Of a DNA stretch of 64,000 bases, positions 1 to 64,000 are shown in pieces. Source of the DNA: Actinopolymorpha cephalotaxi. Its GTDB lineage: Bacteria > Actinomycetota > Actinomycetes > Propionibacteriales > Actinopolymorphaceae. The translations under genes were made by a program, and so were the position numbers. Positions within the stretch are counted from its first letter, which is position 1; every line of letters begins with the position of its first letter. The stretch lies in contig NZ_JACBZA010000001.1 of NCBI RefSeq assembly GCF_013408535.1, forward strand, positions 2,192,850 through 2,256,849. Reading direction: 5' to 3'. The notes below the pieces were generated by a model, which made no database searches, was not told the origin of the DNA, and was given only the letters and a program-made list of their open reading frames with translations.

Positions 1-279
1 GCGGACCCGGCCTACGCCGGGCGGCTGCACGACGCACACGGGGTCTGCCTCCGGCACGGCCTGGGCACCCGGCTTCCGGCGCCCTGGCAGCAGCTCCTGC
101 GGGCCCGGACCGGTCTGCTGTGCTACGAGCTCGACGAGGCAGAACGCAAGGCGGGCTGGGACGCGCGGTGGGAGATCCGCGGCGCCGAGATGGCCGTCTG
201 GCGGCGCGCACCGTACCTCCTGGACGGCCAGGTCCTCGGTCCGGCGGTCCCGGACGCCGACGGCTCCGCTCACGCGTAA
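1..279 (+). CDS. C-terminal part of an uncharacterised protein, cut by the window edge
   Basis: An open frame runs from base 1 to a TAA at 277-279 and gives the last 92 residues of a protein whose start lies outside the window. Visible are a CLRHGLG segment (Cys and His three apart), a run rich in Glu, Arg and Trp (YELDEAERKAGWD) and WRRAPYLLDG near the end. The layout (a Cys/His pair, then an E-R-K-x-x-W stretch, then a 'LLDG' tail) recalls actinobacterial DUF6062 proteins, but the match is from memory and too little is present to settle it. No function is assigned. The next gene is on the other strand and converges on it, with 32 bases between the stops. Confidence 0.6.
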   Translation, partial: ADPAYAGRLHDAHGVCLRHGLGTRLPAPWQQLLRARTGLLCYELDEAERKAGWDARWEIRGAEMAVWRRAPYLLDGQVLGPAVPDADGSAHA

Positions 280-311
280 GGACATACCGGTCGCCGGCGG
301 GAGTCGGCGGT

Positions 312-1070
312 TCAGTGCATCCCCTTCGTGGCGTGCACCCGGATGCGGCGGTAGTCGATCCACCAGTGGCCGTCGCGGTACAGGCTTCTGCGCATCGTCT
401 CCTCGAGACGGGTGAAGAACGAGTCCTGGTCGGGAACGTCGGCGATCAGGTCGGCACAGAACATCCGCACCCAGTTGACCAGGCCGTCCGGGCCCTCCAG
501 CGGCGTCGGACGGTCGAACAGCCAGGCGGCGTCCACCTGGAACCGTCCCGCCTCCTCCAACGTGGAGGTGTATTCGCCGATGGTCGGGAAGTAGAACCCG
601 TGGATGGCGATCGGCAGCCCGAGCTCCGACCGGACCCGCCAGATACCGCTCACGACCCGCTGGATGTTGCCCGAGCCGCCGAACTCGGTGACGAACCTGC
701 CGCCGTCGCGCAGCGCGTTGGAGATCGCCTCCGTCGCGCCGTAGCTGTCGTCCACCCAGTGCAGGGTGGCGTTGCTGAAGACGGCGTCGAACTCCCCGTG
801 ATAGCCGAGGCCGCAGACGTCGGCCACCTCGAACGGATGGTCGGGGTATTTCTCCCGTGCCCTGGCAACCATCTCCGGGCTGGCGTCGACCCCGATCGCG
901 TCCACGCCGCGGGCCCGCAGGGCGGCGACGTGGTCGCCGGTGCCCGAGCCGACGTCGAGGACGCGTTCGCCGGGCTGGGCGTCGAGCAAGTCCAGAGCGT
1001 CGCCACCCCGGGCGGCGACGAAGCCGTGCTTGCCGTCGTACAGGTCTGCGTTCCACTTCACTGCGGTCAT
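312..1070 (-). CDS. Class I SAM-dependent methyltransferase
   Basis: A 252-residue cytosolic methyltransferase. The SAM-binding motif I is VLDVGSGTGDHVAAL at about residues 38-52, followed by the acidic end of strand 2 (GVDASPEM) and motif FDAVFSNATLHWVDD, the signature of the Tam/UbiE-like class I fold. Overall it resembles trans-aconitate methyltransferase (Tam) relatives; the substrate cannot be told from sequence. It starts with ATG and has no Shine-Dalgarno; instead a TAGGTT -10 box sits so that transcription should begin at the start codon. An 18-bp perfect palindrome lies where the -35 region would be, so repression by a dimeric regulator is plausible. It is transcribed separately from the NUDIX gene upstream. 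Confidence 0.88.
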   Translation of the reverse strand: MTAVKWNADLYDGKHGFVAARGGDALDLLDAQPGERVLDVGSGTGDHVAALRARGVDAIGVDASPEMVARAREKYPDHPFEVADVCGLGYHGEFDAVFSNATLHWVDDSYGATEAISNALRDGGRFVTEFGGSGNIQRVVSGIWRVRSELGLPIAIHGFYFPTIGEYTSTLEEAGRFQVDAAWLFDRPTPLEGPDGLVNWVRMFCADLIADVPDQDSFFTRLEETMRRSLYRDGHWWIDYRRIRVHATKGMH

Positions 1071-1076
1071 GGGGGA

Positions 1077-1118
1077 AACCTACTCTCGAAAGTCCATCAT
1101 GCGAGATTCGAATCTCGC
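1077..1118 (-). promoter_or_regulatory. Leaderless promoter with 18-bp palindrome upstream of the methyltransferase gene
   Basis: On the minus strand TAGGTT (1077-1082) is followed by six bases and then the ATG at 1070, so the transcript should start at the ATG. A perfect palindrome, GCGAGATTCGAATCTCGC, occupies 1101-1118, overlapping the expected -35 position. It could be an operator. It also lies 27 bases past the NUDIX stop, so a weak terminator role is an alternative. Confidence 0.5.
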
Positions 1119-1144
1119 TATTCGGTCACGGCGATAGTCGGAGC

Positions 1145-1594
1145 TCAACGGCTCAGGCGGCGCAACGCGGGAATCGCCAAGCAGACCTGGCGATCGGCGT
1201 GGAGACTCGCCAGCGGGTGCCAGGCGACGGCTGTGATCACCTGGGCGTCCGCGGCGAGCTCGGGATCGAAGCCCGTCGTCGCGACCGCCGCGGGATCCAC
1301 CTTCACCAGAAAGCAGGTCTCCGCCGCCGGCGCGCTGCCGGGAGTTCGATGGCGCCGAACGTAGAGCAGCCCACCGACAGTCCCGACGAGCCCGGTTTCC
1401 TCGCGTACCTCACGGAGTACGGCCTCCTCGAGCGTCTCGCCGTCCTCGACCCCGCCGCCGGGCAGCGTCCAGTACGCGCGAGTGCTCTCGACGTGCCGGA
1501 CCATCAGCACCTTCGGTAGGGCCGGGTCGCGGAGGACCACCGCGCACACCCGTTCCCGCGCGGGTCCGGGATCCGGCAGTCCGTCGTCGGGCAC
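1145..1594 (-). CDS. NUDIX hydrolase
   Basis: A 149-residue NUDIX pyrophosphohydrolase. The Nudix box is present in full (G-x5-E-x7-REVREETGLVG, about residues 47-69), with the REVREE core that binds the divalent metal. Substrate is unknown; the family cleaves nucleoside diphosphates linked to other groups. The GTG start lies only ten bases after the stop of the crcB gene upstream, so it is probably the last gene of the fluoride-responsive crcB-DUF190-crcB operon. That linkage is the odd point: a nucleotide hydrolase in a fluoride-export operon could serve housekeeping of metabolites that build up when fluoride blocks phosphoryl-transfer enzymes, but this is inference. Confidence 0.88.
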   Translation of the reverse strand: MPDDGLPDPGPARERVCAVVLRDPALPKVLMVRHVESTRAYWTLPGGGVEDGETLEEAVLREVREETGLVGTVGGLLYVRRHRTPGSAPAAETCFLVKVDPAAVATTGFDPELAADAQVITAVAWHPLASLHADRQVCLAIPALRRLSR

Positions 1595-1604
1595 GGGCGA
1601 ACCC

Positions 1605-1985
1605 TCAGCCGGGCCAGACCAGGCCGCCGGCCGCGAAGCCGAGGAACGCCGCGCCCAGCCCGGCCAGCAGGTTGGCGCCGACGTTCGCGGCGGCCGGGAG
1701 GAACGCGCCGTCCTCGACCAGGCGCAGCGTCTCGAAACCGAACGTCGAGTAGGTCGTCAGCGCGCCGCAGAAGCCGGTGGCCACCAGGGCGTACGTGGTC
1801 GGGCCGAGGCCGTGCGCCGCGCTGCCCGCCGCGACCACGCCGAGCACCAGGCTGCCCACGACGTTGACCGTGAGCGTTCCCCAGGGGAAGGCGGCACCGT
1901 GGCGTTGCTGCACCAGCCGATCGAGGTGGTAGCGCAGGGGAGCGCCCACCATCCCGCCGGCCAGTACGGCGAGCACCACGCTCAT
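1605..1985 (-). CDS. crcB: CrcB/Fluc fluoride channel subunit (second of the pair)
   Basis: A 126-residue membrane protein with four predicted helices. The Fluc signatures are visible: [12 protein letters not shown] near the N terminus, [13 protein letters not shown] around residues 33-45 (the Asn is the conserved pore residue) and [12 protein letters not shown] at about 71-82 with the Phe/Ser/Thr fluoride track. Fluc channels are dual-topology dimers that let fluoride leave the cytoplasm. Its ATG overlaps the TGA of the DUF190 gene (ATGA), which fixes the start. Two crcB copies in one operon normally form a heterodimer, as seen in many Gram-positive bacteria. Confidence 0.92.
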
Positions 1986-2368
1986 GCGTCCGGCCCGTCC
2001 GGCCCGTCCGGCCCGTCCGAGGAGTCCTGTGCCGCGCGCCCGACGTACCGCACGACCTCGACGTCCTCGACGATCACCAGCCCTTCGGTGACCAGTTCGT
2101 CCAACTGGGGAAGGAACTCCTCGATCCGCTCCGCCGAGTCGACGACGACGATCGACAGGGGGAGGTCCTCGGACAGGCTGAGGAACCGCCCGGTGTGCAG
2201 GTGCCGGGACGCGCCGTACCCCTCGATGCCGCGGATCACGGTGGCGCCGGCGAGCCCGGCCTGCCTGGCCCGGTGGACGATCTCGGCGTAGACGGGCCTG
2301 TGGTGCCAGCGGTCGTCCTCGCCGACGAAGACGGTGAGCCGTTTGGCCGGCCCCTGGAGCGGGTTCAT
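1982..2368 (-). CDS. DUF190 protein of the fluoride-export operon
   Basis: A 128-residue small soluble protein of the DUF190 family, which is regularly found beside crcB. The family pattern is clear: [18 protein letters not shown] at the N terminus, a [16 protein letters not shown] core and [10 protein letters not shown] in the middle, giving a PII-like ferredoxin fold. PII-like proteins bind small ligands and often touch a membrane partner, so a regulator of the CrcB pair is a fair guess but not shown. It overlaps both crcB genes by four bases (ATGA), meaning translational coupling. The C terminus ends in a threefold GPD repeat encoded by a 9-bp tandem repeat (1988-2014). Confidence 0.88.
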
Positions 2369-2877
2369 CGGGAGTCACCTCGCTGGTACGTGGTTTCGGG
2401 GACGGGCTGTCCGGCGCGGGACCGCCGCGGATACGCACGGACGGCGAGCCGGGTCAGGTGGGCGCCGAACCACACCGCGACCAGGGCGGCGGCGACCGTG
2501 CCGAACAGGTAGAGGAGCCCGGTGGCCGTCTGCCCGGCGGCCAGCAGCGCACGCGTCTGCACGGCGTACGTCGAGAACGTCGTGAAGCCCCCCAGGATGC
2601 CGATGCCGAGGAACGGCCGCCACAACCGGTGCGCCACCCACACCTCGAGCAGCAGCGTCATCAGCACGCCGATCAGGGCGCAGCCGATGACGTTGACGAG
2701 GAGCGTTCCCCACGGAAAGGCCCCGGAGCCGTCCGGGACCGCCACGGTGAGGCCGTATCTGGCGAGGGCGCCGAGGGCGCCGCCCGCGGCGATCACCGCG
2801 GTGGTGCCGGGATGTCCGGTCCTGGTGTGGGTGGTGCGGGTGTGGGTGGTGCGGGTGTGGGTGGTGCGCCTGACCAT
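2365..2877 (-). CDS. crcB: CrcB/Fluc fluoride channel subunit (first of the pair)
   Basis: A 170-residue channel protein: [24 protein letters not shown] and GGFTTFSTY are the conserved Fluc motifs, with four hydrophobic helices. I chose the ATG at 2877 because GGGAGGA lies just before it and because the longer reading frame would run back through the riboswitch. The first 22 residues hold three HTRTT-type repeats (His/Arg/Thr rich) encoded by a 15-bp tandem repeat, unusual for this family and possibly a cytoplasmic tail. It is the first gene of the operon and its TGA overlaps the DUF190 start. Confidence 0.9.
2824..2869. repeat. Three copies of a 15-bp tandem repeat inside crcB
   Basis: The unit gtgtgggtggtgcgg occurs three times in tandem and encodes the HTRTT repeats at the N terminus of the upstream CrcB. 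The copies are nearly identical, which points to recent slippage. Confidence 0.85.
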
Positions 2878-2907
2878 AGTTCCTCCCATTGCGCGCGGAT
2901 ACTGCGC

Positions 2908-2965
2908 AACAGGGACCGTTGGCGGCGCCGATGCCGCGGTTTGTGCCGGCGAGCCCCACCGCCGG
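2908..2965 (-). ncRNA. Fluoride riboswitch (crcB motif)
   Basis: Read on the minus strand, GGCGGUGGGGCUCGCC (2963-2948) closely follows the 5' half of known fluoride aptamers, then CAAACCGC, then after a short stem CCAACGGUCCCU (2922-2911). GGGGCU can pair with GGUCCC, the long-range P1-like pairing of the motif, and GGC/GCC closes the first hairpin. It sits 30-90 bases upstream of crcB, where this riboswitch class usually lies. Just downstream TTGCGC (2909-2904) can pair with GCGCAA (2893-2888) next to the Shine-Dalgarno, offering an expression platform. The family match is from memory; a covariance search would settle it. Confidence 0.75.
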
Positions 2966-3014
2966 TGAACCGGCATTCAGGATAGGGCACGCCGGTCACC
3001 GCCGGGTCGGCAGC

Positions 3015-3061
3015 GGAGCCGGTGAGCCGGCCCTGCGTCAGGCGACCGGCTCACCGGCTCC
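3015..3061 (-). terminator. Intrinsic terminator after the secreted-protein gene
   Basis: Two perfect 16-base inverted arms (3015-3030 and 3046-3061, arm GGAGCCGGTGAGCCGG) with a 15-base loop lie 12 bases beyond the stop of the gene at 3074. There is no U tract, as is usual in actinobacteria. It separates that gene from the fluoride operon. Confidence 0.7.
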
Positions 3062-3073
3062 GGAGTCGGGCAG

Positions 3074-4567
3074 TCACCGGCTCCAGAGCACCGCCGACGG
3101 CTGCCCTGCGGTCAGCGCCACGTCACCCGACCAGGACACGAACGACGGCTGGGGGAGGTAGTCCTGCCCCAGCAGGAAGCCGCGCTCGATGCCGGTGACG
3201 TGGACCGTGGCACCGGAGTCGGTGCCGACCACGACGCGGTGGGCGGTGATCTCGGCGATGTCGTCCTGGGTCGTACCGGCCGGCAGCTCCACCGTGGTCG
3301 CGGCCGGGTCGTCGCGCTGCAGGGACCAGCTCGGCTCCTCGTGGTGGGACAGGTAGACCGTGTCACCGGACTTCAGGCGTACGCCCAGCGCGACGCCCAC
3401 CCAGGACGAGCCGGAGTTGGGTCCGTCGGTGGACTTCTTCACCACCGCGTACAGGTAGTTGCGCTGGTCGCTGACCTCGGGGGTGGACGGCGTGCCGGCC
3501 GCGGGCGCCTCGATCTTGCCCTCGCGGATCATCTCCTTGGCCATCACGAGGTACGTCCAGGGGTTGGCGTCCATGACCGCCTCGCGGGCCTTGCCGGCCG
3601 GCCGGGTCCGCAGCGCCGACGGGAAGAACCGCATCGGGTTGTCCACCACGTCACAGACGTTGTTGTTGGAGGTGCACGTCTGCAGCTGCGGGTGGTCGCC
3701 CTGGTAGCTGCCCTGGAAGTGCAGCGTCTGGTGGTTCGGCGCCTGGTAGGTGTCGCTGCCCGGCACCCGCTCACCGTGCTCGTCCAGCTCGACCGCGTAG
3801 ATCCACTCGATGTCGGTCGTCCGCCCCCAGCGGGCCATCAGCGCCGGGGTGTTGGTGCCGCCGTCCTCGTTGCTCCAGATGATCGAGTACGTCAGCCGGG
3901 TGTGTCCGGGTGCGGAGGCCGACGCGGACTCGTGCCAGGCGATCAGCGGGGTGTCGGTGGTGGCGTTCTGGTTCGCGTCGCCGTACGCCGCGAGGTCGCG
4001 GCCGTGCAGGATCGGCGCGAACCGCAGGGCCGGGTAGTCCGCGTCGGCGCTGCCGCGCACGTCGAGGGCGAAGCGGGACACCTCGACCCGTTGCGCGACG
4101 GGCGCCGACCGCTCGCCGGCGAACCTCAGCTCGACGATGTGCGGGCCGCGGTTCAGGTGGCCGAGGGCGAGCTGCTGCGCGACCGGTGCGTCGCCGGTGA
4201 CCACGACGTCGGTCTCGTACGTCCGGTCGACGTACACCGACAGCACGGCCGACTCCTTGCCGCGTACGGCCCAGTCGGTGCCCGGCGCGGCGACGGTCAG
4301 GTCCAGCAGGGCCTCCCCGGAGGTGGCCGCCCGGACGGGGACCCGCACCGGCTGCCCGTCCCGGCGTACCGCGAAGGACGACGGCTGGCGGTCCCCGGTC
4401 GCGGTCGCGGCCGTGCCGGACGAGATCCCGCCGGACGGGCCGGACGGGCCGGACGAGGCCGGGGCCGGGGCCGTCAGCGCACCGGCCGGTGCGGCGAGGC
4501 AGGTGAGGGCGGCGAGGGACGCTGCTCCCACCGCCGCGGTGAGGGCACCGGAACGACGAACACGCAT
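3074..4567 (-). CDS. Secreted protein of unknown function
   Basis: A 497-residue protein with a clear Sec signal peptide: basic MRVRRSG, a hydrophobic stretch to about residue 30 and an ALTAPA-type cleavage region. The ATG at 4567 is preceded by TTGGAGGAAG, which decides the start over longer frames. A short GPSGPSGG linker follows the signal. The mature part has many aromatic and Asp/Asn positions, a single Cys pair (TCTSNNNVCD) and a middle segment about a 'trade' of short loops (DGGTNTPALMARWGRTTDIEW). I recognise no catalytic motif. The two-part layout (a beta-rich N-terminal half, then a conserved-looking half with WHESASASA and YLSHHEEPSW) suggests an extracellular binding or enzyme domain, not assignable here. 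It is a single gene with its own terminator. Confidence 0.8.
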   Translation of the reverse strand: MRVRRSGALTAAVGAASLAALTCLAAPAGALTAPAPASSGPSGPSGGISSGTAATATGDRQPSSFAVRRDGQPVRVPVRAATSGEALLDLTVAAPGTDWAVRGKESAVLSVYVDRTYETDVVVTGDAPVAQQLALGHLNRGPHIVELRFAGERSAPVAQRVEVSRFALDVRGSADADYPALRFAPILHGRDLAAYGDANQNATTDTPLIAWHESASASAPGHTRLTYSIIWSNEDGGTNTPALMARWGRTTDIEWIYAVELDEHGERVPGSDTYQAPNHQTLHFQGSYQGDHPQLQTCTSNNNVCDVVDNPMRFFPSALRTRPAGKAREAVMDANPWTYLVMAKEMIREGKIEAPAAGTPSTPEVSDQRNYLYAVVKKSTDGPNSGSSWVGVALGVRLKSGDTVYLSHHEEPSWSLQRDDPAATTVELPAGTTQDDIAEITAHRVVVGTDSGATVHVTGIERGFLLGQDYLPQPSFVSWSGDVALTAGQPSAVLWSR

Positions 4568-4928
4568 CTGCTTCCTCCAAGAAGGGTTCGAGCCCGGGTT
4601 CACGCCCGGGCCGATGGCGGGTCGATGCCGAGATCGGGCGAGGGTCACCAGCTTCGTGGGAATCCTTCGGCGGGGACAGCAGACGCGGGACGAACTTCTG
4701 GCCAACTCCGGTTGCCTCACCGTCACGCTCGGTCCCGACCGAGCGGGCCCCGGACGGAGCGCCCCTGGACGGAGCGCCTCTGGCCGAGCGCCCCGGACGG
4801 AGTGGCCGCGGAGCGAGCGTCACCGGGACCGAGAGCCGCGAACGCTCGCGGCCTAGGTCGGGAGGCGGACAGAGATCGGACCTATTTCCGATGGGCTCTG
4901 GGGGTGGCGCCGGATACCGTGGCTCATC
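4568..4928. other. Divergent intergenic region with a 5' hairpin and a dyad
   Basis: No gene is seen in these 361 bases. A GCCCGGG/CCCGGGC hairpin (4592-4611) lies in the leader of the minus-strand secreted-protein gene. An imperfect dyad, ATCGG (4875-4879) and CCGAT (4888-4892), flanked by AGAG (4871-4874) and CTCT (4896-4899), lies just before the MFS gene and could be an operator. Near 4751-4790 there are two similar 16-base copies containing 'ggacggagcgcc'. Confidence 0.5.
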
Positions 4929-6359
4929 GTGAGTGCATCCAGGACCCCGGCCGCAGCCGTCCCCCAGACCCCCGACGACCAGACCCCCGCCACGGCGAAG
5001 GACAGCATCCTCCGTCCGCCCTACCGCGCACTCACGATCGGCATCGTCTCCCTGGTCCTGCTGGTCGCGTTCGAGGGGATGGCGGTCGGCACCGCCATGC
5101 CGGTGGCGGTCAAGGACCTGAACGGCCTGGAGTTCTACGCCTGGGGGTTCTCCGGCTTCATGACGGCCAGCATGTTCGCCACGGTGCTGTCCGGCGAGCT
5201 GTGTGACCGCCTCGGCCCACGCTTTCCCTTCGTCGTGGGCACGGTGCTGTTCGGCGTCGGCCTCCTGGTGGGGGGAGCGGCACCCACCATGGCGCTGTTC
5301 GTCCTCGGGCGGATGATCCAGGGACTCGGCGGCGGCGCGGTCGTCGTCACCCTCTATGTCATCGTCGGCCGCGCGTTCCCCGAGCAGTTGCGCCCTCGGG
5401 TCTTCGCCGCCATCTCCAGCGCCTGGGTGCTGCCCTCGGTGGTCGGGCCGGTGATCGCGGGCACGGTCACCGAGCACTTCACCTGGCGGCTGGTGTTCCT
5501 CGGCCTGGTGCCGCTGACGATTCTCCCGCTCGCCCTGGTGATCCCCAGCCTGCGTGGGCTGCCGACGGTCGAGCCGTCGGCCGCACGGTCGGGCCGCAAG
5601 CGGCGCGCGCTGGGTGCCGCGGTAGGCATCGGCCTGTTGCAGTACGCCGGTCAGGAGCGCACCTGGTGGAGCCTCCTCCTGGTCGTGGCCGGCGTCACGG
5701 CCCTGGTGCTGAGCCTGCCGAGACTGCTTCCGCCGGGAACGCTGCGGTTCGCCCGCGGCCTGCCCGCGGTGGTGGGCATGCGCGGCATCTTCGCCGGTGC
5801 CTTCTTCGGCGCGCAGTCGTTCGTTCCCCTGATGCTCATCGAACACCGCGGCCTGTCGGCCACCCTTGCCGGCCTCACGCTCACGGTCGGGTCGTTCGGC
5901 TGGACCGCGGGCTCGTGGTGGCAGAGCCGGCCGTCACTGCGCACCACCCGGCCACGCCTGGTGCAGAACGGCGCGGTGTTCCTCACCCTGGGGATCGGGG
6001 TGTGGCTGCTCACCGTGTTGCCGGTCGTCCCGGCATGGCTGGCCGCACTCGGCTGTGTGCTCGGTGGTCTCGGCATGGGGCTGGCCACGGCCAGCCTTTC
6101 GGTGCTGCTGCTCGGCTGCTCCCGGCCGGAAGAACACGGCGCCGCCGGTGCGGCCGCACAGGTCTCCGACTCGTTCGGGAGCGTCGCGCTGGTCGGACTC
6201 GGCGGTGTCATCTTCGCCGGCCTGCACGGACAGGCGTCAGCAGGAGTGGTCTACAGCAGCATCTATCTCGTCATGATCCTGGTCGCGGCGGCGGGGATCG
6301 TGTTGGGGCGACGGGTACGTGCGGACGCGAACACCGGCCCCGCGACGGTCGGCGACTGA
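4929..6359 (+). CDS. MFS transporter
   Basis: A 476-residue integral membrane protein of the major facilitator superfamily, with about 12-14 hydrophobic segments. After a 30-residue cytoplasmic head come LVAFEGMAVGTAMPVAVKDL (TM1, with the antiporter-like 'TAMP' feature of drug exporters), GELCDRLGPRFPF (motif A, loop 2-3), RMIQGLGGGAVVV (motif B) and a motif C-like SAWVLPSVVGPVIAG in TM5. Motif C marks proton antiporters, so export of a small molecule is likely; the substrate is unknown. The GTG start has no good Shine-Dalgarno; a TACCGT hexamer lies 14 bases upstream. It stands alone, divergent from the secreted-protein gene. Confidence 0.88.
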   Translation: MSASRTPAAAVPQTPDDQTPATAKDSILRPPYRALTIGIVSLVLLVAFEGMAVGTAMPVAVKDLNGLEFYAWGFSGFMTASMFATVLSGELCDRLGPRFPFVVGTVLFGVGLLVGGAAPTMALFVLGRMIQGLGGGAVVVTLYVIVGRAFPEQLRPRVFAAISSAWVLPSVVGPVIAGTVTEHFTWRLVFLGLVPLTILPLALVIPSLRGLPTVEPSAARSGRKRRALGAAVGIGLLQYAGQERTWWSLLLVVAGVTALVLSLPRLLPPGTLRFARGLPAVVGMRGIFAGAFFGAQSFVPLMLIEHRGLSATLAGLTLTVGSFGWTAGSWWQSRPSLRTTRPRLVQNGAVFLTLGIGVWLLTVLPVVPAWLAALGCVLGGLGMGLATASLSVLLLGCSRPEEHGAAGAAAQVSDSFGSVALVGLGGVIFAGLHGQASAGVVYSSIYLVMILVAAAGIVLGRRVRADANTGPATVGD

Positions 6360-6526
6360 GCCCCACGGCCGGCGGCCACCGGCGGAAACTGTCCCACCGT
6401 CGGCTTCGGTCGAACTCTTCGGCGGGCGGTCGTCCGCTGAAACTGTGAACCACCCCCCTCCGGATGACGAGTAGGGCTGTCAGCCCCGGACGCCCGTGCG
6501 ATCGTGGGAGTTCCGGGGGGTTGCCG

Positions 6527-8209
6527 ATGAGGCTGAAAACGGCGGTGCAGTTGGCCGCGGCGGCTATCGCGGTGTCCCTGATCCCGGCTGCCTCCAGCCA
6601 GCCGTACAACAGTTTCGCCGCCGCCGAGGGCAGCCAGTCGGCGGCCAACGGTCAACGAACGGCGATCACCACCGTCGAGCCGCCAGGGAGTTCCACGGCA
6701 GCGCCCCCGCCGTCGGAGTTCGGCATCCCGGGGGTGGTGCTGCAGGCGTACCGCGCGGCCGCCGTGCGGCTCGCCGGGGCGGCGCCGGGGTGCCGGCTGA
6801 CCTGGCAGATGCTGGCCGGCGTCGGCAAGGTGGAGACCGACCACGCCCGCAACGGCGCGGTCGACAGCGCGGGTACGACACTGCGGCCGATCCTCGGCCC
6901 GGTGCTGAACGGCCGCAACTACGTCGCGGTCGCCGACACGGACCGCGGCCGGCTGGACGGCAACGTCATCTGGGACCGCGCGGTCGGCCCGATGCAGTTC
7001 ATCCCGGCGTCGTGGTCGCGGTACCGCGCCGACGGGAACGGCGACGGCGTGTTCGACATCAACAACGTGTACGACGCGTCGCTGGCCACCGGCAACTACC
7101 TCTGCACCGGCCGGCGGGACCTGTCCAACCGAATGGAGCTGGCCACCGCGCTCTACAGCTACAACAACTCCACGCAGTACGTCCAGAAGGTCCTGTCCTG
7201 GATCGACGCGTACACGGCCGGCCGGTCGGCACCGCTGCCCGGCACCGACCAGAGCCCGCTGGCCGGTGCGCAGCTGCCGGCGCCCACGTCGGCGCCCGTT
7301 CCCGATCCCACGCCCGCGCCCACCTCGACGGCGCCGGCACCTGTTCCCGTCGTTCCGGGCCAGCTGCCCGGGCCGGCGCCCACCGCCGCCCCCACGACGG
7401 CGCCGGGCCAGACGTATCCCTATCCGTATCCCTACGGGTATCCGAACTATCCGGCTTACCCGGGCTATCCGGCCTATCCCGGCAGCCCGTATCCGTACCC
7501 CTACCCGTATCCATACCCCCCGGTGCCCGGCCAGACGTATCCGCCGGCACCCGGGCAGCCGGGCCAGCCGACGGTGCCCGCGCCCGCCCCGACCGTGCCG
7601 GCGCCCGCCCCCACCTCGACGGCGAATCCACGCCCGACCGCCACGTCGGATCCGCCGTCCACCCCTCGCCCCACTGCCACCGCGACCAGACGGCCTACTG
7701 CCAAGCCCACCGCGACCGCGAGGCCGAGCCCGCGGCCGACCGCGCGACCGAGCCGAACCCCCAGCCGAGCACCGAGCGCCACGCCGCGACCGACCGCAAA
7801 GCCCAAGCCGAAGCCGACCGCGACCACGAAGCCCAAGCCGACCCCGAAGCCGACCGCGACCTCGAAGCCGACCGCGACCCCGAGACCGAGCCGCCGGCCG
7901 ACGCACACCCCGTCACCGACTCCGACGCATTCGGCCAGCCCGACACCGGTCCCGACGCCGGCACCCAGCTGTGCGCCGGACGGAAGTCCCACCCCGACCC
8001 CGACTGTCTCCCGGAACACCGCATCGCCCTCGCCGACAGCGACACCACGACCGACCCGACGACCGACTCCGCGACCGACCCCGCGTCCCACCGCCACGCC
8101 CGGTCCCGCGCACCCGACCGCGACGCCGAGATCGACCCCGAAGCCGACGCCGAAACCGACCCCGACGCGTGCCTGTCCGGTCAGGGAGTCCGCGCGCGGA
8201 CCTCGTTGA
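6527..8209 (+). CDS. Secreted lytic murein transglycosylase with long Pro/Thr repeat tail
   Basis: A 560-residue exported protein. A signal peptide (MRLKTAVQLAAAAIAVSLIP) precedes an SLT/MltB-type transglycosylase domain at about residues 65-235, with the catalytic Glu in GVGKVETDHA (E103), then AVGPMQFIPASW and a DGNGDGVFD calcium-type loop. The enzyme cleaves peptidoglycan glycan strands. The remaining ~325 residues are low complexity: first YPYPYP/AYPGYP repeats, then long PTATxxPT and KPKPT runs, like a wall-spanning stalk. The ATG at 6527 follows GGGGGG. The last 29 bases overlap the convergent gene on the other strand, so the tail may have grown into its neighbour. Confidence 0.85.
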   Translation: MRLKTAVQLAAAAIAVSLIPAASSQPYNSFAAAEGSQSAANGQRTAITTVEPPGSSTAAPPPSEFGIPGVVLQAYRAAAVRLAGAAPGCRLTWQMLAGVGKVETDHARNGAVDSAGTTLRPILGPVLNGRNYVAVADTDRGRLDGNVIWDRAVGPMQFIPASWSRYRADGNGDGVFDINNVYDASLATGNYLCTGRRDLSNRMELATALYSYNNSTQYVQKVLSWIDAYTAGRSAPLPGTDQSPLAGAQLPAPTSAPVPDPTPAPTSTAPAPVPVVPGQLPGPAPTAAPTTAPGQTYPYPYPYGYPNYPAYPGYPAYPGSPYPYPYPYPYPPVPGQTYPPAPGQPGQPTVPAPAPTVPAPAPTSTANPRPTATSDPPSTPRPTATATRRPTAKPTATARPSPRPTARPSRTPSRAPSATPRPTAKPKPKPTATTKPKPTPKPTATSKPTATPRPSRRPTHTPSPTPTHSASPTPVPTPAPSCAPDGSPTPTPTVSRNTASPSPTATPRPTRRPTPRPTPRPTATPGPAHPTATPRSTPKPTPKPTPTRACPVRESARGPR

Positions 8210-9428
8210 CGATCTTCTGCAGCGTCTTCCTGTCCTCCGGCGCGCCGGTCAGGCGTACCGCCACGTGCTGGTCGGCCGGACCGCCGCGGGTCGCGGCGAA
8301 GACGTGGCTCATCGCCACCGACACCTGGAGCTCGGCACCGGTGCCCACCGACCACTCCGCATAGGTCGTGCTGTCGTCGGTACGCCGCCAGTCGGTCTGC
8401 GGGCGGGGCAGCTGGTCACGGAGTTCCGCCCAGGCCGTCCCGTCGCACGGTGCCGGGCATCGGCGGACCTCGATGATCCCGCCGGGCGGGGTGCCGGGCC
8501 TGCCCGACAGGGCGTAGGAGTCGTCGACGCACACCCAGCGCACCGATCCCTGTCCGCCGTGGGTACTGCGCAGGCATCCCCACGAGCTGGGCACGCGGAA
8601 CTCGAACGGCAGCCCCGCGAGGTTCATCGTGACGGTCGGTTCGCCGACTCCGAACGTCGGGCCGGCGACCGGTCCGTCGGGGCCGTCCGCACCGGTCCAG
8701 GTCGGCTGCGGTGAAGGCGTCCGGGGCCACATCGTGGGCGGAGCGCTGGGAACGGCGGTGGGCAGGTCGGCGTCCGGCGATCCGCCGGGGTACGGCGACG
8801 CCGGGGCGGTGCCGGCGGAGCGGTCGTCCCGGCCGCCCAGCCAGAGGTTCGCGGCGAGGGCGCCGCCGACGACGACGGCGAGGGCCGCCGCCACCGCGAC
8901 GGCGAGTATCGCCAGGGACCGGCGGGCGTTCGCCGGGCGTACGGCGTCCGCCGGTCCACCGGGCGCCGCGGGTGCGGGGCGGGCCGCGGCGGAGGTCGCG
9001 GAGGCAACGGAGTCCGCGGCCGCCGAACCGGTCCAGTGGGGTGCGAACTCCGGCCCGCTGTGCCGGCCCCACGACCTGCCGCCCGGGACGGCGCCGGGCA
9101 GCGCCGCGGCGTCCAGCAGCCCGAGCGCGGGCCCGGGCGTCGCGCCCGGTCCGGCGTCGGCGACCGCCGCCCACGGCAGCTCCGCAGCGAACTCGGCCGC
9201 GAGCACCCGGCCGGGCTCGCGCAGGGCAAGACCGTCCACCGCACGGGCGAACCGGGTACGGACCGCCGGGTCGGCCGCCGCCCCCGCGTGCAGCACCGTG
9301 ACCGCCACCGGGCGACCGGCCGGGTCGTACGCCGCGAACACCACGCCTGCCGCGTGCTGCGCAAGTCGGCCACGGACCCCGAACCGCCCGAACTGCCGCG
9401 GGTCGGTGGGGCGCAGCGGGTCGGTCAT
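8181..9428 (-). CDS. Membrane protein with a kinase-like N-terminal segment lacking the ATP-binding lysine
   Basis: A 415-residue protein. Residues 13-110 look like the first part of a Ser/Thr kinase fold (FGVRGRLAQHAAGVVFAAYD, then RPVAVTVLH), but the lysine expected after VAV is Thr and no catalytic loop follows, so it cannot be an active kinase. One transmembrane helix spans about 171-196 (after RPANARRS). A Pro/Ser linker leads to an extracytoplasmic domain of about 160 residues with four Cys, including RRCPAPCDG. The ATG at 9428 is preceded by a G-rich stretch. It is divergent from the MoxR operon (138 bases between starts), which suggests shared regulation. It could sense cell-wall state; that is inference. 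Confidence 0.75.
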   Translation of the reverse strand: MTDPLRPTDPRQFGRFGVRGRLAQHAAGVVFAAYDPAGRPVAVTVLHAGAAADPAVRTRFARAVDGLALREPGRVLAAEFAAELPWAAVADAGPGATPGPALGLLDAAALPGAVPGGRSWGRHSGPEFAPHWTGSAAADSVASATSAAARPAPAAPGGPADAVRPANARRSLAILAVAVAAALAVVVGGALAANLWLGGRDDRSAGTAPASPYPGGSPDADLPTAVPSAPPTMWPRTPSPQPTWTGADGPDGPVAGPTFGVGEPTVTMNLAGLPFEFRVPSSWGCLRSTHGGQGSVRWVCVDDSYALSGRPGTPPGGIIEVRRCPAPCDGTAWAELRDQLPRPQTDWRRTDDSTTYAEWSVGTGAELQVSVAMSHVFAATRGGPADQHVAVRLTGAPEDRKTLQKIVNEVRARTP

Positions 9429-9566
9429 CGGAACCCCCGTGGTGATCCGGGCCGCCTGGGAAGGCTGTGGAAAGGGAGCGGGCCGGGTGTGGTGCGCGAA
9501 CTGGTGGCACGCTTGGTCGCGTGGCAGACGATACCGACGTCCCCACGCCCGGAGAGGAATCGCCAC

Positions 9567-10979
9567 ATGACGACGCCTGACCGCAGCGAGGCCGAAAGCC
9601 AGCCGGAGTCCGACGCCGCCCACACAACCGGGCACTCGACCGCGCACCCGACCGGCCCCCCACCCGAGCGCTCGACGGAACACTCATCGGGGCACTCATC
9701 TGTGCACCCATCCGGGCGTGCACCGGGACAGGACGCCACTCCCGACCCAAACCACCGTAGTGCGCACGACTCCGCCCACACCGGAAACGGCGCGGTGTCT
9801 CCGGCCTCCGGTGTTCCGGCCGTCGAGGCGTCCCTGATGGCCGAGGCGCTGGCGGAGATCAAGCGGGTCATCGTCGGCCAGGACCACATGGTCGAACGCC
9901 TGATGGTCGCGCTCCTCGCCCGTGGGCACTGCCTGCTGGAGGGTGTGCCCGGCGTGGCCAAGACCCTCGCGGTCCGTACGTTCGCCACGGTGGTCGGCGG
10001 CGACTTCGCCCGGCTGCAGTTCACTCCCGACCTGGTGCCGTCCGACATCGTGGGCACCCGGATCTACCGCCCGAGCAAGGAGTCGTTCGACGTCGAGCTC
10101 GGCCCGGTCTTCGTCAACTTCGTCTTAGCGGACGAGGTCAACCGCGCGCCCGCCAAGGTGCAGTCGGCGATGCTGGAGCTGATGGCCGAACGCCAGGTGT
10201 CGGTCGGCGGGCGGACGTTCCCGCTGCCGTTGCCGTTCATCGTCATCGCCACCCAGAACCCCCTCGAGTCCGAAGGCGTCTACCCGCTGCCGGAGGCGCA
10301 GCGGGACCGCTTCCTGGTGAAGGTCGACGTGCACCTGCCCGACGCCGAGCAGGAGTTCCGGATCCTGGAACGCATGAGCGTCGACCCGCCCACGCCGCGC
10401 AGGGTGCTGGACCCCGAACGCATCATCGCTCTCCAGCACGCCACCGACCAGGTCTTCGTGCACCGGCTGGTCGCCGACTACATCGTCCGGCTCGTGCTGG
10501 CCACCCGGCGCCCGGCGGAGTACCACCTGCCCGAGCTCGCGTCGGTGATCGAGGTGGGCGCGAGTCCGCGGGCCTCGCTCGGGCTGGTCTCCTCCGCGCG
10601 GGCGCTGGCGCTGATGCGGGGCCGCGACTACGTACTGCCGCAGGACGTGCAGGAGGTGGCCTGCGACGTGATCCCACACCGGCTGGTGCTGGGGTTCGAC
10701 GCGGTCGCCGACGGAGTACGCGCGTCCAGCGTGGTCGAGCGGGTCCTGTCCGTCGTACCCCCTCCGCGCCCGGTGTGGCGGCAGGAGCCCGGCGACACCG
10801 CGGAACCGAACCAGCCCGGTCACGCCCAGCCGAGCCAGCCAAGCCAGCCGGGCCAACCGAGCCAATCGAGTCAGCCAGGTCAACCGCACCAGCAGCCGAA
10901 CCAGCCGAACCAGCCCGCTCAGCCCGGGGACGACGGCGACGGCGGCCACGGCGGCGCGCGGCGGCCGGAGTTCCGGTGA
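9567..10979 (+). CDS. MoxR-family AAA+ ATPase
   Basis: A 470-residue cytoplasmic ATPase. The AAA+ core runs from about residue 88 to 400: Walker A GVPGVAKT (126-133), Walker B FVLADEVNRAP and sensor 1 VIATQNPLE. MoxR proteins act as chaperone-like partners of VWA proteins. The family is normally 320-350 residues; here an 85-residue His/Ser/Thr-rich head and a 60-residue Gln/Pro/Ser repeat tail (SQPSQPGQP) are added. The ATG at 9567 is preceded by GGAGAGGA. Its TGA overlaps the GTG of the DUF58 gene, and the VWA gene follows with a further overlap: the classic MoxR-DUF58-VWA operon. Confidence 0.93.
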   Translation: MTTPDRSEAESQPESDAAHTTGHSTAHPTGPPPERSTEHSSGHSSVHPSGRAPGQDATPDPNHRSAHDSAHTGNGAVSPASGVPAVEASLMAEALAEIKRVIVGQDHMVERLMVALLARGHCLLEGVPGVAKTLAVRTFATVVGGDFARLQFTPDLVPSDIVGTRIYRPSKESFDVELGPVFVNFVLADEVNRAPAKVQSAMLELMAERQVSVGGRTFPLPLPFIVIATQNPLESEGVYPLPEAQRDRFLVKVDVHLPDAEQEFRILERMSVDPPTPRRVLDPERIIALQHATDQVFVHRLVADYIVRLVLATRRPAEYHLPELASVIEVGASPRASLGLVSSARALALMRGRDYVLPQDVQEVACDVIPHRLVLGFDAVADGVRASSVVERVLSVVPPPRPVWRQEPGDTAEPNQPGHAQPSQPSQPGQPSQSSQPGQPHQQPNQPNQPAQPGDDGDGGHGGARRPEFR

Positions 10980-11971
10980 CCCAGCGGGTTTCCACCAACG
11001 AACGAGGTGAGCTCAGCCTGGCCCACCTCGCGCCCGAACGCGCCCTGCGCCGGCTGGAGCTCACCATCGTCCGCCGGCTGGAGGGTTTTCTGCACGGCGA
11101 GCACCTCGGCCTGCTGCCCGGCCCGGGCACCGAGCTCGCCGAGGCGCGCGTGTACCGGCCGGGGGAGGACGACGTACGCCGGATGGACTGGTCGGTCACC
11201 GCCCGCACCACCACACCGCACGTGCGCGACGTCATCTCCGACCGGGAGCTGGAGACCTGGACGCTGGTCGACATGTCGGCGTCGATGGACTTCGGCACCG
11301 CCGCGCTGGAGAAGCGCGAGCTGGCGGTGGCCGCGGTCGGCACCGTCGGCTTTCTGACCCACCGGCTGGGCGACCGGTTCGGCGGGGTGGTGCTGCGCGG
11401 TGGCCGGGTGCGGCGCTGGCCGGCGCGTTCGGGCCGGCTGGCGTTGTACGGCCTGCTCCGGTCGCTGCTGACCGAGCCGCGTACTCCGGTGCACGAGGCC
11501 GACGACGACTTCTCCACCGCGCTGGACCGGTTCTCCCGCACCAACCCGCGCCGCGGCCTGCGGGTCGTGGTGTCGGACTTCCTGGACGGTTCCGGCGACG
11601 ACCCCGGGACCCCGCTGGCCTGGGAACGCCCGATGCGGCTGCTGTGCGCCCGCCACCAGGTGCTCGTGGTGGAGGTGCTCGACCCGCGCGAGCTGGAGAT
11701 CCCCGACGTCGGCGTGGTGTGGCTGACCGACCCCGAGACCGGTGACGTGCAGGAGGTGAACACCGGCGACGTCACGTTGCGGGCGAAGTACGCCGAGGCC
11801 GCCGCCGCACACCGCGCGCGGGTCCGGACCGCGTTACGCCGGTCCGGTGCGGCCCACCTCACCCTGCGAACCGACCGCGACTGGGTCTCCGACACCGCGC
11901 GCTTCGTCCTAGGGCACCGCCGGGTGGCCCAGCGGCTGCACGCCCCGCCCGCGAGAGGAGCAGGCGTATGA
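10976..11971 (+). CDS. DUF58 protein (MoxR operon)
   Basis: A 331-residue protein of the DUF58 family. The hallmark YRPGEDDVRRMDW is at about residues 58-70, followed by a VWA-like core (TWTLVDMSASMDFG with the D-x-S-x-S metal site). No membrane helix is evident, so it is cytosolic, whereas many DUF58 proteins are membrane anchored. The GTG start overlaps the MoxR stop (GTGA at 10976-10979), and the stop overlaps the next ATG, so the three genes are translationally coupled. With MoxR it is thought to act in assembly or activation of envelope or metal enzymes; the client is unknown. Confidence 0.9.
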   Translation: MTQRVSTNERGELSLAHLAPERALRRLELTIVRRLEGFLHGEHLGLLPGPGTELAEARVYRPGEDDVRRMDWSVTARTTTPHVRDVISDRELETWTLVDMSASMDFGTAALEKRELAVAAVGTVGFLTHRLGDRFGGVVLRGGRVRRWPARSGRLALYGLLRSLLTEPRTPVHEADDDFSTALDRFSRTNPRRGLRVVVSDFLDGSGDDPGTPLAWERPMRLLCARHQVLVVEVLDPRELEIPDVGVVWLTDPETGDVQEVNTGDVTLRAKYAEAAAAHRARVRTALRRSGAAHLTLRTDRDWVSDTARFVLGHRRVAQRLHAPPARGAGV

Positions 11972-12921
11972 CGTTCCTCGCCGGCGAGCGGCTGTGGCTG
12001 CTGCTGATCGTGCCGGTCCTGGTGGTGGCGTACCTCCTGCTGCAGCGGCGCCGGCGCCGGTACGCCCTGCGGTTCACCAATCTCGCGTTGCTGTCCCGGG
12101 TGGCGCCCAGGCGCCCGGCCTGGCGGCGGCACGTGGCGCTCGGGCTGAGCCTGGCGAGTGTCGGGCTGATGGTCACCGCGTTCGCCCGGCCGGAGGCCAC
12201 CGTGCGGGTGCCCCGCGAACGCGCCACGATCGTGGTGGCCGTCGACGTGTCGATCTCCATGCGGGCCGACGACGTCTCGCCCAGCCGGATCAAGGCGGCA
12301 CAGCAGGCCGCGAACGCGTTCGTCGGCGACCTGCCGGAGAAGTTCAACGTCGCGCTGGTGTCGTTCGCCGGCACGGCGAGCATTCTGGTCCCGCCGACCA
12401 CCAACCGCGACGACGTCGAGCGGGCCGTCAACGGCCTGCAGCTCGCCGAGTCGACCGCCACCGGCGAGGCGATCTTCACCTCGCTCGACGCGATCAAACA
12501 GGTGCCGCCCGACCCCGACCACCCGCGCGACCCGCCGCCGGCGCGGATCGTGCTGCTGTCCGACGGTTACCGCAACGTCGGCCGCGGCGTGGACGAGGCG
12601 GTGTCGGCGGCCAAGGCGGCGAAGGTGCCGATCTACACCATCGCGTTCGGTACGCCGTTCGGCACCGTGGACATCGAGGGGCAGCGCACCCCCGTCCCGG
12701 TCGACGAGGACACCATGCGCCGGATCGCCGCGGACACCGGCGGGCGCAGCTACACCGCGGAGTCCGGCCAGGAGCTGGAGCAGGTCTACACCGACATCGG
12801 TTCCTCTGTCGGCTACACGCGGGAGAAGCAGGAGATCACCTCCTGGTGGACCGGGGTCGCGTTGCTGATGGCGCTGTGCGCCGCCGGGGCGTCGATGCTG
12901 TTCCTCGGCCGGCTGCCCTGA
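11968..12921 (+). CDS. Membrane-anchored VWA-domain protein (BatA type)
   Basis: A 317-residue protein. An N-terminal helix (about 7-25), a short cytoplasmic loop and a second helix (about 55-73) precede a von Willebrand factor A domain with the MIDAS motif DVSIS (93-97), and a third helix closes the protein (about 293-312). This is the BatA/aerotolerance layout. The Asp-x-Ser-x-Ser site binds Mg2+ and, with the MoxR ATPase, mediates protein contacts at the membrane. The ATG overlaps the DUF58 stop. The stop codon itself lies inside a 13-bp tandem repeat that continues past the gene. Confidence 0.92.
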   Translation: MTFLAGERLWLLLIVPVLVVAYLLLQRRRRRYALRFTNLALLSRVAPRRPAWRRHVALGLSLASVGLMVTAFARPEATVRVPRERATIVVAVDVSISMRADDVSPSRIKAAQQAANAFVGDLPEKFNVALVSFAGTASILVPPTTNRDDVERAVNGLQLAESTATGEAIFTSLDAIKQVPPDPDHPRDPPPARIVLLSDGYRNVGRGVDEAVSAAKAAKVPIYTIAFGTPFGTVDIEGQRTPVPVDEDTMRRIAADTGGRSYTAESGQELEQVYTDIGSSVGYTREKQEITSWWTGVALLMALCAAGASMLFLGRLP

Positions 12922-12967
12922 CCGGCGGCCCTGACCGGCTGCCCTGACCGGCGGCCCTGACCGGCCC
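12916..12967. repeat. Four copies of a 13-bp repeat starting at the VWA stop codon
   Basis: The unit ccctgaccggc(g/t)g is repeated four times without a gap. The first copy contains the TGA of the VWA gene, and every later copy carries another TGA, one base out of register each time. Confidence 0.85.
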
Positions 12968-12984
12968 GAGAGGAGTCTGCGCGG

Positions 12985-13761
12985 ATGCCGATCCTGGTGG
13001 GGACCTGCGGCTGGATGTATCGCGACTGGCGGGCGAGGTTCTACCCGGAGAAGCTGCCGCTACGGCTGTGGCTGGAGCACTATGCCGAGCACTTCGCCAC
13101 GGTCGAGCTGGACAACGCGTTCTACCGGCTTCCGTCGTACGAAACCTTCCAGGCGTGGAACGCCCGGCTGCCCGCGGGCTTCACGGTGGCGGTCAAGGCG
13201 AGCCGGTTCCTCACCCACATCAAGCGGCTGCGTGAGCCGGACGAACCCGTCCACCGCCTGGTGGACCACGCCCGCGGCCTGGCCGGGAACCTCGGGCCGA
13301 TCCTGGTCCAGCTCCCACCCAACCTGCGCGCCGAGCCCGAGCGGCTGGACGAGTGCCTGTCCGCGTTCCCGGCCGGCGTCCGGGTCGCGGTCGAGCCGCG
13401 GCACGAGTCGTGGTGGACCGACGACGTACGCCGCCTGCTCGAGCGGCACGGCGCGGCGCTCGCCTGGACCGACCGGCTGGGCCGCCCGCTCACCCCGCTG
13501 TGGCGTACGACGGACTGGGGCTACGTCCGCTTCCACGAGGGGAGGGCGCGGCCGTGGCCGCGGTACGGCCGGGCCGCGCTGAAGTCCTGGGTGGAGCGAA
13601 TCGCGGACGCCTACGGCGACGGCGCCGACGTCTTCGCGTACTTCAACAACGACCCGGGCTGCGCCGCCGTGGTGGACGCGGCGGCGTTCGCCGGGCTGGC
13701 CGCGGCCACCGGCCGGACCGTCACCCGTACGCCCGATCCGCGTTCCCTGGCAGGGATCTGA
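12985..13761 (+). CDS. DUF72 family protein (TIM-barrel)
   Basis: A 258-residue protein of the DUF72 (YecE-like) family. Conserved points are VGTCGWMYRDWRARFYP at the N terminus, a central FYRLPSYETFQAW, FTVAVKASRFLTH, a 'LVQLPPN' strand and the closing FAYFNNDPGCAAV. The fold is a TIM barrel; no reaction has been firmly assigned, although structural likeness to endonuclease IV/xylose isomerase barrels is known. The ATG has GAGAGGAG upstream. It follows the MoxR operon after the 13-bp repeat and may be read through from it. Confidence 0.9.
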   Translation: MPILVGTCGWMYRDWRARFYPEKLPLRLWLEHYAEHFATVELDNAFYRLPSYETFQAWNARLPAGFTVAVKASRFLTHIKRLREPDEPVHRLVDHARGLAGNLGPILVQLPPNLRAEPERLDECLSAFPAGVRVAVEPRHESWWTDDVRRLLERHGAALAWTDRLGRPLTPLWRTTDWGYVRFHEGRARPWPRYGRAALKSWVERIADAYGDGADVFAYFNNDPGCAAVVDAAAFAGLAAATGRTVTRTPDPRSLAGI

Positions 13762-13904
13762 GCGTCCTGGTCGCGACCGCGGATCCGGCGGCGCGGGCCT
13801 TTCCCTCGGCCGACGGCGAGACGGCCCGCCGCACTGCGCGCAGGAGCCGGCCAGCGACTCGCCGATTGCGCGACACGCGGGGCGGATGGCGAACGACGGA
13901 GGCT

Positions 13905-13925
13905 TCCGGCACACTGAGCCGGAAC
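13905..13925 (+). terminator. Possible hairpin terminator after DUF72
   Basis: TTCCGGC (13905-13911) and GCCGGAA (13919-13925) form a 7-bp stem with a 7-base loop. It is short and lacks a U tract, so it is a weak call. Confidence 0.3.
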
Positions 13926-13992
13926 CGGACTGCTGCTTCATGAGTCGAGGACGCTGGGGAAGGCGCTCGCTCGACCAGGAGAGGTGGTCCCG

Positions 13993-14487
13993 GTGACGAC
14001 ACGAGGTGTGCTGTACGTCCACTCGGCGCCGTCGGCGGTATGTCCCCACGTGGAGTGGGCAGTCGCCGGCGTTGTTGGCGTGCGCGTGACCTTCGACTGG
14101 ACGCCGCAGCCTGCCTGCGTCGGCGCCCAGCGAACCGAGCTGTCCTGGCAGGCCAAACCCGGCACCGCCGCGGCGATCGCCTCCGCACTTCGCGGATGGC
14201 GCCAGCTGCGTTACGAGGTGACCGAGGAGCCGAGCACCGGCTGCGAGGGCGCCCGCTACTCCTACACCCCGACGCTGGGGCTCTTCCACGCCGTCACCGG
14301 CCCGCACGGCGACATCCTCGTCCCCGAGGACCGGCTGAAGGCGGCGATGGTGAAGGCCCGGCTGGGGGAGTCCCCGCTGGAGCACGAGCTGGAGCGGGTG
14401 CTGGGAAAGCAGTGGGACGACGAGCTGGAGCCGTTCCGGCACGCGGGCGAGGGCGCTGCGGTCCGCTGGCTGCACCAGGTCGTGTGA
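13993..14487 (+). CDS. DUF3145 protein
   Basis: A 164-residue actinobacterial protein of DUF3145. The N terminus TTRGVLYVHSAPSAVCPHVEWA is split here as the family shows it, followed by WRQLRYEVTEEPS and a C-terminal GEGAAVRWLHQVV. No function is known; the family is nearly universal in Actinobacteria as a single-copy gene. I prefer the GTG at 13993 over the one at 13984 because AGGAGAGG lies eight bases before it and because it gives the usual length. It has no close neighbour on its strand; the region downstream holds a candidate RNA gene. Confidence 0.9.
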   Translation: MTTRGVLYVHSAPSAVCPHVEWAVAGVVGVRVTFDWTPQPACVGAQRTELSWQAKPGTAAAIASALRGWRQLRYEVTEEPSTGCEGARYSYTPTLGLFHAVTGPHGDILVPEDRLKAAMVKARLGESPLEHELERVLGKQWDDELEPFRHAGEGAAVRWLHQVV

Positions 14488-14536
14488 GCGCTGCGAAGCC
14501 TGGCCGAAGGTCTGCGATATTACCGATTGGTTGGGG

Positions 14537-14567
14537 TTGACCGAACTGGCATGCGTGAGGGTAATCT
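14537..14567 (+). promoter_or_regulatory. Promoter of a candidate small RNA
   Basis: TTGACC (14537-14542) and TAATCT (14562-14567) are separated by 19 bases. The -10 context GGGTAATCTTcCG is almost the same as that before the tRNA-Val gene (GGGTAATCTTtCG at 42647-42659), which is why I read it as a stable-RNA promoter. Confidence 0.45.
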
Positions 14568-14573
14568 TCCGGT

Positions 14574-14756
14574 GACGCAGGGCTGCGAGACACAAACACC
14601 TCGATCTCGCAGCTGAGCCACTCGACTTCTTGTTTCACAGACGACGTGTGCCACACACAAAGACGTGGCCGCGCGGTGGGCCGACAGGGGCGACCTCGGC
14701 AGCCGAGCACGCGGCCGCACCACGTGGGGCGTGACCACTCCTGGGTGGTCACGCCC
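14574..14756 (+). ncRNA. Candidate structured non-coding RNA
   Basis: Between DUF3145 and the glycosidase there is no protein gene, but a promoter-like pair is followed by four stems in a row: GCTGCGAGA/TCTCGCAGC (14582-14590 with 14605-14613), GTGTG/CACAC (14646-14650 with 14654-14658), CTCGG/CCGAG (14695-14699 with 14703-14707) enclosed by GGCCGCG/CGCGGCC (14667-14673 with 14710-14716), and finally a 12-bp terminator. The size, about 180 nt, fits a free-standing small RNA. It matches none of the RNA classes I know (tmRNA, RNase P, 4.5S, 6C). It could instead be a long 3' end of the DUF3145 message. Confidence 0.38.
14727..14756. terminator. Strong bidirectional hairpin terminator
   Basis: GGGCGTGACCAC (14727-14738) and GTGGTCACGCCC (14745-14756) form a perfect 12-bp stem with a 6-base loop, between two convergent units. 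It can stop both the plus-strand RNA and the minus-strand glycosidase gene. Confidence 0.75.
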
Positions 14757-14869
14757 TCATTCGTTGTGCGGGGCTTCGGCTCTCTCCCGAGGTTCGCGTG
14801 CCTGGTGTTCTCGGGGTGCCTGTTGTGCATGGCGTGCCTGGCGTGGCCGGGCCGTCAGGACGCCCCGGC

Positions 14870-16357
14870 TCAGCCGCAGGAGACGAACACCGGCGTGACG
14901 GACACCGGAAGCACCACCGCATGCGGCCGCGGCTCCACCGCGACGGCGGCCCCGAACACGTCCACCGCCCGCACGGACGCGCCCTCGCCGAGTGCCGGCC
15001 ACGACACCTCGACCGGTCGCGCGGGAAGGTCCTCACCGGCGAAGAGGTCCCGCTGCTCGTCCCAGACGGCCAGCAGCGGGGGAGCCGTACCACGGTCGAC
15101 GTCGAACGCCGCCACCTCCGGCCGGCCCGGCACCGTGCGGCGGCCGACCGTCCGGGCGCCCGCGAGCAGCCGGGTCAGCAGGGCGAACGTCTCCGCCTCC
15201 GGGTGCCGGACGTTCAGCTTCGTTCCCTCGTAGTCCAGCAACGGGAACGTCGCGTACATCAGGTGGGCCATGGTGAGGTGGTCGACGCGGCCGGGCACCT
15301 CCGGCGCGAGGTCCCAGCAGATCGTGCGCCGCACCCCGGCCGACAGGGCCAGCAGGTTGCGCATCACCAGGTCCCGGCAGCCCATCCGGCGCCGCCTCGC
15401 CTCCAGGTCCGGTGGACAGTCCGCCAGGAACATCGCCAGCTCCGGCGGTAGGTCCGGCCGGGCGTACAGCGCCCGCATCGCCCTGCGTTCCGGAGTCTCC
15501 CAGCCCGCCCGGGCCCGTAGCTCGGCGGTGCCGAGGTCGGCCGTCGCCTCGGTCGCGCCGGCGAACGCGGACATCATCGTCTCGGTGATCGCGGCCATCG
15601 CCTCGGGGAACCAGAACGGCGTCGGGCCGCGGTACTCACCGACCACGACCGGCTTCTGGTAGCCGTGGGCCCGCATCAGCGACCGCGCGGTCGCGAGGTG
15701 GTCGAGGATCCGGGCGGGCTCGTCGTAGAGGTGGACGTCGAAGACGTCGAAGTGGTCGCGGCCCTCCCGGGCGAGGTGGTCGAAGAACTCCCTGGCCGGG
15801 CTGCCCGGCTCACTGGAGAGCACGTCGTAGCCGCAGCCGCCGAGTACCACGGCCGCGCTCGGATCGGCCTCCTTCACCGCGGCGTACATCGCCTTCAGCT
15901 GGGCGAGGTACTCCGGCGCGGTGCCGGCCCAGAGCAGGCCGGTGTTGCTGGGCTCGTTGTCACACTGCCAGTAGTGCACCCGGCCCGCGCAGTGGGTCAC
16001 CAGCCGGCGTACGAAGTCGGCGTAGGCGGTCAGCTCGTGGGCCGGGGACGGCGGCAGGAAGTCGGTCGCCTGGCGGGTCGCCCAGGTGGAACTGGAGCAG
16101 ACCGTGACCCAGACCTCCTCGGTGCCGTCGAGTTGGTCGAGGAACGCGTCCACCACCGACCAGTCGTCCGCACCGGGGGTGCGCTCGACCTGGCCCCAGT
16201 AGACGTACGCCCGGACCAGCCCGGCGCCGAGCCCGCGGGTCTGCGGCACGAACTCGTCCGGCGGCCCGAACAGCCCGTAGCTGATCCCGCGAACGATCCC
16301 CAACCTGATGTCCGCCGGATCCGCGAAGGCGTTCGGCGACTGCGAGGTATATGACAT
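14870..16357 (-). CDS. Glycoside hydrolase-like TIM-barrel protein (clan A type)
   Basis: A 495-residue protein without a signal peptide. An (alpha/beta)8 glycosidase barrel is indicated by GLVRAYVYWGQVE, then YWQCDNEPSN at about residue 132 (the Asn-Glu of the acid/base strand) and PVVVGEYRGPTPFW at about 234 (the candidate nucleophile Glu), the NEP...E arrangement of clan GH-A. The C-terminal quarter looks like a small beta domain (VEVSWPALGEGASVRAVDVFG). The family resembles GH39/GH5-type proteins, but I cannot give a substrate. The ATG at 16357 is only 30 bases from the divergent TetR start, so the TetR protein is the likely regulator. Confidence 0.75.
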   Translation of the reverse strand: MSYTSQSPNAFADPADIRLGIVRGISYGLFGPPDEFVPQTRGLGAGLVRAYVYWGQVERTPGADDWSVVDAFLDQLDGTEEVWVTVCSSSTWATRQATDFLPPSPAHELTAYADFVRRLVTHCAGRVHYWQCDNEPSNTGLLWAGTAPEYLAQLKAMYAAVKEADPSAAVVLGGCGYDVLSSEPGSPAREFFDHLAREGRDHFDVFDVHLYDEPARILDHLATARSLMRAHGYQKPVVVGEYRGPTPFWFPEAMAAITETMMSAFAGATEATADLGTAELRARAGWETPERRAMRALYARPDLPPELAMFLADCPPDLEARRRRMGCRDLVMRNLLALSAGVRRTICWDLAPEVPGRVDHLTMAHLMYATFPLLDYEGTKLNVRHPEAETFALLTRLLAGARTVGRRTVPGRPEVAAFDVDRGTAPPLLAVWDEQRDLFAGEDLPARPVEVSWPALGEGASVRAVDVFGAAVAVEPRPHAVVLPVSVTPVFVSCG

Positions 16358-16381
16358 AAACCGAAGTGTATGGCGTAAACT
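16350..16381. promoter_or_regulatory. Compact divergent promoter with paired direct repeats
   Basis: TATGACATAAAC (16350-16361) and TATGGCGTAAAC (16369-16380) match at 10 of 12 bases. ATGACA (16351-16356) and TAAACT (16376-16381) can serve as -35 and -10 for the TetR gene, whose GTG lies 12 bases after the first base of the -10, so the transcript would be leaderless. The repeats are a plausible TetR operator controlling both genes. Confidence 0.45.
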
Positions 16382-16387
16382 CTGCGG

Positions 16388-17128
16388 GTGGCCACCTCCT
16401 TTTCCGACGTTCCCGCCTCCATTACGACGATCTGGGCCCGCCCGCTGCCCGAGGGTCGGCGCGGCCTGCACAGGGAGGAGATCGTGCGCGCCGCCGTCGA
16501 GGTCGCCGACGAGGGGGGCCGGCACGCGCTGACCATGCAGGCGGTGGCGGCCCGGCTCGGGCCGGTCACGCCGATGGCGTTGTACCGGCACGTCGTGAGC
16601 AAGGACGGGTTGACAGACCTGATGCTCGACGCCGCCGTGGCCGAGGTGGACCTGCCCGGCGCGCCCGGCCCGGACTGGCGCACGGACCTCGCCGGGCTCG
16701 CCGCCCGCACCTGGCAGATGATCGTCCGGCATCCGTGGTGGGCCGAACTCCTGCACACCCGGCCGCCGGCCGGTCCGCATCTGATGCGGCGTACGGAGTT
16801 CGTGCTGGCCGTGCTGACCGGCCAGGGCCTGACGGTCGGTCAGGCGATGACGTACACCGCCCTGCTCGACCGGCACCTGATCGGCGCGGGACTGCAGGCG
16901 GCCGAGGAGCACCGGACGCGGATGAGGTACGGCCTGGAAGGCGCCGGCGACTTCGTGGCCGCGATCCAGGCGATGACCGACCTGGCCGACGGCGCGCGGT
17001 GCCCGCTGCTGCGCGACTGGCTGGCGGCACCGACCGGGCCCAGCGACGACGACAGCGTGGCGCTCGGCGTGGAGTGCCTGCTGGACGGCATCGCCGCCCG
17101 GCTACCCGGTCCTCAGGCCACGTCCTGA
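16388..17128 (+). CDS. TetR-family transcriptional regulator
   Basis: A 246-residue DNA-binding protein. The N-terminal helix-turn-helix covers about residues 28-74 (REEIVRAAVEVADEGG, then LGPVTPMALYRHVVSKDGL with the YRHV recognition-helix motif). The rest resembles the TetR C-terminal domain of the TetR class (WRTDLAGLAARTWQMIVRHP). It is divergent from the glycosidase gene with 30 bases between the start codons, so self-regulation and control of that gene are likely. Its last 16 bases overlap the convergent glcF gene. The GTG start fits a leaderless message. Confidence 0.9.
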   Translation: MATSFSDVPASITTIWARPLPEGRRGLHREEIVRAAVEVADEGGRHALTMQAVAARLGPVTPMALYRHVVSKDGLTDLMLDAAVAEVDLPGAPGPDWRTDLAGLAARTWQMIVRHPWWAELLHTRPPAGPHLMRRTEFVLAVLTGQGLTVGQAMTYTALLDRHLIGAGLQAAEEHRTRMRYGLEGAGDFVAAIQAMTDLADGARCPLLRDWLAAPTGPSDDDSVALGVECLLDGIAARLPGPQATS

Positions 17129-18558
17129 GGCGCCGCCACCGGCGCCGGTGGGACCGGTGGGAGCAGTGGGAGTGGTGACACGCCCCGGATGGAGGCGTCC
17201 ACGAGTTCGACCGGGTGCAGCAGCGGCGGTGCCTCGTCCCCGAGGTGCCGGCGGATCTGCAGCAGGCAGCCGGGGTTGGCGGTGGCCACCAGGTCGGGCT
17301 GCACCGAACGGACGTTGGCGACCTTGCGCCGGCCGAGGTCGGCGGCGGCGTCGGGTTCGAGCAGGTTGTAGACCCCGGCCGAGCCGCAGCACAGCTCCGC
17401 CTCGGGCAGGTCGACGACCTCCAGCCCGGGAATGGTCGCCAGCATCGCCCGCGGCGCGGTCCGCACCCCTTGGGCGTGACCCAGGTGGCAGGCATCGTGG
17501 TAGGCGACCCGGCCCTCGATCGGGTTCCGGGGGGCGCGCGGCTCCAGCTCGGCGAGCACCTCGGTGACGTCGCGCACCTTCGCGCTGAACGCCGCCGCCC
17601 GCTCGGCCCAGTCGGGCTCGTCGCGCAGCAGCGTGCCGTATTCCTTCATCGTCGAACCGCACCCGGCGACGTTGACCACGATCGTGTCCACGTCGTACCG
17701 CTCGAACGTCGCGATCGTGTCCCGGGCACGGGTCAGCGCCTCGGGCTCGCGTCCGGTGTGCATGCTGAGCGCGCCGCAGCAGCCCTGGTCGGGCGGGATC
17801 AGCACCTCGCACCCCTCGGCGGCGAGAGTGCGGACGGTCGCCGCGTTGACGCCGGAGAAGAAGACCCGCTGCACGCAGCCGGTGAGCACGGCCACCTTGC
17901 GGCGCGGGGTGCCGACCGCCGCCACCCGCTCGGGCGGGTCGGCCACCAGGTCGCGGGCCCGGATCGGCGGGAGCAGCGACTCCAGGGCGCGGAGCCTGGC
18001 CGGCAGCCGGTCCAGGAGACGCCCCCGGCGCAGCAGCCCGGGCAGGCCGCTGCGTTGGTAGGCCAGCCCGCCGATCGCCGCGAGGCGCAGCCTGCGGGGG
18101 TGGGGGAAGAGCGCGAAGACCAGCTCGCGGAACGTACGGTCTGCCCAGCCGCGCTCGTGGTGGCGCTCGATCTGCGGCCGCATCGACTCCAGCAGTTTGT
18201 CGTACTGCACTCCGGACGGGCAGGCCGTCACACATGCCATGCAGCCCAGGCAGGTGTCGAAGTGGCGCACCAGCTGGTCGTCGAAGGACGCCGAGCCCTC
18301 GCGCACGAGGTCCATGAGGTAGATCCGCCCGCGCGGGGAGTCCATCTCCTCACCCCACAGGGCGTACGTGGGACACGTGGGCAGGCAGAACCCGCAGTGC
18401 ACGCAGTCGTCGAGGAGCTCCTTGTCCGGCGGGTGGTGCGCGTCGAAGTTGCCGGGCCCGTCCGCCCGGCCCTCGCCGGCGGACGGGTGAAGGTGGCCGA
18501 AGATGTCCTCGGACCCGGCGTCGCCCGCGGGGGCGGGCTGGGCGAGATGGTCGGTCAT
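17113..18558 (-). CDS. glcF: Glycolate oxidase iron-sulfur subunit GlcF
   Basis: A 481-residue protein. Two 4Fe-4S motifs are present: C52-x2-C55-x2-C58-x3-C62-P and C103-x2-C106-x2-C109-x3-C113-P. Two CCG domains follow (DQGCCGALSMHTG and ELCCGSAGVYN), as in GlcF and heterodisulfide-reductase-like proteins. It passes electrons from the flavoprotein subunits GlcD/GlcE to the membrane quinone pool. The start at 18558 gives the expected Gly/Asp-rich head. It is the last gene of the minus-strand run MFS-glcD-glcE-glcF, 16 bases after glcE. Confidence 0.9.
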   Translation of the reverse strand: MTDHLAQPAPAGDAGSEDIFGHLHPSAGEGRADGPGNFDAHHPPDKELLDDCVHCGFCLPTCPTYALWGEEMDSPRGRIYLMDLVREGSASFDDQLVRHFDTCLGCMACVTACPSGVQYDKLLESMRPQIERHHERGWADRTFRELVFALFPHPRRLRLAAIGGLAYQRSGLPGLLRRGRLLDRLPARLRALESLLPPIRARDLVADPPERVAAVGTPRRKVAVLTGCVQRVFFSGVNAATVRTLAAEGCEVLIPPDQGCCGALSMHTGREPEALTRARDTIATFERYDVDTIVVNVAGCGSTMKEYGTLLRDEPDWAERAAAFSAKVRDVTEVLAELEPRAPRNPIEGRVAYHDACHLGHAQGVRTAPRAMLATIPGLEVVDLPEAELCCGSAGVYNLLEPDAAADLGRRKVANVRSVQPDLVATANPGCLLQIRRHLGDEAPPLLHPVELVDASIRGVSPLPLLPPVPPAPVAAPQDVA

Positions 18559-18574
18559 CGCGAACGTCCTCTCG

Positions 18575-19765
18575 TCAGAACCACGGTGCGAACCGCCCCG
18601 GGGCCAGCCGGTGGTCTGCGTCCAGTCTCTGCTTGATCGACCGCAGCAGCGGCGCCGTCGCGGGCGCGGGACCCCAGGCCGGCGCGACCTCGAACGTCCC
18701 CTCCGCCGCACGGTGGACGGTGACGCTGCCGCCGGCCGCCAGCACCCGCGCCCGCCAGCCGTCGAGCACCGCGCCGTGGCCGGCCGGACTCCCGCCGGTG
18801 AGGGCGACGGTCGTGACGCCCACCCCGACGCCCGCGGTCAGGGCCGCCGACACGCCGTGCCGCTCGGCGAGGGTGCCGAGGAGCCCGGCGAACTCCGGTA
18901 GCTGGTCGGGACGGGTGCCCGCGCGCAGCACGGTCTGCCCCTCCTCGCCACGCACCAGCGCGGCCAGGCCCGACCAGGCAGCCTCCTCGGTGTCACCGCC
19001 GAGGACCTCGCCGCTCCCGAGCAGCTCCCGCGCCTTGTCGGCCCGGGCGACCGCACCCGCGGTCGTCCCCTCGAAACGCACCAGCAGCCGGTCGTCGTGC
19101 CAGTCGACCGCGACGGGTTCCAGCGGCGAGGACAGAACCACGCCGGCCGCCCGCACCGCCTCGGTCACCGGGCAGGGAACCGCGAGGGTGCGGCTCGCCT
19201 CCGGCCGCGGGTGCACGCGCAGCACCACCTCCACGACCAGCCCGAACGACCCCAGCGAGCCGGCGAACAGCTTCGTCAGGTCGTAGCCGGCGACGTTCTT
19301 GATCACGTGCCCGCCGCTGCGCGCCACGGTCCCGTCGGCGAGCACCACCGTCACGCCGATGACGAGATCGCGCAGGGTGCCATAGCTTGCTCGCAGCGGT
19401 CCGCCGTCACCGGTGGCCAGCAGGCCCCCGACGGTGGCGCCGGCCGGGATCCGCGCGGCGTCCAGGGCGACCCGCTGGCCCTCCAGCCGATCCTGCAGGT
19501 CGGCCATCGCCATGCCGGCGCCGACCGCGACGGTCATGTCCGCCGGGTTGTACGCCACCAACCGGTCCAGCCCGGTGGTGTCCACCACCACGTCGACGGG
19601 CTCGACCGGCGCGCCCCACGACTGGGCGGTGCCGGCGCCGCGCACGAGGACCCGGTGACCGGCTCGCGCCGCGTCGCGCATCGTGTCCCGGGCCTGGGCC
19701 AGGTCGGCCGGGCGTACGGTCGGCAACCCGTCGGTCGAGGTGCGGTCAGAGACGCTCGATGACAC
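18575..19765 (-). CDS. glcE: Glycolate oxidase FAD-binding subunit GlcE
   Basis: A 396-residue flavoprotein with an FAD-binding PCMH domain in the first ~200 residues: HRVLVRGAGTAQSWG (residues 37-51) and IPAGATVGGLLATGDGGPLR, then HVIKNVAGYDLTKLFAGSLG, the strongly conserved GlcE/GlcD strand. It is shorter than GlcD and lacks GlcD's C-terminal substrate domain signature, which is why it is called GlcE. The GTG start lies within glcD (20-base overlap); a second GTG at 19753 is also possible. It works in the GlcDEF complex that oxidises glycolate to glyoxylate. Confidence 0.88.
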   Translation of the reverse strand: MSSSVSDRTSTDGLPTVRPADLAQARDTMRDAARAGHRVLVRGAGTAQSWGAPVEPVDVVVDTTGLDRLVAYNPADMTVAVGAGMAMADLQDRLEGQRVALDAARIPAGATVGGLLATGDGGPLRASYGTLRDLVIGVTVVLADGTVARSGGHVIKNVAGYDLTKLFAGSLGSFGLVVEVVLRVHPRPEASRTLAVPCPVTEAVRAAGVVLSSPLEPVAVDWHDDRLLVRFEGTTAGAVARADKARELLGSGEVLGGDTEEAAWSGLAALVRGEEGQTVLRAGTRPDQLPEFAGLLGTLAERHGVSAALTAGVGVGVTTVALTGGSPAGHGAVLDGWRARVLAAGGSVTVHRAAEGTFEVAPAWGPAPATAPLLRSIKQRLDADHRLAPGRFAPWF

Positions 19766-21200
19766 CGTCGGCCTCCAGCGGATGGGGTCGGTAGGGTCCC
19801 GGCTTCTCCCCGCACAGGCGCGGCGTGGGCAGCATCTTTCCGGGGTTGCACAGCCCGTCGGGGTCGAACGCCCGGCGTACGCGGTCCATGGTCGCGAGGT
19901 CGTCCTCGCCGAACATCACCGGCATCGAGCAGGCCTTGTCGGTGCCGATCCCGTGCTCGCCGGACAGCGACCCGCCGAGGTCGACGCACAGCTCGGCGAT
20001 CGCCTTGGACAGCTTCTCGGCCCGCTCGTGCTCACCGCGCGCGTCGTCGTACAGCACCAGCGGGTGGAGGTTTCCGTCGCCGGCGTGGAAGACGTTGGCG
20101 ACCCGCAGCCCGGCCTCGGCGCCCATCGCCGCGATCGTGCCCAGCGCCTCGGCCAGCCGGGTGCGGGGGACCACGCCGTCCTGGACGAAGTACTGCGGGC
20201 TGATCCGGCCCACCGCCGCGAACGCCGCCTTGCGGCCGGTCCAGATCCGGCCGCGTTCGGCGTCGTCGGCGGCCACCCGGATCTTCGTCGTGCCGTTGCG
20301 GTGGCAGAGCTCCTGCACCGCCTCGAACAGGTCACCGCACTCGTCGGCCGGGCCGTCCAGCTCGATCACCAGCGCGGCGGGCGTGTCCAGGGTGTAGCCG
20401 GCGCCGACCGCGGCCTCCGACGCCTCGATCGCCAGCTGGTCCATGATCTCCATCGCCGCCGGGACGATCCCCGCGCCGATGATGTCGGTCACGGTGTTGC
20501 CGGCCTGCTCGATGGACGGGAAGTCGGCCAGCAGGGTGTGCACCGCCTCCGGCTTGCGCAGCAGCCGGACCACGACGCCGGTGACGATGCCGAGGGTGCC
20601 TTCGGAGCCGACCATCAGCCCCCGCAGGTCGGGCCCGGCGACCTCCGGTGACGGGCCGCCGAGCCAGACCACGCTGCCGTCGGGCAGCACGGTCTCCAGG
20701 GCCAGCACGTGGTTGGTGGTGAAGCCGTACTTCAGGCAGTGGGCGCCGCCGGAGTTCTCCGCGACGTTGCCGCCGATCGTGCAGACCTGCTGGCTGGACG
20801 GGTCGGGTGCGTAGTAGAGGTCGTACGCCGAGACCGCCCGGCTGATCGCGAGGTTGGTGACTCCGGGCTGGACGACCGCCCGGTGGTTGGCCGGGTCGAC
20901 CTCGACCAGCGCGCGCATCCGCTGCAGGGAGATCACCACGCCCTCGGCCACCGGCAGGGCGCCGCCGGACAGCCCGGTGCCGGCGCCCCGGGCGACGAAC
21001 GGCACCTTCGCCCGGTGACAGGCGCGCACGACCGCCGCGACCTCGGCCGTGGTGGTCGGCAGCAGCACCAGCGAGGGGACCACGCGGTAGCCGGCGAGGC
21101 CGTCGCACTCGTAGGTGCGCAGCTCCACCGGATCCGAGATCACCCCGGCCGGGCCGAGGACCGCAGTGAGCGTGTCGCGCAGGTCCGCGATGGCCGTCAT
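19746..21200 (-). CDS. glcD: Glycolate oxidase FAD-linked subunit GlcD
   Basis: A 484-residue flavoprotein of the GlcD/D-lactate dehydrogenase family: FVARGAGTGLSGGALP and QVCTIGGNVAENSGGAHCLK in the FAD domain, and the C-terminal LRVANVFHAGDGNLHPLVL and GSLSGEHGIGTDK, where the His residues bind flavin and substrate. It oxidises glycolate (or D-lactate) to the 2-oxo acid. The ATG at 21200 has GGGGAGG upstream and overlaps the stop of the MFS gene (ATGA). Divergence from malate synthase supports glycolate as the substrate. Confidence 0.93.
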   Translation of the reverse strand: MTAIADLRDTLTAVLGPAGVISDPVELRTYECDGLAGYRVVPSLVLLPTTTAEVAAVVRACHRAKVPFVARGAGTGLSGGALPVAEGVVISLQRMRALVEVDPANHRAVVQPGVTNLAISRAVSAYDLYYAPDPSSQQVCTIGGNVAENSGGAHCLKYGFTTNHVLALETVLPDGSVVWLGGPSPEVAGPDLRGLMVGSEGTLGIVTGVVVRLLRKPEAVHTLLADFPSIEQAGNTVTDIIGAGIVPAAMEIMDQLAIEASEAAVGAGYTLDTPAALVIELDGPADECGDLFEAVQELCHRNGTTKIRVAADDAERGRIWTGRKAAFAAVGRISPQYFVQDGVVPRTRLAEALGTIAAMGAEAGLRVANVFHAGDGNLHPLVLYDDARGEHERAEKLSKAIAELCVDLGGSLSGEHGIGTDKACSMPVMFGEDDLATMDRVRRAFDPDGLCNPGKMLPTPRLCGEKPGPYRPHPLEADGVIERL

Positions 21201-22693
21201 GTCGCCTCCCCGTCCGCGATCGATGTCGTGTCCCCGGATCCTACGTGGCGGCGCCGACCACCGTGCCGGACGAGGGCCAGCAGCAGCAGGACGGCCGCGA
21301 CCGCGGTCATCAGCCAGCCGACGTGGTGCAGGCCCCTGGTGCTCAGGTCGCGTTCGAACACGATGCCGAGAACGCTGGTGGACAGAATGGCGCCGAGATA
21401 GCGGAAGGTCTGGAACAACCCACCCGAGGAACCCATCCGGTCCGGCGGGCTGGCCTCGTACAACGCGGTCTGCAGGCCGAGGTTGTTGAACCCGCCGGGG
21501 ATGCCGAACAACAGCGCGGCGACCACGATCACGATCACCGGGCTGGACTCGTGCAGCAGTTGCACGACCAGCGTGCCCGCCAGCAGCACGGCCGACCCGA
21601 AGACCAGCGTGGCCCGCGACCCGCGCAGGCTCACCACCCGGGCGGCGACCGGCGTCATCAGCACGCCCATCAGGGCCAGCGGCAGGATCAGCAGCCCCAC
21701 GGTGTCCGAGCCGAACCCGCGCACCGAACCCAGCCACAGCGGCAGGCCGAAGAAGACGCAGTAGAACACCAGGTTGACCCCGCCCTGCTGGCCGAGCACG
21801 GACGAGAGCGCGCGGTTGGCGGCGAGCCCGCGGACGTCCAGGAACGGCGCCGGCGCGGCCAGTTCCTGACGTAGGAGAAGAACCGCGAGAACGGCCACCA
21901 CGGGCACCAGCCACCACTGCGGATGGTCGGCCAGCGACAGCAGGAACACCAGCAGGCCGGTCAGGGTGGCGCTGAACAGCAACAGGCCGGGCAGGTCGAC
22001 CGTACGCAGGAACGGCTCCGCGCCGCTCGCGCGTGGCGGCGACTTCGGCAGCAGGCGGACAGCGAGCACGATGCCGGCCGCGGTGAACGGCACGTTCACC
22101 AGGAATACGGCCTGCCAGCCGGCGAACGCCACCAGGAACCCGCCGAGCACGGGACCGAGCGCGGCGCTGGTCGAGGCGGCGACGGTGAGCGCGGCCAGCG
22201 CGGCCGACGGGGGACGCGAGCCGTTGCCGGGAACCCCGGCCGGGCCGCCGGGGAAGTTCTGTCCGGCCGTGGCCCCGGCCGGATTCCGTCCGACCGGCGC
22301 GCCGCTTTCCACGGCGGCGCGGATGAGGACCAGCGCAGCGGGGAATGCAGTCGATGTGCCCACCGCCATCAGCACCCGGATGCCCACCAGCCACCAGAAG
22401 CCGGGGGCGAAGGGCGCGGCGGCGCAGACCGCACACATCAGGGCGAGGCCGGCCACGAACAACCGGCGGGCGCCGAGCAGGTCCACCAGCCGCCCCATCA
22501 GCGGCTGGCCCACGGCCGCCGCGAGGTAGAACCCGGAGACGAGCCAACTGGAGGTCGCCACGCCGACGCCGAACTCGCGTTGGAGCGGGACCAGCGCGAC
22601 CGCGATCATCGAGGAGTTCAGCGGGTTCAGGACGGTGCCGAACGCGAGGGACGCGAGCAGGCTGGTGGGTACCCCGAACCTCGGTGCCGGCAC
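21197..22693 (-). CDS. MFS transporter (EmrB/QacA type) in the glycolate operon
   Basis: A 498-residue transporter with about 14 helices. Typical motifs are [13 protein letters not shown] in TM1 (motif D1), [14 protein letters not shown] (motif A) and [20 protein letters not shown] (motif C), all of the drug:H+ antiporter DHA2 group. It starts with GTG. It is the first gene of the operon and its stop overlaps glcD, so a link to glycolate metabolism (export of a toxic intermediate, or uptake) is likely but not proven. The sequence cannot distinguish import from export. Confidence 0.85.
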
Positions 22694-22912
22694 GCGTCGC
22701 CTCCCTCCGGATCGTCCCCGCTGACCCGCTTGAGTCCTCGTCGATCCTGTCAGTCCTCGTCGCCTTCCGGACCGGCCGGGCCACGGCGTGGATCACGGGT
22801 GGGCATCACGGGTGGGCCGCATCGGTCACCGGCGGGCGACCGTCGGTGGCATGTGCTAGACGTTGCACTGCACAAGATCGGGAACAAGAGCTCGGGAAGA
22901 AGGGTGCACATC
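22694..22912. other. Divergent promoter region between the glycolate operon and malate synthase
   Basis: No gene is seen. A 13-bp tandem copy (atcacgggtgggc, twice, 22792-22817) lies in the middle. TGCTAGACG near the aceB end is a possible -10. No palindromic operator stands out. The region must carry both promoters. Confidence 0.5.
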
Positions 22913-24511
22913 GTGGTCGACATCACCGTCGCGGGCGGACAGGTCGAACGAGGCGAGGAGATCCTCACCGACGAGGCCCTTGCCTTCCTCGCGGAGCTAC
23001 AGGAGCGCTTCGGCGCCCGCCGCGACGAGCTGCTGGCCGCTCGTCGCGAGCGCAGGGCGGAGGTCGCCCGCACCGGGCAGCTGGACTTCCTGCCGCAGAC
23101 CCGCGAGGTCCGTGACGACCCGAGCTGGCGGGTGGCGCCCGCCCCCGCCGACCTGACCGACCGGCGGGTGGAGATCACCGGCCCGACCGAACGCAAGATG
23201 ACGGTCAACGCCCTCAACTCCGGCGCCAACGTCTGGCTGGCCGACCTCGAGGACGCCAATACGCCGCACTGGGCCAACGTCGTCGGCGGCCAGGTCAACC
23301 TCGCCGACGCCGTACGCCGGAAAGTGTCGTTCAGCGCGCCCGGCGGCAAGTCCTACTCCCTGCGCGACGACGGCCGGCTGGCCACGATCGTCGTCCGGCC
23401 GCGCGGCTGGCACCTGGACGAGCGGCACCTGCTGGTCGGCGGCCGGCCGATGGTGGGCGCGCTGGCCGACTTCGGCCTGCACTTCTTCCACAACGCCGCC
23501 GAGCTGCTGGCCCGGGGGAGCGGCCCCTACTTCTATCTGCCAAAGATGGAGAGCCACCTCGAGGCGCGGCTGTGGAACGACGTGTTCACCTTCGCCGAGG
23601 AACGCCTGGGCATTCCGGCCGGGTCGGTCCGGGCGACCGTGCTGATCGAGACGATTCCCGCGGCGTTCGAGATGGAGGAGATCCTCTACGAGCTGCGCGA
23701 GCACGCCTCCGGCCTGAACGCCGGCCGCTGGGACTACCTCTTCAGCCTGATCAAGTACTTCCGCGACGCCGGCCGCGACTTCGTGCTCCCCGACCGCAAC
23801 GCCGTCACCATGACCGCGCCCTGCATGCGCGCCTACACCGAGCTGCTGGTGCGCACCTGCCACCGGCGCGGCGCGTTCGCGATGGGCGGCATGGCGGCGT
23901 TCATCCCGAGCCGGCGCAACCCGGAGGTCAACGAGACCGCGCTGGCCAAGGTGCGCGCCGACAAGGAACGCGAGGCCGGTGACGGGTTCGACGGCTCCTG
24001 GGTGGCCCACCCCGACCTGGTGCCCATCTGCAAGGAGGTCTTCGACGCCGTGCTCGGCGACCGGCCCAACCAGCTGGACCGCCAGCGCGACGACGTGCAC
24101 GTCACCGCGGCGGAGTTGCTGGACATGAAGTCGACGCCCGGTGAGGTCACCGAGGAAGGGCTGCGCAACAACATCTCGGTGGCGTTGCAGTACCTCGCGT
24201 CCTGGCTCGGCGGCAACGGCGCGGTCGCCATCTTCAACCTGATGGAGGACGCCGCCACCGCGGAGATCTCGCGTTCGCAGATCTGGCAGTGGATCGCCAA
24301 CAACGTCCGCCTGGACACCGGCGAGGTGGTGACCGCCGACCTGGTGCACCGAATCGAGGACGAGGAGCTGGCCAGGATCCGCGAGGCGCTCGGCGCGGAG
24401 GCCTTCGACGCGGCGCCGTTCCAGTCGGCCCGCGAGCTGTTCGAGACCGTCGCGCTCGCCGAGCACTACGCGGACTTCCTGACCGTCCCGGCGTACGAAC
24501 GCATCGACTGA
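22913..24511 (+). CDS. aceB: Malate synthase A
   Basis: A 532-residue enzyme that condenses glyoxylate with acetyl-CoA to malate. The family signature [16 protein letters not shown] is present, with the invariant Arg/Glu/Asp region [14 protein letters not shown] and [17 protein letters not shown] earlier. This is the shorter AceB form rather than GlcB (about 720). Of the two in-frame GTG codons, 22913 has AGAAGG eight bases upstream; 22904 would add three residues. It is divergent from glcDEF, which makes the glyoxylate it uses. Pathway: glycolate to glyoxylate to malate. Confidence 0.95.
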
Positions 24512-24565
24512 ACGCCAAGGGTCTGTCCTGGCCGCAGGCGGGCTCGGCGCGCCGGCGGTCACGGC

Positions 24566-25405
24566 TCACAGCTCGCCCATCACCAGGCCCTCGATGGTGT
24601 GCTTCTGGGTGATGGGGGTGAGCTCGTCGACGACCGGGCACACCAGGTGGTCCCGCACCCGCGGCGGGAGCTCGTCCCAGTAGGCCCTGGTGACGGCGAG
24701 GTCGTGGTGGTCGGCGTTGCCGGCACCGGGCGCGTCCAGTCCGAGCACGAGCACCGGCCTGGTCTTTCGGGAAGCATGCCTGGTGCCGCGGTGGATGGTG
24801 AGCGCCGAGCGGGCCGAGATGTCGCCCACCCGCGGATACTTCCGCACCGCGCGTTCCTCGTAGCGTCCGTAGCGTGCCCTGTCCGGGAACATCCCGTGCT
24901 CGAAGTCGTCGCCGCGGTCCCACTGGGTGCCGAGCGCGATCTCGAACGGACCCATGTCGGGTTCGGTGTCCACGAGGGTGACGTTGAACGCCAGGCTGGT
25001 CAGCCGGTGCTCGTCGCGGGTCTCGGGCGGCATCGGGAAGTCCCGGTGCCACGGCTGGTTCATCCCGCCCGGGCCCGGGACGTCGAACCCCACCTCGACG
25101 ATCTGGTAGCCGGGGCCGAGCACCGCCTCGGCGACCCCCCGTACCCACGGGTGGTCCGCCAACTCCACGAAGCCGCGCAGCGCCTGCGGATGAATCTCGA
25201 CGTAGTAGCGGTTCGGGCCGCGTCCCACGGCGCCTCCCTCGCGGGAGCGGGCCTCGTCGAAGGCCGCCTCCACGTCCTCACGCAGCTGCTGTACGAACTC
25301 TCGGGAGAAGGCGCCCTCCCGGCCGACGATCCCGTCGGTCGTCAGGGCGACCACCGCCTTCTGGCGTTCGGCCTCGGTGATCGTGCCGTGCGCGGTCTGG
25401 GACAT
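24566..25405 (-). CDS. Phytanoyl-CoA dioxygenase (PhyH) family protein
   Basis: A 279-residue non-haem Fe(II)/2-oxoglutarate oxygenase. The metal triad is visible: H120-x-D122 in PWHRDFP and the distal His H205 in LTIHRGTRHAS. The Arg that binds 2-oxoglutarate is in KTRPVLVLG. It hydroxylates an unidentified small molecule. A strong AGGAGG precedes the ATG. It follows the SDR and sugar-acid dehydratase genes in the other direction of reading (they start further right, same strand), with 70 bases between it and the SDR stop, so the three are probably not co-transcribed tightly but may belong to one metabolic set. Confidence 0.87.
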   Translation of the reverse strand: MSQTAHGTITEAERQKAVVALTTDGIVGREGAFSREFVQQLREDVEAAFDEARSREGGAVGRGPNRYYVEIHPQALRGFVELADHPWVRGVAEAVLGPGYQIVEVGFDVPGPGGMNQPWHRDFPMPPETRDEHRLTSLAFNVTLVDTEPDMGPFEIALGTQWDRGDDFEHGMFPDRARYGRYEERAVRKYPRVGDISARSALTIHRGTRHASRKTRPVLVLGLDAPGAGNADHHDLAVTRAYWDELPPRVRDHLVCPVVDELTPITQKHTIEGLVMGEL

Positions 25406-25474
25406 GGCACCTCCTGTTCGAACTCCACCGATCTCTGGCCCGAGACCACCGCCACCGCGTGGGCTTCCCCGCTC

Positions 25475-26302
25475 TCAGAAGAGCGTGAACCCGCCGTCGA
25501 TGACGACGACCGAGCCGGTCATGAAGCTGGACGCGTCACTGGCCAGGAAGACCACGGCCGGCCCGAGCTCGTCCGGTAGTCCGTAGCGTTTCATCGCGGC
25601 GGGTTCGACGCACCACTGCTGGTACTCCGGCTGGTCGACCGGTGAGGCCTCGGTCAGGAAGTAGCCGGGGGCGAGTGCGTTGACCCGGATGCCATGCGGC
25701 GCCCACTCCGCGGCGAGTGCCTTCGTGAGCTGGTGGACGGCGGCCTTGGAGGCGAGGTAGGGAGGCTGCCAGCGGGGCTGGTTGACGATCATCGCCGACA
25801 TCGAACCGATGTTGACGATGGTGCCGGAGCCGCGTTCGACCATGCCGTTGGTGCCCGCGGCGACCGCCCGGCTGCACCGCCACACGCCGTCGAGGTTGGT
25901 GGCGAGCACCTCCCGCCAGGACTCCTCCGGGGTCTCCAGTGCGGTGCCGGGGACACTGATGCCGGCGTTGTTGACGAGTACGTCGACCGGTCCCAGCTCG
26001 CGGGTGACCTCCGCGACCATCCGGTCGACGTCGGCTGGATCGGTGACGTCCGCACGCACTCCGTACGCCCGGATGCCCTGTGCACGCAGCTCTTCCGCGG
26101 CCCGGTGCACTCCGTCGGCGCCGCGGGCGGTCACCGCGACCGCCGCGCCGGCCTCACCGAGGGCCTGCGCCATCGCCCGGCCCAGGCCGCGGCTGGCCCC
26201 GGTGACCAGGGCCACCTTGCCGTCCAGGGAGAACCTGTCCAGCACCCTGGTGGAGTCGGGCTTCCGCGCGCTTGTCTTCGGGGTCGGGTCCTGCGTGGTC
26301 AT
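25475..26302 (-). CDS. Short-chain dehydrogenase/reductase
   Basis: A 275-residue NAD(P)-dependent oxidoreductase of the classical SDR family: GASRGLG (Rossmann glycine motif, about residues 36-42), NNAGIS, catalytic Ser in IVNIGSMSAM, and YLASK (Tyr-x3-Lys). The C-terminal VVIDGGFTLF is typical. The GTG/ATG choice is fixed by the ATGA overlap with the dehydratase gene (26299-26302). With a sugar-acid dehydratase upstream, a gluconate/fuconate-type dehydrogenase is likely; the exact substrate is unknown. Confidence 0.9.
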   Translation of the reverse strand: MTTQDPTPKTSARKPDSTRVLDRFSLDGKVALVTGASRGLGRAMAQALGEAGAAVAVTARGADGVHRAAEELRAQGIRAYGVRADVTDPADVDRMVAEVTRELGPVDVLVNNAGISVPGTALETPEESWREVLATNLDGVWRCSRAVAAGTNGMVERGSGTIVNIGSMSAMIVNQPRWQPPYLASKAAVHQLTKALAAEWAPHGIRVNALAPGYFLTEASPVDQPEYQQWCVEPAAMKRYGLPDELGPAVVFLASDASSFMTGSVVVIDGGFTLF

Positions 26303-27435
26303 CGGGTCGCTCCTTCGACGGGTTCGGTGCTGGCGTCGGTGACGGGCAGCGGCATGCCGAAGCCCGGGGTGCCCGGCAGGTGCAGCGCGCCGTCCTCCAG
26401 CCGGTAGCCGGACGCGTCCACGCCGTCGGTCTGCCCGGGGACCCCCTCGACGATCGGTACGCCGCCCAGACCGGCGGCCAGGTGCGCGGCGTACCGCGTC
26501 TTCAGCGGCTGGCCCCACGCGTGCGGCGAGATCTGCACGCCGAGCGAGCGCACCCGCGGCCACAACGCGCGCCAGGCGGTGAAGCCGAACGACACCACGT
26601 CCATCAGCAACACGTCGACCAGGCCCTCGGCGGCGAGGTCGAGCAGGAGGGGCACGTCCGGCTCGTGCTCCCCGTCGGCGACCAGCGCGGTGGAACCCAG
26701 CCGGGCGAGCTCCGCCCGCAGCCGGCTCAGGTCGGCGCGGTTCTCCGGAAACGGCTCCTCGATCCAGTACAACCCGCAGTCGGCGACCGCCTCCAGATAT
26801 GCGCGCAGCCCGTCTGGGGAGTAGCCGTCGTTGGCGTCGACGAGGATCCGGGCGCCGGGGTGCTGTGCCCGCACGGCGCGGGTGACCTCGACGTCGCGGC
26901 GCAGGCCGTCGCCGGGGGACATCCAGCGGTGGCCGCGGCCGATCTTCAGCTTGAACGCCCGGTGGCCGGCCCGCTCGTCGTCGCGGCAGTTGGCCAGCAC
27001 CGCCTCCACCCCGCGGGGCGCGTCGTCGGGGTCGAGGTCGTCGAAGTAGATCGCCGCGTCGTAGCAGGGGACCGGTCGCGGGCCGGCGGCACCGAGCAGC
27101 TCGTACACGGGTCGGCCCAGCAGGTGCCCGGCGAGGTCGTGCAGCGCGAGGTCCAGCGGAAGCGCGGCCGGGTCGGTGACGCCGACCGCCGGGTCGAAGA
27201 GGTCGGCGACCGCTCGTCCGGTGAGCGACCGGGCCGCCGCCTCCACTCCGTCCGCGCCTCCCAGCGCGACGCCCCAGCCCCGGGCACCGCCGTCGGTGGC
27301 CAGGCAGACCGCGGTGACCCGGCCGCCGTCACCGTGCGATCCGAGCCGGGCGTTGCGGCCGATGGTGCGGGGGTAGCGGTCGCCCGGGCGGACCATCCGG
27401 ATCTCGGTGACGCGATGCTCGGTGAGCGGCGACAT
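26299..27435 (-). CDS. Enolase-superfamily sugar-acid dehydratase (mandelate racemase subgroup)
   Basis: A 378-residue protein. The catalytic residues of the mandelate racemase subgroup can all be placed: K162-x-K164 (FKLKIG), metal ligands D200 (LVDAND), E226 (WIEEPFP) and E256 (ADGEHE), and the His-Asp dyad H305 (SPHAWG) with D279 (LLMDVVS). Members mostly dehydrate sugar acids. Two ATGs adjoin (27438, 27435); GGGAGGG gives better spacing for 27435. It is followed without gap by the SDR gene, so the pair probably performs dehydration then oxidation of one sugar acid. Its leader region is unusually AT-rich for this window. Confidence 0.9.
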   Translation of the reverse strand: MSPLTEHRVTEIRMVRPGDRYPRTIGRNARLGSHGDGGRVTAVCLATDGGARGWGVALGGADGVEAAARSLTGRAVADLFDPAVGVTDPAALPLDLALHDLAGHLLGRPVYELLGAAGPRPVPCYDAAIYFDDLDPDDAPRGVEAVLANCRDDERAGHRAFKLKIGRGHRWMSPGDGLRRDVEVTRAVRAQHPGARILVDANDGYSPDGLRAYLEAVADCGLYWIEEPFPENRADLSRLRAELARLGSTALVADGEHEPDVPLLLDLAAEGLVDVLLMDVVSFGFTAWRALWPRVRSLGVQISPHAWGQPLKTRYAAHLAAGLGGVPIVEGVPGQTDGVDASGYRLEDGALHLPGTPGFGMPLPVTDASTEPVEGATR

Positions 27436-27807
27436 CATGCCCTCCCGTGGGCCGGCCGCCGGTGACGAAAGGTGGCCGACGGGATTCTCTTCGTGATTTT
27501 GGGGCTGGAGATTTCGGGCTTTCCGCAATTCTTGGGACCGAACATTTCGTCGCTTTTCCCCTCCGGGCAACTGGTGCGGCGAATTCGTTTCCTGAGCCGT
27601 CCACGGGGCGTTTCCGGCCATCCGACAGCCCGGCCTAGGCCAACCCAGGAAGGGATGTCACCATACGGGCTTCGCCGTGCCCACGGTGATTTCCGTACGG
27701 AGAGTCGTACGGCCGGAAAAGGCCAACAACTCAAGCGATATCTCCCACGGACGAATCACAGGGCGCGGAAAGGAACTGGATCCGAGCAAGGAAAGTGGTC
27801 GGTCACC
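27436..27807. other. Divergent region, AT-richer, with a dyad
   Basis: No gene is seen in 372 bases. About 27470-27560 is clearly lower in GC than the rest of the window and probably holds promoters for both sides. A dyad CCGTACG (27693-27699) and CGTACGG (27706-27712) with a 6-base spacer could bind a regulator of the lipoprotein gene. Confidence 0.5.
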
Positions 27808-28950
27808 GTGCGCGGACGTACCTATCTGATCGCCCTGGCCGCCGCGGCGATCGTGCTCGCGGGGTGCTCGTCCCTCGGCATCGGAGGCACCCGGAACACC
27901 GCCGCCGGTGGGCCCGCGCGGCAACGGACCGCCACCGCGTCGCCGGCACCCACGTCCCCCGCGGCCACGCCCACGCCCACGGCCACACCGAGTCCCACCG
28001 CGACCGCGCCGTCCCCGACCCCGACCCCGAGGACGCCCGCACATCGCAGGACCGCCCGGCCGGCGCCGGCGAAGCGACACCGGCCCACGGCGGGCGCCGT
28101 GAAACGCGCCAGGCCCGCCAAGCCAGCCAAGGCCACGCGCGTCCGGTCCACCAAGGTGCTCGTGATCGTGGAGGAGAACGAGGAGTACGGCTCGGTGCTG
28201 AACGGCGGCAACGCGCCGTACATCTCCAAGCTCGCCCGCACCTACGGCACCGCGACGAACTACCAGGCCGGCTACTCCACCGGCTGCCCGTCGCTGCCCG
28301 GCTACCTGCTGCTGACCAGCGGCTCCACCCACGGAATCTGCGACGACTCCGACGCCTACTCCCACCAGATCAGCGGGCCGAGCATCTTCTCCCAGGTGCA
28401 GGCGTCCGGGCGTCAGTGGCGGGTGTACGCGGAGTCGATGCCGCAGGCGTGCGCCAAGGGCAACTCCGGCACGTACGTGCCCCGGCACGCGCCCGCGCCG
28501 TACTACAGCTCGATCGCCGGACGGTGCGCCGACTGGGACGTGCCGCTGGGCACCACCGGCTCCGGCGCACTGCGGCGCGGCATCGACAACGGCCTGCCCT
28601 CGTTCTCGTTCGTGGCACCGGACCTGTGCAACGACATGCACGGCGCGTCCGGCTGCGACAGCGGCCGGATCGGGGCCGGTGACGACTGGCTGGCCCGGTG
28701 GGTTCCGCGCATCCTCGCCGGGCCCGACTACCGCGCCGGCCGCCTCGCCGTGGTGATCACCTGGGACGAGGGCTCCTCCTCGTCGAACCACATCCCGACG
28801 ATCGTCATCTCCCCGCACACTCACAACGTGTCCAGCGACCGGCCGCTCTCGCACTGTGCGCTGTTGCGGACCACGGAGGAGATTCTCGGGGTGTCAAGGC
28901 TGGGTTGCGCGGCGGACGCCCCGTCGATGCGGGCGGCGTTCGGCCTCTGA
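27808..28950 (+). CDS. Phosphoesterase-family lipoprotein
   Basis: A 380-residue predicted lipoprotein. The signal sequence ends in LAGC, with the lipidated Cys at residue 20. A Thr/Pro/Ala-rich linker with PTPTATPSPT runs covers about residues 30-105. The catalytic domain resembles the phosphoesterase family (acid phosphatase/phospholipase C-like): KVLVIVEENEEYGS at its start (the Glu-Asn pair holds metal), GYSTGCPSLPGYLLLTSG with the Thr/Ser nucleophile region, and VVITWDEGSSSSNHIPT near the end. It probably removes phosphate from phosphoesters outside the cell. GTG start, with AAGGAAAG upstream. Its downstream neighbour is a frameshifted sulfotransferase gene. Confidence 0.85.
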   Translation: MRGRTYLIALAAAAIVLAGCSSLGIGGTRNTAAGGPARQRTATASPAPTSPAATPTPTATPSPTATAPSPTPTPRTPAHRRTARPAPAKRHRPTAGAVKRARPAKPAKATRVRSTKVLVIVEENEEYGSVLNGGNAPYISKLARTYGTATNYQAGYSTGCPSLPGYLLLTSGSTHGICDDSDAYSHQISGPSIFSQVQASGRQWRVYAESMPQACAKGNSGTYVPRHAPAPYYSSIAGRCADWDVPLGTTGSGALRRGIDNGLPSFSFVAPDLCNDMHGASGCDSGRIGAGDDWLARWVPRILAGPDYRAGRLAVVITWDEGSSSSNHIPTIVISPHTHNVSSDRPLSHCALLRTTEEILGVSRLGCAADAPSMRAAFGL

Positions 28951-28992
28951 CCAAGGTCGACCGGTCTCGCCCGTCGGGTGCCGAGCCGTCCG

Positions 28993-28998
28993 TAGACT
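28993..28998 (+). promoter_or_regulatory. -10 box of a leaderless promoter
   Basis: TAGACT starts exactly 12 bases before the GTG at 29005, so transcription should begin at the start codon. No -35 consensus is evident. Confidence 0.5.
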
Positions 28999-29004
28999 TC
29001 GGAC

Positions 29005-29681
29005 GTGGTCCTGCAACTGATCGGCGCCGGTCTGCCCCGTACCGGAACGTCCTCGCTTCGTGAGGCGCTGCGGTATCTCCTCGGTGCGCCCGTATACCAC
29101 ATGAGCGAGGCCTTCGCGCACCCCGAGCACGCCCGAACCTGGGTGGCCGCCATCGAGGGACACCCGCCTGAGTGGGGGGACTTCCTGGCCGGCTACGTCG
29201 CAGGAGTGGATGCGCCGTTCTCGAACTGCTGGCGCGACCTGGCCGCGGAATACCCGGACGCCCCGTGTTGCTGTCGCGTCGCGGCGATCCCGAGCAGTGG
29301 TATCGCAGCATGGCGGCAACCGTTCTTCCCCGTACGCGCGAGTTGCTCGCGACCGGCGATGGCGACCCGATGGTGCCTTTGTTCCAGGTCCTCTTCCGCG
29401 GGCTGTGCACCGATATCGGTGATCCGGACGATGCGATGTCCGGCTATGAGCGGTGGCTGAGCGAGGTCCGTACGGAGATAGAGCCCGAGCGGCTGGTCGA
29501 GTGGCAGCCGGGCGATGGCTGGGATCCGATCTGCCGCGCCCTGGCAATGCCGGTACCCGACCGGCCCTTCCCCCACGAGAACAGCACCGCGGACTACAGG
29601 GCACGCAAGGAGATGCGGGCTCGCAGGGACGAGGCACGGCTCGCGTCGCTTCGATCCGCGGACCGCGCCGCACCCGGATAG
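29005..29681 (+). pseudogene. Sulfotransferase-family gene interrupted by a frameshift
   Basis: The first frame gives LIGAGLPRTGTSSLREAL, the PAPS-binding 5'-phosphosulfate loop of sulfotransferases, and runs to AEYPDAP. The similarity then continues one frame back: VLLSRRGDPEQWYRSMAATV and, later, WQPGDGWDPICRALAMPVPD, a pattern common to the actinobacterial sulfotransferase-like family. The change happens at about 29258-29272 (GACGCCCCGTGTTGC), where one extra C would restore the frame. Together the frames give a normal length of about 225 residues. It could be a true decay, a sequencing slip in a C run, or programmed frameshifting; the first two are more likely. Confidence 0.75.
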
Positions 29682-29727
29682 GACGCGTCGTGCCGCCGGC
29701 GGGGAACACGACCCTGCCGAGCGCGCG

Positions 29728-29746
29728 TGCGGGCGTCACGCCCGCA
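29728..29746. terminator. Short hairpin between convergent genes
   Basis: TGCGGGCG (29728-29735) and CGCCCGCA (29739-29746) form an 8-bp stem with a 3-base loop, 23 bases past the carboxyltransferase stop and 47 bases past the sulfotransferase frame. Confidence 0.5.
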
Positions 29747-29768
29747 GAGACCGTCGTACACGGACGGA

Positions 29769-31265
29769 TCAGAGCGGGATGTTGCCGTGCGCGCCGCGCT
29801 TGGCCGGCGCCTCGGCCAGTGCCGTCGCCAGCCGGCTCCGCGTGAGCGCGGGATCGACCACCTCGTCGATCACCCCGATCGCCAGCGCCTTGTCGAGGCC
29901 TCCGACGAGCTGTTCGTGCTCGGCGGCGAGCTCGGCCTCGACCCGCGGGCGGACCGCCGGCTCGACCTCGGCCAGCCTGCGCCGGTGCAGGATGCGGACC
30001 GCCGCGACCGAGCCCATCACGGCGATCTCCGCGGTCGGCCAGGCGAACACCTTCGTCGCCCCGAGCGAACGCGAGTTCATCGCGATGTACGCACCGCCGT
30101 AGGCCTTTCGGGTCACCAGCGTCACCCGGGGGACCACGGCCTCGCCGAACGCGTGCAGCAGTTTCGCGCCCCGCCGCACCACGCCGTCCCACTCCTGGCC
30201 GACGCCGGGCAGGTAGCCCGGCACGTCGACGACCACGACCAGGGGTACGCCGAACGCGTCGCACATCCGCACGAACCGTGCCGCCTTCTCCGCGGACGTG
30301 GAGTCCAGGCAGCCGCCGAGCCGGAGTGGGTTGTTGGCGATGACGCCGACGGTGCGCCCGGCGAACCGGCCCAGCGTGGTGACGATGTTGGGCGCCCAGC
30401 GCGGGTGGAGTTCGAGCGCGGTGCCCTCGTCGAGCAGGTGGTCGACCAGGGGATGGACGTCGTACGCCCGGCGTGGCGAGTCCGGCAACAGGTCGGACAG
30501 GTCGGTGTCGGCCACGGAGGTGGTGTCAAGCTCGCCTTGCGCACCGAGCAGACCGGCCAGCCGGCGGCCCTCGTTCAGCGCGGCCTGCTCGGAGTCGGTG
30601 ACGACGTGCACGACGCCGGACCTTCGCCCGTGCGGCTCCGGTCCGCCGAGCCGGAGCATGTCGACGTCCTCTCCGGTGACCGAGCGGACGACGTCCGGGC
30701 CGGTGACGAAGATGCGTCCCTCCGGTCCCAGCACCACCACGTCGGTGAGCGCCGGACCGTACGCCGCGCCTCCGGCGGCAGGACCGAGCACCACCGAGAT
30801 CTGCGGGATCCGGCCGGACGCCCGCGTCATCGCGTGGAAGATCAGGCCGACCGCGTGCAGGGACAGCACACCCTCGGCGAGCCGGGCACCGCCGTTGTGC
30901 CACAGGCCGATGACGGGTACGCCGTCGGCCAGCGCACGGTCGTACGCCCGCACCACGACGTCGCAGCCCTCGTGGCCCATCGCGCCGCCCTGAATGGTCG
31001 GGTCGGAGCAGAAGGCGACGACGGGGCTGCCGTCGACGGTGCCGGTGACGGCGAGCATGCCGCTTCGATCCTCGGGTGTGAGGAGTTCGAGGCTGCCCGG
31101 GTCGAGCAGCGCGGCGAGCCGGTTGCGCGGGTGGCGCGGGTCCTGCTCGCGGGGCGGCTTGCCTCGCGAGTCCGGCTCGCTCGGAGGGTTCGGCGTGGCG
31201 GCGGGGTTGCCGGCCGCGTTCGCGCCGGTGGGGTTCTCGGTGACGGTCGCGTCCTTTCTGCTCAC
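29769..31265 (-). CDS. accD: Acyl-CoA carboxylase carboxyltransferase subunit
   Basis: A 498-residue carboxyltransferase (propionyl/acetyl-CoA carboxylase beta type). Conserved points: QGGAMGHEGCDVVVRAYDRA, the GPAAGGAAYGPAL oxyanion loop in the N-terminal half, and VPGYLPGVGQEWDGVVRRG and RKAYGGAYIAMNSRSLG in the C-terminal half. It transfers CO2 from biotin to acyl-CoA, giving malonyl-CoA for fatty acid synthesis. GTG start overlapping the fabF stop (GTGA). A 40-residue Asn/Pro/Ser-rich head precedes the domain. Its place at the end of the fab operon matches the accD6 position of mycobacteria. Confidence 0.9.
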   Translation of the reverse strand: MSRKDATVTENPTGANAAGNPAATPNPPSEPDSRGKPPREQDPRHPRNRLAALLDPGSLELLTPEDRSGMLAVTGTVDGSPVVAFCSDPTIQGGAMGHEGCDVVVRAYDRALADGVPVIGLWHNGGARLAEGVLSLHAVGLIFHAMTRASGRIPQISVVLGPAAGGAAYGPALTDVVVLGPEGRIFVTGPDVVRSVTGEDVDMLRLGGPEPHGRRSGVVHVVTDSEQAALNEGRRLAGLLGAQGELDTTSVADTDLSDLLPDSPRRAYDVHPLVDHLLDEGTALELHPRWAPNIVTTLGRFAGRTVGVIANNPLRLGGCLDSTSAEKAARFVRMCDAFGVPLVVVVDVPGYLPGVGQEWDGVVRRGAKLLHAFGEAVVPRVTLVTRKAYGGAYIAMNSRSLGATKVFAWPTAEIAVMGSVAAVRILHRRRLAEVEPAVRPRVEAELAAEHEQLVGGLDKALAIGVIDEVVDPALTRSRLATALAEAPAKRGAHGNIPL

Positions 31266-32497
31266 ACGCTCCGGACGGCGATCGTGAGGTTGTGGCCACC
31301 GAACCCGAACGAGTTGTTCAGGGCGGTGAGCGTTCCGTCGGGAAGCTTGCGCGGCTCCAGCGCGATGTCGAGGTTCACCCGCTCGTCGACGTCCACCAGG
31401 TTGGCGGTGGGCGGGACGATCCGGTGGTAGAGCGACAGCACGGTGGCGATGCACTCGGCGACGCCGGCCGCGCCGAGCATGTGCCCGAGCGCTCCCTTGG
31501 GCGCGGTCACCACCACGTCGTCGGCCGCGTCACCGAGCACGGCCCGGATTCCGGTCGCCTCGGCCAGGTCGCCGACGGAGGTGGAGGTGGCGTGCGCGTT
31601 GATGTGGGTGACCTCGTGCGGCGCGATGCCCGCGTTCTCGAGGGCCTCGGCCATGGCGGCGGTGTTGCCCTTGGCGTCGGGGTCCGGCTGCACGATGTGG
31701 TGGCTGTCGGCCGACGCGCCGGCGCCGGCGATCTCGGCGTACACCCGCGCGCCACGCCGCTCGGCGTGCTCCGCGGACTCGAGCACCATCACCGCGGCGC
31801 CCTCACCGAGCAGGAAACCGTCCCTGGACTTGTCGAACGGGCGGGAGGCGTGCTCGGGGTCGTCGTTGCGCCGCGACAGCGCCATCATCGCCCCGAACGC
31901 CGCCATCGGCAGCGGGTGGATGATCGCCTCCGCGCCACCGACCACCACGACGTCGGCCTTGCCGGAGTGGATGAGGTCCAGTCCGTGCCGGATGGCCTCG
32001 TTGCCGGACGCGCAGGCGGCCACCGGTGTCTGGACGCTGGCCTTCGCGCCGAACTCCAGGCCCACCAGGGCCGCGCCGCCGTTGGGCATCAGCATCGGGA
32101 TGGTGAACGGCGTGACGTGGCGGGGGCCCTTGGTGCGCAGCACGTCGTAGGTGTCGAGCAGGCTGATCAGGCCGCCGATGCCGGAGGCGACCGAGACGGC
32201 CAGCCGCTCACCGGGAACCTCGCCCTTCTCCAGCCCCGAGTCGGCCCAGGCCTCGCGGGCGGCGATCACCGAGAACTGCTGGTAGCGGTCCATCTTGCGG
32301 GCTTCGACCCGGCTCAGCACCTCACCGGGCTCGACCGCGGCGGGTGCCGCGATCCGGGACGGCAGGTCGGCGTACTCCGGCGCGGTCAGGGCCTTCGCGC
32401 CCGACCGTCCGGCCATCAGGCCGTCCCAGGTCGAGGCGACGTCACCGCCGAGCGGCGTGGTGGCGCCCAGGCCGGTGACGACAACTTTGCTGCTCAT
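31262..32497 (-). CDS. fabF: Beta-ketoacyl-ACP synthase II (FabF)
   Basis: A 411-residue condensing enzyme of fatty acid elongation. The Cys-His-His triad is present: C162 in PVAACASGNEA, His in NAHATSTSVGD and His in PKGALGHMLGAAG, with FGFGGHNLTI at the end. It joins malonyl-ACP to the growing chain. The ATG at 32497 is preceded by GGGAGAA. It is 78 bases after acpP and overlaps the next gene. Confidence 0.95.
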   Translation of the reverse strand: MSSKVVVTGLGATTPLGGDVASTWDGLMAGRSGAKALTAPEYADLPSRIAAPAAVEPGEVLSRVEARKMDRYQQFSVIAAREAWADSGLEKGEVPGERLAVSVASGIGGLISLLDTYDVLRTKGPRHVTPFTIPMLMPNGGAALVGLEFGAKASVQTPVAACASGNEAIRHGLDLIHSGKADVVVVGGAEAIIHPLPMAAFGAMMALSRRNDDPEHASRPFDKSRDGFLLGEGAAVMVLESAEHAERRGARVYAEIAGAGASADSHHIVQPDPDAKGNTAAMAEALENAGIAPHEVTHINAHATSTSVGDLAEATGIRAVLGDAADDVVVTAPKGALGHMLGAAGVAECIATVLSLYHRIVPPTANLVDVDERVNLDIALEPRKLPDGTLTALNNSFGFGGHNLTIAVRSV

Positions 32498-32575
32498 CGG
32501 GTTCTCCCTTACGTTTCCGCGTCCTACGCCGGGATGGGTGGCCGGGGGCGGCAAGGCCACCGGCCACCCGTCGCC

Positions 32576-32821
32576 TCAGCCCTGCGCACGCTCGATGTAG
32601 CCGACCGCGTCTCCGACGGTCTTGAGGTTCTTCACCTCGTCGTCGGGGATCTTGACGCCGAACTTCTCCTCGGCGGCGACGACCACCTCGACCATCGACA
32701 GGGAGTCGACGTCCAGGTCGTCGGTGAACGACTTGTCCATCTGCACGTCGTCGGCCGGGATGCCTGCGACCTCGTTGACGATCTCTGCAAGCCCGGCGCG
32801 GATTTCCTCGGTAGTGGCCAT
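32576..32821 (-). CDS. acpP: Acyl carrier protein
   Basis: An 81-residue acidic protein. The phosphopantetheine site is DVDSLSMVE with S40, preceded by DDVQMDKSFTDDL. It carries the acyl chain between FabD, FabH and FabF. AAGGAG lies before the ATG. It sits in the expected order fabD-fabH-acpP-fabF. Confidence 0.96.
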   Translation of the reverse strand: MATTEEIRAGLAEIVNEVAGIPADDVQMDKSFTDDLDVDSLSMVEVVVAAEEKFGVKIPDDEVKNLKTVGDAVGYIERAQG

Positions 32822-32902
32822 GCCTTGATGCTCCTTCTTCGTGTGGATGCCGCTTTTCAGGTGCCGCGCCCGCGCGGGACGAGGGCGGGGTCGCTGGGTA
32901 CT

Positions 32903-33901
32903 TCAGGGAATTCGGATGACCTGGGCGGCATACACCAGCCCGGCTCCGAAACCGATGACGAGAGCGGTGTCGCCGCTCCTGACCTCCGACGCGGCCAGCA
33001 GCCGATCGAGGGCGAGTGGGATGGACGCCGCCGAGGTGTTGCCCTGCTCGGCGATGTCCCGTGCGATCACGACGTGGCCGGGCAGTTTCAGGGCCTTGAC
33101 CATCGCGTCGGTGATGCGGTTGTTGGCCTGGTGGGGGATGAACGCGTCCAGGTCCTGCACGTCGACGCCGGCCCGGTCCAGCGCCTGCTGGGCGACCTTG
33201 GCCATCTCGTACGACGCCCACCGGAAGACCGGGTTGCCCTGCATCGTGAGGTGCGGGAAGTCGCCGTCGGACACGGCGTCGTCCCAGCTCTCCTTCTGCC
33301 GGATGGCGTCCGCCTGGGCGCCGTCGGAGCCCCACACCACCGGGCCGATGCCCGGCTCGTCGGTGGGGCCGACCACCGCGGCACCGGCACCGTCACCGAA
33401 CAGGAACGCCGTGGAGCGGTCCTGCGGGTCGGTGAGGTCGGACAGGCGTTCCACGCCGATGACCAGGACGTACGTCGCGGTGCCGGAGCTCACCATGGAC
33501 CGGGCGAGTTCGAGGCCGTAGCAGAAGCCCGCGCAGGCGGCGGAGATGTCGAACGCGGCGACGCCCTGCGCGCCGAGTTCGGTGGCGATGATCGGCGCCA
33601 CGGCCGGCGTCTGGGACAGGTGGGAGACCGTGGCCACGAGCACGCAGCCGAGCTGGTCGGCCCGGATCCCCGCGGCGGCCAGTGCCTTCCCGGCGGCCGC
33701 GACCGACATCGCCGCGACCGTCTCCTCCGGGCCGGCCCAGCGCCTGCTCACGATGCCGGAGCGGGTACGGATCCACTCGTCGGAGGAGTCGATCCGCTCG
33801 CAGATCTCGGCGTTGGTGACGATCCGGTGCGGGCGGTACGAGCCGACGCCGAGCACGCCGGCGTCACGGGTGCCGTCGAGGGTCCGGATCGCACCGGTCA
33901 C
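32903..33901 (-). CDS. fabH: Beta-ketoacyl-ACP synthase III (FabH)
   Basis: A 332-residue enzyme that starts fatty acid chains from acyl-CoA and malonyl-ACP. Catalytic Cys-His-Asn: C123 in DISAACAGFCYG, His in PHQANNRI and Asn in EQGNTSAAS. GTG start overlapping the fabD stop (GTGA), so translational coupling is expected. Chain starters in actinobacteria are often branched; substrate choice cannot be read here. Confidence 0.95.
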   Translation of the reverse strand: MTGAIRTLDGTRDAGVLGVGSYRPHRIVTNAEICERIDSSDEWIRTRSGIVSRRWAGPEETVAAMSVAAAGKALAAAGIRADQLGCVLVATVSHLSQTPAVAPIIATELGAQGVAAFDISAACAGFCYGLELARSMVSSGTATYVLVIGVERLSDLTDPQDRSTAFLFGDGAGAAVVGPTDEPGIGPVVWGSDGAQADAIRQKESWDDAVSDGDFPHLTMQGNPVFRWASYEMAKVAQQALDRAGVDVQDLDAFIPHQANNRITDAMVKALKLPGHVVIARDIAEQGNTSAASIPLALDRLLAASEVRSGDTALVIGFGAGLVYAAQVIRIP

Positions 33902-35082
33902 TGGGCGCTCACCGGGTGCAGGCGTACCAGCGGCTGGCCGGGGGAGACCGGGTCGCCGTCCTCGACCAGCCATTCGACGATCGTGCCGCCGTGCGGCGCG
34001 GCCACCTGCAGGTCGTCGCGCAGGCTCTTCACGCTGCCCACCACCGCGCCCGGGGCCAGCGCGGCGCCCGCGGGCTGCTCGGCGGCCAGGCTGAACACGC
34101 CCTTCACCGGTGCGACCAGCAGCCGCCAGGTCGGGTTGCCCTCCAGCGGGCCGCCCTCGCCGTGCTTCTCCACGAACGCGCGCGCGTCGTCGAGTTGGTC
34201 CGGGGTCTTCAGCGCGAACGTCTCCACCCCGCGCAGGGCGCGCCGGGCGATACCGGTGAGGGTGCCGGCGGGCGGCATCTCCAGCATGCCGGTGACGCCG
34301 AGGTCCTCCATGGTGCGCATGCACAGGTCCCACCGCACCGGCGAGCTCACCTGCCTGACGATCCGGTCCAGCACGTCGCGGCCGTCGTGGACGACGTGGC
34401 CGTCGCGGTTGGACAGCAGCCGGGTGCGCGGGTCGTGGGTGGTGATCGCCCGGGCGAAGCCGCCGAGCAGGGGGACCGCGTGGGCGACGTAGTTGGTGTG
34501 GAAGGCGCCCGCGACCTGCAGCGGGACCAGGCGGGTGCGGGCCGGCGGCTCGGCGCTGAAGCGTTCCAGCGCCTCCAGCGTTCCGGCGGCCACCACCTGG
34601 CCGGGGCCGTTGTTGTTGGCGGCCACGAGGTCGTGGCGGGCGATCGCGGCGAGCACCTCCTCGGGGTCGCCGCCGAGGACGGCCATCATCCCGGAGCGGT
34701 GCTCGGCCGCGGCCGCTGCCATCGCCTTGCCGCGCTCGCGGACGAACACCATCGCCTGCTCGGCACTGATCACACCGACACCCGCGGCCGCGGTGATCTC
34801 ACCGACGCTGTGGCCGGCGGCGAGGTCGATGGTGCGGAACGCGTCGGCGGGATGGGGGAACAGCGCGAGCGCGGCGACGAGGCCGGACGCGACGAGCAGG
34901 GGCTGGGCGATTGCGGTGTCGCGGATGGTGTCGGCGTCCGCGTCGGTGCCGTAGTGGGCGAGGTCGGTGTCGCAGACCGCGGACAACCAGTTGATGCGGT
35001 CGGCAAAAGTCGGGTCCTCGAGCCACGGTGCGAGGAATCCAGGCGTTTGCGCCCCTTGTCCAGGCGCGACGATGACGAGCAC
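33898..35082 (-). CDS. fabD: Malonyl-CoA:ACP transacylase fused to a biotinyl/lipoyl-like domain
   Basis: A 394-residue protein. Residues 1-305 are a FabD acyltransferase: MLVIVAPGQGAQTPG, the catalytic Ser in AGHSVGE (S92), and GAFHTNY with the His. FabD proteins are normally about 310 residues. Residues 316-394 resemble a biotinyl/lipoyl beta-barrel: LVAPVKGVFSLA at its start, then GSVKSLRDDLQV and APHGGTIVEWLVEDGDPVSPG. The lysine (about 352) is not in the usual M-K-M context and the hairpin is three residues longer, so biotinylation is doubtful. I chose the GTG at 35082 because it gives the usual MLVIVAPGQG head and AAGGTGGA precedes it. Confidence 0.9.
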   Translation of the reverse strand: MLVIVAPGQGAQTPGFLAPWLEDPTFADRINWLSAVCDTDLAHYGTDADADTIRDTAIAQPLLVASGLVAALALFPHPADAFRTIDLAAGHSVGEITAAAGVGVISAEQAMVFVRERGKAMAAAAAEHRSGMMAVLGGDPEEVLAAIARHDLVAANNNGPGQVVAAGTLEALERFSAEPPARTRLVPLQVAGAFHTNYVAHAVPLLGGFARAITTHDPRTRLLSNRDGHVVHDGRDVLDRIVRQVSSPVRWDLCMRTMEDLGVTGMLEMPPAGTLTGIARRALRGVETFALKTPDQLDDARAFVEKHGEGGPLEGNPTWRLLVAPVKGVFSLAAEQPAGAALAPGAVVGSVKSLRDDLQVAAPHGGTIVEWLVEDGDPVSPGQPLVRLHPVSAQ

Positions 35083-35169
35083 GAAATCCACCTTGACGGC
35101 TGAACGGTTCCGAAGGGTGCCCCGGGCAGACGAAAGTTTCGCGAACTTCTCTGTAGGAACCCTACAAAG

Positions 35170-36342
35170 TCAGTTTCCGGACGCCCCACGGTGGGAGTGC
35201 AGGCGGCCCAGAGTGAGTGCGATCCGGAGGGTGTACGCATGGCGCGGGTTCGACGGAGAGTAACCGCTGAGCTCGGTGATCCGGCGGAGCCGATAACGCA
35301 CGGTGTTGGCGTGCACGAACAGCATCCGGGAGGTGGCCTCCACCGACCCGCCGTTCTCGAAGAACGCCGCCAGCGTCTCCAGCAGCACCGGGCCAGCCTG
35401 GGCGAGCGGGGTGTAGATGTCCTGGACCAGTTGCCGGCGCGCATTCTCGTCCGCCGACAGCGCGCGTTCGGGCAGCAGTTCCTCCGCGCCGACCGGGCGC
35501 GGTGCGTCCAGCCATGCCGGTGCGGCGAGGTAACCCGCGATCGCCGCGCGGGCCGCCCGGGACGCACCCATCAGGTCGGTCACCACCGGGCCGTAGACGA
35601 CGGGGCCCGGGCCGAAGTGCGCCGCGAAGCGGCCGGTCGTCTTCGCCGGGTCGGTCTCGCCGCCGAGGATGACGATCAGCCGGTCGCCCTGCACCCCGGT
35701 CAGGACGTCCAGCCTGGCCTGCCGGGCGTCCCGGCGGATCAGCTCCACGCCGGCCTCCGGGTCGCCGGCCGGGGTGGCGCCCACCACCACCAGGACCGGC
35801 GCGGACTCCGACCAGCCGAGGGCGGCCACGCGCGAACGCACCGCGTCGTCGGTCTCGCCGCGCAGAACGGCGTCCACGATGAGCGCCTCCAGCCGGGCGT
35901 CCCACGCACCGCGCATCTCCGCCGCCCGGGCATACAGCTCGGCCGCGCTGAAGGCGATCTCCCGGGAGTACAGCAGGACCGCCTCGCGCACCCGGGCCAC
36001 GTCCTCCTCCGGCACGATCTGGTCGACGCGTTCCTCGGCGACCTCGATGCCGATCCGGATCATCTCCACGGTCTGGTGCAACGTCACCTTGCGGGTCAGC
36101 TCACGGGGCGCGGTGCCCAGGACGTCCGCGGTGAAGATCGGGCCCCGGCCGGGGTCGCGGAACCACGCGACGAACGCCGCGAAGAACGTCTGCGCGACCA
36201 GGCCGATCCAGGATCTGTCCTGCGGGTTCATCCGGCGGAACCACGACAGGCGTTCCTGCATGCGTTCGATCGTGGCGGAGGCGAGCACCCCGCTCGCGCG
36301 CTCCAGATGTCCCGCGGTGGACCTTCGGTGAAGACTCGGCAC
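35170..36342 (-). CDS. fasR: PucR-type regulator of the fab operon (FasR-like)
   Basis: A 390-residue regulator. The C-terminal helix-turn-helix is of the PucR/CdaR kind (VEATSRMLFVHANTVRYRLR at about 335-355). The middle region looks like the GAF-like segment found in CdaR/PucR proteins. It is immediately upstream of fabD, same strand, as is FasR in Streptomyces, a known activator of the fab operon; this position is the basis of the name. GTG start at 36342; an ATG at 36261 would remove 27 residues. Confidence 0.82.
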   Translation of the reverse strand: MPSLHRRSTAGHLERASGVLASATIERMQERLSWFRRMNPQDRSWIGLVAQTFFAAFVAWFRDPGRGPIFTADVLGTAPRELTRKVTLHQTVEMIRIGIEVAEERVDQIVPEEDVARVREAVLLYSREIAFSAAELYARAAEMRGAWDARLEALIVDAVLRGETDDAVRSRVAALGWSESAPVLVVVGATPAGDPEAGVELIRRDARQARLDVLTGVQGDRLIVILGGETDPAKTTGRFAAHFGPGPVVYGPVVTDLMGASRAARAAIAGYLAAPAWLDAPRPVGAEELLPERALSADENARRQLVQDIYTPLAQAGPVLLETLAAFFENGGSVEATSRMLFVHANTVRYRLRRITELSGYSPSNPRHAYTLRIALTLGRLHSHRGASGN

Positions 36343-36570
36343 CTGCGAAGTGTCCCACGCACCGTGTCCCGGCACCCACGCTCGTGGTGACGGATGGTGA
36401 GCACCGGCCAGGCCGGCAGGGGACACCACGACGAGGTCGTACGCCGAACCAGCCTGACCGGCGGCTTTTGTCCGATCTGCTGAGGTTCTGCTGGTTCGCA
36501 CTCTTTCAAGCGGTTTTCTCGGCCTCGGGCTTGCCCGGCTCGTCCACACGCTGCCCGAAACGCCCGGCGC

Positions 36571-36576
36571 TAGGGT
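36571..36576 (+). promoter_or_regulatory. -10 box of a leaderless promoter
   Basis: TAGGGT starts exactly 12 bases before the GTG at 36583. The region between it and the minus-strand regulator is short, and no Shine-Dalgarno is present. Confidence 0.55.
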
Positions 36577-36582
36577 GAGCGG

Positions 36583-37631
<1,049 letters not shown>

Positions 37632-37638
<7 letters not shown>

Positions 37639-37694
37639 CAGCTGACAGCACCAGGTTGACAGCGCCGGGTTGACAGCGCCGGGTTGACAGCACC
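37632..37694. repeat. Tandem 14-bp repeat starting at the PHP stop codon
   Basis: gggttgacagcgcc and close copies occur at 37653-37666, 37667-37680 and 37681-37694, with a related longer unit at 37632-37652 that includes the TGA stop (37636-37638). As at 12916, each copy carries the stop triplet on. Confidence 0.85.
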
Positions 37695-37699
37695 GGCGC

Positions 37700-37750
37700 C
37701 GACAACGACGAAGGTCCCCGGCTCACCAGCCGGGGACCTTCGTGTTGTCG
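37700..37750. terminator. Long bidirectional hairpin terminator
   Basis: AAGGTCCCCGGCT (37711-37723) and AGCCGGGGACCTT (37728-37740) form a perfect 13-bp stem with a 4-base loop, extended by CGACAAC/GTTGTCG with one bulged base. It ends both the PHP gene and aceE. Confidence 0.85.
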
Positions 37751-37783
37751 GAGCCTTTCGGAGACCGCGGGAGCCGCGAGGCC

Positions 37784-40549
37784 CTACGCGTCGCCGCCTT
37801 CCTGGGCCACGTCGGCGACCGCCGTCGGGTCGGTGATGGCGTACCTGTCGGCCGCCTCGCGTACGGTCGACGCCTTGACCTCACCGCGGCGCGCCAGCGC
37901 GGCCAGCACGCCGACGACCACCGAGGCGGCGTCGACGTTGAAGAACCTCCGCGCCGCCGGCCGGGTGTCGGCGAAGCCGTACCCGTCGGTGCCGAGCGAG
38001 GTGTAGTCGCCGGGCACCCAGCGCGAGATCTGGTCGGGCACCGCCCGCATCCAGTCGCTGACCGCCACGAACGGGCCGGCCGCACCGGCCAGCTTCTGCG
38101 AGACGTACGGCACCCGCGGCTCGCCGTCGGGGTTGCGGAGGTTCCACTTCTCCGCCTCCACCGCGTCCCGGCGCAGCTCGTTCCACGAGGTCACCGACCA
38201 CACGTCGGCGGCAACGCCCCAGTCCTGGGACAGCATCCGCTGCGCGTCCAGCGCCCACGGCATGCCCACGCCGGAGGCGAGGATCTGCGCGCGCGGCGTG
38301 CGGTCGTCGACCTCGCCGGTGTGCTCGGCGTAGCGGTGGACGCCCCGCAGGATGCCCTCGACGTCGGCGTCGTCCGGCTCGGCCGGCTGCACCGACGGCT
38401 CGTTGTAGACGGTGAGGTAGTAGAAGACGTCCTCGCCGTTCGGGTGCTCCTCGCTGGAGCCGTACATCCGGCGCAGGGCGTCCTTGACGATGTAGGACAG
38501 CTCGAACGCGAACGCCGGGTCGTAGGCCACACAGGCCGGGTTGGTCGAGGCCAGCAGGTGCGAGTGCCCGTCGGCGTGCTGCAGTCCCTCGCCGGTGAGC
38601 GTGGTGCGCCCGGCGGTGGCGCCGATCAGGAAGCCGCGGGCGAGCTGGTCACCGAGCGCCCACATGAAGTCGCCGGTGCGCTGGAACCCGAACATCGAGT
38701 AGAAGATGTAGACCGGGATCATCGGCTCGCCGTGGGTGGCGTACGCCGTGCCCGCCGCCGTCACCGAGCCCATCGCCCCGGCCTCGCTGATGCCCTCGTG
38801 CAGCAGCTGGCCCTTCTCCGACTGCTTGTACGACAACAGCAGCTTGCGGTCGACACCTTCGTACGTCTGCCCGTGCGGGTCGTAGATCTTCGCCGTCGGG
38901 AACATCGAGTCCATGCCGAACGTGCGGAACTCGTCCGGTGCGATCGGCACGAACCGCGCGCCGATGCCCTTGTCGCGCATGAGGTCCTTGAGCAGCCGTA
39001 CGAACGCCATCGTGGTGGCCACCCGCTGCTTGCCCGATCCCTTGCGCAGCTCGCTGTACACGGCGTCGCCGGGCAGCTTCAGCGGCGTGGGGTTGACCCG
39101 GCGCTCGGGTGCCGGCCCGCCGAGCTGGCGGCGGCGTTCGAGCATGTAGGCGATCTCGTCGGAGTCCTTGCCCGGGTGGTAGTAGGGCGGCAGGTCGTTC
39201 TCGTCGATCTCCTTGTCCGAGATCGGGAGATACAGCCGGTCCCGGAACTTCTTGACGTCGTCCTTGGTGAGCTTCTTCATCTGGTGGGTCGCGTTGCGGC
39301 CCTCCAGCGACTCGATCGTCCAGCCCTTGATGGTGTGCGCCAGGATGACCGTCGGCTGGCCGACGTGCTCGGTCGCCGCCTTGAACGCGGCGTAGACCTT
39401 GCGGTAGTCGTGGCCGCCCCGCGACAGCTTGCGCAGCTCGTCGTCGGACAGCCCCTCGACCATCTTGCCGAGCCGCCGGTCGCCGCCGAAGAAGTGCTCG
39501 CGGATGTACTCCCCGGTCTCCACCGAGAAAGTCTGGAACTGGCCGTCCGGGGTGGTGTTCATCTTGTTGACCAGCACGCCGTCGACGTCCTGGGCCAGCA
39601 GCGGGTCCCAGTCGCGGCCCCAGATGACCTTGATGACGTTCCAGCCGGCGCCCCGGAAGTAGGACTCCAGCTCCTGGATCACCTTGCCGTTGCCGCGTAC
39701 CGGACCGTCGAGCTGCTGGAGGTTGCAGTTGATGACGAACGTGAGGTTGTCCAGCTCCTCCCGGGACGCCACACCGATGGCGCCGAGGGACTCCGGCTCG
39801 CTCATCTCGCCGTCACCGAGGAACGCCCACACGTGCTGCTTGCTGGTGTCCTTGACGCCGCGGTTGCGGAGGTAGCGGTTGAACCTCGCCTGGTAGATCG
39901 CGTTGACCGCGGTGAGCCCCATCGAGACGGTGGGGAACTCCCAGAAGTTCGGCATCAGCCGCGGGTGCGGGTAGCTGGACAGGCCGTTGCCGGGGCCCTG
40001 CGACACCTCCTGGCGGAAGGCGTTCAGCTGGTCCTCGCTCAGCCTGCCCTCGAGGAACGCGCGGGCGTAGATGCCCGGGGACGCGTGCCCCTGGATGAAG
40101 ATCTGGTCGCCGCCACCGGGGTGGTCCTTGCCGCGGAAGAAGTGGTTGAAGCCCACCTCGTACAGGCTGGCCGCGGACTGGTAGGTGGCGATGTGGCCGC
40201 CGACCTCCAGGCCCTTGCGGTTGGCGCGCGACACCATGATCGCGGCGTTCCAGCGGATGTAGGCCCGGATGCGGCGTTCCACGTGCTCGTCGCCGGGGAA
40301 CCACGGCTCACGGTCGGGCGGGATGCTGTTGATGTAGTCGGTGCTCCGCAACGCGGGGACGCCCACCTGCCGCTCGCGCGCGCGTTCCAGCAGGCGCAGC
40401 ATCAGGTAGCGCGCACGCTCCTGGCCGCGCTCGTCGAGCACCGCGTCGAGCGAGTCGATCCATTCACGGGTCTCGTCCGGATCGATGTCGGGGAGCTGGG
40501 TGGGAAGTCCATCTGTGATGATGGGCCTACGCTCTGCTCCGGAAGCCAC
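37784..40549 (-). CDS. aceE: Pyruvate dehydrogenase E1 component (homodimeric type)
   Basis: A 921-residue enzyme. The thiamine diphosphate motif [10 protein letters not shown] at about residue 250, followed by [13 protein letters not shown], and the pyrimidine-domain region [10 protein letters not shown] mark AceE, the E1 of gamma-proteobacteria and actinobacteria rather than the two-subunit form. It decarboxylates pyruvate and hands acetyl to E2 (not in this window). GTG start at 40549 with AAAGGGA seven bases before; a frame extends upstream but lacks family residues. Confidence 0.95.
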
Positions 40550-40907
40550 GGCGATCCCTTTCTCGGGGGTGTGGGGGTGCTCCCACCAGGTAGTGCCAGG
40601 TAGTGCATCGTCGTCCTGACTCTCATAGTCTCTCGCGGGAGCACAGGAGTCGTCCCCGGTCCCGGTCGTGCCTTTCCGGGGGCCGAACGCCGACACGGGC
40701 CATGGTGGCGGCCCGTGGTCTCGACCCCGAGCCCGCACCGCGGCGTCAGGGCGAAACCGGGAGCCAACCCTACGTCGTCCCACTCGCGGGCGGGTACCAG
40801 TGTCTGGTCTGTTTCCGGACTCGGGCACCATGCCGGAAACCATCGTGACGGTGGGCAGTCACCCCGGGTTGTCCCGTTCGGACCGTTCCCTCCCCAGAAA
40901 GGCCGAT
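40550..40907. other. Divergent intergenic region before aceE and yjbQ
   Basis: No gene is seen in 358 bases. A 9-11-bp tandem copy (ccaggtagtg, twice) lies just upstream of the aceE start at 40580-40605. No palindrome or riboswitch fold stands out; it must carry the aceE promoter. Confidence 0.5.
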
Positions 40908-41351
40908 ATGCGCAGCGAGATCGTGGAGGTCCGCACCGGCTCCGACGAGGTGGTGTACGACCTCACCGACGAGTGCGAGCGGTTCCTCGCGACGGCCTTC
41001 GAGGGGGCCGAGCGCGGAGACGGGGGCGGGGACGGTGGGGACGGGATCCTGCACGTGTTCGTCCCGCACGCGACCGCCGGCGTGGCCGTGATCGAGACCG
41101 GCTCCGGAAGCGACGACGACCTGCTCGCGGTGCTCGGCGCCGTGCTGCCCCCGGACTTCGGCTGGCGGCACCGGCACGGTTCACCCGGGCACGGCCGCGA
41201 CCACGTGGTGCCCGCGTTCGTTCCGCCGTATGCAACGCTTCCTGTCGTGGCCGGTCGGTTGGCGCTCGGCACCTGGCAGCGCGTGTGCCTGGTCGACACC
41301 AACCGCGACAATCCGCGGCGAAAGGTCCGGTTGTCACTGCTCCGGGGCTGA
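40908..41351 (+). CDS. YjbQ/UPF0047 family protein
   Basis: A 147-residue protein of the UPF0047 (YjbQ) family. ILHVFVPHATAGVAVIE is the central signature and the C-terminal TWQRVCLVDTNRD the second. E. coli YjbQ has weak thiamine-phosphate synthase activity, but the main role is unresolved. A Gly/Asp loop (RGDGGGDGGDG) is inserted just before the signature, built of short repeats. ATG with AAAGG upstream. Confidence 0.85.
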   Translation: MRSEIVEVRTGSDEVVYDLTDECERFLATAFEGAERGDGGGDGGDGILHVFVPHATAGVAVIETGSGSDDDLLAVLGAVLPPDFGWRHRHGSPGHGRDHVVPAFVPPYATLPVVAGRLALGTWQRVCLVDTNRDNPRRKVRLSLLRG

Positions 41352-41502
41352 GACTGCCCGAGACTGTCCGTATGAGCGACAAGTCGCGACGGGTGGACGC
41401 GGGGTACGACACTCCGTGGGCACTTGCGTACGACGCGCCGGGACGCTGGACTACCGGCCAACACGTAACACGAAGACTTCGGAGAAATGGAGGGCGGGAC
41501 TC

Positions 41503-41934
41503 GTGAGCGCGACCGCAGGCGAGGCCGAAGGCCAGTCTGGGCCAGCAGAGCGGCTGGGCCTACAGCCCGGCATGGTGGTGCAGGAGCTCGGTTGGGACGA
41601 AGACTGTGACGAAGACCTGCGCCGGGCGATCGAGGAGCACACCGGGAACGACCTCGTGGACGAGGACTACGACGAGGTGGTCGACGCGGTCATCTTGTGG
41701 TGGCGGGAGGACGACGGCGATCTGGTGGACGCTCTGGTCGACACCAAGCCCGACCTCACCGACGGCGGCGTCATCTGGTTGTTGACACCGAAGGTCGGAC
41801 GGGACGGCTACGTCGAGGCCAGTGACATCGCCGAGTCGGCGCCCACCGCGGGCCTGTCCACGACGACCAGCAAGTCCGTGGCGGCGGACTGGCTCGGCAC
41901 CCGGCTGGCCACACCCAAGACCCGGCAGCGCTGA
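41503..41934 (+). CDS. DUF3052 protein
   Basis: A 143-residue acidic protein of actinobacterial DUF3052: GMVVQELGWDEDCDEDLRRA and DLVDEDYDEVVDAVILWWRE, then SDIAESAPTAGLSTTTS at the end. No function is known. The GTG has GGAGGGCGGG upstream. It is followed at 137 bases by the peroxiredoxin gene. Confidence 0.88.
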   Translation: MSATAGEAEGQSGPAERLGLQPGMVVQELGWDEDCDEDLRRAIEEHTGNDLVDEDYDEVVDAVILWWREDDGDLVDALVDTKPDLTDGGVIWLLTPKVGRDGYVEASDIAESAPTAGLSTTTSKSVAADWLGTRLATPKTRQR

Positions 41935-42070
41935 GGACCCGGCAGGGCTGTTCGCCGGGCTGATTCGTTCGTGCGACGGCGTTCGCCGGCTGTAGGTCGG
42001 CCGGCGGACGCCGTACGCGTAACCGAGGAGCTTCGGGACCTCGAGAGGGCCGGAGCGGGAGGGACGTGCC

Positions 42071-42601
42071 GTGGACGCGGCCACGACGCAGGATCCGCGG
42101 CTGCCGGGGGTCGGCACGCGGGCGCCGGACTTCACGCTGAACGACCAGCACGGTACGCAGGTACGCCTCCTCCACCCGACCGCCACCGAGGGCACCGGGG
42201 TCACCGGGGGCGCTGGTGATGCCGGGGCGCCCGGGCACGCCGTCGTGGTCTTCTACCCGTTCGCCTTCACCGGGGTGTGCACCGGTGAGCTGCAGGCGCT
42301 CCAGAAGGCCCAGCCGCGGTTCGCGTCCCTGGACGCCCGGGTGCTCGCCGTCTCCTGCGACTCGATGTTCTCGCTCCGGGTGTTCGCCGAACGCGAGTCG
42401 CTGACGTTCCCGCTGCTGTCGGACTTCTGGCCGCACGGCGCGGTGGCCCGCGACTACGGCGTCTTCGACGCCGACCGCGGCTGCGCGCTGCGCGGCACCT
42501 TCGTGATCGACCGGACCGGGACGATCCGCTGGCAGGTCGTCAACGCCATCCCGGACGCCCGCGCGGTCGACGACTACCTCACCGCCCTGGAGCGGCTGTA
42601 G
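42071..42601 (+). CDS. Peroxiredoxin (AhpE type)
   Basis: A 176-residue thioredoxin-fold peroxidase. The peroxidatic Cys is in FYPFAFTGVCTGEL at about residue 72 (P-x3-T-x2-C), and the partner Arg is in the C-terminal part. No resolving Cys pair of the 2-Cys class is clear, so it fits the 1-Cys AhpE class that uses mycothiol/mycoredoxin. It reduces peroxides in the cytoplasm. A short Gly-rich insert (EGTGVTGGAGDAGAPG) is unusual. GTG with GGGAGGG upstream. Confidence 0.9.
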   Translation: MDAATTQDPRLPGVGTRAPDFTLNDQHGTQVRLLHPTATEGTGVTGGAGDAGAPGHAVVVFYPFAFTGVCTGELQALQKAQPRFASLDARVLAVSCDSMFSLRVFAERESLTFPLLSDFWPHGAVARDYGVFDADRGCALRGTFVIDRTGTIRWQVVNAIPDARAVDDYLTALERL

Positions 42602-42649
42602 GCACGCGGTCACGGGATGCCCTGGTGCGGGCCTGATCGCCGGACCGGG

Positions 42650-42655
42650 TAATCT
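42650..42655 (+). promoter_or_regulatory. -10 box of the tRNA-Val promoter
   Basis: TAATCT is followed by TTCGCC and the transcript should start near 42662, eight bases before the mature 5' end. Its surroundings match those of the candidate RNA at 14562. Confidence 0.5.
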
Positions 42656-42669
42656 TTCGCCTCGACCCG

Positions 42670-42741
42670 GGGGTCGTAGCTCAGTGGTAGAGCATCGCGT
42701 TTACACCGCGAGTGTCGGCGGTTCGATCCCGTCCGGCCCCA
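42670..42741 (+). tRNA. tRNA-Val (anticodon TAC)
   Basis: A full 72-nt cloverleaf. The acceptor GGGGTCG pairs with CGGCCCC (one U.G), with discriminator A at 42741. The D arm is GCTC-AGTGGTA-GAGC, the anticodon stem TCGCG/CGCGA encloses TT-TAC-AC, and the T arm carries GGTTCGATCC. CCA is not encoded. The anticodon TAC reads valine GUA. Confidence 0.96.
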
Positions 42742-42776
42742 CTTGTCGTTCTCACCGCTCGGACCGCTCGGACCGC

Positions 42777-43136
42777 TCAGTCGAGTGGGGAGACCCGGAC
42801 GAGGTTGCCGTCCGGGTCGGCGATGACGAACGTGCGACCGAACACCTCGTCGTGCGGCTTCTCGACAACGGTGACCCCCTGGGCGGACCAGGTGGTGTAG
42901 GTGTCCTCCACCCTGGCGGCCGGAATCATCAGGCCGACCTCGGACGAGCGCGGCGCGGAGGGCGTCACGGTGTCGGCGCGCCCACTCCACAGCGCGAACA
43001 GCACTCCGGGCGCGACCTCGAACGGCACGTAACGCGGGGTGGTGAGGATCGGCTCGATCCCGAACAGGTCGGAGTAGAACCGGGTCGATCGCTCGACGTC
43101 GGTGACGTAGATCAGGAACAGGTTCGGTGCGCTCAT
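42777..43136 (-). CDS. Glyoxalase/VOC-family protein
   Basis: A 119-residue protein of the vicinal oxygen chelate fold: LFLIYVTDVERSTRFYSDLFG at the N terminus and VIADPDGNLVRVSPL at the C terminus, the two beta-alpha-beta-beta-beta halves. Many relatives bind a divalent metal or give antibiotic resistance; the substrate is unknown. ATG at 43136 preceded by AAGGAGG. Divergent from the WYL regulator gene. Confidence 0.9.
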   Translation of the reverse strand: MSAPNLFLIYVTDVERSTRFYSDLFGIEPILTTPRYVPFEVAPGVLFALWSGRADTVTPSAPRSSEVGLMIPAARVEDTYTTWSAQGVTVVEKPHDEVFGRTFVIADPDGNLVRVSPLD

Positions 43137-43216
43137 GCCGCCGTCCTCCTTCGTTCGGGCTACTTCGCGTTGCTTCCGAATGGATCGGGATGCTCGGGCT
43201 CGCGAGCACGTACGGC

Positions 43217-43222
43217 TAGACT
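43217..43222 (+). promoter_or_regulatory. Probable -10 box of the WYL regulator gene
   Basis: TAGACT would start transcription near 43229, giving a short leader that ends with AGGTGACAG before the ATG at 43244. Confidence 0.45.
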
Positions 43223-43243
43223 CGCACCAATAGGTGACAGTCC

Positions 43244-44290
43244 ATGTCGCCATTCGACCGGCCTGCCGGATCGGCGTGCCGGATGGGCGGTGGGATGGAT
43301 CGGCCGCAGCGGTTGCTCGCGATCCTCGTCGCCCTGCGGGCGAGCAGGCAGCTGACCGCCGACGAGCTCGCCGGCCAGTTCGGCGTCTCCAGGCGGACGA
43401 TCCTGCGCGACGTGGACGCGCTGGCCGCGGCGGACGTGCCGGTCGTGGCCGAGCGAGGTCGCTACGGCGGCATCACCCTGCTTCCGGGCGAGGACCTCGA
43501 CGTCGGCCGGCTGACCCCGACCGAGACCGAAGTGCTGCAGGTGATCGGCGTGGACGTCACCCGGGCCCGGCAGCTCGGCGTCGACGCGGCGGCCCGCAGC
43601 GCCGCCCTGAAGCTCACGGCCCACAGGACCCGGCGTACGAACCAGGGCCGGGGCGAGCTTCCGCTGGCGCTGACCGAGGTCGTCGCGATCGACCACGCCG
43701 CCTGGTTCGCGCCGCCTCAGCCCGCCGGCCTCGCGGCGCTGATCGAGGACCTGCGGCGCGGCCGCCGGTTGCGGATCTCCTACCGGTCCAGTGGCGAGCG
43801 CGCCGCACGGGACCGCGTCGTCGACCCGTACGGCGTGGCCGCGCGCGGCGGAAGCTGGTACCTCGTCGCCGACGTCAGTCGACGGCCGCGGATGTTCGCC
43901 CTCGCCCGGCTGGCCTCCTGGACCGTGCTCGAGGAGGACCGCCGCCTCCGCCCCGGCGCCGGCCTCGCCGACGTCACCCGCCACCTCGCCGCCGCACTCG
44001 AGGACCGGCACGAGGTGATCGTCACCGCTGTGCTGGACGCCGACCGCGAGGACATCGCCCGCCGGATCCTCGGCAGCAGACTGCGGTCCGTCGAGGCGAC
44101 GGACGACCCGGAAAGCGTCCGGATCACCGTCGGGTACGACCAGCTCGACGGAGTACGCCAGCTGCTGCAGTTCAGCGACCACATCGAGGTCGTGCACCCG
44201 CCGCAGGCCCGCCGGCTGATCGCGAACCTGGGCGAGGTGATCGCCCGGCGGCACCGGAACCAGAACGAGAACCAGAACGACAGCGGCTGA
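43244..44290 (+). CDS. WYL-domain transcriptional regulator (YafY type)
   Basis: A 348-residue regulator. The N-terminal HTH spans about residues 20-75 (LLAILVALRASRQLTADELA, then VSRRTILRDVDAL), followed by a WYL ligand-binding domain in the middle (RISYRSSGE) and a C-terminal WCX extension. WYL proteins answer to nucleotides or other small ligands. Its two possible starts are 43244 (Shine-Dalgarno AGGTGAC) and 43295. The C terminus ends in a short Asn/Gln/Glu repeat (NQNENQN). It precedes the oxidoreductase gene by 104 bases and could control it. Confidence 0.85.
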   Translation: MSPFDRPAGSACRMGGGMDRPQRLLAILVALRASRQLTADELAGQFGVSRRTILRDVDALAAADVPVVAERGRYGGITLLPGEDLDVGRLTPTETEVLQVIGVDVTRARQLGVDAAARSAALKLTAHRTRRTNQGRGELPLALTEVVAIDHAAWFAPPQPAGLAALIEDLRRGRRLRISYRSSGERAARDRVVDPYGVAARGGSWYLVADVSRRPRMFALARLASWTVLEEDRRLRPGAGLADVTRHLAAALEDRHEVIVTAVLDADREDIARRILGSRLRSVEATDDPESVRITVGYDQLDGVRQLLQFSDHIEVVHPPQARRLIANLGEVIARRHRNQNENQNDSG

Positions 44291-44394
44291 CTGGTCGCGG
44301 TCCCGGCTGGCCGTCTCCGGCACACCGCCCCCACCCCTCGCGAGAAGTCTGCGACGTTGGCGAGGAGAGATCGCGCGGACCGGGGAGGTCGGGG

Positions 44395-45543
44395 ATGACG
44401 ACGTCGGACACCAGAACCGAAGGCGGTCAGGAGCCCCTGCGGGTGGGCGTCCTGGGCACGGGGATGATCGCGACCACCGCGGTGGGCGTACTCCCGAACA
44501 TGCGGTGGATCACCGAGAAGGTGACCGTCGCGGCGGTCGCCGACGTGGTGGTCGAGCGGGCCGAGGCGGTGGCCAAGGAGTTCGGCGTCCCCGCCGCCTA
44601 CTCCAGCCTGGAGGCGATGCTGGAGCACGCGGACCTGGACGCGGTGGTCAACCTGACGCCGATCGGGTTCCACGGCGCGACGTCGCTGGCGATTCTGCGC
44701 GCCGGCAAACACCTGGCCACCGAGAAGCCGCTGGCCAACACCATGGACGAGGCGGACGAGATGATCGAGCTCGCCGCCGCCGGCAACCTGACCGTGGTGT
44801 GCGCGCCCCCGGACGCGTTGTTCCCCACCTACCAGGAGGCGCGCCGGCTGCTCGACCTGGACGCGATCGGGAAGGTGGCGTTCGCCCGGGTGCGCAGCTC
44901 CCACGCCGGCCCGGGCGGCGGCCCGCACGGCTGGCCCACCGACCCGAGCTGGTTCTACCAACAGGGTTCGGGTCCGTTGCTGGACATGGGCGTGTACGGC
45001 ATCCACGAGATCACCGCGCTGCTCGGCCCGGCGAAGCGGGTGGTGGCGTTCTCCGGCATCACAGAGCCCACCCGGACGGTGCGTGGCGCCGGCCCGTTCG
45101 GGGGGACGGTCGTGGACGTCACCACCGACGACAACACGTTGTTCATGCTGGACTTCGGCGGCGCGACGTTCGCGGTCGTCGACGGCACCTTCAACGTCCA
45201 GGCGGCGAGGAGCCCCAAGATCGAGATCTTCGGCCGCCGGGGAACGCTGAACATCGAGGACGGCCGCGGCGGCGACTCGCCGCTGGAGGTCTACCGCGTG
45301 GACGCGCTGCCCGGCATGGACGGCTGGGTGCGGCCGGCCGGCTGGGGACACCTACGGGCGAGCCAGGCGCGGCACGACCTGCTGCACCGCGCGGTGGTCG
45401 TCGAGCACCTCGCGGACTGCGTACGGACAGGGGAGCGGCCCACGCTCAGCGCCGAACACGGCCGGCACGCGCTGGAGATCATGCTGAAGGTCGCCGAGTC
45501 CGCCCGGGCCGGCCGCGCGCTGGAGCTGACGACGACCTTCTGA
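44395..45543 (+). CDS. Gfo/Idh/MocA-family oxidoreductase
   Basis: A 382-residue NAD(P)-dependent dehydrogenase. The Rossmann domain has GVLGTGMIATTAVGV (residues 18-32) and the catalytic-site motif TEKPLANT (EKP) at about 110. The C-terminal domain is of the GFO_IDH_MocA type. Substrates are usually sugars or cyclitols; this one is unknown. ATG with GGGGAGG upstream. A second member lies at 52299, in the sugar-acid locus 7 kb away, and the two may serve related pathways. Confidence 0.9.
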   Translation: MTTSDTRTEGGQEPLRVGVLGTGMIATTAVGVLPNMRWITEKVTVAAVADVVVERAEAVAKEFGVPAAYSSLEAMLEHADLDAVVNLTPIGFHGATSLAILRAGKHLATEKPLANTMDEADEMIELAAAGNLTVVCAPPDALFPTYQEARRLLDLDAIGKVAFARVRSSHAGPGGGPHGWPTDPSWFYQQGSGPLLDMGVYGIHEITALLGPAKRVVAFSGITEPTRTVRGAGPFGGTVVDVTTDDNTLFMLDFGGATFAVVDGTFNVQAARSPKIEIFGRRGTLNIEDGRGGDSPLEVYRVDALPGMDGWVRPAGWGHLRASQARHDLLHRAVVVEHLADCVRTGERPTLSAEHGRHALEIMLKVAESARAGRALELTTTF

Positions 45544-45607
45544 TGCCGCGTGATGCTGTCCGGGCTCGAACCTGGCTCGGTCTTCGAGTCGAGGTGCCGC
45601 GGGCGAC

Positions 45608-45934
45608 TCAGCTCGCGCCGCCGCCGTCGGCGGATACCAGGACCCGGGCGCCGCGGGCGCGGAACCTCGCCAGCCTCCCGGCGGTGAGCAGGTAGAGCAG
45701 GCCGGAGACGAGTGCCACCGCGGGAGGGCGTACGGCCGAGTGCGGCATCCGGTGCCGTCCCGGGTCCAGTGGCGACGGGGGCACCCGGATGGCGAGCGCT
45801 GCCGGGCCCATGCCGGGTTCGTGCGGGGGCTCCGGACGTGCGGAATCCGCCGATGCGGCCGTGTCGGGCGCACCGGGCTCGCTGGGCTCGTCGGCCGTGG
45901 CGGGTTCGCGGACGAGGGGAGGCAAGGAGGTCAT
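45608..45934 (-). CDS. Small hypothetical membrane-associated protein
   Basis: A 108-residue protein with no family that I recognise. The first 60 residues are Pro/Ala/Glu-rich and look disordered; a hydrophobic stretch VALVSGLLYLLTAG near residue 75 could be one membrane helix; the tail is basic (RLARFRARGARV). AGGAG lies eight bases before the ATG, and the third codon positions are strongly G/C, which supports a real gene. It has no close neighbours on its strand. Confidence 0.5.
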   Translation of the reverse strand: MTSLPPLVREPATADEPSEPGAPDTAASADSARPEPPHEPGMGPAALAIRVPPSPLDPGRHRMPHSAVRPPAVALVSGLLYLLTAGRLARFRARGARVLVSADGGGAS

Positions 45935-46146
45935 GTGCCGGGCTCCTGGTAGGTCTCCGTCGCCGCCGGGTCCCGCCGTGGGACGGGTTCGGTCGACGAC
46001 GACGCGGGATCGCCAGGGGCTGGGGCAACGCCGACGGAAATGTTGCAGGCATGCACCTGCCGTAGTGCCCTACCCAGGATGAAACGCGCCCAATCGGTCC
46101 CGTCCCCGCCCGGCCAGTTTGGGTCCACGGACGCGGTCCGCGGACG

Positions 46147-46184
46147 CGGAAGCGGGACCGCCCACTCGGACGGTCCCGCTTCCG
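46147..46184. terminator. Hairpin terminator after the uxuB-like gene
   Basis: CGGAAGCGGGACCG (46147-46160) and CGGTCCCGCTTCCG (46171-46184) form a perfect 14-bp stem with a 10-base loop, 64 bases past the end of the minus-strand uxu operon. Confidence 0.8.
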
Positions 46185-46247
46185 TGATGCAGCTTGTCGC
46201 GCCGGCCGGCCGCCGGCCCCGACCTGTCCCGGGCCGGGCTCAGCCGG

Positions 46248-47621
46248 TCAGCCGGTCAGCTCGGTGAGCGTCCGGCGTACGCCGGCCACCAGTTCGGCGT
46301 CGTCGGCCAGTGCCGGGTCGAGGACGGCGAGCACCCGGGGCACGACGTCGTCCACCGGGCCACCGGCCAGGCCGGCGAGTTCCTCGGCGCGCGGGTCGCG
46401 TACGCGCGTCCCGTCCCGCAGGTGGGCCAGCCACCCGGCCAGGGCGACCACCCCGCCCTCGGGGAGCACGCCGTCCGCGCGTTCGCGGGTCAGCACCGGC
46501 AGCACCCGGATCGGCAGCTTCTGCGAGCCGTCCATCGCGATCTGCGCCAGCGCGTGCCGGATGCGCGGGTTGGCGAACCGTTCCAGCAGGTCGGCGCGGT
46601 ACTTCGCGATGTCCGCCGCGTCCAGCGCCAGGTGCCGCGCCGCCGCGTCCCACCAGGCGTCCACCCAGCCCCGGCACACCGGGTCGCCGATCGCCTCCGC
46701 CACGGTCTCGTGGCCCCGGGTCGGACCCGCGTACGCCAGCAGGGAGTGCGCGCCGTTGAGCAACCACAGCTTGCGCTGCTCGAACGGCCGTACGTCGTCG
46801 ACGAACCGCGCGCCCGCGTGCTCCCAGGCGGGCCGACCGGCCGGGAAGTCCCCGGCCAGCACCCACTCGGTGAACGGCTCGGTCACCACCGGCGCCTGAT
46901 CGGAGAACCCGCTCAGGGAGGCGACGACCTCGCGGTCCTCCGGCGTCGTCGCGGGGGTGATCCGGTCGATGGTGGTGGAGACGAACGACACGTTCGCGCG
47001 TACCCACGCGGCGAGGTCCGCATCGACGGCGTCCGCGACCCCGGTGAGCACCCGGGCGATCGTGGCGCCGTTGTCGACCAGGTTGTCGCAGGGTACGACG
47101 GCGAGCGGGCCGGCGTCGGCCGCCCGGCGCGCGGCCAGGCCGGACAGCAGCCGGCCCGGTGCCGTGGACACCGCGGAGTCACCGGCGCGCAGCCGCTCCA
47201 CGTCGCCGGCCAGCCGCGGGTCGGCCAGGTCGGGCGCGCCGTCGGCGGCCCGCAGGTAGCCGGCCTCGGTGATGGTGAGGGTGACCGTGCCGACGGCCGG
47301 GTCGGCGAGCGCACCGTCCCGCAGCTTCGCGTCGGCGCCGTCGTACGCCCCGGACAGGCTGGTGACCAGCTCGGTCCGGTCGCCGTCGCGGTCGCGGACC
47401 AGCAGGTGGTAGAGCCCGTCCTGGTCCGCGAGCGGCCGGGCGGCGTCGGGCCGCCGGCCGGTGAACGCCGCGATGCCGGCCGGCTCGGTCCCGTCGGCGG
47501 TGTTGGCCACGTGGGTGTACCACGCCTGGTGCGCGCGGAAGAACGCGCCGAGGCCGAGGTGCACGACCCGGACCGGAGCCGGGCCGCCGGCACCGGCCTG
47601 CGCCCTCGTCAGCCCCCTCAT
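46248..47621 (-). CDS. uxuB: Mannitol dehydrogenase-family protein, probably fructuronate reductase
   Basis: A 457-residue NAD-dependent polyol dehydrogenase of the long-chain family: HLGLGAFFRAHQ in the Rossmann head, VVPCDNLVDNG in the middle and the catalytic Lys-x4-Asn-x2-His in RKLWLLNGAHSLL. The start is fixed by the ATGA overlap with uxaC. With uxaC directly upstream, the likely reaction is D-fructuronate to D-mannonate (UxuB); tagaturonate reductase or mannitol dehydrogenase are alternatives. The next enzyme, mannonate dehydratase, is not in the window. Confidence 0.82.
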   Translation of the reverse strand: MRGLTRAQAGAGGPAPVRVVHLGLGAFFRAHQAWYTHVANTADGTEPAGIAAFTGRRPDAARPLADQDGLYHLLVRDRDGDRTELVTSLSGAYDGADAKLRDGALADPAVGTVTLTITEAGYLRAADGAPDLADPRLAGDVERLRAGDSAVSTAPGRLLSGLAARRAADAGPLAVVPCDNLVDNGATIARVLTGVADAVDADLAAWVRANVSFVSTTIDRITPATTPEDREVVASLSGFSDQAPVVTEPFTEWVLAGDFPAGRPAWEHAGARFVDDVRPFEQRKLWLLNGAHSLLAYAGPTRGHETVAEAIGDPVCRGWVDAWWDAAARHLALDAADIAKYRADLLERFANPRIRHALAQIAMDGSQKLPIRVLPVLTRERADGVLPEGGVVALAGWLAHLRDGTRVRDPRAEELAGLAGGPVDDVVPRVLAVLDPALADDAELVAGVRRTLTELTG

Positions 47622-49033
47622 GCGACGCGGAAGGTCGAGGCGGGCAGCCGGTACGCGAGGTCGGCGGCGGTGTCGGCCGCCTCGTCCTCGGGCAACCGGT
47701 GCTCGGCGACCAGTCGGGCGAGGTACCCGCAGTCGAGCCGGCGGGCCATGTCGTGGCGTACCGGGATCGAGCAGTAGGCGCGGGTGTCGTCGACGAAGCC
47801 GGCCGTCTTGTGGAAGCCGACCGAGTCGGTGACCGCGTCGCGGAACCTCCGGATGGCGTCCGGGGTGTCGATGAACCACCACGGCGCGCCGACGAACACC
47901 GACGGGTAGAAGCCCGCCAGCGGCGCGATCTCGCGGGAGAACACGTCCTCGTCGACGGTGAACAGCACCATCCGGAAGTTCGGGTGGGTGCCGTACCGCT
48001 GCAGCAGCGGCCGCAGCGACCGGGTGTACTCCGTGGTCATCGGGATGTCGCCGCCCACGTCGCGGCCGTACCGGTCGAAGGTGCCGGTGTGGTGGTCGCG
48101 CAGCACGCCCGGGTGCACCTGCATCACCAGACCGTCCTCGGACGCCATCCGGGCCATCTCGGTGAACATGTGCCGGCGGAACGCGGTGGCCTCCTCCGCC
48201 GTGGCGGCGCCGGTGAGCGCGGCCGCGTAGATGCGGGTCGCCTCGGCCGGCTCCAGCGGCTCGCTGCCCGCGTCGGCGTGGCCGTGGTCGGTCGCGGTGG
48301 CGCCGTTGCGTTTGAAGTACGCCCGCCGCTGCTCCAGCGCGGCGACGTAGCCGGCGTACCCGGTGGTGTCCTCACCGGTCACCTCGCCCAGTCTCGCCAC
48401 CCTCGCGGCCCAGTCCGGCCGGGCGGGCTCGAGGTAGGGGTCGGGACGGAACGTCGGGACCACCCGGCCCTTCCACGTCGCGTCGTCGGCGAGCTGCCGG
48501 TGCGCGGCGAGGTCGTCGGCCGGGTCGTCGGTGGTGGCCAGGACCTCGATCCCGAACCGCTCGTACAGCGCCCGCGGTCGGAACTCCGGCGCGGCGAGCC
48601 GCTCGCTGAGCTGGTCGAAGATCTCGTCGGCGGTCTCGGCGGAGGGCCGCAGGCGCACGCCGAACACGTCCACCAGCTCCGCCTCCAGCCAGTAACGCGA
48701 AGGAGTGCCGCGGAACGCCCACCAGTGCGAGCAGAACGTCCGCCAGATCTCCCGGGGCGAGGCGTCGCCCTTCGGCGCGCCGGGCGGGACGCCGAGGCTG
48801 TCGAACGACACCCCGTGCGCGTGCAGCAGCCGGGTGACGTAGTGGTCGGGTACGACGAGCAGGTTGGCCGGGTCGCCGAACGGCTGGTCCTCGGCAAGGA
48901 TCGCCGGGTCGACGTGGCCGTGCGGGGAGATGATCGGCAGCCCGGCCACCTCGTCGTACAGCCGGCGGGCGATGGACCGCACGCTCGGGTCGGTCGGGAA
49001 CAGCCGGTCCGGGTGGAGTTCGATGTCGGTCAT
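47618..49033 (-). CDS. uxaC: Glucuronate isomerase
   Basis: A 471-residue enzyme converting D-glucuronate to D-fructuronate (and galacturonate to tagaturonate). Typical segments are ISPHGHVDPAILAEDQPF (metal site), CSHWWAFRGTPSRYWLEAEL and VDDTRAYCSIPVRHDMARR; the amidohydrolase-related TIM barrel is complete. The start has AAGAAGGGACC upstream. It is coupled to uxuB and follows an epimerase gene after 72 bases. Its presence fixes the locus to hexuronate catabolism. Confidence 0.95.
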   Translation of the reverse strand: MTDIELHPDRLFPTDPSVRSIARRLYDEVAGLPIISPHGHVDPAILAEDQPFGDPANLLVVPDHYVTRLLHAHGVSFDSLGVPPGAPKGDASPREIWRTFCSHWWAFRGTPSRYWLEAELVDVFGVRLRPSAETADEIFDQLSERLAAPEFRPRALYERFGIEVLATTDDPADDLAAHRQLADDATWKGRVVPTFRPDPYLEPARPDWAARVARLGEVTGEDTTGYAGYVAALEQRRAYFKRNGATATDHGHADAGSEPLEPAEATRIYAAALTGAATAEEATAFRRHMFTEMARMASEDGLVMQVHPGVLRDHHTGTFDRYGRDVGGDIPMTTEYTRSLRPLLQRYGTHPNFRMVLFTVDEDVFSREIAPLAGFYPSVFVGAPWWFIDTPDAIRRFRDAVTDSVGFHKTAGFVDDTRAYCSIPVRHDMARRLDCGYLARLVAEHRLPEDEAADTAADLAYRLPASTFRVA

Positions 49034-49105
49034 CCGGTCCCTTCTTCGTGGTTCGCCCGGGGTGGGGGCTTCGGGGGCTACTGGTGCTTCAAGTGTTCGG
49101 TGGGG

Positions 49106-49933
49106 TCAGCTCGCGGCCGGGACGAGCTTGCGCATGTACTCCGCGTACTGCGGGATCGCGACCTCCGGCTCCTCGATCTCGGGGTGCCAGGCCTTCTCCC
49201 ACTCGAAGCTCAGGTAGCCGGTGTAGCCCTCCCGGTCCAGCAGCCCGACGAACTCACCGATCGGCATGGTGCCCTCGCCGGTGAGCCGGAAGTCGAAGTC
49301 GGTGGGGGAGTAGGCCCCGGAGTCCTTCAGGTGCACGTGCCGGATCCGCTCGCCCAGCGCCTGCCAGGTCTGCTCCAGCGGCTCGCCGTTGCGGTAGGAG
49401 TGCAGGACGTCCCACAGGATGCCGAGGTCGTCGTTCGGTGCGTACGACAGGAGCTCGCCGACCTGGGCGGAGGTGCAGAAGCTGTCGTGGGTCTCCAGTA
49501 CCGCGGTGACGCCCTCCGCGCGGGTGGCGGCGGCCGCCTCGGCGAGCCCCTCGGCGATCCGTTTGGTGGTCTCCGTAAGCTCCGGGCCCTCGTCGGGCAC
49601 GGTGCCGCCGAAGACCCGGATGTACTTCGAGCCGAGCCCGGCGGCGATCCGGGCGTAGGTGCGGGCCGACTCCAGCTGGCGGGCGCGTTCGTCCTTGTCG
49701 GGCGAGGTGAACCGGACACTCGTGTCCAGGCAGGCGAGCTCCACCCCGGCCTGCTCGAACCTCGCCCTCGTGCGGGGCAGGCCCTCGGCGGAGAACTCCT
49801 CCAGCTCGTGCAGGCCGACCTCGCCGCGCAGGAAGCGGAGTTCGACACCGTCGTAGCCGTTGCCGGTCGCGGTGGAGAGAACCTGGTCCAGGGTGTAGTT
49901 CGGACAACCGAGCGTGCTGAAGCTGAGTTTCAT
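49106..49933 (-). CDS. Sugar phosphate isomerase/epimerase-type TIM-barrel protein
   Basis: A 275-residue xylose-isomerase-like barrel: KLSFSTLGCPNYTLDQVL and YDGVELRFLRGE at the N terminus, AVLETHDSFCTS, and a metal-site Asp/His in LGILWDVLHSYRNG and HVHLKDSGAYSPTD. It resembles hydroxypyruvate isomerase/tagatose epimerase relatives. ATG at 49933 fits GGAAGG upstream. It is the second gene of the lacI-epimerase-uxaC-uxuB run. Confidence 0.87.
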   Translation of the reverse strand: MKLSFSTLGCPNYTLDQVLSTATGNGYDGVELRFLRGEVGLHELEEFSAEGLPRTRARFEQAGVELACLDTSVRFTSPDKDERARQLESARTYARIAAGLGSKYIRVFGGTVPDEGPELTETTKRIAEGLAEAAAATRAEGVTAVLETHDSFCTSAQVGELLSYAPNDDLGILWDVLHSYRNGEPLEQTWQALGERIRHVHLKDSGAYSPTDFDFRLTGEGTMPIGEFVGLLDREGYTGYLSFEWEKAWHPEIEEPEVAIPQYAEYMRKLVPAAS

Positions 49934-50059
49934 CACGTACACCTTCCGGTGGTGGGTGTGGTCGTCGAGCTGGATGCCTTGCTGCGTTGCCTGCCGGGAC
50001 TGCTTGCCGGGTTGGTCTTTGGGGTTGGTCTTTGGGGTTGGCCTGCCAAATGTGCGGGG

Positions 50060-51181
50060 TCAGCCGGTGGCGCCCACCGCCCTGGCGGTACGCCGGTCGG
50101 TGGCCGCCCGCTGGCGCGGGGACCGGCCGCGTGCGCGACCCGGTGCCGGGCCGGTGCTCTCCCGGATCGTCAGCCTGGTGGGGAGTACGACGTCCTCGCC
50201 GGCCCCGGCGCCCTCGGCGCCCTCTCCGCCCTCCGCGCCCTGGGCGTCACCCGGGCGCGGCCGGTCGGACGCGAGCAGGCCCAGCAGGAGGTCGACCGCG
50301 GACCGGCCGGCGGACTCGATCGGCGCGGCCAGCGTCGTCAGGGACGGGTGGCAGAAGTCGGCGCCGAAGATGTCGTCGCAGCCGACCACGCTGATCTGCC
50401 CGGGTACGTCGATGCCCCTGTCGCGCAGCCGGCGGAGCACCCCGATGGCGAGCAGGTCGTTGAACGTCACCACGGCCGTCACGTCGTCCAGCACCGCGGA
50501 GTCCGCGGCGGCCATCCCGGCGTCGACCGTGGGGGCGAGCGGGCCGATCCGGACCACCTCGAGGTCGCGGTGACGGGCCACCGCCTGCAGCGTTCGCCAC
50601 CGGCGGGCGTCGGACCAGGAGGCGCGCGGGCCGGCGAGGTAGGCGATCCGCCGGTGGCCGAGCGAGGCAAGGTGCTCGGCGGCCTGCCGGGTGCCGTGGG
50701 CGCTGTCGATCAGGACGCCCGGCAGCGGCCGGACCCGGCGGTTGACCACCACGACCCGGGTCTTCGCGTGGATCTCCCGCAGCCGCTCGTCCGAAGCCCG
50801 GGAGGAGGCCAGCACGAACCCGTCCACGGCGCCGGTGAGGCGCTCGACCACGGTCGTCTCCTGCTGGCTGGTCTCCTCGGTGTCGGCCAGCACCAGCGTG
50901 TAGCCGGCCGCCGTCGCGGCGCGTTCGGCGCCGCGGATCAGGTCGAGGAAGAACGGGTTGGTGATGTCGGGGACCAGCAGCCCGAGGGTGCGGGTGCGCC
51001 CCGACGGCAGCGCCCGGGCGATGGCGTTGGGCCGGTAGCCCATCTCCGCGGCGGTCGCGAGGATCCGGTCCCGGGTGGTCGGGCTGACCCGCTCGGGCCG
51101 GGTGAAGGCCCGCGACACCGTGGAGGCGTTCACCCCGCAGCGGGCGGCCACGTCGTGGATCGTCGGCGTCCGGTCACTCAC
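50060..51181 (-). CDS. LacI-family transcriptional repressor
   Basis: A 373-residue regulator. The LacI HTH and hinge are at residues 7-55 (TIHDVAARCGVNASTVSRAF), followed by a periplasmic-binding-like ligand domain (GLLVPDITNPFFLDLIRGAE) and an Arg-rich tail. It probably binds a hexuronate or derived sugar. The GTG has GGAGGGA upstream. A perfect GGCAACCGGTTGCC operator lies in the divergent promoter just beyond the start, so it likely controls its own operon and the plus-strand one. Confidence 0.92.
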   Translation of the reverse strand: MSDRTPTIHDVAARCGVNASTVSRAFTRPERVSPTTRDRILATAAEMGYRPNAIARALPSGRTRTLGLLVPDITNPFFLDLIRGAERAATAAGYTLVLADTEETSQQETTVVERLTGAVDGFVLASSRASDERLREIHAKTRVVVVNRRVRPLPGVLIDSAHGTRQAAEHLASLGHRRIAYLAGPRASWSDARRWRTLQAVARHRDLEVVRIGPLAPTVDAGMAAADSAVLDDVTAVVTFNDLLAIGVLRRLRDRGIDVPGQISVVGCDDIFGADFCHPSLTTLAAPIESAGRSAVDLLLGLLASDRPRPGDAQGAEGGEGAEGAGAGEDVVLPTRLTIRESTGPAPGRARGRSPRQRAATDRRTARAVGATG

Positions 51182-51241
51182 CAGGTCGCTCCCTCCACCT
51201 CGCGACGGCTGCCGTTGTCGGACGGCCTAGTCTCACCCCTC

Positions 51242-51284
51242 TTGACAAAGTTTGGCAACCGGTTGCCATAGTTGCCACAACCGG
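51242..51284. promoter_or_regulatory. Divergent promoter with LacI-type operators
   Basis: TTGACA (51242-51247) and CATAGT (51267-51272) form a plus-strand promoter with a 19-base spacer. The spacer contains the perfect 14-bp palindrome GGCAACCGGTTGCC (51254-51267), and a second dyad, CCGGTTG (51259-51265) with CAACCGG (51278-51284), overlaps it. The CG-centred palindrome is the LacI/GalR pattern. Confidence 0.75.
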
Positions 51285-51392
51285 TCGTGTGCCGTGCCGC
51301 AAAGCGTGGGCGCCCGCTCACCGGCTGTCCGTTCACCCGACCGGCAGGTACGACCCGCACCGCCCGACCAGACCGAGGAGCACGTGCCAACG

Positions 51393-52220
51393 ATGTGGAC
51401 CCTCTCCGGATTCGCCGACGAGATCGACCCCGACCCGCACGTGCAGTTCCGCACGCTGAACGAGCTCGGCATCCGGTATGTCGAGTTCCGCAGCGCCTGG
51501 GGCACCAACGTCCTCGACCTCGACGACGACCAGGTCGGTGAGCTGAAGCGGATCCTCGCGCAGTACGGCATCGGGCTGTCCGCGGTCGGTTCGCCGATCG
51601 GCAAGGTCGGCATCCACGACGACTTCGACGAGCACCTCGCGCGGTTCGACCGGGCGCTGTGGGTGGCGAAGGAGCTGCAGGCGCCGTACATCCGAATCTT
51701 CTCGTTCTGGATGCCCGACGGCGAGGACCCCGCCAAGCACCGCGACGAGGTGCTGCGGCGGATGTCGGCGCTGGCGGACCGGGTGGGCGACCAGGACGTC
51801 ATCCTCGCCCACGAGAACGAACGCAAGATCTACGGCGACGTCCCGTCCCGCTGCCTGGACATCGTGGAGTCGGTCGGCTCGGACAAGCTGCGCCTGGTCT
51901 GGGACCCGGCCAACTTCGTCCTGTGCGACGTGGCGCCGTTCACCGACGGCTTCGCCGACCTGCGGCCCTACATCGACTACCTGCAGATCAAGGACGCGGT
52001 GGCGGCCGAGGGCCGGGTGGTCCCCGCCGGCGAGGGCGACGGGCAGATCCCGGAGACGGTCCGCGCGCTGAAGGCGGACGGATTCGACAGTTACTTCTCG
52101 ATGGAGCCGCACCTCGCCTACATGGGTGAGTCCGGTGGGTTCTCCGGCCCCGAGCTGTTCGGCACGGCGACCCGGGCGTTCACCGGGATCCTCGACGCCG
52201 AGGGCATCGCGTACCACTAG
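51393..52220 (+). CDS. Sugar phosphate isomerase/epimerase-type TIM-barrel protein
   Basis: A 275-residue xylose-isomerase-like barrel: TLSGFADEIDPDPHVQFRTL at the start, YVEFRSAWGTNVLD, HENERKIYGDVPSRC and the metal-site Asp/His in LVWDPANFVLCDV. The first ATG lies 12 bases after GAGGAG; a GTG at 51384 is closer and equally possible. It is the first gene of the plus-strand operon under the LacI-type operator, followed after 78 bases by the Gfo/Idh/MocA gene. Confidence 0.87.
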   Translation: MWTLSGFADEIDPDPHVQFRTLNELGIRYVEFRSAWGTNVLDLDDDQVGELKRILAQYGIGLSAVGSPIGKVGIHDDFDEHLARFDRALWVAKELQAPYIRIFSFWMPDGEDPAKHRDEVLRRMSALADRVGDQDVILAHENERKIYGDVPSRCLDIVESVGSDKLRLVWDPANFVLCDVAPFTDGFADLRPYIDYLQIKDAVAAEGRVVPAGEGDGQIPETVRALKADGFDSYFSMEPHLAYMGESGGFSGPELFGTATRAFTGILDAEGIAYH

Positions 52221-52298
52221 ATCGACCAGTCCCCAGCCAGACCAGCCAGACACCAGACCCAGCAGAGCGCGACACGAAGCTCGACAGAAGGGGCACAG

Positions 52299-53393
52299 AT
52301 GCGATTCGCAGTGATCGGCGCCGGCGTGATCGGCCGCACCCACGCCCAGACCATCCAGTCGCTGCAGCCGAGGGCCGAGTTGGCCGTGGTGGCCGACGTC
52401 GTGCCCGAGCGTGCGCAGGAGCTGGCCAGCCAGCACGGTGTCGACGCGGCGAACTCCATCGAGGAGGTGCTGGGCCGTTCCGACGTGGACGTGGTGACGA
52501 TCGCCACCCCGAGCGGCCTGCACGCCGACGGGGCGGTGGCGGCCCTGGACGCCGGCAAGCACGTCATCATCGAGAAGCCGCTGGACATCACCCTGGACGC
52601 CGCCAAGCGGGTCCTGGAGGCGGAGAAGCGGTCGGATCGGACCGCGATGGTGGTGAGCCAGCACAGGTACGACCCGGCCAGCCAGGTCGTGCACCAGGCC
52701 GTACGGCAGGGGAAGTTCGGCCGGATCACCTCCGGCAACGCGATCATGTCGTGGTGGCGCAGCCAGAGCTACTACGACTCCGGCGACTGGCGCGGCACCT
52801 GGGAGCTGGACGGCGGCGGCGCCCTGATGAACCAGGGCATCCACACCATCGACCTGATGACGTGGTTCCTCGGTGAGCCGGTCGAGGTGTACGCCTGGGC
52901 GGACTGCCTCGCGCACGAGCGGATCGAGGTCGAGGACACCGCGGTCGCCACCGTGCGGTTCGCCAGCGGCGCGCTCGGTGTCGTGCACGGCACGACGGCG
53001 GCCTACCCGGGCCTCACCACCAAGGTGCACGTGCACGGTGACCAGGGTTCGGCGGTCATCGACGCCACCAAGCTCACCTACTACCACTCCGCCGGTGACA
53101 GCGACGAGGACTACGCCTACGGCGCCGGCTCCTCGGCCAACCAGGCGGAGGCCGCGCTGGCCGCCGCCGGGTTCGCCCCCGCCGCGGAGAAGAAGGACGA
53201 GGAGCCCACGGTGGCGGGGCTGACGGCGACGTCGCACACCACCCAGTTCGTGGACTTCCTCGACGCGCTGGACGACAAGCGCCCGCCGCTGGTCACCGTC
53301 GCCGAGGGCACCAAGACGCTCGCCCTGATCCGCGGGATCTACGAGTCCGCGCGGACGAAGGGGCCGATCCGGATCGAGGAGCTGACCCGATGA
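52299..53393 (+). CDS. Gfo/Idh/MocA-family oxidoreductase
   Basis: A 364-residue dehydrogenase: FAVIGAGVIGRTHAQTI in the Rossmann head and VIIEKPLDITLDA with the EKP motif at about 90, then GALMNQGIHTIDLMTWFLGE, the conserved His-Asp segment. A disordered-looking insert (about 270-305) is rich in Ala and Glu. Its ATG has GAAGGGG upstream. The stop overlaps the next start (ATGA). Members paired with TIM-barrel epimerases often work on 3-keto sugars. Confidence 0.92.
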   Translation: MRFAVIGAGVIGRTHAQTIQSLQPRAELAVVADVVPERAQELASQHGVDAANSIEEVLGRSDVDVVTIATPSGLHADGAVAALDAGKHVIIEKPLDITLDAAKRVLEAEKRSDRTAMVVSQHRYDPASQVVHQAVRQGKFGRITSGNAIMSWWRSQSYYDSGDWRGTWELDGGGALMNQGIHTIDLMTWFLGEPVEVYAWADCLAHERIEVEDTAVATVRFASGALGVVHGTTAAYPGLTTKVHVHGDQGSAVIDATKLTYYHSAGDSDEDYAYGAGSSANQAEAALAAAGFAPAAEKKDEEPTVAGLTATSHTTQFVDFLDALDDKRPPLVTVAEGTKTLALIRGIYESARTKGPIRIEELTR

Positions 53394-54250
53394 GCGCAGC
53401 CGGTTCGTTCAAGTTCGCCGTCTTCACCGCGAGCCTGCCCGAGTGGACTCCGGAGGAGGCGGTCGGCAAGCTCGCCGAGCAGGGCTGGGACGGGGTCGAG
53501 TGGCGGATCGTCGACCAGCAGCCGCCGGCGGGCGCCTCGAGCTTCTGGGTCGGCAACAGGTGCACCTGGCCGCTGTCGACGTTCACCGAGGACGTACCCC
53601 GGATCAGGGAGATCACCGAGAAGGCCGGCCTAGGCATCCCGTCGCTCGGCGCGTACGCCCGCTGTGACGAGATCGAGGACGTCGAACGCCTGATGCGCGG
53701 CGCGGCGGAGCTCGGAGTCAGGCAGATGCGGGTGCCGGTCGGCAAGCCCGGGCCGGAGGGCTACAACGCGGCGTTCGCCCAACGGCGCAAGGAGTATCGC
53801 CGGGTCGCCGAACTCGCCGAGCAGTACGGCGTGAAGGCGCTGATCGAGCTGCACCACCAGTCGCTGACGTCCAGCGCCTCGTCGGCGGCACGCTTCGTGG
53901 AGGGCTTCGACCCACGCCACGTCGGCGTCATCCACGACATCGGCAACATGCTCCAGGAGGGGTACGAGTACGACCCGTGGAGCCTGGAGATCCTCGGCGA
54001 GCACCTGGCGCACGTACACGTGAAGAACGCCGCGCCGGTGGCCGTCCCGGTCGAGGGCGCGGACCGTACGGACTGGAAGTGGGGCTGGGCGCCGATGCGG
54101 CACGGTGTCGCCAACCTGCCCAAACTCTTCGCGGCACTGCGCGAGCACGGCTACTCCGGCTGGGTGTCGGTGGAGGACTTCTCCACCGAGGTCCCGCTGG
54201 AGGAGCGGGTACGCGACAATCTGGCGTACCTGAAGGAGATCGCCGGCTGA
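53390..54250 (+). CDS. Sugar phosphate isomerase/epimerase-type TIM-barrel protein
   Basis: A 286-residue xylose-isomerase-like barrel: FAVFTASLPEWTPEEAV at the start, GLGIPSLGAYARCDEIED, ALIELHHQSLT with the Glu, GVIHDIGNMLQEGYEYD and VHVKNAAPVAVPVEG with the metal-site residues. Its start overlaps the oxidoreductase stop (ATGA), so the two are translationally coupled and probably act in sequence. It is the third barrel protein of the locus. Confidence 0.88.
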   Translation: MSAAGSFKFAVFTASLPEWTPEEAVGKLAEQGWDGVEWRIVDQQPPAGASSFWVGNRCTWPLSTFTEDVPRIREITEKAGLGIPSLGAYARCDEIEDVERLMRGAAELGVRQMRVPVGKPGPEGYNAAFAQRRKEYRRVAELAEQYGVKALIELHHQSLTSSASSAARFVEGFDPRHVGVIHDIGNMLQEGYEYDPWSLEILGEHLAHVHVKNAAPVAVPVEGADRTDWKWGWAPMRHGVANLPKLFAALREHGYSGWVSVEDFSTEVPLEERVRDNLAYLKEIAG

Positions 54251-54260
54251 CGCCGGTGTG

Positions 54261-54292
54261 CTCCGGGCAGAGGCCGACGCCGCTGCCCGGAG
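54261..54292 (+). promoter_or_regulatory. Intercistronic hairpin before larA
   Basis: CTCCGGGCAG (54261-54270) and CTGCCCGGAG (54283-54292) form a perfect 10-bp stem with a 12-base loop, 11 bases past the epimerase stop. It could be an attenuator, a 3' end or an mRNA-stability element. Confidence 0.5.
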
Positions 54293-54346
54293 CCGCCGGG
54301 CAGCGGTGGGACCGAACGCAGGGCCTTAACGCAGGGGAGTTTTCAC

Positions 54347-55642
54347 GTGAGCGCTGACCTCATCGGCGGACCGGGCGGCACAGACGCGCCGGGAGGGACG
54401 GACGCGCCGAGCAGCACCGTCCCGGCCGAGCAGGCCGCGGCGTTCGTCGCCGAGCGCCTTGCCGACGTTCCGCTGGAGGGGCGCAACCTGTGCGTGGTCG
54501 TGCCCGACTCCACCCGTAGTTGCCCGCTGCCGCTGCTGCTCGGCGCCGTACACCGGGCCGTGCACGGCCGGGTCGCCCACCTGACCGTGCTGGTCGCGCT
54601 GGGCACGCACCCGGCGATGCCGGAGGAGGCGCTGGCCGCCCACCTCGGCTACCGGCCCGGTGAGCTGGAGGCCACCTATCCGGGCACGACCGTCGTCAAC
54701 CACGAGTGGTGGATCCCGGAGGCGCTGGTCTCCCTCGGTGACATCCCGGCGGCCGAGGTGGCGGAGGTGACCGAGGGCCGGTTCGAGGAGCCGGTGACAG
54801 TACGCATCAACCGGCACGTCGTCGACTCCGACGTGGTGCTCGTCCTCGGGCCGGTGTTCCCGCACGAGGTGGTCGGCTTCTCCGGCGGCAACAAGTACTT
54901 CTTCCCCGGCGTGGCCGGCCGGGAGATCATCGACCTGTCGCACTGGCTAGGCGCGCTGATCAGCAACGTCGAGATCATCGGTATGCCGGGCGTGACGCCG
55001 GTGCGCGCGCTGATCGACCGGGCCGCCGTCCGGATCCCGGCGGAGCGGCTGTGCCTCGCGGTGGTGGTCGCGTCCGGTACGAAGGACCTGCACGCGCTGG
55101 CGTTCGGCACGCCGGAGGAGGCGTGGGCGGCCGCGGCGGAGGTGTCCGCGCAGACGCACGTGCGCTACCTCGACCGGCCGGTGCGCCGGGTGCTGTCCCT
55201 GGTGTCGCCGCGCTACGACGAGCTGTGGACCGCGTCCAAGGGCATGTACAAGGTCGAGCCGGTGGTCGCCGACGGCGGACAGGTGGTGCTGTACGCGCCG
55301 CACGTGCACGAGGTCAGCCGTACCCACGGCACGCTGATCGAGAAGGTCGGCTACCACTGCCGCGACTACTTCACCGGCCAGTGGGACCGGTTCGCCGACG
55401 TGCCGCGCTCGGTGCTCGCGCACTCCACCCACGTCCGCGGGGCGGGACGGTACGACGCCGAGCACGGCGAGCGGTGCCGGATCACGGTGACGCTCGCCAC
55501 CGGCCTGGACGAGCAGCGTTCCCGGGCGCTGAACCTCGACTATCTCGACCCGGCCGCGGTGGACGCGGAGGAGTGGGCCCGCGACCCGGAGACGCTGGTG
55601 GTCCCGAACGCGGGCGAGGTGTTGTTCCGGTTGCGATCGTGA
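54347..55642 (+). CDS. larA: LarA-family nickel-pincer enzyme (hydroxy-acid racemase/epimerase)
   Basis: A 431-residue protein of the lactate racemase family (DUF2088). The residues known in Lactobacillus plantarum LarA can be placed one by one: the Asp/Arg pair in PDSTR (D54, R57), the catalytic His in GTHP (H88), PHEVVGFSGGNK with the second His (H173) and the cofactor-bearing Lys (K183), and the nickel-binding His in DLSHW (H199). H173-K183-H199 spacing equals 174-184-200 in LarA. It should racemise or epimerise an alpha-hydroxy acid, using nickel pincer nucleotide made by LarB/C/E (not seen here). Substrate unknown; the neighbours favour a sugar acid. The N terminus has a duplicated GTDAP unit. 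Confidence 0.88.
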   Translation: MSADLIGGPGGTDAPGGTDAPSSTVPAEQAAAFVAERLADVPLEGRNLCVVVPDSTRSCPLPLLLGAVHRAVHGRVAHLTVLVALGTHPAMPEEALAAHLGYRPGELEATYPGTTVVNHEWWIPEALVSLGDIPAAEVAEVTEGRFEEPVTVRINRHVVDSDVVLVLGPVFPHEVVGFSGGNKYFFPGVAGREIIDLSHWLGALISNVEIIGMPGVTPVRALIDRAAVRIPAERLCLAVVVASGTKDLHALAFGTPEEAWAAAAEVSAQTHVRYLDRPVRRVLSLVSPRYDELWTASKGMYKVEPVVADGGQVVLYAPHVHEVSRTHGTLIEKVGYHCRDYFTGQWDRFADVPRSVLAHSTHVRGAGRYDAEHGERCRITVTLATGLDEQRSRALNLDYLDPAAVDAEEWARDPETLVVPNAGEVLFRLRS

Positions 55643-55670
55643 CGGGCCCGACTGGCTTGAGGGGACGGCG

Positions 55671-56975
55671 ATGACTTCCACCGAGAGTGATGTCGGCAGC
55701 GGTACGGACCTTCCGGCCGGTCGGCTGGCGGTGCCGGAGGCGGAGCTGTCCGTGCCCGGCGGCCTGCCCGACCCGCTGGTATGCGCGGACGGCACGCCTG
55801 TGCGTACGCCGGCGGACTGGTGGGAGCGCCGCCGGCCCGAGCTGCTCGCGGCGTTCGAGGAGCACGTCTACGGCCGTACGCCGAACGGCGCGGTCGAGGC
55901 CGGCGCGCAGGTGCTCGCCGAGGGGCCCGCGCTGGACGGCCGGGCCACTCGGGTGGAGACCCGGCTGACGTTCCGCCGCCCCGCCGCCGATGTACCGGAT
56001 TCCGAAGTCCCCGCCGCGGATGCCGCGGATGCCGTGGCGGTGACCGTGCTGACGTACCTCCCGGCGGCCGCGTCGGCGACCTCGCCCGCTCCGGTGTTCC
56101 TGGCGCTGAACTTCCGCGGCAACGACGTGGTGGAGAACGGCTCGGCCAAGGATTCCGACCCGGTGCAGCACCCGTGGCCGCTGGCGGAACTGGTCGACCG
56201 CGGCTACGGCGTGGCCACCGCGTGCTACCAGGACATCGACCCCGACGTGGACGACTTCGGCAACGGCGTACACCCGCTCTTCTACGCCTCCGGGCAGACT
56301 CCTGGGCAGACTCCTGGGCAGACCAGGCCCGGCGAGCACGAGTGGGGTGCGCTCGGCGCCTGGGCCTGGGGGCTGTCCCGCATCCTCGACCACCTGCGCG
56401 CCGACCGGCGCGTCGACGCCGGCCGGGTGATCGTCGCCGGTCACTCCCGGCTCGGCAAGGCCGCGATCTGGGCCGCCGCGTGCGACGAACGGTTCGCGAT
56501 GGCGGTCTCGAACAACTCCGGCTGCGGCGGTGCGGCGCTGTCGCGGCGACGGGTCGGGGAGACCGTCGAGGCGATCACCAGCAGGTTCCCGCACTGGTTC
56601 TGCCCCGCGTTCGCCGGCTACGCCGGGCGGGAGGAGGCGCTGCCGGTCGACCAGCACCAGCTCCTCGCCCTGGTCGCCCCGCGTCCGGCGTACGTCGCCA
56701 GCGCGGAGGAGGACACCTGGGCCGACCCGGCAGGCGAGTTCCTCGGCGCGAAGTACGCCTCCCCGGTCTACGAACTCCTCGGCGTGGAAGGGCTCGCCGC
56801 CACCGAGCCGCCGTCGGCGGACCGCCCCGTCGTACCCAGCCGGCTCGGCTACCACATCCGTCCCGGCGGCCACGCGATGACCGACGGCGACTGGGCGCGG
56901 TTCGCCGACGCGGCGGACCGGCACCTCGGAGGGTTCCCGGAGGACACGGACCGGTCCGGACCCGCCGGCGGCTGA
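55671..56975 (+). CDS. CE15-type glucuronoyl esterase-like alpha/beta hydrolase
   Basis: A 434-residue hydrolase. The catalytic Ser is S259 in VIVAGHSRLGKAAIWAAA, and the family-typical AMAVSNNSGCGG and FPHWFCPAF follow, as in bacterial CE15 enzymes that cleave methyl or lignin esters of 4-O-methyl-glucuronic acid. DQHQLLALVAPRPAYVASAE is also conserved. CE15 enzymes are normally exported; no signal peptide is visible, so this one may work inside the cell. A GQTPGQTPGQT repeat lies in a loop near residue 210. It is the last gene of the plus-strand operon. Confidence 0.82.
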   Translation: MTSTESDVGSGTDLPAGRLAVPEAELSVPGGLPDPLVCADGTPVRTPADWWERRRPELLAAFEEHVYGRTPNGAVEAGAQVLAEGPALDGRATRVETRLTFRRPAADVPDSEVPAADAADAVAVTVLTYLPAAASATSPAPVFLALNFRGNDVVENGSAKDSDPVQHPWPLAELVDRGYGVATACYQDIDPDVDDFGNGVHPLFYASGQTPGQTPGQTRPGEHEWGALGAWAWGLSRILDHLRADRRVDAGRVIVAGHSRLGKAAIWAAACDERFAMAVSNNSGCGGAALSRRRVGETVEAITSRFPHWFCPAFAGYAGREEALPVDQHQLLALVAPRPAYVASAEEDTWADPAGEFLGAKYASPVYELLGVEGLAATEPPSADRPVVPSRLGYHIRPGGHAMTDGDWARFADAADRHLGGFPEDTDRSGPAGG

Positions 56976-56978
56976 CGC

Positions 56979-56984
56979 TAGGGT
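56979..56984 (+). promoter_or_regulatory. -10 box of a leaderless promoter
   Basis: TAGGGT starts exactly 12 bases before the GTG at 56991 and right after the esterase stop, so the nif3 gene should have its own leaderless message. Confidence 0.55.
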
Positions 56985-56990
56985 TGCCGG

Positions 56991-57824
56991 GTGGTGACGC
57001 TCGCGCAGGTGGTGGAGGTCCTCGACGGGTTGTACGACCCCCGCTGGGCCGCCGACTGGGACGCTGTGGGGCTGGTCTGCGGTGATCCCGACGCGGAGGT
57101 ACGCCGGATCCTGTTCGCCGTCGACCCGGTGGCCGAGGTGGCCCGGGAGGCGCTGGACTGGCCGGCCGACCTGATCGTCACCCACCACCCCCTCTTCCTG
57201 CGCGGCGTGCACGGCGTGCCGGCGACGACGCCGAAGGGCCGGCTGGTGCACTCGCTGATCCGCGCCGGCACCGCGCTGCACGTCTGCCACACCAACGCCG
57301 ACGCCGCCGACCCCGGGGTGTCCGACGCCCTGGCCGGCGCGCTGGGCCTCACCGACCTGCGACCGCTCGACCCGCGCCCGGACACCCCGTGGCTCGGCGT
57401 CGGCCGGGTCGGCGTCCTGCCCACGCCCGAGCCGCTGGCGGCGTTCGGCCGCCGGGTGGCCGGCGCGCTGCCGCCCACCGCGCACGGCGTACGCGTCGCC
57501 GGTGACCCGGAGCGGACCGTGGCCACGGTCGCGGTCTGCGGTGGTGCGGGCGACTCCTACCTCGACACGGTGCGGACCCTCGGCGTGGACGCCTACGTCA
57601 CCGCCGACCTGCGCCACCACCCGGCCTCGGAGGCCGCCGAGCATCCCGGCGCGCCTGCTCTGCTGGACGTCGCCCACTGGGCCAGCGAGTGGCTCTGGCT
57701 GGACGACGCCGCCGACCGGCTCCGCGGAGTGCTCGCCGAGCGGGGCACTACGGTGGAGACCCGCGTCTCGACGCTTTGCACGGACCCGTGGGCGAGCCAC
57801 GCCGACCAGGGAGGGACCCTCTGA
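56991..57824 (+). CDS. Nif3-like dinuclear metal centre protein
   Basis: A 277-residue protein of the Nif3/YqfO family. Metal-binding His are in LIVTHHPLFLRG (residues about 62-73) and HVCHTNADAADPG, and further conserved parts are DLRHHPASEAAE and ALLDVAHWASEW. Function is debated (GTP cyclohydrolase I-like, metal chaperone). The order nif3-zinc ribbon-RNase HI/CobC matches the mycobacterial Rv2230c-Rv2229c-Rv2228c cluster. The stop overlaps the next gene. Confidence 0.92.
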   Translation: MVTLAQVVEVLDGLYDPRWAADWDAVGLVCGDPDAEVRRILFAVDPVAEVAREALDWPADLIVTHHPLFLRGVHGVPATTPKGRLVHSLIRAGTALHVCHTNADAADPGVSDALAGALGLTDLRPLDPRPDTPWLGVGRVGVLPTPEPLAAFGRRVAGALPPTAHGVRVAGDPERTVATVAVCGGAGDSYLDTVRTLGVDAYVTADLRHHPASEAAEHPGAPALLDVAHWASEWLWLDDAADRLRGVLAERGTTVETRVSTLCTDPWASHADQGGTL

Positions 57825-58564
57825 ACGCCGACCCGTTCATCCAGATGCGGCTGCTCGACGTCCAGGCGCTGGACCTGCGGCTCGACCAGCTTGCCCACCG
57901 CCGCCGGACGGTTCCCGAGGTCGCCGAGGGCGAACGCCTGCGGGCCGAGCGTGCCAAGCTCACCTCCGAGCTGGCGACCGCCCAGGCGCAGGTGAGCGAC
58001 CTCACCCGCGAGCAGCGCAAGGCCGAGTCCGACGTGGAGCAGGTCCGCAACCGGCGGGCACGCGACGAGCAGCGGCTGCAGTCCGGCCAGGTCGGCTCGG
58101 CCCGCGACCTGGAGAGCCTCCAGCACGAGATCGAGTCGCTGCAGCGGCGCCAGTCCGACCTCGAGGACGTCGAGCTCGACGTGATGGAACGCCTCGAGGC
58201 CGCCACCGCCCACGAGCAGCAGCTGACCGCCCGGGAGACCGAGCTGGGGACGAAGCTGGCCGAGGTCGACGAGGCCCGCGACCGCGCGTACGCCTCGATC
58301 GACGCCGAGGCCGAGCAGGTGCGCCGCGAGCGCACCGACACCGCGGCCGGGGTGTCCGACGATCTGCTGAAGCTGTACGAGAAGCGCCGTACGCAGCACG
58401 GCGGTGTCGGCGCCGCGGCGTTGCGGCAGCGCCGGTGCGAGGGCTGCCGGATGGAGCTGGACGCGCGCTACCTCGGCCAGATCGCGGCGAAGCCCGACGA
58501 CGCCGTACTGAGTTGCGAGGAGTGCGGCCGGATCCTGATCCGCACGCTGGAGTCCGGTGTCTGA
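57821..58564 (+). CDS. C4-type zinc-ribbon coiled-coil protein
   Basis: A 247-residue protein. A long coiled coil covers about residues 10-180 (many E/R/Q heptads), followed by a zinc ribbon with C-x2-C in RRCEGCRME and a second C-x2-C in LSCEECGRI. The best start is CTG at 57821: it gives the family-typical NADP head, lies five bases after AGGGAGGGA, and overlaps the nif3 TGA (CTGA). A GTG at 57788 or the ATG at 57845 are alternatives. Such proteins are thought to bind nucleic acid; the role is unknown. Confidence 0.85.
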   Translation: MNADPFIQMRLLDVQALDLRLDQLAHRRRTVPEVAEGERLRAERAKLTSELATAQAQVSDLTREQRKAESDVEQVRNRRARDEQRLQSGQVGSARDLESLQHEIESLQRRQSDLEDVELDVMERLEAATAHEQQLTARETELGTKLAEVDEARDRAYASIDAEAEQVRRERTDTAAGVSDDLLKLYEKRRTQHGGVGAAALRQRRCEGCRMELDARYLGQIAAKPDDAVLSCEECGRILIRTLESGV

Positions 58565-59879
58565 CCGGCTGTTCGAGCACTCGTCCGGCGGAGTTTCCGG
58601 AGTTTCCGGAGTTTCCGGTGGTTCGGCGGGTTCAGGCAGGCGGCTGGTCGTCGAGGCGGACGGCGGCTCGCGCGGCAACCCCGGCCGGGCGGCGTACGGC
58701 GCGGTGGTCCGCGACGCGGAGTCCGGCGACGTGGTCGCCCGGGCGGCTGAGCGGATCGGCACCGCGACCAACAACGTCGCGGAGTACAACGGCCTGATCG
58801 CCGGGCTGAAGCTGGTCCGCGAACTCGACCCGGACGCGGCCGTGGAGATCCGGATGGACAGCAAGCTGGTCATCGAGCAGATGGCCGGCCGCTGGAAGGT
58901 CAAGCACGCCGACATGCGCCGGCTCGCCGAGCAGGCCCGCGCGCTGGTGCCGGCGAACCCCACCTGGACGTGGGTGCCGCGCGAACGCAACAAGACCGCC
59001 GACGCCCTGCTGAATGCCGTACTCGACGGTGGACCGCCGGTCTGGGAGGTCGGCGCCTCGTCAGCGGGAGCGGCCGACCCGACGGCCGACAGCTCCGCGC
59101 CGGCAGACGACTCCGCGGCAGTACCGGAATCCGTGGCAGAACTGGACGTCGCGGCAATACCTGAATCCGTGGCAGAGCAGGGATCCGTGGCAGCGGAGGA
59201 TTCCGCGCCGGCCCGCGGCTGGGGCGGCGATGCCGGCAGCGCCACCACGCTGTTGCTGTTGCGGCACGGCGAGACCGAACACTCCCAGGCCAAGCGCTTC
59301 AGCGGGTCCGGCGGAGCCGACGTTCCTCTCACCGAACGCGGCCGCGCCCAGGCCGTCGCGGCCGCACGGTCGTTGGCCGACCGGCTCGGTGTCGCCGCTG
59401 TGGTGAGCTCGCCGTTGCGGCGGACGCGCGAGACCGCCGACGTGGTCGCGAACGCACTCGGCCTGCCCGTCGAGGTGGAGCCCGGCCTGGCCGAGACCGC
59501 GTTCGGCGAGTGGGACGGTCACACCTTCGCCGAGGTCGGGCAGCGCTGGCCGGCCGAACTCTCAGCCTGGCTGGCGGACACCTCCGTGGCGCCGCCGGGT
59601 GGCGAGTCGTTCGAGCAGGTGCTCACCCGGGTGCGCGCGGCCCGGGACCGGCTGATCCGTACGTACGGCGACAAGACCGTCGTGGTGGTCACCCACGTGA
59701 CGCCGATCAAGCTGCTCGCCTGCCTGGCACTCGACGTGCCGATCCGCGCGGCGTACCGGATGGAACTCCCGCCGGCCGCGCTCACGGAGGTGCGGTGGTT
59801 CGCCGACGGCGCCGCGTCGCTGCGGTCGTTCGGCGTGCCGGTGAGCGAGCCCGGAATGGGCGAACCGCTCCACGACTAG
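58557..59879 (+). CDS. Bifunctional RNase HI / acid phosphatase (CobC-like)
   Basis: A 440-residue fusion. Residues 28-160 are RNase H type I with the acidic site in VEADGGSRGNPG, NVAEYNGLI (E), IRMDSKLVIEQ (D) and ERNKTADALL (D). Residues 235-430 are a histidine phosphatase: LLRHGETEHSQ (RHG) and VVTHVTPIKLL (H), like alpha-ribazole phosphatase CobC. The linker (about 165-230) is Ala/Glu/Ser-rich with repeated ESVAE units. This is the M. tuberculosis Rv2228c architecture. A GVS triple repeat (9 bp x3) lies at the N terminus. GTG start overlapping the zinc-ribbon stop by eight bases. Confidence 0.93.
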   Translation: MSDRLFEHSSGGVSGVSGVSGGSAGSGRRLVVEADGGSRGNPGRAAYGAVVRDAESGDVVARAAERIGTATNNVAEYNGLIAGLKLVRELDPDAAVEIRMDSKLVIEQMAGRWKVKHADMRRLAEQARALVPANPTWTWVPRERNKTADALLNAVLDGGPPVWEVGASSAGAADPTADSSAPADDSAAVPESVAELDVAAIPESVAEQGSVAAEDSAPARGWGGDAGSATTLLLLRHGETEHSQAKRFSGSGGADVPLTERGRAQAVAAARSLADRLGVAAVVSSPLRRTRETADVVANALGLPVEVEPGLAETAFGEWDGHTFAEVGQRWPAELSAWLADTSVAPPGGESFEQVLTRVRAARDRLIRTYGDKTVVVVTHVTPIKLLACLALDVPIRAAYRMELPPAALTEVRWFADGAASLRSFGVPVSEPGMGEPLHD

Positions 59880-59906
59880 CTGTATCCACACGCTCGGCGG
59901 ACGCGA

Positions 59907-60227
59907 TCACGGGCGAACCACCGCGCCGCCGGTCCGCGCCGCGAAGACTCCCGGCCGGCTCACGTGCTCGTGGACGGGCTCGGTGCCGGGCCGCGGGAGA
60001 ACGAAGCCGTGGGCTTCAGCGTGCTCCAGCAGTTTCCGTTCCACCGCGTCGAGCTGCGCTCGTATGTAGTTCAGCTGCTCGAGCACCTCCCTCCTCTCGT
60101 CGGGTGTCAGTGACTCGACAGGTGTGCGGGAGAGCAGGTCGAGTGCGGCGTCGATCTCGGCGAACAGCGCGGTCAGCTTCCGCCCGAACTCGCTCTTCGC
60201 CTGACAAACCTCGTTGATCGAAGACAT
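59907..60227 (-). CDS. Small helical protein of unknown function
   Basis: A 106-residue protein, mostly amphipathic helix (LTALFAEIDAALDLL, then RREVLEQLNYIRAQLDAVER), with a Pro/Gly-rich tail. It looks like a short coiled-coil dimer. No family is recognised. ATG start at 60227 with the leaderless -10 box TAGGGT before it. It is convergent with the RNase HI gene (27 bases). Confidence 0.65.
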   Translation of the reverse strand: MSSINEVCQAKSEFGRKLTALFAEIDAALDLLSRTPVESLTPDERREVLEQLNYIRAQLDAVERKLLEHAEAHGFVLPRPGTEPVHEHVSRPGVFAARTGGAVVRP

Positions 60228-60233
60228 GTTCGA

Positions 60234-60239
60234 ACCCTA
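60234..60239 (-). promoter_or_regulatory. -10 box of a leaderless promoter
   Basis: On the minus strand TAGGGT (ACCCTA on the plus strand) is followed by six bases and the ATG at 60227, the same geometry as at 36571 and 56979. Confidence 0.55.
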
Positions 60240-60365
60240 GTGGCCACCACCGACAGGACTTCGTTTCTCCACTGGCCGACTGGTCGAGAGCGAGACGGAG
60301 CAGCAAAGTTCCCGGCGTGCCCCTCGGCGGGCCGCGGGTACCGCCCGGCGAAAGCCTGCGGGTGA

Positions 60366-60395
60366 GCGGCGATTCTTCCGCGGAAGAATCGCCGC
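60366..60395. terminator. 30-bp perfect palindrome beside a pentamer repeat
   Basis: A perfect palindrome centred at 60380/60381, half-site GCGGCGATTCTTCCG, with no spacer. As RNA it can form a 13-bp stem with a CGCG loop. It lies 75 bases beyond the stop of the universal stress protein gene, so it may be its terminator. Next to it, 60396-60417, the pentamer gctcg is repeated four times. Confidence 0.6.
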
Positions 60396-60469
60396 GGCTC
60401 GGCTCGGCTCGGCTCGGACCCGCGCGACCAGGTCGGCCTGTCGGGCGTTCGATCCTCGGTGCTCACATC

Positions 60470-61060
60470 TCAGGGTTCACCCTCGGGGCCATGCGGGTGC
60501 CCGCGTCCGTGTTCGTGGCCAGGTCCGGGGCCGGGGCCGGGGCCGTGACCAGGGCCGTGTTCGTGGCCATGCCCGGGCGGGGGCGGAAGCGTGTCCAACT
60601 CGGGGGCGGCGCCCGGCCACACGAGCAGCACCGCGCAGGGCGCGTGGTCGACGACGAACCTCGTCGCGTGCCCGAGGCTGGCCGGCCCGAGCCGGTCGGT
60701 GTCGCCGGTACGCGCACAGACGAGGAGCCGAGCCTGTCCGGCCAGGTCGACGATCTCGCGCTCGACCCGGCCCTGGCGTTCGACCGTACGCACCGGACCG
60801 TCGCGCGGGCCGATCCGCTCCGCCGCGGCGGCGAGGAGTTCGCGGGCGTTCTCCCCGGCGAGGGCGTCGATCCGGGTGGCCGGGTCGCGATCGTGGTGGT
60901 GCCGGCCGAGTAGTGCACCGAACGCACCCTCGGCCGCGCCGTGGAGCTCGGCCGGGGTGACGTGGGCGAGCACGACGGGCTCACCCGGGCCGGCGTACTC
61001 ACCGGCAGCGGCCACGCAGGCAGGCCAGGTGTCTTCGGTCACCCAGACGAGTACGGTCAT
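60470..61060 (-). CDS. Universal stress protein with His/Gly/Pro-rich tail
   Basis: A 196-residue protein. Residues 1-150 show the USP fold: LVWVTEDTWPACVAAAGEYA, VVLAHVTPAE, and the ATP-type ending SLGHATRFVVDHAPCAVLLV. The C-terminal 45 residues are a low-complexity run of HGHEHGPGHGPG-type repeats, which could bind metal ions. Such tails occur in metal chaperones, not usually in USPs. Its stop is upstream of the palindrome at 60366. It is followed upstream by the permease gene, 48 bases apart, same strand, so the two may be co-transcribed. Confidence 0.8.
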   Translation of the reverse strand: MTVLVWVTEDTWPACVAAAGEYAGPGEPVVLAHVTPAELHGAAEGAFGALLGRHHHDRDPATRIDALAGENARELLAAAAERIGPRDGPVRTVERQGRVEREIVDLAGQARLLVCARTGDTDRLGPASLGHATRFVVDHAPCAVLLVWPGAAPELDTLPPPPGHGHEHGPGHGPGPGPGPGHEHGRGHPHGPEGEP

Positions 61061-61108
61061 TCGCGGTCACCTTCCGGACCACCGGAGAAGCCGGGCCACG
61101 CGGGGAGC

Positions 61109-62431
61109 TCAGATCCCGGCGACGACGAGTGAGCACCAGAGTGCCACGACCGCGAGCACCAGTGTGAGCGGAACCGTCGCCACCCCGAGGGTCAGGAAGT
61201 CCCGCAGCGCCGGCTCGATGCCCCGCAGCCGCAGCGTCCGCCGCCACAACAGGGTCGCCAGCGAACCCACGTAGGTGAGGTTGGGTCCGACGTTCACCCC
61301 GATCAGGGCGGCGAGCACCGGACCCGGCCCCGACCCGGCCAGCAGCGGCAGCAGCAACAGGATGGCGGGCAGGTTGTTCACCAGGTTGGCGAGCAGGGCC
61401 GCCACCGCCGCCACCCCCAGCAGGGCCGGCAGGGACGTACCGCTCGGCAGCACCGCGCCCACCGCGTCGCCGAGTCCGCCCGCCGCCACCGCGCTGACCA
61501 CGACGCCGAGCCCGAGGACGAACACCGCGAAGTCCAGGCCCGCGGCCCGCACCACCCGGCGCGGCGACACCAGCCGCTTCCGCATCCCCCGTACGGCGAG
61601 AACGACCGCACCGGCGACCGCGAACCACACCGGCTCCAGCCCGAGCGGCTGCGCCACCGCGAAGCCGAGGAGTACGACGGCCACCACGACCAGCGGCACG
61701 CGGGGGAGCGACACCCGGTCGGCATCGGCGGCATCGGCGGCACGGTCCGGTCGCACCTCGGGATCGGACGCCGTCTCCGCAGTCGCACCGGTCCGCGTCG
61801 CCGCCCCCTGCCTGCGCAGGTCGGCGGCGAAGAACCGCCGGAACACGACGTACTCCACCGCGATCGCCACCACCCACGGCCCGGCCATCAGCCCGGCGAA
61901 GGCGAGGAAGGACAGCCCGGACGCCGCCAGCGCCAGCAGGTTGGTGAGGTTGGAGACCGGCAGCAGCAACGACGCACTGTTTGCCAGGTGCGTGCAGGCG
62001 TAGACGTGCGGGCGGGCCGAGACCCTCGTCCGAAGCGCTGCCGCGACCACCACCGGAGTGAGGAGTACGACCGTGGCGTCCAGGCTGAGTACGGCGGTGG
62101 TGAGCGAGGCGACCACGAACACCTGAGTGAGCAGCCGCTTCGGCGAGCCCCGCGAGGTCCTGGTGAGGATCCCGCCCAGCGCGGTGAACAGGCCCTCGGC
62201 GTCGCACGCGTCGGCGATCACCAGGATCGCCACCAGGAACACGACCACCGGGGCCAGGTCGAGGATCTGGTGCCAGGCCGCGGCCGCCGACAACCCGCCG
62301 GTGAGGACCACCAGGACGGCCGCCGGGACCGCCGCGACCACCTCGGGGTAGTCCCGCGGCCGGGCCACGGCGAACGCCAGGACGCCGGCCAGCGCCAGGA
62401 CCGCGACCACCTCGGGCCAGTTCACGACCAC
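61109..62431 (-). CDS. SLC13/ArsB-type permease
   Basis: A 440-residue membrane protein with about 11-12 helices. It fits the ion transporter superfamily of ArsB/NhaD/SLC13 permeases: LSLDATVVLLTPVVV in the first repeat and ALLANLVNNLPAILLLLPLL with the NNLP signature in the second, plus GVNVGPNLTYVGSLATLLW at the end. It moves an anion (arsenite, dicarboxylate or sulfate-type) across the membrane; the substrate is open. Two GTG starts are possible (62431, 62425). It precedes the USP gene on the same strand. Confidence 0.87.
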   Translation of the reverse strand: MVVNWPEVVAVLALAGVLAFAVARPRDYPEVVAAVPAAVLVVLTGGLSAAAAWHQILDLAPVVVFLVAILVIADACDAEGLFTALGGILTRTSRGSPKRLLTQVFVVASLTTAVLSLDATVVLLTPVVVAAALRTRVSARPHVYACTHLANSASLLLPVSNLTNLLALAASGLSFLAFAGLMAGPWVVAIAVEYVVFRRFFAADLRRQGAATRTGATAETASDPEVRPDRAADAADADRVSLPRVPLVVVAVVLLGFAVAQPLGLEPVWFAVAGAVVLAVRGMRKRLVSPRRVVRAAGLDFAVFVLGLGVVVSAVAAGGLGDAVGAVLPSGTSLPALLGVAAVAALLANLVNNLPAILLLLPLLAGSGPGPVLAALIGVNVGPNLTYVGSLATLLWRRTLRLRGIEPALRDFLTLGVATVPLTLVLAVVALWCSLVVAGI

Positions 62432-62612
62432 GCCCCGATGGCCGCCGACATCCTCACGGCCGAAGCGTAGAAGACCCCGCCCCGGCCCACCTCGCCGCCA
62501 GTCCCGACGGCGGTCCCGACGCCGGTCCTGACAGCGGTCCTCGGCGCTGGTCTCCGCCGGCAGCTCTGACCGGGCTGTTGCGGCCGGGGGCCGGATCGCC
62601 GAAGCTTTGCGC

Positions 62613-64000
62613 GTGCCCCTTCGCCGGCTTCGCCTCGCCGCGGCGGACGGAGCCGACGTACGAGCCGGTTTTGTGCGGATCCGTACCGAACTCGACCTCC
62701 CCGACGGCTTTCCCGAGGCCGTCGGCGCCGACGCCCGGGAGGCCGCGGCGACCACCTTCCCGGCCGGAGCCGGACGCGCCGACCGCACCGACCTGCCGTT
62801 CGTGACCATCGACCCGGCCGACTCCCGCGACCTCGACCAGGCCGTCCATCTGGAACGCCGGCAGGCAGGCGGCTACCGCGTCCACTACGCGATCGCCGAC
62901 GTGGCGGCGTTCGTCGTACCCGACGGCGCCGTGGACCGGGAGGCCCACCGGCGCGGCGTCACGCTCTACGCACCGGACCGGCGGATCCCGTTGCATCCAG
63001 AGGTGCTCTGCGAGGACGCCGCGAGCCTGTTGCCGGGCGTGGACCGCCCGGCGCTGCTGTGGACGATGGACCTCGACGCCGATGGGGAGGGCGTCGGCGT
63101 CGACGTACGCCGGGCGATGATCCGCAGCCGCGCCAAGCTCTCCTACGTCGGGGTGCAACGTGCGCTTGACGACGGTCGGGCCGACGAGCAGGCGCGGCTG
63201 CTGCGCGAGGTCGGCCGGCTGCGCGAGGAACGCGAACACGACCGCGGCGGCGTCGACCTGCCCAGCCCCGACCGCGAGGTGGCCCAGGACGGGTCGGGCT
63301 GGACGCTCGTCCTGCGCGCGCCGCTGCCGGTGGAGCGCTGGAACGCCCAGATGTCGCTGATGTGCGGCATGGCCGCCGCCCACCTGATGCTGTCCGGCGG
63401 GATCGGCGTCCTGCGGACGCTGCCGCCGGCCGACCCGCGTGACCTGGCCCGGCTGCGGCGCTCGGCGCGGGCGCTCGCCGTGCCCTGGCCGGAGGAGACG
63501 TCGTACGCCGACTTCATCCGTACGCTCGACCCCTACCAGCCCTCCCACGCCGCGCTGCTGGCGTCGTCCACGGTGACCCTGCGCGGCGCCGGCTACACGG
63601 CGTTCGAGGGCGGGGCTCCCGAGCAGCCGCTGCACGCCGCGCTGGCCTCGCCGTACGCCCACGTCACCGCCCCGCTGCGCCGGCTGGTCGACAGGTACGC
63701 CGCGGAGGTGTGCGTCTCCCTGTGCGCGGAGCGGGAGGTGCCCGCGTGGGTCCGGGCCGGACTGCCCGTGGTGCCGAAGCAGATGGAGGCGGCCGACCGG
63801 AGGGCCCACCAGTACGAACGCGCGCTCGTGGACCTGGTGGAGGCGGCCCTGCTGCAGAACCACGTCGGCGCCGCGTTCACCGGCGTGATCACCGAGGTGG
63901 ACGAGCGTGCGGCCAAGGGCACGGTCCAACTGCGCGACCCGGCGGTGGAGGCGAGGGTGACGGGGGAGCGGCTCCCGCTGGGCGAGGTGGTCCGGCTGCG
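62613..64000 (+). CDS. RNB-domain exoribonuclease (5' part, cut by the window end)
   Basis: 462 residues are visible. The RNB domain begins near residue 65 with DLPFVTIDPADSRDLDQAV, where the Asp residues hold Mg2+ for 3'-5' exoribonuclease activity, and continues through GYRVHYAIADVAAFVVPDGA and SPYAHVTAPLRRLVDRY. The N terminus has no clear cold-shock OB domains, which fits the short actinobacterial RNB proteins rather than RNase R of E. coli. The GTG at 62613 gives the family-typical PLRRLRL head; a TTG six bases upstream is possible. Divergent from the permease gene with 181 bases between. Confidence 0.9.
   Translation, partial: MPLRRLRLAAADGADVRAGFVRIRTELDLPDGFPEAVGADAREAAATTFPAGAGRADRTDLPFVTIDPADSRDLDQAVHLERRQAGGYRVHYAIADVAAFVVPDGAVDREAHRRGVTLYAPDRRIPLHPEVLCEDAASLLPGVDRPALLWTMDLDADGEGVGVDVRRAMIRSRAKLSYVGVQRALDDGRADEQARLLREVGRLREEREHDRGGVDLPSPDREVAQDGSGWTLVLRAPLPVERWNAQMSLMCGMAAAHLMLSGGIGVLRTLPPADPRDLARLRRSARALAVPWPEETSYADFIRTLDPYQPSHAALLASSTVTLRGAGYTAFEGGAPEQPLHAALASPYAHVTAPLRRLVDRYAAEVCVSLCAEREVPAWVRAGLPVVPKQMEAADRRAHQYERALVDLVEAALLQNHVGAAFTGVITEVDERAAKGTVQLRDPAVEARVTGERLPLGEVVRL

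Follow-up and report, generated by a model that had tools for sequence, protein, structure and literature searches.

How a nickel-pincer LarA enzyme comes to be placed with the hexuronate genes uxaC and uxuB, and on which side of these two steps it acts, is the question raised by a divergent locus in the window, i.e. the whole 64,000-nucleotide stretch of DNA from the soil actinobacterium Actinopolymorpha cephalotaxi that was analysed. An earlier reading made from the letters alone (the sequence-only reading) had described nine genes in two arms around a palindromic control region. Re-reading of the open reading frames together with Pfam and NCBIfam scans confirmed all nine, and the divergent layout with a palindromic operator between the arms holds in both coordinates and domains (Table 1). 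The uxuB frame extends to 47882, its likely start being the ATG at 47621, which overlaps uxaC, and epiC overlaps gfo by 4 bp. The explanation that we find moderately probable is a cytoplasmic, two-layer glucuronate regulon under one local LacI, in which a redox plus arm would precede a UxaC/UxuB core and LarA would then convert mannonate to gluconate.

Table 1. Genes and control elements of the locus (positions in the window).
Feature	Position	Strand	Basis
uxuB, mannitol-dehydrogenase-family reductase, probable fructuronate reductase yielding D-mannonate	46248..47621	-	Pfam Mannitol_dh, Mannitol_dh_C
uxaC, glucuronate (uronate) isomerase	47618..49033	-	NCBIfam PRK02925, Pfam UxaC
epiA, xylose-isomerase-like TIM barrel; eliminase/hydratase or ketouronate 3-epimerase	49106..49933	-	PF01261, alignment A5
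lacI, LacI-family repressor, predicted regulator of both arms	50060..51181	-	Pfam LacI, Peripla_BP_3
TTGACA, possible -35 element of the plus arm	51242..51247	+	consensus match only; also in L004-L006
Operator O1, perfect 16-bp palindrome TGGCAACCGGTTGCCA	51253..51268	.	genome scan, conservation in relatives
Second palindrome, imperfect, CACAACCGGTCGTG	51276..51289	.	identical in L004-L006
epiB, xylose-isomerase-like TIM barrel	51393..52220	+	PF01261, alignment A1, profile search
gfo, Gfo/Idh/MocA dehydrogenase, predicted uronoside 3-dehydrogenase	52299..53393	+	Pfam
epiC, xylose-isomerase-like TIM barrel, predicted 3-keto-uronoside eliminase or hydratase	53390..54250	+	PF01261, alignment A4
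larA, NPN 2-hydroxyacid epimerase, predicted D-mannonate/D-gluconate 2-epimerase	54347..55642	+	Lar_N
CE15 glucuronoyl esterase, predicted cytoplasmic	55671..56975	+	PDB CE15 relatives

The gene order is beyond chance, since all nine genes recur in three Actinopolymorpha loci (L004-L006; in L006 the CE15 gene has shifted by some 3 kb) and subsets of them are found again across Actinomycetota, among the best 80 of at least 413 confirmed larA loci (hereafter the best 80). The neighbours are thus kept together in relatives, as the sequence-only reading had supposed. Because the locus gene calls came from a simple GC-frame script, neighbour counts were taken from tblastn with hand-set thresholds, and they are lower bounds since some of the loci have shorter flanks than the 61 of 80 that exceed 20 kb. 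Near larA in the best 80 lie uxuB (48 loci), uxaC (46, of which 28 are less than 2 kb from larA), larC (30), larB (27), larE (26), a GH2 beta-glucuronidase (17), an FGGY gluconokinase-like kinase (13), gnd (11) and a GPH transporter (9).

The minus arm is well supported as a hexuronate core leading from UxaC to UxuB. UxaC matches the NCBIfam glucuronate isomerase PRK02925 at 567.6 bits (cut-off 387) and Pfam UxaC at 1.2e-79. UxuB scores about 234 bits with its best named models, whose cut-offs are 600 and 603 (PRK15037, 234.4 against 603), and its name therefore rests on context. In this core UxaC would convert D-glucuronate to D-fructuronate, which UxuB would reduce to D-mannonate.

Both arms are predicted to be controlled by one local LacI repressor. 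The operator O1 is the sole site of its kind in the 6.86-Mb genome at up to one mismatch; a three-mismatch scan of the 64-kb window also found O1 alone, a result that is not significant by itself because 0.38 sites are expected by chance. The palindrome block is conserved in L004-L006 while most of the intergenic region diverges. The motif GGCAANNNNTTGCC gave 42 matches in 29 of the best 80 loci, of which 38 stand upstream of genes belonging to the locus, as against 0, 0, 1 and 0 matches for four control palindromes in the same loci, and lacI homologues of at least 38% identity are present in 41 of the best 80. A trans regulon in the Kribbella-type genomes (g5) was considered and is not supported: in ten sampled from the 38 g5 genomes with uxaC, the operator stood within about 1 kb before uxaC in none, and before larA in four exactly and in seven with one mismatch.

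In the window and in related loci a Gfo/Idh dehydrogenase adjoins xylose-isomerase-like barrels. A gfo homologue accompanies epiB in all 21 epiB loci of the best 80, less than 500 bp away in 20 (alignment A3 excludes some short gfo matches). Six Actinoplanes-type loci of the best 80 hold a transporter binding protein, epiB, gfo, a TIM barrel, larA, lacI, uxaC and uxuB together, and three more are without one gene of that set; the G015 locus consists of ce15-epiC-gfo-epiB and lacI-uxaC-uxuB, without larA. The PDB relatives of gfo include 8tdi, 'Glucuronide-3-dehydrogenase' (E 5.8e-30), although gfo is closer to the uncharacterised 3q2k and slightly closer to glucose-fructose oxidoreductase. The metal ligands of the barrels, assigned by eye, are E153-x-H155, D183, H210 and E262 in epiC (alignment A4), E147-x-H149, D175, H201 and E244 in epiA (alignment A5, from which L005 is excluded by coverage), and E141, D171, Q198 in place of histidine and E238 in epiB (alignment A1, 22 sequences). 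A candidate for the eliminase metal site, E/H-D-H-E with the catalytic histidine at +2 of the first ligand, can accordingly be read from the sequences of epiA and epiC, the reference for their E-x-H motif being the 3-keto-glycoside eliminases AtOGE and PuCGE in the available part of that report (PMC10628242). EpiB has neither the histidine ligand nor the E-x-H motif, and its nearest solved relatives in the profile search are 5tnv and AsbF.

Upstream of UxaC, the plus arm probably releases uronate from its conjugates, and the enzyme set may cut sugar-acid linkages by oxidation and not by water. CE15 would strip imported glucuronoyl conjugates of their ester groups, the Gfo/Idh enzyme would oxidise the uronoside at C3, the TIM barrels would eliminate the aglycone and then hydrate the glycal, and re-reduction would yield free D-glucuronate, on the model of the levoglucosan LgdA/B1/B2/C chemistry.

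A different role is conceivable for epiA, which, perhaps with other barrels, could be a ketouronate 3-epimerase interconverting tagaturonate and fructuronate, D-galacturonate then entering via UxaC and the locus serving both uronates. EpiA lies within the lacI-epiA-uxaC-uxuB arm, its E-D-H-E metal site is complete, its profile matches Art22, IolI, UlaE and ketose 3-epimerases, and its weak best NCBIfam match is fructoselysine 3-epimerase (44.9 bits, cut-off 305). We nevertheless regard this role as unlikely, since the E-x-H motif is that of the eliminases and D-tagatose 3-epimerases carry E-x-x-N, and since epiA, which reaches no model cut-off, occurs in only four of the 88 loci examined (L004-L006 among the best 80 of at least 413, and G004 among eight further loci).

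It is still less probable that the plus arm is an inositol-like or unrelated sugar route which shares a regulator with the hexuronate genes. The best NCBIfam model of gfo is indeed inositol 2-dehydrogenase (173.8 bits, cut-off 355), and the Actinoplanes barrel beside larA matches IolE weakly (81.5 of 290 bits), but 31 of the 32 genomes with epiB (E <= 1e-60, among 293) carry uxaC, in 15 of them within 20 kb, including two without larA. That Actinoplanes barrel is not taken as the orthologue of epiC, whose place it holds, at only about 22% identity. A replacement of the GH2 beta-glucuronidase by epiB and gfo was also considered, and the association is weak, epiB being found in one of 17 GH2 loci against 20 of 63 others among the best 80 (p 0.03 without phylogenetic correction).

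The CE15 protein is clearly homologous to its family over most of its length, 21 PDB sequences matching at E <= 0.001 (best 5.4e-98), and the Ser motif GHSRLGK and the His motif are conserved in L004-L006. Asn stands in the window protein where 6grw has Glu, as in 8q6s, and Asp/Glu at the 'AEEDTW' site, positions that we take to be those of the catalytic triad. A secretion signal is usual for the family; read by eye from the first start codon that follows the stop upstream, the proteins of the window, L004-L006 and G015 have no hydrophobic N-terminus, and the esterase is predicted to be cytoplasmic. It shares clear homology and the Ser and His motifs with OtCE15A, MZ0003 and 8q6s, and differs from these esterases in having no evident signal peptide and in standing in an operon with cytoplasmic enzymes. 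CE15 was rejected as a general part of the system, since, of 31 genomes that match CE15, only seven (six Actinopolymorpha and G015) have it near the locus by coordinate comparison.

LarA itself matches Pfam Lar_N at 79.8 bits (cut-off 23.3), and its nearest solved relative is 4nar (E 2.8e-65), deposited as 'putative uronate isomerase' and presumably a Thermotoga protein. The residues equivalent to LarA D72, R75, H108, H174, K184, H200 and K298, numbered by counting along the printed 2yjg alignment, are invariant in all 81 sequences (the window and the best 80 of at least 413 loci), as is the hexonate-epimerase signature of E174 and V175 in the loop and W294. The available part of the family study gives E-V/S in the loop and W in alpha-11 as the signature of hexonate-epimerase groups 18-20 (GntE) (PMC7583248). 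By its residues the window LarA is hexonate-type, though not filed in the NPN_18_hexonate family, its best NCBIfam model (161.5 bits, cut-off 500); the signature is not exclusive, because LarAH10, outside the GntE type, also epimerises gluconate (PMC11770544). The lar maturation genes that the sequence-only reading called for are present elsewhere in the genome, all above cut-off: LarB (260.9 bits, cut-off 175), LarC1 and LarC2 (198.7 and 141.5 bits, cut-offs 90 and 50) and LarE (294.9 bits, cut-off 150), which would load LarA with the nickel-pincer cofactor.

The distribution of larA bears out that it is part of the hexuronate system, as do the shared neighbourhoods. It is found in 92 of 293 genomes of the order, of which 91 also carry uxaC; in the single exception, G079, larA has stop codons. 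The larA counts leave out three matches (G159, G165 and G175, with E values of about 1e-21 to 1e-24), and broken or fragmentary matches were retained (G079 and G163 for larA; G023, G100 and G261 for uxaC). Among the 118 uxaC genomes LarA largely alternates with strong matches to the mannonate dehydratase UxuA (E <= 2.6e-80, 24 genomes, the remaining 18 matches being moderate): 87 have larA only, 16 strong uxuA only, four both and 11 neither. The counts do not rest on independent genomes, a single genus (g5) supplying 37 of the 87, and a UxuA match is present in 18 of the 91 genomes with larA and uxaC when moderate ones count. Five genera (g8, g9, g11, g20 and g24) include species with larA or uxuA and none with both, while g14 and g26 include genomes with both. 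In the genome under study a UxuA-subfamily protein is encoded elsewhere (NF003027, 220.4 bits, cut-off 191; below the TIGR00695 cut-off at 155.5 against 199.55), and all eight sampled genomes of the organism's family have a UxuA match of moderate score. LarA is therefore not a simple replacement of UxuA here, and strict replacement in this genome is not claimed.

D-mannonate, the product of UxuB and the substrate that UxuA consumes, is a 2-hydroxy acid, and the best reading is that LarA acts after UxuB as a D-mannonate/D-gluconate 2-epimerase, inverting C2. The nickel-cofactor enzyme thereby appears to do a step handled by a different enzyme in other bacteria. In relatives, we propose, a gluconokinase-like kinase and 6-phosphogluconate dehydrogenase may carry the carbon on to ribulose 5-phosphate, along a path that avoids both UxuA and the KDG branch. 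In G001 and G115 the order uxaC-uxuB-gntK-gfo-gfo-larA lies on a single strand, and the FGGY kinase of relatives scores 338-358 bits against a gluconokinase cut-off of 648.55, still its best model. A profile search of the genome under study found no thermoresistant gluconokinase (TIGR01313), and none of its seven FGGY matches, four of which were scanned against models, is a convincing gluconokinase; the three best FGGY loci and three stretches are at most 32% identical to the kinase of relatives.

These neighbours also bear on the improbable alternative that the substrate of LarA is an aldaric acid, such as D-glucarate/D-mannarate, or another acid derived from uronates, uxaC and uxuB being merely co-regulated. 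Such a role fits the distant NCBIfam match and, in the available part of the source, has been proposed for group 19, where the KM of GntE1 for mannonate is high (120 mM; PMC7583248). It does not predict the near-constant company of uxaC or the alternation with uxuA, the kinase and gnd near larA in relatives speak against it, and no aldarate dehydratase is named among 18 annotated neighbour gene clusters of the best 80 loci, two of which match nothing. The sequence-only reading placed LarA upstream, where it would invert an alpha-hydroxy centre in a sugar acid that is methylated or glycosidic and so supply a product to UxaC/UxuB. This claim draws on the position of larA between epiC and CE15 and directly after plus-arm genes in the six Actinoplanes-type loci of the best 80, but we rejected it as highly improbable, since by established chemistry LarA proteins use 2-hydroxy acids and UxaC needs an aldehyde uronate (PMC7583248, as far as available), larA alternates with the downstream enzyme UxuA and in some relatives has kinase and gnd neighbours, 27 of the 46 larA loci with uxaC among the best 80 have no plus-arm gene, and the plus arm of G015 occurs without larA.

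With LarA placed after UxuB, we tentatively advance a wider scheme, which in its entirety we hold to be possible but somewhat doubtful: LarA would have replaced mannonate dehydratase as the UxaC/UxuB exit across Actinomycetota and would pass carbon on to 6-phosphogluconate. The genomes of Actinopolymorpha and those of Actinoplanes type would couple LarA to an intracellular, non-hydrolytic oxidation-elimination-hydration route that frees glucuronate from glycosides; this route, to which Actinopolymorpha and G015 would add a cytoplasmic CE15, would stand in for the beta-glucuronidase that is found in other relatives. On the LarA side, mannonate becomes a testable substrate for a nickel-pincer group whose substrate has been uncertain, uxuA-free hosts are predicted to need LarA, and many soil actinobacteria would have a physiological reason for LarB, LarC and LarE. 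For the redox route of glycosidic-bond breakage, recognised only recently, the plus arm suggests a branch that serves uronates.

The sequence-only reading went too far in holding that no described pathway joins these genes, as a link between LarA and hexuronates is published for Thermotoga GntE and a uronic-acid context for an actinobacterial GntE1 (PMC7583248, PMC3750489, PMC6978723, in their available parts). Thermotoga GntE, like the window LarA as predicted, is an NPN D-mannonate/D-gluconate epimerase in a regulon with uronate genes, gluconokinase and gnd. The two proteins are only moderately alike, going by the 4nar match, and the Thermotoga regulator is the GntR-family UxaR, whereas that of the window is LacI. 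Thermotoga has both GntE and UxuA (literature and control search), with uxuA in the same regulon, for which the available parts of the reports name no Gfo/Idh, TIM-barrel or CE15 module. Corynebacterium glutamicum GntE1 (LarAH group 19) is, by its description, a similar actinobacterial LarA that acts as a gluconate 2-epimerase and lies in a uronic-acid gene context, its native substrate being left open in the part available (PMC7583248). The new points are that larA alternates with uxuA and that it is coupled to what is probably a module for redox deglycosylation.

For that module P2B11 glucuronide-3-dehydrogenase (8tdi), which is not the best PDB match of gfo, offers a Gfo/Idh/MocA enzyme named for glucuronide C3 oxidation; it was reportedly described in Nature in 2024, in work on an alternative glycan pathway. 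The levoglucosan system LgdA/B1/B2/C of Bacillus smithii likewise combines a Gfo/Idh/MocA enzyme with two barrels annotated as sugar-phosphate isomerases (PMC7676230), and in the available accounts Lgd and AtOGE/PuCGE chemistry runs through oxidation, elimination, hydration and reduction (PMC7676230, PMC10628242). The window differs from Lgd in the single Gfo/Idh gene of the arm, the three barrels of the locus and the linkage to uxaC, and gfo scores 116.7 bits against the NCBIfam LevoglcsnDh cut-off of 650. With the E. coli-type UxaC-UxuB-UxuA pathway the window has the first two steps in common, and it carries LarA where UxuA would be expected, the UxuA-subfamily gene lying elsewhere in the genome.

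Within this locus LarA would act after UxuB, epimerising D-mannonate at C2 to D-gluconate, and a predicted D-mannonate C2 epimerase delivering D-gluconate explains both the co-occurrence and the neighbour data for larA. Gene and domain reading of the window found all nine genes claimed by the sequence-only reading, intact and in the order described, on a chromosome of 6.86 Mb. UxaC scores above its equivalog cut-off, while the mannitol-dehydrogenase-family reductase is named UxuB only by context. The genes directly downstream of CE15 are apparently housekeeping genes outside the locus.

Features of the locus, its surroundings and the two extra LarA proteins of the same genome
Feature	Position	Strand	Content
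Minus arm		(-)	lacI, TIM barrel epiA, uxaC, mannitol-dehydrogenase-family reductase
Reductase gene	window 47621 (likely start)		overlaps uxaC
Plus arm		(+)	TIM barrel epiB, Gfo/Idh/MocA dehydrogenase gfo, TIM barrel epiC, larA, CE15 esterase
Genes immediately 3' of CE15	window 56991-59879		Nif3-like protein, CdsZ-like zinc-ribbon protein (below cut-off), RNase H/acid phosphatase fusion
Minus-strand cluster	window 31262-40843	(-)	beta-ketoacyl synthase, acyltransferase, PucR-type regulator, pyruvate-dehydrogenase-E1-like gene
Extra LarA, locus L125	L125:7239-9029 (G000:C1:1.73 Mb)		clears NCBIfam LarAH14/15/16 cut-off (927.1 vs 740 bits)
Extra LarA, locus L126	L126:7242-9083 (G000:C1:4.34 Mb)		no cut-off reached

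All catalytic and cofactor residues of the window LarA are conserved. One study reports an E-V loop and a tryptophan for hexonate groups 18-20 (PMC7583248), and both are invariant in 81/81 sequences (the window protein and the best 80 of at least 413 confirmed loci). From its sequence the protein is a predicted hexonate-type epimerase that falls short of the NCBIfam group-18 cut-off. Its closest solved structure is 4nar, and the closest named locus among the matches listed is that of A. rutila (LarA 96% identical). LarB, LarC and LarE, sought elsewhere in the genome, are all encoded there and score above cut-offs; among the best 80 of at least 413 loci, larB, larC and larE accompany larA in 27, 30 and 26, respectively.

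A larA of this type was found in 92 of the 293 genomes of the order, and 91 of these carry uxaC. When strong uxuA matches (E <= 2.6e-80) were counted in the 118 uxaC genomes, 87 had larA only, 16 uxuA only, 4 both and 11 neither; adding moderate matches gave 73, 19, 18 and 8, and p-values for these counts are inflated by genome relatedness. In five genera (g8, g9, g11, g20 and g24) some species carry larA and others uxuA, and no species has the two together; larA and uxuA do co-occur in genomes of g14 and g26. The sole larA genome without a uxaC match (G079) has internal stop codons in larA, as if the gene decayed once uxaC was lost.

The expectation that the neighbours are conserved together in relatives was borne out, since uxuB lies in 48 and uxaC in 46 of the best 80 of at least 413 LarA loci; an FGGY kinase (13), gnd (11) and a GH2 beta-glucuronidase (17) recur in the same set. 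For the relatives' FGGY kinase the top model is gluconokinase, yet it reaches 338-358 of the 648.55 bits required. Two genomes (G001 and G115) carry uxaC, uxuB, a gluconokinase-like kinase, two gfo-like genes and larA in succession on a single strand. At loci L145 and L146, two Gfo/Idh-like genes separate the gluconokinase-like gene from larA in the uxaC operon. The larA-uxaC pair crosses phyla: in two cyanobacterial loci (L081 and L082), larA is preceded on its strand by a uxaC homologue (45% identity) whose start lies some 2.4-2.7 kb ahead of it. LarA is 51% identical there, and a LacI-type gene (32-33%) lies farther upstream.

The plus arm also occurs without larA. G015, a genome from the family of the host, has ce15-epiC-gfo-epiB followed by lacI-uxaC-uxuB, with a shorter CE15 directly adjoining epiC, and no larA at E <= 1e-20 in the genome. 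Of the 293 genomes, 32 carry epiB, and 31 of these also have uxaC. In 15 genomes, two of them lacking larA, epiB lies within 20 kb of uxaC. This retention and linkage suggest that epiB, gfo and a barrel feed UxaC and that LarA acts at the other end. The sequence-only reading had placed LarA upstream of UxaC, a position that does not account for the uxaC co-occurrence, the uxuA alternation or the kinase and gnd neighbours. Six Actinoplanes-type loci unite a transporter binding protein, epiB, gfo, a different barrel, larA, lacI, uxaC and uxuB, and three more have this set minus one gene.

The search for mannonate dehydratase showed that the host encodes a UxuA-subfamily protein, and its sequence content makes LarA, UxuA or both candidates for the exit from mannonate in Actinopolymorpha. 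The host gnd scores 717.5 bits; searches of the genome found no clear gluconokinase. In Thermotoga, as far as the available text of the sources goes, LarA-type mannonate/gluconate epimerisation within a hexuronate regulon was proposed and the activity later shown, and for GntE1 of Corynebacterium glutamicum a uronic-acid context was noted and aldarates were suggested as substrate (PMC7583248, PMC3750489, PMC6978723). Thermotoga keeps both GntE and UxuA. This retention and the below-cut-off kinase slightly lower the odds of LarA as mannonate epimerase, both in this locus and as a stand-in for UxuA across Actinomycetota.

The claim that no described pathway joins these genes is too strong as regards LarA and hexuronate. 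Titles and abstract openings of the papers listed, with subscription literature thinly covered, contain neither the actinobacterial larA/uxuA alternation nor a larA link to a Gfo/Idh-TIM barrel-CE15 module. We rate these two features, the alternation and the linkage, as new relative to known LarA-hexuronate systems.

As for chemistry, the levoglucosan route replaces hydrolysis with C3 oxidation, elimination, hydration and reduction, and its toolkit of a Gfo/Idh enzyme and two isomerase-like barrels resembles the plus arm (PMC7676230, available text), which may use redox steps of this type. AtOGE and PuCGE, TIM-barrel eliminases of 3-keto-glycosides, rely on a metal site together with a catalytic His (His132/His134 in AtOGE; PMC10628242). 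By sequence, with ligands assigned by eye, epiA and epiC carry E-x-H and what would be the remainder of such a site, and no E-x-H site was found in epiB. The profile of epiB is closest to 5tnv and AsbF, the latter a dehydratase. Rather than an eliminase-like barrel, epiA may be a ketouronate epimerase. A PDB chain named glucuronide-3-dehydrogenase is among the matches of gfo, though not the top one. No signal peptide is evident at the N-terminus of CE15, which should therefore act on imported esters.

The palindromic operators noted between the arms are indeed present in the lacI-epiB gap: the first is perfect and 16 bp long, the second imperfect. A whole-genome scan found no further copy of the perfect palindrome at up to one mismatch. 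The palindrome is kept in the Actinopolymorpha loci L004-L006 and a related genome (G004), and in G015 with one core base altered. The core GGCAANNNNTTGCC has 42 matches in 29 of the best 80 of at least 413 LarA loci, against 0, 0, 1 and 0 for four control palindromes in the same loci, and 38 of the 42 lie within 450 bp upstream of a uxaC, lacI, larA, GH2, epiB or transporter gene match. We take GGCAANNNNTTGCC as a predicted, conserved LacI-family hexuronate operator. Among ten Kribbella-type genomes, an exact copy of it lies ahead of a solitary larA in 4, and 7 have one there if one mismatch is allowed; none has it before uxaC, which counts against a wider regulon. At the Kribbella-type loci (L170-L176) the solitary larA, far from uxaC, thus retains GGCAA-N4-TTGCC in 7 of 10 genomes at up to one mismatch.
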